Part shown: piece by piece, positions 1 to 38,020 of the stretch
How positions within the stretch are numbered: position 1 is the first letter of the stretch
Layout: each line of letters starts with the position of its first letter
NCBI GenBank assembly: GCA_947259915.1
Contig: CAMYOC010000023.1
Span: forward strand, 1-38,020
Length of the DNA: 38,020 nucleotides
Reading direction: 5' to 3'
Source: an uncultured Gammaproteobacteria bacterium
Lineage (GTDB): Bacteria; Pseudomonadota; Gammaproteobacteria; Steroidobacterales; XN24
Position numbers and translations under genes: made by a program
Notes under the pieces: model-generated
Told to the model about the DNA's origin: nothing
Seen by the model: the letters and a program-made list of their open reading frames with translations, nothing else
The model's database searches: none

Positions 1-713
1 AAAAGACCCGCGCTTTTGTGCTCAACAGCCCCAGCAACCCCACCGGGGCCGCCTACACCCGTGCTGAGCTGCGCGCGCTGGCCGATGTGCTGCTGGAGCA
101 CCCCCGGGTCCTGATCATTACCGATGATATGTATGAGCACATCTACTGGGACAAGGAGCCGTTTTGCAGCCTGCTGACGGTGGCCCCGGAGCTCTATGAC
201 CGGACGGTGACGATCAACGGCGTCTCCAAGGCCTATGCCATGACCGGCTGGCGGATCGGTTATGCGGGCGGACCGAAGCCGATCATCGCGGCGATGAAAA
301 AAATCCAAAGCCAGAGCACATCGAACCCCTGCTCTATCGCCCAAAAAGCCGCGCTGGCCGCCATCAGCGGCGACCAGAACTGCGTCAGCGAGATGTGTGC
401 GGCGTTCAAGCAGCGCCACGACTACCTCGTCGACGCCCTCAATGGCCTGCCCGGTTTCGACTGCCTGCCGGGGGCCGGGACGTTCTACGCCTTCCCGGAC
501 GTCAGCAAAGCAATCGCTGCCATGGACGGTATCAGCAACGACGTACAGTTCTCCGAACACCTGCTCGAGCACGCGGGCGTTGCCGTGGTACCGGGCTCCG
601 CCTTCGGCGCCCCGGGGCATGTGCGCCTGTCCTTCGCCTGTGGCCTCGACACCCTGGAGCGCGCCGTCGGACGGATTGCGGCTGCCCTGCCCGCGGTCGC
701 CGGGGCAGCTTGA
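1..713 (+). CDS. Class I/II pyridoxal-phosphate aminotransferase (aspartate aminotransferase type), 3' part only
   Basis: The gene runs in from the left edge; 236 residues are visible, in the frame starting at base 3. It is a fold-type I aminotransferase that swaps amino groups between amino acids and 2-oxo acids using pyridoxal phosphate. Visible hallmarks are the SPSNPTG substrate/cofactor loop (bases 24-44), the ITDDMYE strand carrying the PLP-ring Asp/Tyr, the Schiff-base Lys in SKAYAMTGWRIGY (codon 228-230) and the carboxylate-binding Arg in VRLSFA near the C-terminus. Family members are about 390-400 residues, so roughly 160 are missing. An aminotransferase directly before tRNA-Asn also occurs in Pseudomonas, where uvrB lies next to it. 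The exact substrate (aspartate, aromatic or other) cannot be settled from this half. Confidence 0.9.
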   Translation, partial: KTRAFVLNSPSNPTGAAYTRAELRALADVLLEHPRVLIITDDMYEHIYWDKEPFCSLLTVAPELYDRTVTINGVSKAYAMTGWRIGYAGGPKPIIAAMKKIQSQSTSNPCSIAQKAALAAISGDQNCVSEMCAAFKQRHDYLVDALNGLPGFDCLPGAGTFYAFPDVSKAIAAMDGISNDVQFSEHLLEHAGVAVVPGSAFGAPGHVRLSFACGLDTLERAVGRIAAALPAVAGAA

Positions 714-738
714 CTTGAGGCGGTAGGGCTACGAGAAT
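710..738 (+). promoter_or_regulatory. Probable sigma-70 promoter of tRNA-Asn with GC-rich discriminator
   Basis: TTGACT (710-715) and GAGAAT (733-738) are 17 bp apart, a near-consensus -35 and a 4/6 -10. They are followed by the very GC-rich stretch TCCGCCCCTGCC, the kind of discriminator seen on stringently controlled stable-RNA promoters. The predicted start near 745 leaves a leader of about 25 nt before the mature tRNA. The -35 overlaps the stop codon of the aminotransferase. This is inference from spacing and composition. Confidence 0.45.
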
Positions 739-769
739 TCCGCCCCTGCCGCCAGTCGGCACAGATTTT

Positions 770-845
770 TCCCCGGTAGCTCAGTTGGTAGAGCGGTTGA
801 CTGTTAATCAATTGGTCGGTGGTTCGAGTCCGCCCCGGGGAGCCA
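770..845 (+). tRNA. tRNA-Asn (anticodon GTT)
   Basis: A 76-nt tRNA with a fully paired acceptor stem (TCCCCGG 770-776 with CCGGGGA 835-841), discriminator G842 and an encoded CCA (843-845). The D-loop has AGCTCAGTTGGTAGAGC, the anticodon loop is CTGTTAA with GTT at 803-805, and the T-arm contains GGTTCGAGTCC. GTT reads asparagine codons AAC and AAU. The gene has its own putative promoter and terminator. Confidence 0.98.
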
Positions 846-870
846 AATTCAATGGGACGCCCCCAAGAGA

Positions 871-894
871 AAGCCCGCCTCGAGCGGGCTTTTT
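871..894 (+). terminator. Rho-independent terminator of tRNA-Asn
   Basis: AAGCCCGC (871-878), loop CTCGA, GCGGGCTT (884-891), running into a short T stretch to 894. It lies 26 nt after the tRNA CCA end, so it closes the monocistronic tRNA transcript. Confidence 0.85.
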
Positions 895-1086
895 CATGAT
901 GCTGACCCTCTCTCCCGCAAGACCCGCAACCAGGCAACTGTGACGCGGGCTTCGCAGGGTACGTTGGGGCGATTGTCCTGCCTTCCGTTCCAGGAGAGTC
1001 AGGGTGACTGTCCCTGAATTCCCACGAGACTCAAGTCGCAAAGCACACCTCTAAACCGAGGCGATGCCACGGCGAGACAGCTAACT

Positions 1087-1161
1087 TGTCCGAAAAAGGT
1101 GTCAGATTTATTTTCCTTCCGTCGCAATTCAAGGAAATAAACCTGACACCTTTTTCGGACA
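1087..1161. repeat. 75-bp near-perfect inverted repeat, REP/IS200-family-like
   Basis: The first 19 bases (1087-1105, beginning TGTCCGAAAAAGG) are perfectly complementary to 1143-1161. The pairing continues inward (1106-1118 with 1131-1142) with one mismatch and one bulged T, giving arms of 31-32 nt around a 12-nt loop (1119-1130). A T6 run at 1163-1168 follows. There is no coding capacity. Similar GTGTCAG/CTGACAC hairpins occur as dispersed palindromes near Y1 (REP-associated) transposases in gammaproteobacteria; that link is from memory and unverified. It could also terminate plus-strand transcription. Nothing else is recognised between 895 and 1228. Confidence 0.75.
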
Positions 1162-1228
1162 CTTTTTTCGTTGTCCGCCTGCGCGTGGGCCGCCAGGCGT
1201 TAGCGGCTGCAACACGGCGACTGTCTGA

Positions 1229-1567
1229 TCAAATATTCTGGAAACGGATGATCTTCAGCCGGCCGAGCTGGAAACGGGCACGCATTTCGCGCTTGCCGCC
1301 CTCATCCACTACCTTGCAGGGACTGGTGCCCGTCGTCGAGCACTGGTAGACCCATTCCACCTGCAGTGGATTACCGTTCAGCTCGACGATCTCCAGTGGA
1401 TCGCCCGCGACGGCGCGGACTTCTTCGAAGCCAGACCCCTCGGCGACCGTCTCGCCGTTGACGGTATAGCTCGACACCACACCCGCCTGAACTCCGGCAG
1501 CGGCGGCCAGCGCCAGGCTGATCATCATCAGGCTGATCGCTATGGTGCGCATTACGCGACTAATCAT
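1229..1567 (-). CDS. Orphan small secreted protein, function unknown
   Basis: This 112-residue protein starts at the ATG at 1567, chosen because AGGAGGA (complement of 1575-1581) sits 7 nt upstream; an in-frame extension upstream lacks a comparable site. The first 29 residues form a clear Sec signal peptide: Arg-containing n-region, a hydrophobic core rich in Ala, Leu and Ile, and a GVQA/G cleavage site. The mature part is about 85 residues, has two cysteines (in YQC and SPC, 9 residues apart, possibly a disulfide) and ends in a basic segment, KREMRARFQLGRLKIIRF. I do not recognise a family. It is monocistronic and divergent from the prpE side. Confidence 0.7.
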   Translation of the reverse strand: MISRVMRTIAISLMMISLALAAAAGVQAGVVSSYTVNGETVAEGSGFEEVRAVAGDPLEIVELNGNPLQVEWVYQCSTTGTSPCKVVDEGGKREMRARFQLGRLKIIRFQNI

Positions 1568-1814
1568 CTGCGGATCCTCCTGAGTAGCGGCAAAGAGGCA
1601 CATATCCGACATCGTTTGGCCCCTGTATTGAGTCAGACCGGCCTGCCGGAAGATTCATTACACAGGACTGCGTCCGATAAGCCGGCCCGAGCACTGCTCC
1701 CGGCGATAGTGTTCGTTGCGGAGCACACCGAAATGGGGGCTGGATTTTGCACCGACTGGCGGCCGGCGGCCCCCCCGATGGAGCAAAGTGCAAAAAGGCT
1801 GACCAGCGGTGCCA

Positions 1815-1833
1815 ATACCCGGAACCCGGGTAT
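1815..1833. other. Short palindrome upstream of a small ORF
   Basis: ATACCCG (1815-1821), loop GAACC, CGGGTAT (1827-1833): a perfect 7-bp stem without a T-tract. It lies 42 bp before the small ORF at 1875, between two divergent genes, so it could be an operator or part of a leader hairpin. No known motif is matched. Confidence 0.3.
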
Positions 1834-1874
1834 CTCTACACTTTCCGTCGTCCTAATCACCTCGGGAAGGCGTG

Positions 1875-1943
1875 ATGTACAAATTGTTGCTCGTGGCATT
1901 CGTCGTGTTGCTGTTCGTGACCACCATGGGTGGCGGCGCCTGA
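1875..1943 (+). CDS. Possible 22-residue hydrophobic membrane peptide
   Basis: ATG 1875 to TGA 1943 encodes 22 residues: Met-Tyr-Lys, then a run of about 14 hydrophobic residues (LLLVAFVVLLFV), then TTMGGGA. A GGGAAGG purine stretch (1864-1870) lies 4 nt upstream, a usable though close ribosome-binding site. The charge pattern (one N-terminal Lys, one hydrophobic helix, Gly-rich tail) resembles small single-pass membrane peptides. A GC-rich hairpin (1935-1940 with 1956-1961) follows, without a T-tract. No family is recognised, and chance cannot be excluded for an ORF this short. The rest of 1568-2258 shows no other supportable gene. Confidence 0.4.
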   Translation: MYKLLLVAFVVLLFVTTMGGGA

Positions 1944-2258
1944 ACCGCGTCTGCGGGCGCCACGGTGAGGCGGGCCGGGAGGGTCGGGATCCTTCGTGCC
2001 ACCTCCCCCCCGGTATCGGTGAACCCGGCTGACCGGCTCGTCTCACCCTGGCGCCTGTATTTCGGTCGACACTCCGCCAAGCCCGGGATCCCGCTCCCAC
2101 CCTCACTCCCAGGCTGGCCCGATCGTTCGAATTTCCCGGGGCCCCCGCCGCTGACTTCTGTCGGCCGGCGATAGACCAAGGTCGGATTTGCCCTTTACGC
2201 CTTGCCAGCTAGCCTAGGCCAGACGGGTTCCGTATCGATGCCACAGGGGACGGCAATC

Positions 2259-4151
2259 ATGGGCTACCAGGCAAGCTATCGACGTTCTTTGGATGATCCT
2301 GAGGGTTTCTGGGGCGACGCGGCCAGCGCGGTCGACTGGTACAAGACCTGGGACAAGGTGCTGGACGATTCCGAGGCCCCGTTCTACCACTGGTTCCGCG
2401 GCGCGGAACTCAATACCTGCTACAACGCGATCGACCGTCATGTCGTCGCCGGACGTGGCTCGCAAGACGCGCTGATCTACGACAGCCCGGTCACCGACAC
2501 CAAGAGTCGGATCACCTATCTGGAGCTGCAGGACAAGGTCTCGCATGTAGCCGGCGCGCTGCGCGACATGGGCGTCGCAAAGGGTGATCGCGTGATCATC
2601 TATATGCCGATGGTGCCCGAGACGGCGATGGCCATGCTGGCCTGCGCCCGGATCGGCGCCATCCATTCCGTCGTGTTCGGTGGCTTCGCCGCGCGCGAAC
2701 TCGCGACCCGTATCGACGACGCCAAACCGACCGCCGTGCTCTCGGCTTCCTGCGGGATCGAGGTCAACAAGGTGATCCCCTACAAACCGCTGCTCGACGA
2801 GGCGCTGGAGATCGCGACCCACGAGCCGGAGCACTGCCTCATCTTGCAGCGCCCGCAGTGTGCGGCGGCGCTGACGTCCGGACGCGATCTGGACTGGTCC
2901 GATGCGGTCGCGGCGGCCGAACCGGCGTCCTGCGTCCCGGTGGCCGCGACCGACCCGCTCTACATCCTCTATACCTCCGGCACGACCGGCGAGCCCAAGG
3001 GCGTGGTGCGTGACCATGGTGGTCACGCGGTGGCACTGACCTGGAGCATGGAATACGTCTATGGCGTCGAGCCGGGCGACGTGTTTTGGGCTGCTTCCGA
3101 TGTGGGCTGGGTGGTCGGTCATTCCTACATCGTCTATGGCCCGTTGTTCTACGGCTGCACCACGGTGCTCTATGAAGGCAAGCCGGTGGGGACACCCGAC
3201 CCCGGTGCATTCTGGCGCGTGATTTCCGAACACAAGGTCCGCGTCATGTTCACCGCACCGACCGCGTTCCGCGCGATAAAGCGCGAGGATTCGCACGGCG
3301 ATTACGTCAAACGCTACGATCTCAGCTGTCTGAAGACGCTGTTTTTAGCCGGTGAACGCTGCGATCCGGACACGCTGGACTGGGCCGGCAAGATGCTCGG
3401 CGTCCCGGTGATCGACCACTGGTGGCAGACCGAGACCGGCTGGCCGATCGCCGCCGACTGCATGGGTCTCGAACAGCTCCCGATCAAACCCGGTTCGCCC
3501 ACCTGCGCGGTGCCTGGCTATGACGTGCGCGTGCTGGACAACGACGGCATCGAGGTGCCGGACGGCGAGATCGGCAGCATCATGATCCGTCTGCCGCTGC
3601 CGCCCGGGACGCTGACCACTCTGTGGAACAACGACGCACGCTTTGTGGATTCCTATCTGGCGACGCACGAGGGCTGGTATCTGACCGGTGATGCGGGCTA
3701 CCGCGATGAGGACGCTTATCTGTGGGTGATGAGCCGCATCGACGACATCATCAACACCGCCGGCCACCGGCTCTCCACCGGCGGCATGGAAGAAGTCCTG
3801 TCCGCCCATCCGGATGTGGCGGAGACGGCGGTGATCGGAGTCGCCGACGAACTCAAGGGCGAATTGCCGGTAGGTCTGGTGGTGCTCAAATCGGATGTCG
3901 ACAGACCCGAGGAAGAGATCAAAGCGGAGCTGGTGGCGATGATCCGGGAGAAGATCGGACCAGTGGCCTCGTTCAAAAAGGTCTCGATCGTGCAACGGCT
4001 GCCCAAGACCCGCTCCGGCAAGGTCCTGCGCGGCATCATGCGTAACATCGCCGACAGCAAGGAATACAAGATGCCGGCGACCATCGATGACCCACGTATC
4101 CTGGGTGAGATCGAGCAGGCGCTAAAGACGATCGGCTACGCCAAGGATTGA
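2259..4151 (+). CDS. prpE: Propionyl-CoA synthetase (acetate-CoA ligase family)
   Basis: A 630-residue ANL-superfamily acyl-CoA synthetase that activates propionate (ATP + propionate + CoA) through an acyl-adenylate. The ATG at 2259 is preferred because AGGGGA lies 8 nt upstream and the length matches PrpE (about 628). Motifs in order: the N-terminal WYKTWDKVLDD and NTCYNAIDRH segments typical of PrpE, the P-loop YTSGTTGEPKG (about 238-248), the VRDHGGH and ASDVGWVVGHSY signatures, WWQTETGWPI for adenine binding, YLTGDAG, and the C-terminal PKTRSGKVLRG whose Lys (about 588) is the adenylation Lys and the usual acetylation site. No prpB, prpC or prpD is adjacent, so downstream propionate use must be encoded elsewhere. 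PrpE is favoured over Acs, with which it shares the fold. Confidence 0.93.
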   Translation: MGYQASYRRSLDDPEGFWGDAASAVDWYKTWDKVLDDSEAPFYHWFRGAELNTCYNAIDRHVVAGRGSQDALIYDSPVTDTKSRITYLELQDKVSHVAGALRDMGVAKGDRVIIYMPMVPETAMAMLACARIGAIHSVVFGGFAARELATRIDDAKPTAVLSASCGIEVNKVIPYKPLLDEALEIATHEPEHCLILQRPQCAAALTSGRDLDWSDAVAAAEPASCVPVAATDPLYILYTSGTTGEPKGVVRDHGGHAVALTWSMEYVYGVEPGDVFWAASDVGWVVGHSYIVYGPLFYGCTTVLYEGKPVGTPDPGAFWRVISEHKVRVMFTAPTAFRAIKREDSHGDYVKRYDLSCLKTLFLAGERCDPDTLDWAGKMLGVPVIDHWWQTETGWPIAADCMGLEQLPIKPGSPTCAVPGYDVRVLDNDGIEVPDGEIGSIMIRLPLPPGTLTTLWNNDARFVDSYLATHEGWYLTGDAGYRDEDAYLWVMSRIDDIINTAGHRLSTGGMEEVLSAHPDVAETAVIGVADELKGELPVGLVVLKSDVDRPEEEIKAELVAMIREKIGPVASFKKVSIVQRLPKTRSGKVLRGIMRNIADSKEYKMPATIDDPRILGEIEQALKTIGYAKD

Positions 4152-4226
4152 TCCGCGCGGGCCGCGGGCATGACCACCCGCATCCCTGGGTTATGCTATG
4201 GCAGGCTGTCATGGGGAGACAGAGTC

Positions 4227-5033
4227 ATGAGCGAACAGGATCCGGCAAGCCCGGAGATTCCAGAGGAGGCACCGCTGCCTTTCCTGGCACCCTGCCGGAT
4301 CGTTCCGGCCTCGGCGCCGTTGCGCTGGCTCGCAGCCGGCTGGAAGGACCTGCGCGCCGCCTGGCGGCAGAGCCTGAGCTGGGGGCTGGTGGTGTTTGCG
4401 CTATCGCTGGTCATCAGCCTCATCGCCTATTCGCTCGGCAGCCTGGTGATGCTGCTGACGCTGTTGTCCGGGTTTGTGTTGATCGGTCCGCTGTTGGCGG
4501 TCGCGCTCTATATCATCAGCTGGCGTCTCGAGCGTGGCCGTGCGCCGACCTTCCGGCGCAGTATCGCGGAAGCCAGGCGTCAGCTCGGCAACTGCGCGGT
4601 CTATGCGCTGGTGCTGATGGTGGTGTTCCTGATCTGGGCCCGGTCCGGCTCCATGGTGCACGTGTTCTTCCCGGTCGAAGCCGAGCCCGATCTGGGGCAA
4701 CTCACGACCTTTCTCGGTATCGGCTCGGCGGTCGGCGCGATCTTTGCCACCATCACCTTTGCCGCCAGCGCGTTCTCTTTGCCGATGATCACCGACCGTC
4801 AGACCGACACGGTCACCGCGGTGGTCACCAGCATCAATGCAGTATTGCGCAACAAGCCGGCGATGCTGGTGTGGATGAGCATACTGGTGCTCAGCGTGCT
4901 GATCGGTTTTGCCACGGCCTTCGTCGGCCTGATCGTGTTGTTCCCGCTGCTGGGACACGCCACCTGGCACAGTTACAAGGATGTGATCGACGCCTCGGAC
5001 TGGCCCCGGAACGAACCGATGGGCCTCCCCTGA
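4227..5033 (+). CDS. DUF2189-type integral membrane protein
   Basis: A 268-residue inner-membrane protein. The start at 4227 follows GGGGAG by 8 nt; upstream in-frame codons would add 19 residues without a better site. The cytoplasmic-looking N-terminus (rich in Pro, Glu and Ala) leads into WLAAGWKDLRAAWRQSLSWG. Hydrophobic spans follow at about 65-115 (probably two helices), 135-155, 175-200 and 225-255. The pattern matches the DUF2189 family of bacterial membrane proteins, whose function is unknown. It lies 75 bp after prpE, is transcribed the same way and shares its terminator, so the two may be co-transcribed. No catalytic motif is seen. Confidence 0.8.
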   Translation: MSEQDPASPEIPEEAPLPFLAPCRIVPASAPLRWLAAGWKDLRAAWRQSLSWGLVVFALSLVISLIAYSLGSLVMLLTLLSGFVLIGPLLAVALYIISWRLERGRAPTFRRSIAEARRQLGNCAVYALVLMVVFLIWARSGSMVHVFFPVEAEPDLGQLTTFLGIGSAVGAIFATITFAASAFSLPMITDRQTDTVTAVVTSINAVLRNKPAMLVWMSILVLSVLIGFATAFVGLIVLFPLLGHATWHSYKDVIDASDWPRNEPMGLP

Positions 5034-5056
5034 ACCGCGCCTCTCTCAGCGCAAAC

Positions 5057-5085
5057 AAAAAAGGCGCCAGACGGCGCCTTTTTTT
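5057..5085. terminator. Bidirectional Rho-independent terminator
   Basis: A6 (5057-5062), GGCGCC (5063-5068), loop AGAC, GGCGCC (5073-5078), T7 (5079-5085). A-run and T-run flank the stem, so it can stop both the plus-strand DUF2189 transcript and the minus-strand mtrB-like transcript that ends at 5101. Confidence 0.92.
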
Positions 5086-5100
5086 GTCGAGCCGGCAGAC

Positions 5101-7281
5101 TCAGTATTCCAATGGGGGCCGCGGCAGATCGAGGCGATAGGTAAATGACAGACCGACCACGCTGACGTCATAGTCGGCGGCCGCCGCGCCCCAGGTCAGT
5201 ACGCCGGAGAGCGTGTCCGGCGCGGTGCCGTCCACATGCCAGTCGCTGCTGCGATAACGCTCATACAGCCATCCGCCACGCAGCTGCATCTGCGGGTTCA
5301 ATTCGTAAGTGACATCAAGCCGGGCGGTATTACGCTCCGAGCGGAATTTGGGGAAGCCACTGCCGACACCTGACTGCCTGACGTTCGTGCTGCCCTGAGA
5401 TTGTGCATAGGTGTAATCGAGTTCCAGACCCCAGCGCTGCGCGATGTTCTCCCAGCGAAAGCCCACGTTGGCGGCGTCGAAATCGTCATTGTTCTTGGCC
5501 CGCCAGTTGGGCGCGGCCGTATTGGGATCCACGTTGCTTTGTGCGCCGCGCTGCTTGTACGTCACCTGCTCGCTGGACAAGCCCAGAAACAAATGCACGT
5601 CGTCTGCAAACGCATAGCTGGCATCGGCAGCAATCGAATCACGATCGGCGTCGGTCAGACCGACGTCCGAGTTCTTGTAATCCTCGGTCCAGACATCCAG
5701 CTGCAGGCCGAGGCTGAGCCTGTCGGCCGGGCGTGCCTGCACTCGGACCTCGACGCCGTCGCGGTCACGGTCGGCCTCGTAGTACTTGTGCATCAGCGGG
5801 TTCTGCTCGAGCTTGATACCTGTCTGCGGGCGGTAGGTGGAACCATCGCGGCTCGCGGTCTGTCCCTTTATGTTCACATCGAAGGCGTTCGACGGTTTGA
5901 GCTTCAGCTTCGCCCAGTAGGTGTCCTCTTCGTTTTCGCTGACCTCTTGCAGATTCCGCTCGATCTTGTCGTAGTCGTAACCGATCGATCCCTTCAGCCG
6001 GCGGGTGAAGCGGTAGTCCGCCGCCAGGTCGAAATCGGTATCCTTGAAACCGTAGGGCCGATTCTCCACCGCCACGCCACCGGCGATGTTGTCCGCCAGT
6101 ACATAGTCATAGCTGTCGCGAGGACTCTTGTTGTCACGCTTGTTGTAGCGGAAATCACCGGTCAGCCGGAGACGCGACCACTCGGCGGAGGTTACGCGCA
6201 GGCTGTATTGCGTCAGGTCCACCTTGCCGTCGAAAGAACTGCGCGGCAGCGGCGTCCCGGCCAGGGCCGGGTTGATGGTGTACGGGAGGAAGCTGTCGTC
6301 CTGCTCGGACTGGCCCAGCGAGACGGTGCCCGAGGCGATGGTGCGCGGCGTGATGTTGACGGCACCTGAGAGGCTGACGTTATAGGACTTGTTGTCCGGC
6401 GCCTGAGCCATCCTGCCATCGTCCGGCCCGGTGAACGCGTTCTCCCACTGCAGGCTCAGATCCTTGTTGCTAAACCAGGAACCGAGATACGCCAATCGGA
6501 TCTGCCAGCGGTCGGCCGTATAGTTGATCCCGCCCTCGACTTCGTTGGTCTCGTAGTTTAGCGGCTGGATCAGTTCGGCCGCGCTGCCCAGGAACGTGCC
6601 CCAGGTCCGCCCTTTGCCTTCTTTGGTCTGGTAACGCCAGTCCACGTCAAAGCTCAGGTTCGGGCTGAACAGATACTCCGCGCCGAGATCCAGCGTCTCG
6701 CGATCCCAGCCCGGATCGAAGCCGCGCAGATCACTGGCCAGGTTGGTCATGCCGCCGGTGCCCCCGGCGCGGATCCAGTTGTCGGGCAGAATCAGTGGCG
6801 TGTCACCCAGCGGGCGATAGATGGTCTGGGTCGACTCGAGCAAATAGCGATACGGGAGCCGGTCGTAGCCCAGGTCGAGCATCCATTTGCCCTGATGCCC
6901 GACCTCCATGTCGTAGTCAAATGACTCCTGGCTGTAGCCAAAGCCTTCGATCTTCGCCGTGTAACCCTTGTCACCCCAGTATGTGATCTGCGGCGACAGA
7001 CCACCGATCACGCCGCTATTCTCATATCCGGTATAGCGACCGAACGCGGTTTCGCTGTCTGTGATGTAACCCGCGCTGGCGCCGATACTGCCGGTCCAGC
7101 CCTGGCTGAACTGACAGAATTTGCAGCTCCAGGTGGACGTGTCGGGCTTGCTCGTTTCGTCGCCGGCCGCCGCGCCGGCCATCATGATGGCGGCGGCTGT
7201 CGCCAGACCCAGCAGCATGCGGCGAGCCTGCGCTGCGCCGGACCGGGTCGTGAATTGTCTTTCCCGCGCTGGCCAGATCAT
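5101..7281 (-). CDS. mtrB: MtrB/PioB-family outer-membrane beta-barrel, decaheme-associated
   Basis: A 726-residue barrel that in this family sheathes a periplasmic decaheme cytochrome across the outer membrane, letting electrons pass to an external cytochrome. Visible signs: an N-terminal signal region (hydrophobic 22-40, cut near AAAG), a CXXC motif CKFC (Cys53/Cys56) like the one in Shewanella MtrB, about 600 residues of alternating amphipathic strands with many aromatic girdle residues (GYITDSETAFGRYTGYEN, YDVSVVGLSFTYRLDL), and a C-terminal aromatic residue (LEY) as in barrel insertion signals. The start codon lies 4 nt after the stop of the upstream decaheme gene, whose last codons supply the GAGG ribosome site, so translation is probably coupled. 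MtrB, PioB and MtoB cannot be separated by sequence alone; direction of electron flow is open. Confidence 0.93.
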   Translation of the reverse strand: MIWPARERQFTTRSGAAQARRMLLGLATAAAIMMAGAAAGDETSKPDTSTWSCKFCQFSQGWTGSIGASAGYITDSETAFGRYTGYENSGVIGGLSPQITYWGDKGYTAKIEGFGYSQESFDYDMEVGHQGKWMLDLGYDRLPYRYLLESTQTIYRPLGDTPLILPDNWIRAGGTGGMTNLASDLRGFDPGWDRETLDLGAEYLFSPNLSFDVDWRYQTKEGKGRTWGTFLGSAAELIQPLNYETNEVEGGINYTADRWQIRLAYLGSWFSNKDLSLQWENAFTGPDDGRMAQAPDNKSYNVSLSGAVNITPRTIASGTVSLGQSEQDDSFLPYTINPALAGTPLPRSSFDGKVDLTQYSLRVTSAEWSRLRLTGDFRYNKRDNKSPRDSYDYVLADNIAGGVAVENRPYGFKDTDFDLAADYRFTRRLKGSIGYDYDKIERNLQEVSENEEDTYWAKLKLKPSNAFDVNIKGQTASRDGSTYRPQTGIKLEQNPLMHKYYEADRDRDGVEVRVQARPADRLSLGLQLDVWTEDYKNSDVGLTDADRDSIAADASYAFADDVHLFLGLSSEQVTYKQRGAQSNVDPNTAAPNWRAKNNDDFDAANVGFRWENIAQRWGLELDYTYAQSQGSTNVRQSGVGSGFPKFRSERNTARLDVTYELNPQMQLRGGWLYERYRSSDWHVDGTAPDTLSGVLTWGAAAADYDVSVVGLSFTYRLDLPRPPLEY

Positions 7282-7285
7282 GCCG

Positions 7286-8260
7286 CTACCTCATCAGGTT
7301 CGCGCCAGACGGATGGTTCGACCCATGCACCTGGCTGTGACAATTCATACAGCTGCCGCCCAGCAGATATTGGGACGGATTCGGGTTGCCGGCCAGACCG
7401 GATGCCGTATACGGGATGCTCGGGTGCCCGGCCTGGGAATGGCAACTCTGACAGAGCAGCGGCGCAGTGCGTTTGAGCATACCGGCGTGGATCGTGCCGT
7501 GGGGCTCGTGACAGTTGCTGCAGTCTTCGGCCACCGGCGCGTGCTCCCATAGCAGCGGACCGCGCTTTTCCTGGTGACAGCCATAGCAGGTGTCGTTGAG
7601 CGTGTTCTTGACCAGCGCGAATTCGGCTGCCGAACCGTGCGGATTGTGGCAGTCGGTGCAGGCCATACGCCCCAGACGGATCGGATGGGCGTAGGGTTTT
7701 TGCGCGTTCGCCTTCTGCTCCAGATGACACGTATAGCAGACCGCCGCCTGAGTCTCGGGACGCAATACCGCCTGATGGGTGGCGTGGAGCTTATGGCAAT
7801 CGGCGCAGTTGGTGTCTTCCACGTCATGCACGCTGCCGGCCCAGTGCAGACCGACCTGCTGCTGATGACAGGTCATGCATTGCTGGTTGTGTTCGGCGGT
7901 ACTGGCGGTACTGGCCGAGCCCCAATACGGCATCGAGGGTCGGTCCTTGGCCGCCATGCCGCGCTTGAGCCGCTTGATGTGCTCGCCGCCCGGGCCGTGA
8001 CAGGCCTCACACTGGGTGTTGCCGTCGCCAAACGGCGTACGGTCGTCGGCGCGCTGTGCGTGTTTGGTGCTAAAAATCGCCGCGGTGACTTGATCAGCGT
8101 GACAACCGAGACAGGTGTTCGCGCCCTGCAGGCTGTAATCGTCCGTTACCGTATCCGCGGGCATCTCGGCGGCTTCGCCTTCGGCGCCGGAGAGCGGGGA
8201 AAACACCAGCAGGCTGAGAACGGAGGCGAATAAAAAAAGCCGTTTGTAGGACGCTCGCAT
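7286..8260 (-). CDS. mtrA: Decaheme c-type cytochrome, DmsE/MtrA family
   Basis: A 324-residue secreted cytochrome with ten CXXCH heme sites (CLGCH, CEACH, CMTCH, CADCH, CYTCH, CTDCH, CYGCH, CSNCH, CQSCH, CMNCH), matching MtrA (10 hemes, about 333 residues). The start at 8260 has AGAGGA 5 nt upstream; an in-frame extension to 8359 lacks a signal-like start. The N-terminus MRASYKRLFLFASVLSLLVF is a Sec signal peptide with a cleavage site near the SGAEGEAAE segment. The repeated CxxCH...HxxPHG pattern (CHNPHGS, CHEPHGT) is typical of the DmsE family. The protein should sit in the periplasm and insert into the MtrB barrel. It is the first gene of the unit ending with mtrB. No dmsAB-type reductase accompanies it, which favours an MtrA role over DmsE. 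Confidence 0.95.
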   Translation of the reverse strand: MRASYKRLFLFASVLSLLVFSPLSGAEGEAAEMPADTVTDDYSLQGANTCLGCHADQVTAAIFSTKHAQRADDRTPFGDGNTQCEACHGPGGEHIKRLKRGMAAKDRPSMPYWGSASTASTAEHNQQCMTCHQQQVGLHWAGSVHDVEDTNCADCHKLHATHQAVLRPETQAAVCYTCHLEQKANAQKPYAHPIRLGRMACTDCHNPHGSAAEFALVKNTLNDTCYGCHQEKRGPLLWEHAPVAEDCSNCHEPHGTIHAGMLKRTAPLLCQSCHSQAGHPSIPYTASGLAGNPNPSQYLLGGSCMNCHSQVHGSNHPSGANLMR

Positions 8261-8443
8261 GAATTCCTCTCGCCTCGGGGTCCGGGACGCAAAATCCGAT
8301 GTCAATCTACACCATCCGTATCCTACACGAAACCGGTGCCGATGCAGCCTCGAAGACACATCATCAGGCGCGGCAAGACGCCCCGGGTTCGGGGGATGAA
8401 TCGGGCGATGCCGGCAGTCACAAACCGGGCGTGCAAAAGAAAA

Positions 8444-8504
8444 CGGGCCGGGAGAATCCCGGCCCGAAAGCGGTTCTAAATGGGGCGCCCATTGCGGGCG
8501 CCCC
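8444..8504 (-). terminator. Tandem terminator hairpins downstream of the mtrC-like gene
   Basis: Read on the minus strand, the first hairpin is GGGGCGCCC/GGGCGCCCC (9 bp, 8482-8504) and the second CGGGCCGGGA/TCCCGGCCCG (10 bp, loop of 3, 8444-8466). TTTTCTTTT follows the second (complement of 8435-8443). They lie 12-72 nt past the mtrC-like stop, so the surface cytochrome is probably terminated or attenuated before mtrA-mtrB. The remaining 8261-8443 should hold the mtrA promoter, but no convincing hexamer pair is visible. Confidence 0.85.
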
Positions 8505-8515
8505 GGTTGTGGTTG

Positions 8516-10972
8516 TTACTGAGTAGGCCCGTGGTACAGGGTCGTGTCAAACGTGCTACCCGCACCATGGCAGACCGCGCAGGCTTCCTGACCGTTCGGC
8601 AATCCACCCACGCCTGGGGTGGCACCGATGATCGTGTCTTTCTGCACGCCCACCTGGCCGCCGTTGGACGCGAAGTGTCCCGCCGCCGCTGAACTGGTGT
8701 GGCAGGCACCGCAGGCCGCCGATGTCGGCGTGGTCGCGATGTCGTCCAGCCAGGTGTTGTTGCCACTGTCCGTTCCAGCGAGGTTGTCACCGGTGCTGAC
8801 GGCGCGTGCCGTCGGCCGGGCTGCGTTGTAGCCGCCCGGGATATGGCAGGCTTCGCAGATGGCGATGCCGCCCACGTCCCGCGCAATCGGATAGGTCACC
8901 TCATCAAACAGGCCGCCCGCCCACGTCGAGCTGCCGATATGGATGTTGTGAACCATGTATCCGAACTGGAAGCCCTCCTTTGGAAGCGGCGCGTCCTCGA
9001 TCTGCAGGTCGGCGTTGTGGCAGACCAGACAGATCTCGACGTTGCCATTGCGGTTGGAGCCGTGGAACTGCAGCTGCTTGTGGCAGGCGTTGCAGTTGTT
9101 ACTGTCGGCCTGGAATTCACGATCGCTGTCCGGATAGAACACCGCGCTGGTGGCCGCTGCCCGCTGGGTCGTCGGGTTACCGTCGTTGTCGGTTGCGAAC
9201 GCCGCGGGATGGCCGCCCAGGCCGATCATCACGTCGCCGGTGTAGTCGAGTGGCACCGGTGCGAAGTGATCGACCGTCCAGCTGCCGTCCGGGTTCTGCA
9301 CCAGCGACGGGGAGGCCTGGATCGCCGCCAGATACATCCGATGCGGATAGCCCGGATCTTCCACCACTTCCGGTCCGTTACCCCGGTCACGCAGACCCCA
9401 TGTCGTGCCGTCTTCCAGGCCGTTGTAGATATCGGCCGTGGCCCAGGCTACATAGAGGTTTAGTGAAGACGCTGGATCCGTGAACGACGGATTATCGCGA
9501 ATATTCCAGGCGGCGCCGCCGGGTGTGTCAACGCGGAAGGTGATCCGCGGCGTGTCACCCGGGTCGATGGGGCCACCGGCCGTGTCCGTCGCGTCGACGA
9601 TGGAGAGCACGAAGCCTTTTCCGAGCTCGTAACGGAAGCGCTGGCTGCCGTCCTCCGTGCTATGAACCGCCAGGGCCGGACCGGCGCCACCGATGGAGCC
9701 AAGATGGCAGGTCGCGCAGGAACCGTCAGCGGCAACTGCCGCGAAGCCACCGTCGGCACCGGCTGCACCGTGATCGAACTGATAGGTCGGCACGCCGGTG
9801 ACCGGATCCGGATTCGATGCGACCAGGCCATTGGCATGGCAGCCACCGCAGGCCGTAGCCGTGGCATATTCGTTCCACGCGTCGCCGTCCGGCGTTTCTG
9901 CGGACGCTTCATGACAGCTTTCGCAGAACAGCAGGTCCTGCGGATAGGTGACTTCGGAATAATCATGAATGAAGTCGCCATAGCCGTAGATGATGTACGG
10001 GACGCCACGATCCTCACCCGGATGGATCGAGTGCGCCAGGTACTTCATGTCGACCGACTCACCCGTGTCCTGATCGATCGTGCCCGGGTTGTGACAGGTC
10101 ACGCAGTATTCCACCGTGCGTCGCGGTCCGCCGTGCAGATCGAAGCGGTAGTGGCAGGCGGTACAGTTCGCGGTGTCGGCGATCAGGTTGGAACCCGGGT
10201 CGAGTACTTCGCCGGTCTCCGGCACGAAATCGTACACAGGATTATCAGGCGCCAGTATCTCGGCTTCGCCATTGAGGCGGATCTCGAGACCGACGCGATG
10301 GGGCAGGGTCGGTTCCCATGCCACCGCGATGGGATCGGTCACGTCGGCGACATCCGTGGCGAAGGTGTATTCGTACATGCCGCCGCCCAGTTCGACCAGG
10401 GTGCCCTGGCTGTCAGTCGTCGCCTGTACAGATTGCGGCAGCACGTTGGGGGTGGGGTTGGCATTCGCCGTCTCCACCCTATTCACGTAGCTCTGCCAAT
10501 AGGCCGGAAAGCCGTTTGCGGCAGGCAGCAATTTGACGAACGTGAACCACACCCTGCCCTCGGCGATTCCGAGCGCCGGGTTGCCGTGTGCGTCCTCGAC
10601 CATGAATGTCACGACCGGTGGGCTGGCCACCGTCACACCGGTGATCTCGGCGACCAGGCCACCGAGTTCCTCGATCTGCTCCTCGGTGAGGCCGCTGCCA
10701 TCACCGATGTCGATCGTGTCTCCGACAGCACGGCAGTCATCGACGTCGATGACGCCGTCACCGTTTGTGTCTTCATCCGGAAAGTCCGGAATACCGTTAC
10801 CGTTCAGGTCCCAGCATGCCAGACCGGCTGCACCGTCTGCTCCGTCTGCTCCGTCTGCTCCAGCCGCCCCGCGATCGCCGTCATCACCGCTACAACCAGC
10901 GATGCCGACAGCGAGGATACAAGCCGCGAGGAGCGTAAAAAGACGGGAGTTACCGTTCTTCAATGCGTCCAT
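8516..10972 (-). CDS. mtrC: OmcA/MtrC-family decaheme c-type cytochrome, surface lipoprotein
   Basis: An 818-residue lipoprotein cytochrome, the presumed cell-surface terminal reductase or oxidase. The start at 10972 gives a proper signal peptide (a Lys- and Arg-containing n-region, then a hydrophobic LLAACILAVGIAGC stretch) with lipobox IAGC (Cys27); the in-frame extension to 11056 would bury it. After Cys27 come a collagen-like GADGADGADGAAG stretch and an Asp/Asn-rich segment (LNGNGIPDFPDEDTNGDGVI) that looks calcium-binding. Ten CXXCH sites fall into two groups of five, at about 270, 290, 350, 375, 419 and 627, 648, 706, 754, 798. Beta-rich stretches lie before each group, as in the MtrC four-domain architecture. 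Both OmcA and MtrC fit; the symbol is given by context with mtrA and mtrB. Confidence 0.93.
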   Translation of the reverse strand: MDALKNGNSRLFTLLAACILAVGIAGCSGDDGDRGAAGADGADGADGAAGLACWDLNGNGIPDFPDEDTNGDGVIDVDDCRAVGDTIDIGDGSGLTEEQIEELGGLVAEITGVTVASPPVVTFMVEDAHGNPALGIAEGRVWFTFVKLLPAANGFPAYWQSYVNRVETANANPTPNVLPQSVQATTDSQGTLVELGGGMYEYTFATDVADVTDPIAVAWEPTLPHRVGLEIRLNGEAEILAPDNPVYDFVPETGEVLDPGSNLIADTANCTACHYRFDLHGGPRRTVEYCVTCHNPGTIDQDTGESVDMKYLAHSIHPGEDRGVPYIIYGYGDFIHDYSEVTYPQDLLFCESCHEASAETPDGDAWNEYATATACGGCHANGLVASNPDPVTGVPTYQFDHGAAGADGGFAAVAADGSCATCHLGSIGGAGPALAVHSTEDGSQRFRYELGKGFVLSIVDATDTAGGPIDPGDTPRITFRVDTPGGAAWNIRDNPSFTDPASSLNLYVAWATADIYNGLEDGTTWGLRDRGNGPEVVEDPGYPHRMYLAAIQASPSLVQNPDGSWTVDHFAPVPLDYTGDVMIGLGGHPAAFATDNDGNPTTQRAAATSAVFYPDSDREFQADSNNCNACHKQLQFHGSNRNGNVEICLVCHNADLQIEDAPLPKEGFQFGYMVHNIHIGSSTWAGGLFDEVTYPIARDVGGIAICEACHIPGGYNAARPTARAVSTGDNLAGTDSGNNTWLDDIATTPTSAACGACHTSSAAAGHFASNGGQVGVQKDTIIGATPGVGGLPNGQEACAVCHGAGSTFDTTLYHGPTQ
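10837..10863 (-). repeat. In-frame 9-bp tandem repeat in the mtrC-like gene
   Basis: About three direct copies of a 9-bp unit (CCGTCTGCT on the plus strand) encode the repeated Gly-Ala-Asp of the collagen-like stretch after the lipobox. Because the unit is a multiple of three, slippage would change linker length without breaking the frame. Confidence 0.7.
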
Positions 10973-11111
10973 TTTTGACTGCCCCCAAGTAAGAGAAAAG
11001 TGCCCAAAGAGGGCGCCACGATCCGGCGTTTTGATCGGAGCGTCCGAATTCACCACAACCGCCCAAACGATCCGAACCGCCGCTGGACCGCGAACGGTCC
11101 TTTACAGATCG

Positions 11112-11130
11112 AATGAGAATGATTCTTATT
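11112..11130 (-). promoter_or_regulatory. Fur-type iron box upstream of mtrC-like gene
   Basis: AATGAGAATGATTCTTATT is a 19-bp near-palindrome. Its core TGAGAAT-G-ATTCTTA (11114-11128) fits the 7-1-7 Fur consensus TGATAAT-N-ATTATCA with few changes. It lies about 140 bp before the mtrC-like start. If the promoter is at the FNR-type site below, the box would cover about +23 to +41, a repressing position. Binding is inferred. Confidence 0.6.
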
Positions 11131-11187
11131 AATCATCGCTAGTGTTTGCTTCATAAAGGTTTTTAGCCCAACGGGACGCAAAGACAA

Positions 11188-11201
11188 ATGACGTAGATCA
11201 A
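11188..11201 (-). promoter_or_regulatory. FNR/ANR/DNR-type site upstream of mtrC-like gene
   Basis: On the minus strand TTGATCTACGTCAT matches the 14-bp TTGATC-N3-GTCAA style of FNR/ANR/DNR sites except for the last base. A TAAAAA hexamer (complement of 11160-11165) is centred 32 bp downstream, exactly where a -10 belongs for a class II activator site at -41.5. That predicts a start near 11153. CRP would need TGTGA half-sites, which are absent. Confidence 0.5.
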
Positions 11202-11277
11202 TTTGGGCCCGTATTTAAGTACAAATACCTAAGGACCACGCCACGACTGGCTTTGAAGCACGGCGCAAGAAGGCAAA

Positions 11278-11310
11278 ACAAAAAAAAACCGGTGACGATG
11301 CCACCGGTTT
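11278..11310 (-). terminator. Rho-independent terminator of the monoheme cytochrome gene
   Basis: AAACCGGTG (11286-11294), loop of 7, CACCGGTTT (11302-11310): a 9-bp stem which on the minus strand runs into T-rich sequence (complement of the A-run 11278-11288). It lies 57 nt past the cytochrome stop and separates that gene from the mtrC-like gene. Outside this, the Fur/FNR elements and the leader, 10973-11366 shows nothing else. Confidence 0.88.
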
Positions 11311-11366
11311 CTCGCGTTTGCGCAGGGTCAGTAAGGATATTGCCGTCGCAATCGATCCGCGTCGAG

Positions 11367-11636
11367 CTATTGAGCGTAAAATGCGGCCACGTTGGCCACG
11401 TCCTCCTCGCTCAGTACTGCGATATCGACTTTCCCCTTGTGGTGCTTCGAGTCTTTTGCCTCGACGATCCACACGCTGATATCCGCCGCGCTTTCCCCCG
11501 AGAAATCATCGGGCTCATGACAGTCCGAACAGTTCTCGTTATAGATCGCTTCCCCGGCTGCAGGGTCCCCTGCCGTTGCCGATGCGGTCCAGCACAAGGC
11601 TGTCGCCACCGCCATTGCCATCATCATTCGCTTCAT
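11367..11636 (-). CDS. Small periplasmic monoheme cytochrome c lacking a distal methionine
   Basis: An 89-residue protein; the ATG at 11636 is used because the longer frame begins with TTG and AGAGGG sits 8 nt upstream of this ATG. A signal peptide covers residues 1-22 (MKRMMMAMAVATALCWTASATA). One heme site, CSDCH (Cys36, Cys39, His40), is followed by a short class I-like fold ending SEEDVANVAAFYAQ, the usual C-terminal helix. No methionine occurs after residue 8, so the normal Met axial ligand is absent; His65/His66 in KDSKHHKGKV sit where the Met loop would be. It could carry electrons to the MtrA-like protein. It has its own terminator, so it is not in the mtrC transcript. Confidence 0.88.
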   Translation of the reverse strand: MKRMMMAMAVATALCWTASATAGDPAAGEAIYNENCSDCHEPDDFSGESAADISVWIVEAKDSKHHKGKVDIAVLSEEDVANVAAFYAQ

Positions 11637-11687
11637 CAATCCGGCCCTCTGCAAGGTAGCTGTATGAGTCCCTAGATTAACCGCAAA

Positions 11688-11701
11688 GTCGGCTCGCCGA
11701 C
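11688..11701 (-). terminator. Weak hairpin after galU
   Basis: GTCGG-CTCG-CCGAC, on the minus strand followed by TTTGCGGTT. It lies 33 nt past the galU stop. The stem is only 5 bp and the T-tract poor, so it is a weak candidate terminator. Confidence 0.3.
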
Positions 11702-11733
11702 AGGGGTACTGACCGCAATCCGGGTGACTCCGA

Positions 11734-12618
11734 TCAAGAGGACTCCGCAGCGACCACCCCGCGCACGTACTCGGAAAACGCGGGACCGAATTCCTCGTGC
11801 TTCATCCCAAAATGCAGGCCCGCCTGCAGATAGCCCAGCTTGCTCCCGCAGTCAAAACGCAGACCTTCGAAACGATAGGCGCGGACCGGCCGCTCGACGA
11901 GCAGCGCCGCAATGGCGTCAGTGAGCTGGATCTCGCCACCTGCCCCGCGTTCGATCGTCTCCAGATAGTCGAATACCTGGGGCTCCAGAATGTAGCGGCC
12001 GACGACGGCGAGATTCGACGGAGCGTCCGCCGGATCCGGTTTCTCGACCATCCCGCGCAAACGCCAGACCCCATCATCGAGCGGATCGCCGTCGACAATA
12101 CCGTATTGATCGGTCTGATCAGCAGGGATCGGCTGGACCCCGATCACGCTGCCACCGGTCTCCTCATAGAGCTGGCGCATCTGTTCCAGACACGGCGTCT
12201 CGGCGTCGATGAGATCGTCAGCCAGATGGACAAAGAACGGCTGATTGCCGACCACCGCGCGAGCGCACAGCACCGCATGACCCAGACCCAGCGGCTCGCC
12301 CTGGCGCAGATAGATGCAGTTGACGTTGTCCGGGACCAGCGAGTGCACGACATCCAGCAACTCGGTCTTGTGCTTTTCCCGCAGCAGCTCCTCAAGCTCT
12401 AAATCAGAGTCGAAGTGATCTTCGATCGCGCGCTTGTGACGACCGGTGATAAACACGAGGTTGGTGGCGCCGGCAGCTATCGCCTCCTCCACCGCGTACT
12501 GGATCAGCGGCTTGTCCACGACCGGCAGCATCTCCTTGGGGCTGGCCTTGGTCGCGGGCAAAAAACGCGTGCCCTTGCCGGCGACGGGGAACACCGCATA
12601 ACGGATAGCTTCTGGCAC
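11734..12618 (-). CDS. galU: UTP-glucose-1-phosphate uridylyltransferase
   Basis: A 294-residue cytoplasmic enzyme making UDP-glucose from UTP and glucose-1-phosphate, for exopolysaccharide, LPS and trehalose-type pathways. The GTG at 12618 ([16 protein letters not shown]) is preferred: GGAG lies 7 nt upstream and GalU proteins normally begin a few residues before AVFPVAG. An ATG at 12654 would add 12 mostly basic residues. Motifs: the nucleotide-binding [20 protein letters not shown] loop, [25 protein letters not shown], the catalytic-site ADDLID, the GMVEKP segment and [12 protein letters not shown]. It is the last gene of the minus-strand run and 170 bp from the comEA-like gene, so it probably has its own promoter. 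Confidence 0.94.
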
Positions 12619-12717
12619 GATCGGTCTCCGGTCTCTGACGCGCGACCGGGTCATCCGGTCCGCAAAACCAATGATGCTTGCACAGGCCCAGCGTCATTGG
12701 CAACGGCATGCGTCACA

Positions 12718-12763
12718 GCGCGGCGGGATCGCCGCCACAATCGGGCCGTCGATCCCGCCGCGC
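12718..12763. repeat. Perfect 14-bp inverted repeat between comEA-like and galU
   Basis: GCGCGGCGGGATCG (12718-12731) and its exact complement (12750-12763) enclose an 18-nt loop. It lies 26 nt past the comEA-like stop and 100 nt before the galU start. There is no T-tract on either strand, so it is not a standard intrinsic terminator; an mRNA 3'-stabilising hairpin or a protein site is possible. Confidence 0.6.
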
Positions 12764-12788
12764 CACCGGTGACTGTTACGTCCTGCGC

Positions 12789-13061
12789 TTACCGATCCGT
12801 CGGCTTGAGGCGGATGTTGTCGCGGTTGATATCCAGCACCCGGGGACCGACGCCCTGAACCTCGAGCAGCTGATCCGCGCTGGTGAAGGATCCGTTGGCC
12901 TCGCGGTACGCGACAATCGCCCGGGCCCGGGCGGGTCCGATGCCCTCGAGTTCTTGCGCCAACATCTCGGCGTTGGCGGTGTTGATATCCACCGGACCGG
13001 CAGCGGCCAGTGACGAGACGAAAAGGCTTGCGGCGGCAAGCCAGGTTTTGACAGACAGCAT
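12789..13061 (-). CDS. ComEA-family helix-hairpin-helix protein
   Basis: A 90-residue secreted protein with AAGGAG 7 nt before the start. Residues 1-21 form a signal peptide (MLSVKTWLAAASLFVSSLAAA), followed by one ComEA-type unit: VDINTANAEMLAQELEGIGPARARAIVAYRE, a linker, then LLEVQGVGPRVLDINRDNIRL. The two GIGPxxA/GVGPxxL turns are the helix-hairpin-helix motifs that hold the DNA backbone. In competent bacteria the family binds incoming DNA in the periplasm; short single-domain forms are common in gammaproteobacteria whether or not competence is known. It is flanked by lapB and galU with no other competence gene here. Confidence 0.88.
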   Translation of the reverse strand: MLSVKTWLAAASLFVSSLAAAGPVDINTANAEMLAQELEGIGPARARAIVAYREANGSFTSADQLLEVQGVGPRVLDINRDNIRLKPTDR

Positions 13062-13170
13062 GATATGACTCCTTGCTTGATTGCCCGACCGCGAGCGCGA
13101 TCAGTGCAAACAGCCTAGACGCGGCCAGTCGCCGGCGGAGCCCCGAATATATGGTGCGAATGGAGGGATT

Positions 13171-14379
13171 TCAGCGCGCCAGACGCGGCACGCCGAGACT
13201 GGCCTCGAATCTGAAGCTGGCTGTCGGCCGGGTCGAATCCCAATTCTTGCAGGTCGGACACTGCCATTGCAGGACCGTCCCGGAGAAACCGCAATTCTCG
13301 CAGCGATAGCTGGGATTCGATGCGGAGAGCATGCGCAGCGCACGGGTGATCCGCCGCAGTCCTTGCTCGCCGTCTGCGTCGCTAGCGGCATCGGGACGCA
13401 GCGTACTCATCAGATCCGTCAACATCGGGTTGCGCCGGACAAAGTCGGTGATGCACTCACGGGTGATCGGATCATCGAAACCCTCATCCACGATGGCCGC
13501 ATAGGCGAGTCCGGCCTTGAGTCCCGGCTGTTTCGACACCATCGCGGAGAGCAGTTCGCCCAGGCCCGCGCGATCGTCCATGGCTTCATGGCAGCGGCGC
13601 AATGCCGGCAGAGTCAGCGGCGCGAATCCCGGGTCCTGCTCCATGACCCGGCGATAGAGCCGCGATGCCAGCTTGAAATCACCCTCGCCGACCGCTATCT
13701 CGGCTCTCAGGATAGCGCCTCGCAGGTTATCCCGATCGGCCGCCCTGGCGCGGCGCAGATACTCCTGTGCCTGCTCCGGCTTGTCTGCGGCGAGCGCCTT
13801 TTGTGCCAGCTCACAAAAATAATGCGCGACCACCGGACTGCGACCGGTATGGGTTTCGTCGGCGAGCCGGTCGCGGATCGCGATGGCCTGCTCCCATTCC
13901 CGCTCCTGTTCGTAGATCAGCACCAGCCGCTCCAGCGCTTCACGCCGATACGCGGGCTGGTCGGCCAGCTGTTGCAGATAGGCTTCCGCCCGATCGAGCA
14001 ATCCCGCCTTCAGATAGTCTTCCGCCAGTGCCCTGAGCGCCTGCTCCCGATGACGCCGCGGCAGCCCCTTACGCTCGAAGATGTTCTGGTGGATCTGGAT
14101 CGCGCGATTGACCTCACCGCGGCGCCGAAACAGATTGCCCAAGGCGAAATGCGTCTCGATGGTGTCGCTGTCCACGTCCACCATGCGCACGAACACTTCC
14201 AGCGCCTTGTCCGGCTCTTCGTTGAGCAGGAAATTAAGACCGGCGAAGTAATCGGCGTTGAGCTCCCGCTCCGTACCATTGCGCCGGGAGTCGGGGGCGG
14301 TGCGTCTGGCGACATACCAGCCGGCCGCGGCCGCGGCCATAAACAGCAAGATAAGCAGCAGCGCGGAGTCAGCCGCCAT
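13171..14379 (-). CDS. lapB: LapB (YciM), lipopolysaccharide assembly regulator
   Basis: A 402-residue inner-membrane protein facing the cytoplasm; the family tunes LPS synthesis by controlling FtsH-dependent turnover of LpxC. Features: an N-terminal membrane anchor (LLLILLFMAAAAAGWYVA), then about nine TPR-like helical repeats (ADYFAGLNFLLNEEPDKALEVF, THFALGNLFRRRGEVNRAI and so on), and a C-terminal rubredoxin-like zinc knuckle (CENCGFSG...CPTCKNW). The four cysteines are intact. It overlaps the end of lapA by 11 bp, the usual lapA-lapB pair, and follows ihfB and rpsA as in many gammaproteobacteria. The C-terminal extension TRPTASFRFEASLGVPRLAR is a little longer than in E. coli. Confidence 0.93.
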   Translation of the reverse strand: MAADSALLLILLFMAAAAAGWYVARRTAPDSRRNGTERELNADYFAGLNFLLNEEPDKALEVFVRMVDVDSDTIETHFALGNLFRRRGEVNRAIQIHQNIFERKGLPRRHREQALRALAEDYLKAGLLDRAEAYLQQLADQPAYRREALERLVLIYEQEREWEQAIAIRDRLADETHTGRSPVVAHYFCELAQKALAADKPEQAQEYLRRARAADRDNLRGAILRAEIAVGEGDFKLASRLYRRVMEQDPGFAPLTLPALRRCHEAMDDRAGLGELLSAMVSKQPGLKAGLAYAAIVDEGFDDPITRECITDFVRRNPMLTDLMSTLRPDAASDADGEQGLRRITRALRMLSASNPSYRCENCGFSGTVLQWQCPTCKNWDSTRPTASFRFEASLGVPRLAR

Positions 14380-14671
14380 CCGCGAGCGGCAGCTTTTGCA
14401 GGTTCTCTACCTCAGCCTCGGCTTTGCGCACCGATCTGTTCAAACGCCGTTTCTCGCGCAGCGCGCGCATCAGCCAGATGGAGGCGGTCAGCAACCCGAG
14501 CAGCCAGCCGATGGCAAGACAGGTGATGAGCGCATAGGAGACCGGCACATCGACGACACCAAAACCGAGGTCCAGACTGACCAAATCAGGATTGAGCCAG
14601 GCGAACCCACCCGCCACTGCAAACGCAGCGATGACGATCAGGATCAGGAATAATCTACGCAGCAAGCTCAT
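14369..14671 (-). CDS. lapA: LapA-domain (DUF1049) inner-membrane protein
   Basis: A 100-residue protein with two transmembrane helices (about 6-28 and 45-67) joined by a short periplasmic loop, NPDLVSLDLGFGVVDVPVS, which is typical of LapA, and a cytoplasmic basic coiled tail (REKRRLNRSVRKAEAEVENL). LapA works with LapB in LPS assembly. The overlap with lapB indicates coupled translation. The N-terminus MSLLRRLFLILIVIAAFAVA supports the start. Confidence 0.9.
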   Translation of the reverse strand: MSLLRRLFLILIVIAAFAVAGGFAWLNPDLVSLDLGFGVVDVPVSYALITCLAIGWLLGLLTASIWLMRALREKRRLNRSVRKAEAEVENLQKLPLADGG

Positions 14672-14752
14672 GGGCCAACATTCCGGCGCGCCAGGGACGC
14701 CGCCGTCTCCTTCGCGAAAAAGTCCAGCAGAGTTCGGCCAGACCGGGGCGGA

Positions 14753-15055
14753 TCAGCTGCGGATAGGGTTTTCGCGCCCCTGATTGACCCGCTCACGCAG
14801 GTCCTTTCCGGGCTTGAAATGCGGCACGTATTTGCCGGACAGAGCGACTGCCTCGCCGGTCTTGGGATTACGGCCCATGCGGGGCGGACGGAAGTGCAGG
14901 GAGAAGCTGCCGAAGCCTCGCACCTCGATACGCTCGCCCGCCGAGAGACTGTCGCTCATGACGTCCAGCATGTGCTTGACGGCCAGTTCGACATCCTTCG
15001 CAGGCAGGTGCTTCTGCTTGCGCGAGATGGATTCGATGAGTTCCGACTTGGTCAT
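14753..15055 (-). CDS. ihfB: Integration host factor beta subunit
   Basis: A 100-residue DNA-bending protein of the HU/IHF family which dimerises with IhfA to bend specific DNA sites. The N-terminal [23 protein letters not shown] helices, the [14 protein letters not shown] core and the beta-arm [16 protein letters not shown] (with the intercalating Pro in RNP) are present. The beta form is identified by the TKSELIE start and its place directly after rpsA. It sits 100 bp behind rpsA, with GC-rich hairpins but no T-tract between (around 15100-15150), so read-through from rpsA is likely. Confidence 0.95.
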
Positions 15056-15155
15056 AAGCCCTTGTCCCCAAACATATCGCGCCTGGTCCGAGGCGCCATC
15101 CCAACAGCGACCCTGAGGGTCGGACCGCCCGGTCGCCCGGACGGTCCTTACCTTA

Positions 15156-16832
15156 TCAGGATTCGTCCTGACCGGAAATCTGCTCTTTCAGCAGATCGCC
15201 CAGACTGGTCCCGGTGGTGGCCTCGGAGGTGCGGTAATTCTGCACTGCCACCGCCTCTTCGTAGACCTCTTTGGCCTTGATCGAGAGGCTGATGGCACGA
15301 CTCTTACGGTCGATGCCCACAAACCGTGCCTCGATATCGTCGCCGGGCTTGAGCACCATGCGCGCGTCTTCGACGCGATCCCGGGCGAGCTCGGAAGCGC
15401 GCAGATGGCCTTCGATACCGCCCAGATCCACGGTGGCGCCGCGGGCGTCGACCTCGGTGACCGTACCCTTGACGATGCTGCCCTTGGGATGCTCGGCCAG
15501 GAATGCGGAGAGCGGGTCGCGATCCATCTGCTTGATGCCCAGCGAAATGCGTTCGCGTTCCGCATCGATAGACATCACCACGGCTTCGATCTCGTCGCCC
15601 TTCTTATAGTTGCGCACGGCCTCCTCACCCGGGATGTCCCAGGAGATGTCGGACAGATGCACCAGACCGTCGATGCCGCCATCGAGACCGATGAAGATGC
15701 CGAAGTCGGTGATCGACTTGATCTGGCCCGACACCTTGTCGCTGCGATTATGCGTGGCGGCGAACTCGGCCCAGGGGTTGGACTGACACTGCTTGACGCC
15801 CAGCGAAACCCGGCGGCGCTCTTCGTCGATATCCAGCACCATGACTTCGACTTCGTCACCCATCTGCACAACCTTTGACGGGCTCACGTTCTTGTTGGTC
15901 CAGTCCATCTCGGAGACGTGCACCAGACCTTCCACGCCGTCGTCGATCTCGACGAAACAGCCGTAGTCGGCGATGTTGGTGACCTTGCCGAAGAGCCGGC
16001 TGCCCGGCGGATAACGACGCGCCAGATCCTGCCACGGATCGTCACCGAGCTGCTTCATGCCCAGCGAGACGCGGCAGCGCTCACGATCGAACTTGAGGAT
16101 CTTGACCTGCACTTCGTCGCCGACGTTGACCACTTCGGACGGGTGCTTGACTCGCTTCCAGGCCATATCGGTGATGTGTAGCAGACCGTCTATCCCACCC
16201 AGATCGACAAAGGCGCCGTAGTCGGTCAGGTTCTTGACGATACCCGGCATCGTCGCGCCTTCCTGGAGATTCTCCATCAGCGCTTCGCGTTCGGCGCTGT
16301 ACTCCTCTTCCACCACGGCGCGGCGGGAGACGACCACGTTATTACGCTTGGGATCCAGCTTGATGACTTTGAACTCGAGGACCTTGCCCTCGAGATAAGA
16401 AGGATCGCGCACCGGCCGCACATCGACCAGGGAGCCGGGCAGGAACGCCCGTACCAGATCGAGTTCGACCGTGAAGCCACCCTTTACGCGTCCATTGATC
16501 ACGCCCTTGACGATCTCGCCCTTGTCGAAGGCTTCTTCGAGCACCGACCAGGTGCGGGCGCGCTTTGCCTTGTCGCGGGACAGGCGGGTCTCACCGAAAC
16601 CGTCCTCGACTGCGTCGAGAGCGACTTCGACCTCGTCACCGACAGCGACTTCGAGCTGGCCCTGCTCGTCGCGGAATTGCTCGGCAGGGATGACCGCCTC
16701 GGACTTGAGGCCGGCATTGACGATGACCACGTCCTCGTTTACGTCGACGACAAGGCCAGTGATAATCGCGCCAGGCTTGAACGGCTGGCTGGCGAGACTC
16801 TGTTCAAAAAGTTCAGCAAAAGATTCAGACAT
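15156..16832 (-). CDS. rpsA: 30S ribosomal protein S1
   Basis: A 558-residue protein, the usual S1 length, which helps load mRNA with structured or weak ribosome sites onto the 30S subunit. Six S1/OB repeats are visible: residues about 20-90, 105-175, 190-260, 275-350, 360-435 and 450-520. Repeats 3-6 carry the hallmark pattern of G-x-V-x-x-I-x-D-(Y/F)-G-x-F-(V/I), as in [17 protein letters not shown] and [17 protein letters not shown]. The N-terminus [13 protein letters not shown] matches the S2-binding part. GAGGA lies 9 nt before the ATG. It follows cmk by 139 bp, the normal cmk-rpsA order. Confidence 0.97.
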
Positions 16833-16913
16833 GTTGATTAAATCCTCGGTCTTTCGACCAGGGCCCTGTTAATACCGCCATCGCCATCCATGACTGGCGG
16901 GTCAAAGATAAAT

Positions 16914-16935
16914 GGCTCTGCCTCCGTGCAGAGCC
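16914..16935 (-). other. Hairpin in the cmk-rpsA intergenic leader
   Basis: GGCTCTGC (16914-16921), a 6-nt loop, GCAGAGCC (16928-16935). On the minus strand the loop reads ACGGAG, Shine-Dalgarno-like, and ATTTATCTTT follows. It lies about 80 nt before rpsA. It may be a weak cmk terminator or part of the structured rpsA leader used for S1 autoregulation in E. coli. The role is inferred. Confidence 0.4.
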
Positions 16936-16971
16936 ACCACATACAACGCTCCAAAACAGCGGAGCCATTTT

Positions 16972-17679
16972 TCAGTACTTACGCTTGCTCTCTGCCAGAC
17001 AGGCCCGCAGGTGTTCGAGCACCCGCTGCACTACCTGGTCGATGTTCATCGCCGTGGTGTCGAGCACCAGCGCATCGTCTGCCGCCAGCAGCGGCGACAC
17101 CTCGCGTTTTCGATCCCGCTCGTCGCGCTCGGCGATCTCCGTACAAAGACGCACAAGATTAGCATCAAAACCCTTCTCTATCAACTGCTTATACCGGCGC
17201 TGGGCACGGGCTTCCGGACTCGCGGTCAGAAACACCTTGGAGGTCGCATCCGGGAAAATCACGGTGCCCATATCGCGGCCGTCGGCCACCAGCCCCGGCA
17301 GGCGCCGGAATCGGTGTTGTAGCGCCACCAGGGCCGCCCGCACCAGCGGGATCGCGGCGACTTTGGAGGCCTCGTTGCCGCAGGTCTCGCTGCGAATCTC
17401 GCCGGTCACGTCGCGGCCTTCCAGCAGCACCTGCTCACCGCCGCCCTCGTCAGCGCCAAATTCGACCTCCAGACCCGCGGCCAGCCGCGCCAGCGCCGGA
17501 CCGTCATCCAGGGCCACGCCGTGGCGACCGGCGGCCACCGCCGTCAATCGATACAGAGCGCCACTATCCAGCAATCTCCAGTTCATCTGCTCCGCCACCC
17601 GCCGGCAGATGGTGCCCTTGCCGGACCCGCTGGGGCCGTCAACCGCCAGCACCGGGACGATCTGATCAGGGGCGTTCAC
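16972..17679 (-). CDS. cmk: Cytidylate kinase
   Basis: A 235-residue nucleoside monophosphate kinase that phosphorylates CMP and dCMP with ATP. The P-loop GPSGSGKGTICRR is at about 16-28, followed by LLDSGALYRLTA (base recognition), GRDVTGEIRS and DGRDMGTVIFPDA (CMP-binding Asp/Arg) and the lid ERDERDRKREVSPL. Translation starts at a GTG that overlaps the aroA stop as GTGA, so the two genes are translationally coupled. Length is normal. Confidence 0.95.
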   Translation of the reverse strand: MNAPDQIVPVLAVDGPSGSGKGTICRRVAEQMNWRLLDSGALYRLTAVAAGRHGVALDDGPALARLAAGLEVEFGADEGGGEQVLLEGRDVTGEIRSETCGNEASKVAAIPLVRAALVALQHRFRRLPGLVADGRDMGTVIFPDATSKVFLTASPEARAQRRYKQLIEKGFDANLVRLCTEIAERDERDRKREVSPLLAADDALVLDTTAMNIDQVVQRVLEHLRACLAESKRKY

Positions 17680-19022
17680 GCGAGGTCCTCCAGCGCAAAT
17701 CCCGCAGATCGGGCCAATTCGGCAAATCCGGGAAAGGAGGTCCCGACGTGGCTCACGTCGTTGATCCTGATCGGTCCTTGCGCCACCAGTCCCGCCACGG
17801 CCATCGACATCGCCACCCGGTGATCGCCGGCGCTGTCGACCGCGCCCGGACCGATGGACCCGCCCTCAATATCGATACCGTCCTCGGTCTCATGGACCCG
17901 CACACCGACGGCGGCGAGGGCGCGAGCCATGCTCGCAATACGGTCGGACTCCTTGACCCGCAGCTCGGCGGCGCCACGCACGCGGGTGATCCCCTGCGCC
18001 GCCGCCGCCGCCACAAACAACACCGGGAATTCGTCGATGGCCAGCGGCACCAGATCCGGCGGCACGTCGATGCCCTCGAGCAAGCTGCGCTCCACCCAGA
18101 GATCCGCGACCGGCTCGGCGCCGAGCTGACGGGGTTTGTGGATCGCGATCCGGCCGCCCATGGCGCGGAGGATGTCGAGCAGACCGATCCGCGTCGAGTT
18201 TATACCAACGTCACGGATCAACATGCCCTCCCCGGCCCGCAGCAACCCGGCGACGATAAAAAACGCGGCCGAAGAGAAATCCCCGGGCACGCCGATGCGG
18301 CCGCCGTTCAGCACGCACGGCCCGGTGATCGATGCACACTGCTGATCGAAATCGACAGGCGCGCCGAGAGACTGCAGCATCCGTTCCGTATGATCCCGCG
18401 ACACCGCAGGCTGGCGCACGACCGTGGTGCCTCGGGCGGACAGCCCGGCCAACAGGATCGCTGACTTCACCTGGGCGCTGGCCACAGGCATCTCGTAGTC
18501 GATGGCTGTAAGCGCGTTGCCACCGGCGAGTTCAACCGGGGGACGACCAGCGTCGGTCCGGATGTCAGCCCCCATCTGCCGCAACGGTGCGGCGATCCGC
18601 TCCATCGGACGGGATCTCAGCGAGGCATCACCGGTCAACTCGGCGCGGATACCGAGACCGGCGAGCAGACCGGTCAGCAGACGGATCCCGGTCCCCGAAT
18701 TCCCCAGATCCAGCGTTGTCCTTGGATTGCGCAGACCACGCGGTCCGGGCCCGATCACGCGGAGTCGATCCACGCCCAGCGTCTCTATGCGTACGCCCAG
18801 CGCTTCAACCGCGGCGCGCGTAGCCCGGCAATCCGCGCTGTCGAGAAAGCCCTCCACCTCCAGTGGACCCGCGGCCACGGCGCCGAGCAACAGCGCCCGG
18901 TGGGAGATCGACTTGTCTCCCGGGACTTTCAAATGCCCTTCGATCCGCTCTACCGGTGAGGTGACCCAGCCGCTGCATCCAGTCTCGGCGATCTCGACCC
19001 GTGAAGGGCTTTCAATCCCCAT
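17676..19022 (-). CDS. aroA: 3-phosphoshikimate 1-carboxyvinyltransferase (EPSP synthase)
   Basis: A 448-residue shikimate-pathway enzyme joining phosphoenolpyruvate to shikimate-3-phosphate. The ATG at 19022 overlaps the hisC stop by 11 bp and has GAGG 6 nt upstream; the open frame continues upstream inside hisC but without homology. Motifs: GDKSISHRALLLG (PEP and S3P binding), LGNSGTGIRLLTGLLAG, GDASLRSRPMERI, ASAQVKSAILLAGL, VSRDHTERML, the catalytic AIDEFP Asp and ELRVKESDRI. The ASAQVKS and RDHTE blocks group it with Pseudomonas and class II-like forms. Glycine occupies the position (GNSGT) where tolerant class II enzymes have Ala, so glyphosate sensitivity is expected by that residue. 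tyrA, often fused or adjacent here in pseudomonads, is absent. Confidence 0.94.
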   Translation of the reverse strand: MGIESPSRVEIAETGCSGWVTSPVERIEGHLKVPGDKSISHRALLLGAVAAGPLEVEGFLDSADCRATRAAVEALGVRIETLGVDRLRVIGPGPRGLRNPRTTLDLGNSGTGIRLLTGLLAGLGIRAELTGDASLRSRPMERIAAPLRQMGADIRTDAGRPPVELAGGNALTAIDYEMPVASAQVKSAILLAGLSARGTTVVRQPAVSRDHTERMLQSLGAPVDFDQQCASITGPCVLNGGRIGVPGDFSSAAFFIVAGLLRAGEGMLIRDVGINSTRIGLLDILRAMGGRIAIHKPRQLGAEPVADLWVERSLLEGIDVPPDLVPLAIDEFPVLFVAAAAAQGITRVRGAAELRVKESDRIASMARALAAVGVRVHETEDGIDIEGGSIGPGAVDSAGDHRVAMSMAVAGLVAQGPIRINDVSHVGTSFPGFAELARSAGFALEDLA

Positions 19023-20172
19023 TGCCAGCCTCGCTGTGCGCACCGCTGGCAGCGTCCAGCACCTCGCCCAGAGCCTGCAGCAGCCGGTCGTTTTCCGGCG
19101 GCGTGCCAATGCTGATGCGCAGATGGCGGTCGAGGCCGTAATTCGCGACCGGCCGCACGATCACCGACTTGCGCAGCAGCGCGTCATAGACCGGCATAGC
19201 AGGCTGTCCCATGTCCACCAGCACAAAGTTGCCGGCGGAGGGCACGCAGTGCAGCCCAAAACCGGCCAGCGCCGTTTGCACCCGGTCGCGTTCGGCGGCG
19301 TTCATCTCGACTGAATGGGCAAGATGCTGGCGGTCTTCAAGGGCGGCAAGGGCTGCTACGTTGGCCATCAGATTGACATTAAAGGGCTGACGAATACGGT
19401 CGAGAATTTCAGCGATCGCCGGCGCCGAGACGGCGTAGCCGATACGCAAGCCGGCCAGCCCGAACGCCTTGGAGAAGGTGTGCGTCACGATCAGGTTGGG
19501 GAAGCGATCCAACCAGTCGACGCAGTCGGGATACTCCGGGTCGTCCATGTATTCGCCATAGGCCTGATCCACCACCAGCAGCGCGTGCTGCGGCAATCCT
19601 TCGATGAAGGTGCGCAGCGGCTCAGCGCGCACCCAGGTGCCGGTAGGATTATTCGGGTTGGCGATAAATATCAGACGCGTGCGCTCACTGATCAACCCGG
19701 CCATCGCGCTCAGGTCATGGCCATAGGGGCTGTCGCTATCTGCCGGCAGCGCGGGCGCCACGCAGGCCGTGGCGCCCACCGCCTGGATCGCGATCGGATA
19801 GACCGCGAACGCATATTGGGAATGGATCGCTTCGAGCGAATCCTGCAGGAAGGCCTCGGCGATCATCACCAGCACATCATTGGAGCCATTGCCCAGGGTG
19901 ATGCACTCCGGTTCGACGCCGTGGCGCCGCGCCAGGGCCTGCTTGAGCTCGAAGCCACCGCCGTCCGGATAACGCGAGAGTTCGCCATCCGGTATGTCGC
20001 GCAGCGCTTCGAGGACCCGATTGCCGGGGCCCAGCGGGTTCTCGTTCGAGGCCAGCTTGATGATGTTGGTGACGCCGTATTCGCGTTCCAGCTCGCTGAT
20101 CGGCTTGCCGGGCTGGTACGGCTTGAGGCCCCGAACTCCAGGGGCGGCAAGGCGCAGATAGGGATTACTCAT
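19012..20172 (-). CDS. hisC: Histidinol-phosphate aminotransferase
   Basis: A 386-residue PLP aminotransferase. In the family it converts imidazole-acetol phosphate to histidinol phosphate; copies between pheA and aroA (often called hisC2) may also transaminate aromatic 2-oxo acids. Visible are the N-terminal PGVRGLKPYQPGKPISE, KLASNENPLGP, LGNGSNDVL (cofactor phosphate), ANPNNPTGT, DQAYGEY, the PLP Lys in THTFSKAFGLAGLRIGY and the Arg in RISIGTP. It sits 49 bp after pheA and overlaps aroA. The location suggests a role in phenylalanine and tyrosine formation, but no his genes are here to test that. Confidence 0.93.
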   Translation of the reverse strand: MSNPYLRLAAPGVRGLKPYQPGKPISELEREYGVTNIIKLASNENPLGPGNRVLEALRDIPDGELSRYPDGGGFELKQALARRHGVEPECITLGNGSNDVLVMIAEAFLQDSLEAIHSQYAFAVYPIAIQAVGATACVAPALPADSDSPYGHDLSAMAGLISERTRLIFIANPNNPTGTWVRAEPLRTFIEGLPQHALLVVDQAYGEYMDDPEYPDCVDWLDRFPNLIVTHTFSKAFGLAGLRIGYAVSAPAIAEILDRIRQPFNVNLMANVAALAALEDRQHLAHSVEMNAAERDRVQTALAGFGLHCVPSAGNFVLVDMGQPAMPVYDALLRKSVIVRPVANYGLDRHLRISIGTPPENDRLLQALGEVLDAASGAHSEAGNGD

Positions 20173-20221
20173 GGCGTCCTCTCCTCGGTCGCCGGCTCAG
20201 CTCAAGATGACTGGACCGAGT

Positions 20222-21322
20222 TTAAAGGATCGCACAGGGATATGAGCCAAGCACCCGGAACAGGGAGGCAGCCACCTCCAGGTCCTTCAATGCGCCGGCG
20301 ATCTTTGGATCCTCCGCATGCCCTTCCACGTCGACAAAGAACACATAATCCCATTTGCCGCGATTGGACGGACGGGACTCGATCCGGGTCATGCTGATCT
20401 TGTGTTTGGCGAGCGGGAACAGGATCTCGTGCAGCGCGCCGGCCTTGTGCCGGGCCGCCAACAACAAAGACGTCTTGTCGCGACCGCTGGGCGGGAACAG
20501 ATCGCGGCCAATGACGAGAAACCGCGTGGTGTTGTCCGGCCGGTCTTCGATGTTCGCCATCAACACTTTCAGACCGTAGACCTCGGCGGCGGCCTCGCCA
20601 GCGATAGCGGCGACACCGTCCTCATCGCGGGCCAGCCGCGCGGCCTCGGCATTGCTGTTGACCGCCACGCACTCCGCATCCGGCAGCTGCTGTTCCAGCC
20701 AGGCGCGGCATTGTGCCAGCGACTGCTGATGGGAATAGACCCGCTTGATGCTCGCCAGATCTTCAGCCTTGCCCAGCAGGTGCTGACGTATACGCAGCTC
20801 TACCTCGCCGCAGATCCTCAGCGGTGAAGTCATGAACATATCGAGCGTGTTGTTGACCGTGCCCTCGGTGGAATTCTCCACCGGCACGATGCCGAAATCC
20901 GCCACCCCGGATTCAACCTCGTGGAACACCTCATCGATCGACGCCAGCGACAAGGCTCTGATCGAATGGCCGAAGTGCTTGAGCACCGCGGCCTGGGTGA
21001 ACGTGCCTTCCGGACCGAGGAACGCGACCTTCAGCGGCTCCTGTTGTGCCAGACAGGCCGACATGATCTCGCGGAACAGACGCACCATTTCCTCATCCCG
21101 CAGCGGACCCTGGTTGCGTTCCACCACCTTGCGCAGGACCTGCGCCTCGCGCTCGGGGCGGTAAAAGTCGCGCGGCCGTGCAGCCTCGCCCAGCTTGCTG
21201 GAGCCGACCGCCTGGGCGGCACGCGCACGCTCGCTGATCAGGCTTTGTATCTGTTCATCCAGACTATCGATCCGGGCGCGGATGGCGTCCAGATCAGGCT
21301 CGTTTGGCTTGGCATCGGTCAT
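20222..21322 (-). CDS. pheA: Bifunctional chorismate mutase/prephenate dehydratase (P-protein)
   Basis: A 366-residue enzyme taking chorismate to prephenate and on to phenylpyruvate. Residues 10-95 are an AroQ-type mutase (DLDAIRARIDSLDEQIQSLI, with the active-site Arg and Lys). Residues 98-275 are the prephenate dehydratase (FLGPEGTFTQAA, VPVENSTEGTVNNTLD, YSHQQSLAQCRAWL, and the catalytic TRF in DNTTRFLVIG). Residues 285-360 are an ACT domain (GALHEILFPLAKHKISMTRIESRPS), the usual phenylalanine feedback site with the ESRP motif intact. It starts 11 bp after serA ends and lies in the serC-serA-pheA-hisC-aroA run. Confidence 0.96.
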   Translation of the reverse strand: MTDAKPNEPDLDAIRARIDSLDEQIQSLISERARAAQAVGSSKLGEAARPRDFYRPEREAQVLRKVVERNQGPLRDEEMVRLFREIMSACLAQQEPLKVAFLGPEGTFTQAAVLKHFGHSIRALSLASIDEVFHEVESGVADFGIVPVENSTEGTVNNTLDMFMTSPLRICGEVELRIRQHLLGKAEDLASIKRVYSHQQSLAQCRAWLEQQLPDAECVAVNSNAEAARLARDEDGVAAIAGEAAAEVYGLKVLMANIEDRPDNTTRFLVIGRDLFPPSGRDKTSLLLAARHKAGALHEILFPLAKHKISMTRIESRPSNRGKWDYVFFVDVEGHAEDPKIAGALKDLEVAASLFRVLGSYPCAIL

Positions 21323-21333
21323 TGCGGCGGATC

Positions 21334-22500
21334 TCAGATGACACGCACCGTGAGAACACCTTCGATGCCGGCGATCTGGGCACGCGTCGTCTCCGGCACC
21401 TCGCCTTCGACGTCGACCAGCGTGTAGGCGATCTCACCGCGGGACTTGTTCAGCAGGTCGATGATGTTGAGCCCGGCCTCGGCCAGTCGGGTCGAAATCT
21501 GACCGACCATATTCGGCACATTGAGGTTCGAGATACTGATCCGCTGGCCCTCGGCGCGCGGCATCAACACCTCCGGGAAGTTGACCGAATGGCGGATATT
21601 GCCGTTTTCGAGATATTCACGCAGGTTCTCAGCCACCATAGCGGCGCAGTTCTCCTCCGCCTCTCCGGTCGAGGCACCCAGATGGGGCAACGCAGTGACC
21701 CTGGGGTGATTGCGGATCTGGTTATTGGGGAAATCGGTCACGTAGGCGGCAAGATGGCCCGTATCCAGCGCGGCCAGCACCGCATCGTCGTCGACGATGC
21801 CGCCGCGAGCAAAATTGAGCAGAATGCCGCCCGGCGGCATCAGAGCCAGACGTTCCGCGTTGACCAGCTGTCGCGTGTGATCGTTGAGCGGCACGTGCAG
21901 GGTGATGAAATTGGCCCGGCTGAAAAGGTGATCCAGGGTCGTCGCCTGTTCGATAGACGAAGACAGCTGCCAGGCGCGCTGCACCGTCAACTGTGGGTCA
22001 AAGCCGATCGCTTTCATGCCCAGCGCTACCGCCACGTTGGCCACTTCGCCGCCGATTGCGCCCAGACCGACCACGCCCAGGGTCCGGCCGGGAAGTTCAA
22101 AGCCCACGTATTTCTTTTTGCCGGCCTCTACCAGCTTACTCACCGCCGCGTCATCGCCCTCGAGCTCGCTGACATAGTGCCAGCCCTGGCAAATATTGCG
22201 GGCGCCCAGCAATAGCCCGGCGACGACCAACTCCTTGACCGCGTTGGCGTTGGCGCCGGGGGCGTTGAACACCGGGATGCCGCGCCGGGTCATGGTGTCG
22301 ATCGGGATGTTGTTGACACCGGCGCCGGCGCGAGCGACGGCCTTGACGCTGCCCGGAATATCCATGGTGTGCATATTGGCCGAGCGCACCAGGACCGCGT
22401 CCGGATGACCGATCTCGGAGGCGACTTCATAGCGCTCACGCGGCAGCCTCCTCAGGCCTTCGACGGCGATATGGTTCAGGGTCAGGATCTTGAAGCTCAT
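21334..22500 (-). CDS. serA: D-3-phosphoglycerate dehydrogenase
   Basis: A 388-residue NAD-dependent 2-hydroxyacid dehydrogenase that begins serine synthesis. Signs: the Rossmann loop VVGLGAIGGEVANVAVALGMKAIGFDP, the substrate-binding RSANMHT and NNIPIDTMTRRGIPVFN segments, the catalytic Arg/Glu/His triad (NFARGGIVDDDAVL, LPHLGASTGEAEENCA), and a C-terminal ACT domain (about 315-388: NVPNMVGQISTRLAEAGLNI) for serine feedback. It lies between serC and pheA, a position that is empty in the Pseudomonas version of this cluster, giving a joint serine and phenylalanine operon. Confidence 0.94.
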   Translation of the reverse strand: MSFKILTLNHIAVEGLRRLPRERYEVASEIGHPDAVLVRSANMHTMDIPGSVKAVARAGAGVNNIPIDTMTRRGIPVFNAPGANANAVKELVVAGLLLGARNICQGWHYVSELEGDDAAVSKLVEAGKKKYVGFELPGRTLGVVGLGAIGGEVANVAVALGMKAIGFDPQLTVQRAWQLSSSIEQATTLDHLFSRANFITLHVPLNDHTRQLVNAERLALMPPGGILLNFARGGIVDDDAVLAALDTGHLAAYVTDFPNNQIRNHPRVTALPHLGASTGEAEENCAAMVAENLREYLENGNIRHSVNFPEVLMPRAEGQRISISNLNVPNMVGQISTRLAEAGLNIIDLLNKSRGEIAYTLVDVEGEVPETTRAQIAGIEGVLTVRVI

Positions 22501-22582
22501 GGGTCTCTACCTGCAGCCAGATTCGGCATCGCGCGATGCGATTCTGTGATTATGCCGCGTCGCAGCATGTATAGATATGGCT

Positions 22583-23665
22583 TTATCCGTGGCGACGCTC
22601 GAACTCCGCCATGAAATCGACCAGCGTCCGCACGCCCGCCAGCGGCATGGCGTTATAGATACTGGCGCGCATGCCACCGACAGAACGGTGACCTTTGAGA
22701 TTGGTCAATGCTGCCGCACGCGCTTCGTCGAGAAAAGTCGCGTCCAGCTCCGGTTTCGCCAGCGTAAACGGCACGTTCATCCACGAGCGGCAGTCCTTGC
22801 GGACCGGATTCGCATAGAAGTCGGAACTGTCGATGGCACCGTAGATGAGCTCGGCCTTGTCCCGATTGATCTCGCCCATGGCCTCGAGACCGCCCCGCTC
22901 CCGCAGCCAGCCGAACACGAGTCCGGCGATATACCAGGTGTAGGTGGGCGGCGTGTTGAGCATCGAGCCCGCGGCGGCCATCGGCGCATAAGAGAGCATG
23001 GTCGGCGTGGCTGCCCGGGCCCGGTCTACCAGGTCGCCGCGCACGATGACGATGGTCAAACCGGCCGGACCGATATTCTTTTGTGCGCCCGCATAGATCA
23101 CCCCGAACTTCGATACATCCAGCGGTCGGGACAGGATCGTCGAGGACATGTCCGCCACCAGCGGTACGTCGCCACAGTCGGGGATGGTGTGGAATTCCAC
23201 GCCACCGATGGTCTCGTTCGGGGTGTAATGCAGATAGGCCGCGTCATCGCGCAGCGCCCACGTAGACGGATCCGGGATCTCGGTGAATCCGCCGTCGGCG
23301 GCGCTGGCCGCCGCGCGCGCATCACAAAAACGCTGCGCTTCCGCCAGCGCTTTTTTTGACCAGCTGCCGGTCAACAGATAGTCGGCGGCCGATGTCTGCT
23401 CGGCCAGGTTGAGGGGAACCGCGCCAAATTGCGTGGTGGCGCCGCCCTGAACGAACAGCACTTTGTAGTCCTCCGGGATCTGCAGCAGCGCGCGCAGATC
23501 GGACTCTGCGCGCTCGGCGATGCCGATGAACTCCTTACTACGGTGACTGATCTCCATCACCGACATACCGCAGCCTTGCCAGTCGGTGAGTTCCTCCCTG
23601 GCCTGCTCGAGAACCTCGAGCGGCAGCGCTGCCGGGCCGGCGCTGAAATTAAACACCCGTGCCAT
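22583..23665 (-). CDS. serC: Phosphoserine aminotransferase
   Basis: A 360-residue PLP enzyme making 3-phosphoserine (and 4-phosphohydroxythreonine for vitamin B6). The start at 23665 ([15 protein letters not shown]) has GGAG 5 nt upstream and matches the conserved SerC N-terminus; the longer open frame runs into the gyrA end. Motifs: [39 protein letters not shown], the PLP Lys in [16 protein letters not shown], and the C-terminal [16 protein letters not shown]. It is separated from gyrA by only 34 bp and from serA by 82 bp. Confidence 0.96.
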
Positions 23666-23699
23666 GATTGCTCCGTGATCTAGGGTTGGATTCTGGTGC

Positions 23700-26264
23700 T
23701 CAGTCCGCGATCTCGTCTTCCGCGTCGTCCGCTGCGTCACTCTCCTGGGGCAGACCGTCCAGGCCCACCAGCACATCGCCCTCATCGAGCCGTATCAGCC
23801 GCACGCCCTGGGTGTTCCGGCCCATGGTCGAGATTTCACCGACCGGCGTGCGCACCAGGGTGCCGGAGCTGCTGATCAGCACGATCTCGTCCTCGTCCTC
23901 CACCTGCAGCGCGCCAACCAACGGTCCGTTGCGGCCGGCGGTCTGAATCGCGATCAGACCCATGCCGCCGCGGCCCTGGACTGTGTACCCGGACAGCGGC
24001 GTGCGCTTGCCGTAGCCATTCTCGGTCGCGGTCAGAATGTCGCCTTTGTCGACGATGATCAAAGAGATCACGCGCTCGCCCTTGCCCATGCGGATGCCGC
24101 GCACGCCGGCGGCGCCGCGGCCCATCGCGCGCACATCGCTCTCGCGGAAACGGATGGCCTTGCCGCTGGAGGCCAGCAACATGATGTCGCGGCCGCCGTC
24201 GGTCACCGCCACATCGACCAGCGCGTCATCGTCGCGCAGATCCACCGCGATGATGCCGTTGCTGCGCGGCCGCGAGAATGCGGAGAGCGGGGTCTTCTTT
24301 ACCGTGCCGTGTGCAGTGGCCATAAACACGAAGCGATCGTCCTCGTACTCGCGTATCGGCAGCACCGCGCTGATGCGCTCGTCTGCCTCCAACGGCAACA
24401 GATTGACCATCGGTTTGCCACGCGAGCCGCGCCCGGCCTGCGGTAATTCATAGACCTTGAGCCAGTACATCTTGCCGCGGGTCGAGAAACACAGCAGCGT
24501 GTCGTGACTGTTGGCCACGAACAGCTTGTCGACAAAATCTTCCTGTTTCATCCGCGTCGCCGACTTGCCGCGACCGCCCCGGCGCTGAGCCTGGTAGGTG
24601 GCGGTGGGCTGTGCCTTGGCGTAACCGCCATGAGACAGGGTGACGACCATGTCGGCCTCGGGGATGAGGTCTTCCAGGGTCAGATCGACCCGCGCCTCGA
24701 GAATCTCGGTGCGGCGCTCATCACCATAGGCGTCACGCACCTGCTCGAGTTCGCTGCGGATCACACCGGACAGGCGTTCGGGGTTGGAAAGTATATCAAG
24801 TAGATCGTGAATTTTGTCCAGTAATTCTTTGTATTCATTTACTATTTTTTCTTGTTCGAGACCGGTCAGACGATGCAGCCTCAGATCGAGAATCGCCTGG
24901 GCCTGGGTCTCGGACAGTCGATAGCCGCCCTCGACCAGACCGAATTCCGGTGCCAGGTCCTCGGGCCGTGTCGCACGGGCTCCGGTCCGCTCGAGCATGG
25001 TGGTGACCACGCCGGGCGTCCACAGTCGTTCCAGCAGCCCGCTCTTGGCCTCCGCCGGTGACCCGGAGGTCTTGATCAATTGGATCACCGGGTCGATGTT
25101 GGCCAGAGCCACGGCCAGACCTTCCAGTACGTGAGCCCGGTCTCGCGCCTTGCGCAGGTCGAAAATGGTGCGGCGGGTGACGATCTCGCGGCGATGACGC
25201 AGGAAGGCCTCGATCATCTGCTTGAGGTTGAGCAGTCTCGGCTGCCCGTCGACCAGCGACACCATGTTGATGCCGAACACGCTCTGCAACATGGTGTGTT
25301 TGTACAGATTGTTGAGCACGACCTCGGGCACTTCCCCGCGACGCAGCTCGATCACCATGCGCATGCCGTCCTTGTCGGACTCATCACGCAGCTCGGTAAT
25401 GCCCTCGATCTTTTTCTCGCGGACCAGTTCGGCGATCTTCTCGAGCAGCCGGGCTTTGTTCACCTGATAGGGCAGCTCGGTGACGATGATTGCCTGCTTG
25501 CCGCTGCTGCCAACGTCCTCGAATTCGGAGCGCGCACGCACGTAGATGCGACCGCGGCCGGTCTGGTAGGCCTCGAGGATGCCGCTGGCGCCGTTGATGA
25601 TCGCGGCGGTCGGGAAATCCGGCCCCGGCAGGTGCTCCATCAGCTGCACGATGTCCAATGACGGATCATCGATCAGCGCGATACAAGCGGTCACCACTTC
25701 GGTGAGATTGTGCGGCGGGATATTGGTCGCCATACCCACGGCGATACCGGCCGAGCCGTTGATCAGCAGGTTGGGCAGTCGGGTCGGAAGGACGCTGGGC
25801 TCGGATTCGGATTCGTCGTAATTGGAGACAAAATCCACCGTCTCCTTCTCGATGTCGGCCAGCAGCTCGTGGGCGATACGGGCCATGCGCACTTCGGTGT
25901 AGCGCATGGCTGCCGGCGCATCGCCGTCGACCGAGCCGAAGTTGCCCTGGCCGTCCACCAGCATGTAGCGCATCGAGAACGGCTGCGCCATGCGCACGAT
26001 GGTGTCGTAGACCGCCGTGTCACCATGCGGATGGTATTTACCGATGACGTCGCCGACCACGCGGGCGGATTTCTTGTACGCCTTGTTGTAGTCGTTGCCC
26101 AGCTCGCGCATGGCAAAGAGCACGCGGCGATGCACGGGTTTCAGACCGTCTCGGACGTCGGGGAGTGCCCTGCCGACGATCACGCTCATGGCGTAATCGA
26201 GGTAGGACTGTTTCATCTCGTCCTCGAGATTGACGTGGAGGACTTCTCGTGCGACTTCTGCCAT
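23700..26264 (-). CDS. gyrA: DNA gyrase subunit A
   Basis: An 854-residue type II topoisomerase subunit that introduces negative supercoils together with GyrB. The N-terminal [21 protein letters not shown] matches the family. The quinolone-resistance region reads [20 protein letters not shown]: Thr at E. coli position 83 (Ser there, Thr in P. aeruginosa) and Asp at 87. The catalytic Tyr is in [10 protein letters not shown]. The C-terminal pinwheel has the GyrA box QRRGGRG and repeated TxxGxxxR strands. The acidic tail [14 protein letters not shown] is normal. The 5' side (26265-26394) is the probable promoter region; no clear hexamers are claimed. Confidence 0.97.
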
Positions 26265-26394
26265 ACGGGGAGGCTTGATTTCTCTGGATTTCAGGGTGCC
26301 GGGCCGAGGGGATTTCGGGGGCCTGCAAAAGTGGCATATGTTACCACGTTAGCGGGTCGACGCGGGCTCCGCGGCCCATCAATGGCAGGCTGGA

Positions 26395-27441
26395 TCAGGG
26401 CCGGGCCATCACCGCCGCCAGGGCCTTTGGATCCGGGCTTTCCACGACCCCCTTCTCGGTCACCAGGGCGTCGATCAGGCTCGCCGGCGTGACGTCAAAA
26501 GCCGGATTGGCGAAGCTCACCCCCGCAGGGGCCGCGTCGGCCCCGGTGGCGGCCCAGATTTCGCCGGATTCACGTTCCTCGATCGGAATGTCGTCGCCGC
26601 TGGCGGTGTCCAGATCCACGGTCGAGGATGGCGCCACCACCATCACCCTGGCGCCATGATGGCGCGCACTCAGGGCCAGCCCGTAGGTACCGATCTTGTT
26701 CGCCACGTCGCCATTGGCCGCGACCCTGTCGGCGCCGACGATCAGCCAGGACGGATGCTGGCGCCGGAACATCTGCGACATGGCGGAATCGGCAAGCACC
26801 GTCACCGGGATCCGGTCCCGAGCCAGTTCCCAGGCGGTAAGGCGTGATCCCTGCAGCCACGGCCGGGTTTCCCCCGCGAACACATGTGCGATCTTGCCGG
26901 CCGCCCAGGCTTCGCGGATAACTCCGAGGGCGGTGCCAAAACCCCCGGTGGCCAGCGCGCCCGCGTTGCAGTGGGTCACGACCGCCGAGCGGCCACTGAG
27001 CAAGGCCGCGCCGAGCCGGCCCATCTGGTGGTTCATCTCGATATCTTCCCGGTGGATCGCGCGTGCTTCCGCGAGCGCGGCGCGCCAGGCATCAGCCGAC
27101 GGCGGGCCCGCCGCGCGCCGCACCCGACACAAAGCCCAGGCCAGATTCGCCGCGGTCGGCCGCGCGTCGGCCAGCATCGCCAGGCCACGCTCAAGCGCCC
27201 CCGTATCGGCACCGGCCTGGCGATAGGCGAGTACCGCTCCATAGGCGGCGGCGATGCCGATCGCCGGCGCGCCACGCACGACCATGTCACGGATGGCCGC
27301 GGCGACGTCTTCTACGCCATCCAGCACCAGATAGCGCTCCTCCGCCGGCAATAGTCGCTGGTCCAGCAGGACGCACGCATCATCCCGCCAGTCGGCCGCG
27401 ACGACCGGCTGCCAGGCGTACTCAGTCTCTGTTTCTTGCAT
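26395..27441 (-). CDS. mtnA: Methylthioribose-1-phosphate isomerase
   Basis: A 348-residue enzyme of methionine salvage converting 5-methylthioribose-1-phosphate to the ribulose form. Family marks are [18 protein letters not shown], the catalytic Cys in [21 protein letters not shown], the [18 protein letters not shown] loop, and the catalytic Asp in [20 protein letters not shown]. The start ATG at 27441 has GGGGGC about 7 nt upstream. It is divergent from mtaD, with 111 bp between them that must hold both promoters. No riboswitch-like structure is evident. The next salvage genes (mtnB, C, D) are not in the window. Confidence 0.94.
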
Positions 27442-27552
27442 CTGTAGCCCCCATCCGTTCTCTATTGGATGTCTCTGCCGGAGACGCCTGTGGTCCGGCT
27501 CGCATACAATGCGCGCAGCCCCCGAAGGACGCGCCGCAGGCTGCTACCAAGC

Positions 27553-28884
27553 ATGGAGAAAGTCGACACCCTGATCAACGCCCGCTGGGTCATCCCGGTG
27601 ACGCCGGACTGCGCGCCGCGCGAAGATCACAGCATCGCCGTCCATCACGGGCGAATCGTGGCGCTGCTGCCTGCCGCGGAGGCGGCGGCCCGCTACCAGG
27701 CCAGGGAGACGCTCGAGCGGCCGGATCACGCCCTGCTGCCGGGATTCGTCAACAGCCACACGCACAGCCCGATGAGCCTGCTGCGCGGACTGGCCGATGA
27801 TCTGCCCCTGATGGAATGGTTAAGGCGGCATATCTGGCCGGTCGAGCAGCGCTGGGTCGGACCCGAATTTGTCGCCGACGGTAGTGAGCTGGCGATCGCC
27901 GAGATGCTGCGCGGTGGCACCACCTGCTTCAACGACATGTATTTCTTCCCCGATGTGACCGCCCGCACCGCGGCGCGACTCGGGATGCGCGCAGCGATCG
28001 GCCTGATCGTGCTCGATTCGCCGAGCGCCTGGGCCGAGACGGCCGCGGAATATCTGCACAAGGGACTCGCATTGAACGACGAATACCGTGAGCACCCGCT
28101 GATCAGCACGGCATTCGCCCCGCACGCCCCTTACACCGTCGGCGACGAGGCCCTGATCAAGGTCCGCCAGCTCTCTGATGAACTGGAGCTGCCGATCCAC
28201 ACCCATCTGCATGAGACGGCCGACGAGGTCCGCGCCAGCGAGGCGTCCTGTGGCGAGCGGCCGCTGGCGCGTTTCGCGCGGCTCGGTCTGCTCACGCCGC
28301 TGTTGCAGGCGGTGCACATGACCCAGCTCGACGACGCGGACATCGACCTGGTCGCGCGCACCGGCATCAACGTGATCCACGCACCGGAATCCAACATGAA
28401 GCTGGCCAGCGGCGCCTGTCCTGTGGCGCGCCTGACCGAGGCCGGCGTCAATGTGGCGCTGGGTACGGATAGCGCCGCCAGCAACAACGATCAGGACATG
28501 CTCGGCGAGATGCGCAGCGCCAGTCTGCTGGCCAAACATGTCGCCGGTTCGGCCCAGGCCATGGATGCGGCCAGTACGCTGCGCATGGCGACGATCAATG
28601 GCGCCAACGCGCTGGGGCTGGGCGAGGCCATCGGCTCGCTGGAGCCGGGCAAGTGGGCCGATATCGCCTGCATCGATCTGGCGCGTCTGAATACGCAACC
28701 GGTCTACGACCCGGTCGCACAAATCGTCTATGCGGCGAACCGTGACCAGGTCACGGACGTCTGGGTCGGCGGCCGCCAGCTTCTGGCCGAGGGCCGCCTG
28801 ACACGTATCGATGTGGACGACCTGCTGGCCCGGGCCAGGGCATGGGGTCCGCGCATCACGTCCGACGCGGAGACCCCGGCATGA
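27553..28884 (+). CDS. mtaD: 5'-methylthioadenosine/S-adenosylhomocysteine deaminase (TRZ/ATZ amidohydrolase)
   Basis: A 443-residue metal-dependent amidohydrolase. The first domain ends in the metal ligands [13 protein letters not shown] (His69, His71). Further ligands lie in [11 protein letters not shown] and [10 protein letters not shown], and the catalytic Asp is in [11 protein letters not shown]. In this gene order (next to mtnA, before ubiG) pseudomonads deaminate methylthioadenosine to methylthioinosine as part of salvage. The start at 27553 gives a normal N-terminus; the open frame upstream is not conserved-looking. Its stop overlaps the ubiG start as ATGA. Guanine or chlorohydrolase-type relatives share the fold, so substrate is assigned from context. 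Confidence 0.88.
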
Positions 28885-29600
28885 ACGCAGAAACGCAGCC
28901 CAATGTCGACCTGCAGGAGATCGCCAAATTCGATGGCCTGGCCGAACGCTGGTGGGATCCGGACGGTGATTTCCGCCCCCTCCACGATATCAATCCTGCC
29001 CGTCTCGAGTACATCAATACCAGGGCTCCACTGATGGGCCGGGCCGTTCTGGACATCGGCTGTGGCGGTGGCATCCTCGCCGAGAGCATGGCCGCAAAGG
29101 GTGCCCGGGTCAGCGCCATCGACATGGCCGAGGCGCCGCTGGCGGTGGCGAGACTGCATCGTGAAAAAGGCGGCGTCGAGGTGGACTACCGCAAGCACAC
29201 AGCGGAACAGGAGGCCGCCTCGGGTCGCTGTTATGACGTGGTCACCTGTCTCGAGATGCTCGAGCACGTGCCGGACCCGGCCTCGGTCGTCCAGGCCTGC
29301 CGGGATCTTGTGCGCCCGGGCGGACACCTGTTTTTCTCCACCATTAATCGAAATCCGAAGTCATTCCTGATGGCGATCGTCGGCGCCGAATACGTACTGC
29401 GGTTGCTGCCTCGGGGGACCCATGAGTACGCGAAATTGATCAAGCCCTCCGAGCTCGCACACTGGATGCGCAGCTCCGGTCTCGAGATGGCGGAAGCGAC
29501 CGGCATGCACTACAACCCGCTCACCCGTATCTGCACCCTGGGCGGCAACCTGGACGTCAATTATCTGGTGCACGCGCGCCGCCCCGCCGATGACGCGTAA
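28881..29600 (+). CDS. ubiG: Ubiquinone biosynthesis O-methyltransferase
   Basis: A 239-residue SAM-dependent methyltransferase carrying out both O-methylations of ubiquinone synthesis. Conserved parts: [33 protein letters not shown] at the N-terminus, SAM motif [17 protein letters not shown] (about 56-71), [32 protein letters not shown] and [20 protein letters not shown]. The ATG overlaps the mtaD stop by 4 bp (ATGA), so it is translationally coupled. Its presence indicates ubiquinone-based respiration. Confidence 0.96.
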
Positions 29601-30306
29601 CACCCGCACATTGCGCGCGCTGCTGCTGGACCTCGACGGCACCCTGGCCGACACGGCGCCCGATCTGGCGGCGGCCCTCAATGCGGTGCGTGTCGAAGAG
29701 GGCTACGCGCCGCTGTCCCTGGACGAAATCCGCGCCTTTGTTTCCCACGGCGCGCCGCAGCTGGTGCGTCTGGGTTTTGGTGAGGACCTGATCGAAGACG
29801 AGTTCGAGCGGCTGCGCCTTCGTCTGCTCGATCACTACAGCCAGGCGGTGTGCACCCACACCACGCTGTTCCCCGGCTTTGACGTGGTATTGCGCTCGCT
29901 CGAGGAACAGGGCCACCGCTGGGGGGTGGTCACCAACAAACCCGGCTGGTTGACCGACCCGCTGATGGCGGCGTTGGGCCTGACCGGGCGCGCCGGCAGT
30001 ATCATCAGTGGTGATACGCTTGCGCAAAGAAAACCGCATCCGGCGCCGCTGTTACACGCTGCCGAGCAGATTGAAGTCGAGGCTGAAGCCTGTATCTATG
30101 TAGGCGACGCCAGGCGTGACATCGAAGCCGGGCTGGCGGCGGGCATGTACACGGTCGCTGTGCGTTGGGGCTATATCCCGCCCGGAGACAGTGCCGATGA
30201 CTGGGACGCCCACCGGGTGATCGACCAACCCGCGGAATTGATGGAGTTACTCATGCAGACGGACGGCGGAGTCACGGATGGACTGGCGACAATACCTCTC
30301 GCCTGA
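29590..30306 (+). CDS. mupP: HAD phosphatase, MupP/phosphoglycolate phosphatase family
   Basis: A 238-residue haloacid-dehalogenase-type phosphatase. Motif I is [16 protein letters not shown] with both aspartates, motif II is VVTNKPG, the Lys of motif III is in [11 protein letters not shown], and motif IV is [12 protein letters not shown]. It overlaps ubiG by 11 bp. In Pseudomonas the gene at this place (after ubiG, before the yciK-like gene) is MupP, N-acetylmuramate-6-phosphate phosphatase of cell-wall recycling; older annotations call it Gph. The choice of MupP rests on synteny, not on a distinguishing residue, and no other recycling gene is nearby. Confidence 0.82.
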
Positions 30307-31609
30307 GATCCTGGCCTGGCTGGTGCCTGCCGCCGGCGGCTTGCTGCTGGGCGTGCTGGTTGCCAGCCTGGTGGCGCTGCGACGCATCGGTCTTTTGCGC
30401 ACCGAGCTTGCGGTGCGCGATACCCGGATAAAGGATCAGGAGGCGCTGGACCAGGAGCGCCACGAAGCGCTGCAGCGGGCGGAGGAGAAGCTCGCCGCTA
30501 CCTTCGGCAACATGGCCAATCAATCGCTGCGCGACAATAGCGAGAATTTCCTAAAACTCGCCCGCGAGCATCTGGGCCAGCATCAGGAAAAGGCCAGCGG
30601 CGACCTGCAGGAGCGGCAGAAAGCGATCGAGACCCTGATCAACCCGATCCGCGAGGCCCTGCAAAAAACCGAACACCAGATTGCTGAGGTGGAGAAGGAA
30701 CGCCGCCAGGCATACGGCAGCATCCGCGAGCAGCTTGCCAACATGAGCGCCGGCCAGGCCTCACTGCAGGCCGAGACACGCAACCTGGTCAACGCGCTGC
30801 GGCGGCCGGAAGTGCGCGGTCAATGGGGTGAGCTGACGCTGCGGCGTCTGGCCGAGCTGGCTGGCATGGTCGAGTACTGCGACTTTTACGAGCAGGAGAC
30901 AAGCGACGGTGCCGAGGGACGGATGCGTCCCGACATGATCATCCGTATGCCCAACGGCCGCGAGTTGATCGTCGACGTGAAGACGCCGCTGGACGCCTAC
31001 CTCAACGCGATGGAAGCCAGCGACGACGTGGCCCGCGAAGCGGCGTTAAAAAAACATGCGGAGAATGTCCGCGACCGTGTGCGCGAGCTGTCATTGAAGT
31101 CCTACTGGTCCCGTTTCGAGCGCAGCCCCGAGTTCGTCATCTTGTTTATCCCCGGTGACCAGTTCCTGTCGGCAGCGCTGCAGCGTCTGCCAAATTTGCT
31201 CGAGGAAGCGCTGCATAAAAAGGTGATCCTGGCTACTCCGACCAGCCTGGTCGCACTGCTCAAAGCGGTCGCCTACGGTTGGCGCCAGGTGGCGCTGGAA
31301 GAGAATGCGAAAAAGATCCAGGCCATGGGCGAAGAACTGCACCGGCGTCTCGGGGTGTTTAGCGGTCATCTGTCCAAGCTTGGCCGGCAGCTCGGCTCCA
31401 GCGTCGATTCGTACAATGCCGCGGTCGGTTCGCTGGAACGCAATGTGCTGCCCGGCGCACGCAAGTTCACCGAGCTCGGCGTGTCCAGCCGCCGGGATAT
31501 CGAGGTAATCAATCCGGTGGAGAGCGTGCCGCGGCGACCCGACCTGGCGACAGACGATCTGCCCGACGCGCCCGCGCCGCTCGTTCCGCCCGCCACCAAA
31601 CCCGAATGA
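30278..31609 (+). CDS. rmuC: RmuC family DNA recombination protein
   Basis: A 443-residue protein with an N-terminal membrane anchor (LAWLVPAAGGLLLGVLVASLVAL), a long coiled coil of about 150 residues (LAVRDTRIKDQEALDQERHE through EKERRQAYGSIREQL), then the RmuC core: RGQWGELTLRRLAELAGM, RPDMIIRMPNGRELIVDVKTPLDAY (a PD-(D/E)XK-like nuclease signature), ATPTSLVALLKAVAYGWRQ. RmuC is linked to limiting recombination at inverted repeats, but its reaction is unproven. The ATG at 30278 has GGAG 6 nt upstream and overlaps mupP by 29 bp. The C-terminal Pro-rich tail is likely disordered. It overlaps the next gene by ATGA. Confidence 0.92.
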   Translation: MDWRQYLSPEILAWLVPAAGGLLLGVLVASLVALRRIGLLRTELAVRDTRIKDQEALDQERHEALQRAEEKLAATFGNMANQSLRDNSENFLKLAREHLGQHQEKASGDLQERQKAIETLINPIREALQKTEHQIAEVEKERRQAYGSIREQLANMSAGQASLQAETRNLVNALRRPEVRGQWGELTLRRLAELAGMVEYCDFYEQETSDGAEGRMRPDMIIRMPNGRELIVDVKTPLDAYLNAMEASDDVAREAALKKHAENVRDRVRELSLKSYWSRFERSPEFVILFIPGDQFLSAALQRLPNLLEEALHKKVILATPTSLVALLKAVAYGWRQVALEENAKKIQAMGEELHRRLGVFSGHLSKLGRQLGSSVDSYNAAVGSLERNVLPGARKFTELGVSSRRDIEVINPVESVPRRPDLATDDLPDAPAPLVPPATKPE

Positions 31610-32397
31610 GCCGCTTTAGTCAGGACCCGGTGCCCGAGGTAGCCGAGGGCTCCGCCGCCTATTACACGCTGTTGTTTACGCCGACGGTAAAGCGCGAGGC
31701 GGTCACTGCGCTGTTTGCGCTGCACCGGGAATTCGACGAAATCACGACCCGGCGCGGCGAGCCCGGCGTGGCGCAGGTCAAACTGCAATGGTGGGATGAT
31801 GAAATCCGGCGGCTCGCCGCGGGCGAGCCCCGCCATCCGGTCACGCAGGCCCTGGTCGATCAGGCTTCGGTGCCCGGGAGCCGCGAGCTGCTCCTGGAAA
31901 TGGTGGCATGCACGTCCGCGCTGGGCGGCGCGCTGCAGGAAGCGGCACTGGATCGCGCGGTGGAACTCGAATGCCGTCGTAGCGCGGCTCTGATGGGCGC
32001 GATGGCCCGCCTGCTGATCGACGAGGATGACGCCGATGACGACATCCTGGTGCCCGCACGGAGCATCGGCGCTGGCGCCCGGTTGTGCGCGCTGCTGCGC
32101 CAGGAACCCGGGCTGGCGCCCTCTCGCGCGCAGCTGGCTATCGAGGCGCGGGACGCGCTGGCTCAGGGCCTGATGAGCATCCCGGCAGATTGTCGCGCGC
32201 GCCTCGGCCCGCTCATGGTCTATGGTCAGATACACCGCTTGCGCTTGCGCCGTCTCGACCGGACCGATGCTCGACCGACCCGTCTCGCAAACGCACTCGC
32301 TACACTGACAGAGGTCGTAGCCGCATGGCGCACCGCGCGGCGCGCCGCGCGCGCGACCGTACCGCCACCTGTCCGGGGACTTGAACATGAATCCTGA
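31606..32397 (+). CDS. Squalene/phytoene synthase-like protein, probably not a prenyl synthase
   Basis: A 263-residue, mostly helical protein of the trans-isoprenyl diphosphate synthase (head-to-head) fold. The recognisable part is YYTLLFTPTVKREAVTALFALHREFDEITTRRGEP, followed by QVKLQWWDDEIRRL. The first Asp-rich motif of active enzymes (DxxxD) is degenerate and the second (QLxNDxxD) is not seen; the NDUFAF6-type relatives, complex I assembly factors in mitochondria, lose the same residues. No carotenoid or hopanoid gene is nearby. It overlaps rmuC by 4 bp and the next gene by 11 bp, and shares an operon with ubiG, so a role in quinone or respiratory-complex assembly is a reasonable guess. 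Confidence 0.8.
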   Translation: MSRFSQDPVPEVAEGSAAYYTLLFTPTVKREAVTALFALHREFDEITTRRGEPGVAQVKLQWWDDEIRRLAAGEPRHPVTQALVDQASVPGSRELLLEMVACTSALGGALQEAALDRAVELECRRSAALMGAMARLLIDEDDADDDILVPARSIGAGARLCALLRQEPGLAPSRAQLAIEARDALAQGLMSIPADCRARLGPLMVYGQIHRLRLRRLDRTDARPTRLANALATLTEVVAAWRTARRAARATVPPPVRGLEHES

Positions 32398-33142
32398 AAA
32401 AATGCCCGACTACACGCCTCGCGACACGCTGCTCGACGAGCGCGTGATTATGGTGACGGGCGCCAGCGCCGGCATCGGTGCCGCCCTCGCCCGCCGCGCG
32501 GCCAGTCTTGGCGCCACAGTCGTGTTGCTCGGCCGCTCGGTACCGCGTCTCGAGGCGGTCTACGACGAAATCGAAAATGGCGGCGGCCCGCGACCCGGCA
32601 TTTTTGTGATGGACCTGCTGAGCGCGGCCGCGCCACAATACGAACAATTGTTCGATGCGGTCGCCGACGCCTATGGCCGGCTGGACGGTCTGGTCCATTG
32701 CGCCGGCATGCTCGGCGATCGCTCGCCGATCGAGCATTACGACGTCAGCGTATGGCAACAGGTCATGCAGCTCAATGTCACCGCCCCGTTCATCCTGACC
32801 CGCACGATGTTTCCGCTGCTGAGACGATCCGGCGACGCCTCTGTGATATTCACTTCCAGCGGCGTGGGCCGACAGGGCCGCGCCTTTTGGGGAGCCTACG
32901 CGGTATCCAAGTTCGCCACCGAAGGCATGATGGAAGTACTGGCTTCGGAGCTCAACGAAGACGGACCGATCCGCTGTAATGCGGTCAATCCAGGGGCGAC
33001 GCGGACCGCGATGCGCCGCGCCGCCTATCCCGGCGAGGATCCGGATCAACTGAAAACGCCCGAGGAGATTCTCGGTCCCTATCTCTACCTGCTCGGTCCC
33101 GACGGCCGGGGCGTCAACGGTGACTCCTTTGACGCACAATGA
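32387..33142 (+). CDS. YciK-like short-chain dehydrogenase
   Basis: A 251-residue NAD(P)-dependent SDR oxidoreductase. ATG 32387 is chosen over a TTG two codons earlier; GGGGA lies 8 nt upstream. Motifs: the cofactor loop MVTGASAGIGAALARRA, LVHCAGMLG (NAAG equivalent), LNVTAPFILTR, the catalytic Ser in FTSSGVGRQGRAFWGAY with Tyr and Lys in the YAVSK segment, and NPGATRTAMRR. The YciK family has no settled substrate. In Pseudomonas the same family follows mupP directly; here two genes intervene. Its 3' end overlaps the convergent glycosylase gene by 29 bp. Confidence 0.9.
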   Translation: MNPEKMPDYTPRDTLLDERVIMVTGASAGIGAALARRAASLGATVVLLGRSVPRLEAVYDEIENGGGPRPGIFVMDLLSAAAPQYEQLFDAVADAYGRLDGLVHCAGMLGDRSPIEHYDVSVWQQVMQLNVTAPFILTRTMFPLLRRSGDASVIFTSSGVGRQGRAFWGAYAVSKFATEGMMEVLASELNEDGPIRCNAVNPGATRTAMRRAAYPGEDPDQLKTPEEILGPYLYLLGPDGRGVNGDSFDAQ

Positions 33143-33905
33143 GCTCCGTCGCCGGATAGGTGCAGCCGCCACGTAGCGGACATCCGTCGCACAAGGGGCG
33201 AACACGACAGCGCTGTTTGCCGTGCTCGATGATCAATGCATGGAGCTCGCCCAGCAGGACCACATCCGGCCCGGTCAGTGTCTCGACTCGCTGACGCAGC
33301 ATTTCGTAGCCTCGCCGGTTCGCGGCCACCTCGCCAAAACCGAGTCGGGCCAGCAGTCTGCGCGTATAGGCGTCGACGACGAACACCGGGCGACCGAGCG
33401 CATAGAGCAGGATGCAATCGGCGGTCTCCGGACCGATGCCATGCAGCTCCAGCAGCGACTCGCGCAGGGTTTCCGTCTGCTGATGCTGCAGACCGGCCAT
33501 CTCGCCCGCATCCAGCCACCAGCGGCTGAACTCCCTCACCCTGCGCGCCTTTTGCCGATAGCAGCCAGCCGGCCGTAGCAGCGCCTCCAGCGTCGCAGTG
33601 CGGGCTGCCGCCAGACCATCCGACCGCAACAGATCGCGGCTGCGCAAAGCCTCGATCGCGCGGGCTGCGTTGTTCCAGTTGGTGTTTTGTACGAGGATCG
33701 CGCCGAGACAGATCTCGAACGGAGTCTGGCCCGGCCACCAGTCCTGGATCCCGTAGGCCTTGGCCAACGTCCCGATCAGCCGCTCAAGCCGCGGTGCGTC
33801 GAGCTGCGTCAGCGCTGTCTTCAGCGTCGCCGGTTCCGTACCCGGGCCGGCCGCGCCCGGGGCTTGGGTTGACGCCGCGGCGGCGGCTGTCCGCCCGCGC
33901 GACAC
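33114..33905 (-). CDS. HhH-GPD DNA glycosylase, MagIII-like endonuclease III family (start uncertain)
   Basis: A base-excision repair glycosylase. The conserved part begins near [36 protein letters not shown]. The helix-hairpin-helix reads [17 protein letters not shown]: Glu and Asp replace the Lys and Asn of E. coli Nth (GRKTAN), so no beta-lyase activity is expected, as in H. pylori MagIII. The catalytic Asp is in [15 protein letters not shown]. The C-terminal iron-sulfur cysteines are C-X5-C-X2-C-X5-C ([16 protein letters not shown]), one residue shorter in the first gap than in Nth. The start is unclear. The GTG at 33905 is the nearest conventional codon that keeps the first helix; it overlaps rluB by 85 bp. 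A TTG at 33767 would cut that helix. Confidence 0.8.
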
Positions 33906-34612
33906 AAGGCATCGACCTCGGCCTCGCTGAGATCGCGAAAATGGCCGGGGCGCAACGCCCGTTCCAGTCGGATCGGACCGTAGCCCACCCGGATCAGGCG
34001 GCTGACGGTATGGCCCCTGGCTTCCCACAGACGCCGCACTTCCCGCTTGCGCCCTTCAGCCAGGGTCACGTGATACCAGCGGTTGATGCCTTCGCCACCG
34101 CCGAACTCGATGGTCTCGAAACGCGCTGGTCCGTCTTCCAGCTCGATTCCGGCGCGCATCGCTTTGAGATCATCATCGCTGACCTCGCCCATGACCCGGA
34201 CCGCGTACTCACGCAATACGCCCGAGGACGGATGCATCAGGCCATTGGCCAGTTTGCCGTCGGTAGTAAACAGCAACAGACCGGCCGTGTTGACATCGAG
34301 CCGGCCGACCCCGATCCAGCGCGCGCCGCGCAGACGTGGCAGCTTTTCGTAGACCGTTGGCCGCCCCTCGGGATCGTCGTGGGAACAGATCTCGCCGATC
34401 GGTTTGTGATAGGCCAGGTAGCGCTGGCGGCGCTGCTCGGCGATCCGCACCGGTTTGCCGTCGACAGTGACGACTTCGCCGCCCTCCAGCGGCTGACCGA
34501 TCTCTGCTGGCTGACCGTCCACGGTCACCCGGCCGGCGCGGATCCACTCCTCGACCTGACGCCGTGAACCGATCCCGGTGTTGGCAAGGACCTTCTGGAT
34601 GCGTTCGCTCAC
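33821..34612 (-). CDS. rluB: 23S rRNA pseudouridine synthase B family
   Basis: A 263-residue enzyme that makes a pseudouridine in 23S rRNA (position 2605 in E. coli for RluB). It has an N-terminal S4 RNA-binding domain ([33 protein letters not shown]), then the RsuA/RluB catalytic domain with the nucleophilic Asp in [17 protein letters not shown], a [17 protein letters not shown] segment and [17 protein letters not shown]. The Arg/Pro-rich C-terminal tail (about the last 30 residues) is a common family extension. It starts 6 bp after the scpB stop, which fits the scpA-scpB-rluB order. RluB is favoured over RsuA and RluE by synteny. Confidence 0.92.
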
Positions 34613-34618
34613 CTGCGC

Positions 34619-35413
34619 TCAGCCGCCGCCGGCGCCGGAGCGATCGTGCTGTGCGTCTGCGCTATCGCCGTCTTGCTCGACCGCGATTTCTTCTTCTACC
34701 TGGGCGTCTTGCTCGACGGCCGCGTCTTCTTCGGCAGCTGCATCGACGTCGCCGGATTGATCGAGCTCGACAAGACCGATCCGGTTTTCTTCATCTTCAT
34801 CCGCGTCCGCTTCGGGACCGGACCCGGATTCCGCGTCTGCCAACGCCGGCACATCAAAGCCGAGATCGAGTTCTACATTGAGGCTGTCCAGGTCTCGCAG
34901 TTCCGCCAGAGAGGGCAGCTCCTCGAGCCGCTTGAGACCAAAGTAATCGAGGAATTCACGGGTGGTGCCGAACATCGCCGGCTTGCCCGGTACATCCCGG
35001 TGGCCGACCACCCGCACCCAACCGCGCTCCATCACCGTGCGGATGATATTGGTGCTGACGGCGACGCCGCGTACGTCTTCGATTTCCCCCCGGGTGATCG
35101 GCTGCCGATAGGCGATCAGCGCCAGGGTTTCCATCAGCGCTCGGGAGTATCGGGGTGGCCGCTCCTGCCACAGCCGCGACAACCAGTCGCTCATTTCCCC
35201 GCGCGCCTGGATGCGGAAGCCGCTGGCGACCTCGGCCAGGCGTATCCCGCGATCCTGATACTGCTCGCTCAAAGCATTGAGAGCGGCACGGATCTGAGCC
35301 CGTTCCGGGCGCGCCTCGTCGCCGAACAGGGCGAGCAGCCCATCGATACTGAGCGGCCGTCCGGCGACCATCAGTGCCGCCTCAACGATATTGCGTACGT
35401 GTTCGTCGTTCAT
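34619..35413 (-). CDS. scpB: Segregation and condensation protein B
   Basis: A 264-residue non-SMC condensin subunit that dimerises and caps the ScpA-SMC complex for chromosome organisation. The two winged-helix domains are visible: VRNIVEAALMVAGRPLSIDGLLALFG (residues 5-30), FRIQARGEMSDWLSRL, and RALMETLALIAYRQPITRGEIEDVRGVAVSTNIIRTVMERGWVRVVGHRDVPGKPAMFGTT. The C-terminal tail, about 80 residues and almost entirely Asp/Glu (DEDEENRIGLVELDQSGDVDAAAEEDAAVEQDAQVEEE), is longer than in many ScpB proteins and likely disordered. It starts 26 bp after the scpA stop. Confidence 0.93.
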   Translation of the reverse strand: MNDEHVRNIVEAALMVAGRPLSIDGLLALFGDEARPERAQIRAALNALSEQYQDRGIRLAEVASGFRIQARGEMSDWLSRLWQERPPRYSRALMETLALIAYRQPITRGEIEDVRGVAVSTNIIRTVMERGWVRVVGHRDVPGKPAMFGTTREFLDYFGLKRLEELPSLAELRDLDSLNVELDLGFDVPALADAESGSGPEADADEDEENRIGLVELDQSGDVDAAAEEDAAVEQDAQVEEEIAVEQDGDSADAQHDRSGAGGG

Positions 35414-35439
35414 CGGTCGTATTCCGGGTATTCAGCTAA

Positions 35440-36189
35440 TCAATCAGAGTCGTTGGCCGGCTCGACCTGCCCCGACTCCTCGGTGACGGCCTGCGGCTGG
35501 CCGGCATGGGCCTTGACGTGGATCGGCGCAAAGGGTTCGCTTTGCACCAGCTCCACCAGTCTTTCACGGATCAGTTCCAGCAGCGCGAGGAAGGTCACGA
35601 CCACACCGGTGCGTCCTTCCTTGGGGTCAAACAGATCAGTGAAGCGGGTGAAATCCGACGAACCCAAGCTGCTCAGCACATCGGACATCCGCTGACGCAC
35701 GGACAACGGTTCGAGCTGGATGTGGTGATGGGCGTACATTTCGGAACGGGACAAGACATCGCGGAAACTCAGCAGGAGTGCCTTTAGCGTCAGGTCGGGC
35801 AACATCTGCACGACCTTGCGCTCGCACATCTCGACGCCGACCGGGAAGATATCGCGCTCCAGGCGGGGCAGCGTATCGATGTCCTCCGCCGCCTGCTTGT
35901 AACGCTCATATTCCTGCAGTCGCCGCACCAGCTCGGCGCGCGGATCGCCCTCGTCATGTTCTTCCGAGACCGGCCGCGGCAGCAGCATGCGGGACTTGAT
36001 CTCCGCCAGCATGGCCGCCATCACCAGGTATTCGCCGGCCAGCTCAAGCTGCAGTTCGTGCATCAGCTCGATGTATTGGGTGTACTGGAGCGTGATCGGG
36101 GCGATCGGGATATGCAGGATGTCGATGTTCTGCCGCTTGATCAGATACAACAGCAGATCCAGCGGCCCTTCGAACGCCTCGAGGAACAC
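35440..36189 (-). CDS. scpA: Segregation and condensation protein A, intact core with disrupted 5' end
   Basis: The 249 residues from the in-frame GTG at 36189 hold the whole kleisin core: VFLEAFEGPLDLLLYLIKRQNIDIL, AGEYLVMAAMLAEIKSRMLLP, ERYKQAAEDIDTLPR, and the C-terminal winged helix EGRTGVVVTFLALLELIRERLVELVQ. It bridges the SMC heads. In gammaproteobacteria the protein normally begins 40-60 residues earlier; here that part lies in another frame (next entry). The GTG has only a weak, distant purine run upstream. Bacillus ScpA starts about 8 residues before FEGPLDLLL, so a product from this GTG could function. Neighbours trpS and scpB are in their usual places. Confidence 0.85.
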   Translation of the reverse strand: MFLEAFEGPLDLLLYLIKRQNIDILHIPIAPITLQYTQYIELMHELQLELAGEYLVMAAMLAEIKSRMLLPRPVSEEHDEGDPRAELVRRLQEYERYKQAAEDIDTLPRLERDIFPVGVEMCERKVVQMLPDLTLKALLLSFRDVLSRSEMYAHHHIQLEPLSVRQRMSDVLSSLGSSDFTRFTDLFDPKEGRTGVVVTFLALLELIRERLVELVQSEPFAPIHVKAHAGQPQAVTEESGQVEPANDSD

Positions 36190-36200
36190 CTCGAGCGCGG

Positions 36201-36347
36201 CTGCCCCTCGACCACCGCGAACGGCAACTGCGCCTGCAAGGGACTGGCTTCGGCAGACGGCATCTGCGCCACGATGTCGCCGGCGGCCTCCCCCTCCGGC
36301 TTATCGTGCGCAGTTGCGACCTGCGGTTCTTCGACTGGCTTGCCCAT
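36201..36347 (-). pseudogene. scpA: 5' segment of scpA in a shifted frame
   Basis: ATG 36347 directly follows the trpS stop (TAG-ATG) and encodes 49 residues ending LPFAVVEGQ, which resemble the N-terminal extension of Pseudomonas-type ScpA. After CAG (36201-36203) two extra bases precede GCG CTC GAG GTG, which restarts the core frame as ALEVFLEAFEG. The block usually found between, of the form PLTQLPxDLYIPPD, is missing. The simplest reading is a deletion of about 40 bp (3n+1). It could be a real mutation or a sequencing/assembly error. Confidence 0.7.
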
Positions 36348-37562
36348 CTAGTCCTCGAGCCCCATGGCCGCGCGTACCTGCTCCATCGTTTCACGGGCGT
36401 CATCGCGGGCCTGCTCACGACCCTCGTTAAGGATAGCGCGAACCGCTTCGTGATCGTCTTCGAAAGGCACCGCACGCTCGCGGATCGGCTTGAGCTCCTC
36501 CAGCACCGCCTCAATCACCGGTCCCTTGCAATCGATGCAGCCGATGCCGGCGGTGGTACACCCTTCCATGACCCAGTTTCGTGTGTCGTCATCCGAGTAG
36601 ATCTGATGGAAGTCCCACACCGGACACTTGCGCGGATCCCCCGGATCCGTGCGCCTTACCCGCGCCGGGTCGGTGGGCATGGTGCGGAGTTTCTTCTCCA
36701 CCACGGCCGGATCTTCACGCAGACCGATGGTATTGCCATAGGACTTTGACATTTTTTGTCCGTCCAGTCCGGGCACTTTCGGCGTCGGCGTCAGCAGAGC
36801 CTCCGGCTCGTTGAGGATGGTGCGACCGGTACCCTCGAGATACCCCATCAATCGATCCCGATCGGCGACGGTCAGGCGGGCGCTGGCCAGCGCCACACGT
36901 CGCCCGGCCTCCAGCGCCTCGGTATCACCCTGCTCCTGATAGCGGCGCCGCGCGTCAAGATAGAGTTCCTGATTGTGCTCTCCGAGCTGGCGCATGGCCC
37001 GCTTCGCCTTCTTTTCAAAGTTCTCCTCACGGCCATAGAGATGATTGAAACGCCGCGCCACCTCCCGGGTCATTTCCACGTGGGCGACCTGATCCTCGCC
37101 GACCGGCACCGCGGCGGCACCGTAGAGCAGGATGTCAGCGCTCTGCAGCAGCGGGTAGCCGAGGAAACCGTAGGTGGCGAGATCTTTCTCGCGCAGTTTC
37201 TCTTGCTGGTCCTTGTAGCTGGGCACGCGCTCCAGCCAACCCAGCGGCGTGATCATCGAAAGGAGCAGATGAAGCTCCGCGTGCTCGACTACGTCAGACT
37301 GCACGAACAAGGTTACCGACGCCGGGTTCACGCCGACTGCAAGCCAGTCGATGGTCATCTCGATGATGTTGCGCTGGATGTCGCTGGGGTCGTCATAGTG
37401 GGTAGTGAGCGCATGCCAGTCGGCGATGAAGAAGAAACACTCGTACTCGTACTGGAGACGGAGCCAGTTCTTGAGCACGCCGTGATAATGCCCCAAATGC
37501 AGACTGCCGGTCGGACGCATGCCCGACACCACGCGACTACCCGTTGTCACTAAACTAACCAA
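36348..37562 (-). CDS. trpS: Tryptophanyl-tRNA synthetase
   Basis: A 404-residue class I aminoacyl-tRNA synthetase charging tRNA-Trp. The TTG at 37562 is chosen because GGGAG (complement of 37569-37573) lies 6 nt upstream; a GTG four codons later (37550) has no ribosome site, and upstream codons run into the protease gene. Motifs: the HIGH-type GMRPTGSLHLGHYHGVL, VGEDQVAHVEMTREVARRFN for Trp/ATP binding, and KMSKS in LDGQKMSKSYGNTI. It is longer than the 334-residue E. coli enzyme because of an extra helical segment (ARRRYQEQGDTEALEAG and following, about 235-285), as seen in other gammaproteobacterial TrpS of the long type. The final codon abuts scpA. Confidence 0.94.
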   Translation of the reverse strand: MVSLVTTGSRVVSGMRPTGSLHLGHYHGVLKNWLRLQYEYECFFFIADWHALTTHYDDPSDIQRNIIEMTIDWLAVGVNPASVTLFVQSDVVEHAELHLLLSMITPLGWLERVPSYKDQQEKLREKDLATYGFLGYPLLQSADILLYGAAAVPVGEDQVAHVEMTREVARRFNHLYGREENFEKKAKRAMRQLGEHNQELYLDARRRYQEQGDTEALEAGRRVALASARLTVADRDRLMGYLEGTGRTILNEPEALLTPTPKVPGLDGQKMSKSYGNTIGLREDPAVVEKKLRTMPTDPARVRRTDPGDPRKCPVWDFHQIYSDDDTRNWVMEGCTTAGIGCIDCKGPVIEAVLEELKPIRERAVPFEDDHEAVRAILNEGREQARDDARETMEQVRAAMGLED

Positions 37563-37587
37563 GACAAACTCCCAACGACATACCGGA

Positions 37588-38020
37588 CTACATGCCGGCG
37601 AGGAAGAAAACCAGGCGCTGCGCAGCCTCGAGGAAAGGCTGCAGGATACGCCACAACACACCGGTCACCATCAGCAGGATCAGGATCGGCAGCGTATAGG
37701 GTGCGATCCGTTCCAGCTTGAGCGCCTGTTGTGTCGGCAGCAGGCCGCTGAGCACGCGACCGCCATCAAGTGGCGGCAAGGGGAACATGTTGAACACCGC
37801 CAGGATCACGTTGATCAGCACCCCGACCTGAGCCATGGCCAGGAAATAAACGGCGCTTTGCCCCTCGATGCCGAGCCCATGGACGATGCGGGCTACGATC
37901 GCCCAGCCCACTGCCATCAGGATGTTCGAGGCCGGGCCGGCCGCGGCCACCAGCACCATGTCACGCCGCGGGTTGCGCAAGCCGCGGAAATTGACCGGCA
38001 CCGGCTTGGCCCATCCAAAC
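37588..38020 (-). CDS. Site-2 protease (M50) family membrane protease, 3' part only
   Basis: The gene enters from the right edge; about 143 residues remain (visible start FGWAKPVPVNFRGLRNPRRDM). It belongs to the rhomboid-unrelated M50 zinc metalloproteases that cut within membranes. Seen are two or three hydrophobic helices (ILMAVGWAIVARIVHGLG, YFLAMAQVGVLINVILAVFN), the third-ligand motif NMFPLPPLDGGRVL with its Asp, and a C-terminal helix (YTLPILILLMVTGVLWRIL). The HEXXH motif lies outside the window. The short form preceding trpS, scpA and scpB is common in proteobacteria. Its substrate is unknown. Confidence 0.88.
   Translation of the reverse strand, partial: FGWAKPVPVNFRGLRNPRRDMVLVAAAGPASNILMAVGWAIVARIVHGLGIEGQSAVYFLAMAQVGVLINVILAVFNMFPLPPLDGGRVLSGLLPTQQALKLERIAPYTLPILILLMVTGVLWRILQPFLEAAQRLVFFLAGM

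Follow-up and report, generated by a model that had tools for sequence, protein, structure and literature searches.

The window analysed here is the whole stretch of 38,020 nucleotides. On its minus strand, coordinates running from 11636 to 5101 confirm the order given in the preliminary description: a monoheme gene, mtrC, a hairpin, mtrA and mtrB. The features are as follows.

5101..7281, minus strand: mtrB, MtrB/PioB-family outer-membrane barrel, 726 aa
7286..8260, minus strand: mtrA, periplasmic decaheme c-type cytochrome of the DmsE/MtrA family, 324 aa, 10 CXXCH
8444..8466, minus strand: terminator-like hairpin in the gap between mtrC and mtrA, a pattern match only
8516..10972, minus strand: mtrC/omcA-type decaheme lipoprotein, 818 aa with 10 CXXCH, predicted to lie at the cell surface
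10733..10972, minus strand: mtrC leader and stalk (residues 1-80), with signal peptide, lipobox Cys, collagen-like G-x-y run and a CWDLNGNG...EDTNGDG...DC module
11112..11131, minus strand: Fur-like box, matching a gammaproteobacterial consensus at 18/20 positions (0/1000 shuffles)
11160..11165, minus strand: -10-like TAAAAA, 29 nt from the centre of the FNR-like box
11188..11201, minus strand: FNR-like box TTGATCTACGTCAT upstream of mtrC, a conserved block in the alignment
11283..11313, minus strand: terminator-like hairpin after the monoheme gene and before mtrC, a pattern match only
11367..11636, minus strand: monoheme c-type cytochrome, 89 aa, one CXXCH (ATG 11636, stop 11367)
11724..11737, minus strand: weak FNR-like site TTGATCGGAGTCAC preceding the monoheme gene

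The three-part MtrCAB conduit of the preliminary description was borne out by every sequence test run, and the family assignments and heme counts of the three genes are far from chance in profile searches and CXXCH counts. MtrB scored 479.8 bits against PF11854 (cut-off 23; 1.9e-143) and 462.7 bits against TIGR03509 (cut-off 240.05), and it matched the S. baltica barrel 6r2q_B at 8.7e-92, its N-terminal WSCKFC aligning with WSCKGC of that barrel; it is a family barrel with an N-terminal CXXC (CKFC). MtrA (ATG 8260, stop 7286, with GAGAGG upstream as a possible ribosome-binding site) scored 277.9 bits against TIGR03508 (cut-off 192.2) and 7.5e-78 against 6r2q_A, placing this periplasmic decaheme protein in the DmsE/MtrA family. 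The decaheme lipoprotein (ATG 10972, stop 8516, lipobox IAGC) belongs to the OmcA/MtrC family with 406.9 bits against TIGR03507 (cut-off 209.3), and an OmcA-like, not an MtrC-like, fold is predicted for it. By their coordinates the three genes are clustered as in an MtrCAB conduit. The mechanical open reading frame starts of MtrA, MtrC and the monoheme protein are longer than those adopted, and nothing hinges on the difference.

The same gene order, plus one extra ten-heme gene, lies between CoA-ligase-like and galU-like genes in the relative G003, and in G006 mtrC-mtrA-mtrB adjoins a galU-like gene without the monoheme gene. The name galU for the neighbour gene, like the names asparaginase/isoaspartyl peptidase and ethylbenzene dehydrogenase, is a putative label. 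Terminator-like hairpins are hardly enriched in the whole region (6, versus 4.7 with sd 2.5 in shuffles). The sole Rfam match was a tRNA at 770-842, and the 5' leader therefore carries no known RNA element.

The description of the monoheme protein as the conduit's own small cytochrome is doubtful, as G005 keeps the gene at the galU site, adjoining another ten-heme lipoprotein, while that genome (80% complete) yielded neither an mtrA match nor a full-length one to mtrC; a role as a conduit-specific part was rejected on this ground. The protein scored just below the cut-offs of both PF13442 and PF00034. Class I cytochromes usually have a Met ligand; a monoheme family lacking Met after CXXCH was considered and rejected, since the Met missing from the window protein is present in its G003 and G005 counterparts. 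Nor was the FNR-like site seen at the monoheme genes of these two relatives.

FNR-like boxes precede mtrC here and in some relatives. Boxes were scored with consensus words for FNR and Fur drawn from general background, and the 29 nt between box centre and -10 element corresponds to class II spacing. The genome also carries a gene for an FNR-type regulator with CxxCxxxxxC cluster cysteines, a further Cys and the recognition helix ETVSR, so that a box at class II distance and a regulator gene, the marks of an FNR-regulated promoter, are both present and binding is predicted. Three Fur-family matches occur in the genome, and the canonical fur (contig C24, near 34939) is without an open N-terminus in the assembly. 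No such FNR-like or Fur-like boxes were seen upstream of mtrA, and because this gene lies behind a terminator-like hairpin, the box layout leaves the control of mtrAB unaccounted for.

The leader and stalk of mtrC are 53-72% identical to the stalks of proteins that are otherwise unrelated (27-33% over the rest). A regular expression requiring a lipobox found 15 stalk carriers in seven family genomes, all multiheme and some truncated where the fetched sequence ends or where bases are masked. At 11 of the 15 stalk genes an FNR-like and a Fur-like box are paired at near-constant spacing, the Fur-like box closely following the predicted start. Four genes fail the pattern: the octaheme gene on contig C48 of this genome, with an FNR-like box only; two mtrC-type stalk genes of G002, one with neither box and another where the boxes, FNR 8 and Fur 11, lie at spacing 82; and an octaheme gene of G003, with Fur 12. 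The pair was first noticed at the mtrC of the window, and the strict pattern, which has four matches outside the family, was written after the sites of G003, G005 and this genome's octaheme gene had been seen; for these reasons, and since orthologues among the stalk genes are not independent, Fisher values for the recurrence are overstated. In G001, G004 and G006 the mtrC-type genes have neither the stalk module nor the boxes, and no gene with the module was found in the 80 named loci searched. The idea that the stalk is exclusive to cytochromes was rejected, since 28 of 96 strict-module proteins (among 110 database hits) carry no heme motif. In G001, one lipoprotein lacking heme motifs shows a collagen-like run but no CWD module.

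The preliminary description was right that no CymA lies in the window, and PF03264 revealed no tetraheme CymA, the quinol dehydrogenase of the Shewanella-type Mtr pathway, in the rest of the assembly (93.8% complete). What it matched in this genome was a hexaheme protein (28.2 bits; cut-off 24.1) and an octaheme protein below the cut-off. The hexaheme NapC-type protein is encoded on contig C28 and a PdsA-like diheme protein on contig C40; the link of the former to the conduit is weak because G005, which gave no mtrA match, has the hexaheme protein as well. CbcL-like proteins, named for their ImcH/CbcL likeness, have near full-length matches in G001, G003, G004 and G006; as a feeder in this genome such a protein was rejected, with no matches in G000 or G005.

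Taken together, the locus encodes all three components of an MtrCAB-type outer-membrane conduit, its lipoprotein has a promoter layout and a stalk that are found again on unrelated multiheme lipoproteins, and we consider it probable that the conduit works outward. Respiratory electrons of the periplasm would be delivered to acceptors outside the cell, candidates being Fe(III) and Mn(IV): quinol electrons might pass through the hexaheme and diheme proteins to MtrA, which would thread the MtrB barrel and pass them on to the OmcA-type protein that its stalk would hold outside the cell. The direction of flow, which had been called unreadable from sequence, is not wholly so, and we lean towards outward flow because of the FNR-like boxes upstream of mtrC, the MtrA tree and the missing RuBisCO match. 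In the tree, MtrA groups with that of G003 (100/99) inside a 45-row clade (98/97), 39 rows of which have an MtrC-type gene in the locus, and apart from the single MtoA-like row, with deep branches weakly supported.

It is unlikely that the conduit works inward, with Fe(II) or Mn(II) oxidised outside the cell or electrons taken from a partner, as in MtoAB/PioAB. MtrCAB has been run oxidatively in artificial settings, the survey authors draw no conclusion on direction for the majority of species (PMC8805035), and RuBisCO is present in the relatives G002, G003 and G005; however, RuBisCO has no match in this genome, the FNR-like sites indicate anoxia, MtrA sits among MtrC-type loci, and an MtrC-type subunit, absent from MtoAB/PioAB, is present. 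We give similarly little credence to the view that Fe(III) reduction by the conduit and by the other stalk cytochromes serves mainly for iron supply, with their repression by Fur lifted at iron shortage. Repressor sites usually sit just downstream of the transcription start, and the Fur-like box at the 11 stalk genes fits this position; yet ten-heme proteins have a high iron cost, the presence of this promoter layout at an OTR-type octaheme gene suggests respiration, and the mtr genes of S. oneidensis fall on iron depletion (PMC2667191). Feeding a surface DMSO reductase, as in DmsEF, is very improbable: MtrA does match a family named DmsE (TIGR03508), but an MtrC-type terminal cytochrome is present and the window proteins scanned include no molybdopterin reductase and, as had been stated, no linked dmsAB-type enzyme such as DmsEFAB would have.

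Returning to the outward-flowing conduit, the surface protein and the unrelated cytochromes that have its promoter and stalk in common are likely to be switched on jointly in response to oxygen shortage and iron. Under anoxia, active FNR would turn mtrC on by class II contact at -41.5. The Fur-Fe(II) complex, whose site spans about +22 to +42 relative to the predicted start, would most probably restrain expression at high cell iron; against such a brake, Fur is reported to act positively on omcA in Shewanella WP3 (PMC3790847). More tentatively, promoter, leader and stalk may act as a 5' cassette joined to several cytochrome heads: a mobile unit (FNR/Fur promoter, lipoprotein leader and calcium-binding collagen-like stalk) possibly swapped onto OmcA-type, second ten-heme-type and OTR octaheme heads, forming one surface-wiring regulon that is on only without oxygen and at scarce iron(II). 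If the shared promoter and stalk hold up, they would supply a sequence rule for which cytochromes of these bacteria act at the surface, and when; extracellular respiration would be coupled to oxygen and iron by one operator layout, and regulation and surface display would have moved jointly between unrelated electron-transfer proteins.

The remark that such conduits are best known from Shewanella undersells their spread, as MtrCAB has been published for 148 species (PMC8805035) and for Woeseiaceae sediment MAGs (PMC12175321). These share with our locus the same conduit and the same broad lineage; the parts of both accounts available to us make no mention of the stalk module or the promoter pair, and the survey reports a periplasmic monoheme gene adjoining mtrCAB in its Group 6. 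Among 84 related loci, many incomplete and including the window and two duplicate pairs, a PdsA-sized diheme gene occurs in 34 and a CymA-sized tetraheme gene in 18; neither occurs at this locus. Shewanella MtrCAB (S. baltica 6r2q; S. oneidensis) has in common with it the three subunit families, the ten-heme MtrA and surface subunit, the lipobox and the N-terminal CXXC of the barrel, but here the predicted fold of the surface subunit is OmcA-like, its collagen-like stalk carries the CWD..DC module, and tetraheme CymA was not found. Whereas omcA and mtrC of MR-1 have CRP sites at -61.5/-60.5 (PMC4417206), an FNR-like site at class II spacing is present here. Iron-reduction genes of Shewanella carry a Fur box and some also a Crp box (PMC3790847, PMC2667191); in our case the partner site is FNR-like and lies at a nearly fixed distance from the Fur-like box, and the pair is found again at unrelated cytochrome genes. 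Finally, the protein on contig C46 of this genome belongs by score to the OTR (tetrathionate reductase family) octaheme cytochromes c (TIGR04315, 411.1 bits; cut-off 375), but differs from them in being a lipoprotein with an mtrC-like stalk and promoter layout.

The sequence bears out the preliminary description of an MtrCAB-type conduit, and we confirm the predicted genes as a member of this kind. In the best 120 of the surface protein's 544 relatives, the closest that carry a name come from Gammaproteobacteria MAGs (81-83%); the named species are Lentisalinibacter (54-57%), placed in the Woeseiaceae by NCBI. MtrA matches were found in 14 of 39 genomes searched, counting the source genome (3.45 Mb, 54 contigs, 93.8% complete) and one weak, partial match (G021). 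The bare conduit is not new, because MtrCAB has already been published for Woeseiaceae sediment MAGs, with an interpretation as iron reduction (PMC12175321), and for 148 species (PMC8805035). A shared FNR-like/Fur-like promoter and stalk joining the conduit to unrelated multiheme lipoproteins was not found in the published literature searched.

In the mtrC stalk, the lipobox is followed by a collagen-like run and then by CWDLNGNG..EDTNGDG..DC. A strict DNA pattern of the start of this module has three matches in the source genome, each inside a multiheme lipoprotein:

Matches of the strict DNA pattern in the source genome
window, (-) strand: mtrC
contig C46: OTR-type octaheme
contig C48: another octaheme

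These proteins are 66-68% identical over the stalk and 27-29% over the remainder, where they are unrelated. A database search with mtrC residues 1-88 returned 110 proteins, 96 with the strict module; as 28 of the 96 have no heme motif (the other 68 have at least four), the module is a general stalk, employed here by cytochromes. Among the best 120 MtrC relatives, 34 carry the module and 107 a collagen-like run. The run occurs without the CWD module in a heme-free lipoprotein of the relative G001, and two database proteins (P0158, P0175) carry the module on PF09459 proteins, presumably ethylbenzene-dehydrogenase-like, without CXXCH. An eight-heme protein (L027:5979-7256) near the OTR-type octaheme matches Multi-haem_cyto (PF13447) and has weak hydrazine-dehydrogenase similarity.

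The following elements lie upstream of mtrC:

11211-11228: imperfect palindrome GTATTTGTACTTAAATAC, immediately upstream of the FNR-like box; a similar stretch occurs in the relative G003
11188-11201: FNR-like box TTGATCTACGTCAT, its centre 29 nt 5' of TAAAAA
11112-11131: Fur-like box (18/20), starting 70 bp downstream of the first base of the FNR-like box

With FNR-like scores of at least 8, Fur-like scores of at least 13 and a spacing of 68-74, this pair was found at 11 of 15 stalk genes in seven family genomes (the source and six relatives), at none of 207 other genes scored identically, and in 1 of 1500 dinucleotide shuffles; a looser setting (Fur-like at least 12, spacing 60-82) gave 12/15 versus 0/207, although all these counts overstate independence, since the rule was suggested by the window gene and orthologues share history. 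By head, the looser setting found the pair at OTR octahemes (7/7), the second ten-heme type (3/3), the MtrC type (2/4) and the C48 octaheme (0/1). A strict promoter pattern, composed after four family sites (two own, G003, G005) had been seen, gave eight matches in seven of 196 genomes of the order, and the reversed pattern gave none:

Strict promoter matches
source genome: 2 (mtrC, OTR octaheme)
relatives: G003, 1; G005, 1 (second ten-heme gene in each)
elsewhere: 4

It revealed no additional site in the source genome, G003 or G005, and none in G001, G002, G004 or G006, where the boxes are less exact. The longest invariant run in an alignment of five leaders, one from an OTR gene, is AATTGA of the FNR-like block, and FNR-like sites scoring at least 9 lie upstream of 17 of 75 mtrC-type genes versus 4 of 293 other genes. 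Neither box was found at mtrA, which is preceded by a terminator-like hairpin. In G001, G004 and G006 the genes of mtrC type likewise have no boxes, and they lack the stalk module. The pair was also absent at the other heme genes examined (hexaheme, PdsA-like, trihemes and HAO-like octaheme).

The order rpsA, aroA, hisC, pheA, serC, gyrA at 15156-26264 fits the pseudomonad-like synteny described previously. In G003 the conduit genes are ordered as in the window, between CoA-ligase-like and galU-like genes, with an extra second ten-heme lipoprotein; in G006, mtrC-mtrA-mtrB adjoins a galU-like gene. The corresponding site of G005 (L191:6496-9723) retains galU, the monoheme gene and the second ten-heme stalk lipoprotein. 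No mtrA match was found in this genome (80% complete), and an MtrC search yielded, besides one match of 38 residues, two that cover the stalk; the site may be a natural example lacking the conduit. The window monoheme (11367-11636, (-) strand) has no Met after CXXCH, and an earlier Met is present in those of G003 and G005. H-K-G is common to three of four homologues at about the position of the Met ligand in class I cytochromes, so the heme may be His-ligated and of low potential.

No tetraheme CymA was found in the source genome by PF03264, a search proposed earlier; this model detected only a hexaheme NapC-type protein (contig C28) and, under the cut-off, an octaheme. Within about 6 kb of the hexaheme gene lie a small-lipoprotein gene and one that we take to be asparaginase/isoaspartyl-peptidase-like, and the same two genes occur near a CbcL-like and NapC-type pair in G003. 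The hexaheme and a PdsA-like diheme on contig C40 (149.3 bits with the PdsA model, cut-off 330) are only candidates for electron input; the hexaheme and a PdsA-like gene are also present in G005, which has no mtrA match. Among 84 MtrA-bearing loci (including the window and two duplicate pairs, many cut short), a PdsA-sized diheme occurs in 34 and a CymA-sized tetraheme in 18; neither is at the window locus. Relatives encode an 11-heme, cytochrome-b561 protein, presumably CbcL-like by its architecture, beside a five-heme NapC-type protein, and some of these pairs adjoin mtrCAB:

L187:5358-8981
L189:6208-9799
L033:14488-17873

The direction of electron flow had been considered unreadable from sequence, and this stands only in part. 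The FNR-like sites, the MtrA tree and the lack of a RuBisCO match in the source genome favour outward flow. In the tree, the window groups with G003 (100/99) inside a 45-row clade (98/97), 39 rows of which have an MtrC-type gene in the locus, and apart from a single MtoA-like row and S. baltica, deep support being weak. At the level of the family, the RuBisCO of G002, G003 and G005 speaks instead for inward flow.

A regulator of the FNR type, 38% to FNR of E. coli, is encoded in the source genome and has CxxCxxxxxC, one more Cys and ETVSR; three Fur-family genes were also found. In the canonical fur gene (L203, contig C24 near 34939) the start region is shifted to another frame and some of the expected N-terminal sequence is missing, which may reflect an assembly error or a real loss. 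The Fur-like box at mtrC lies where a repressor would sit, but Fur may act there with either sign: mtr genes of S. oneidensis drop upon iron depletion (PMC2667191), and at omcA of Shewanella piezotolerans a Fur box accompanies positive control (PMC3790847).
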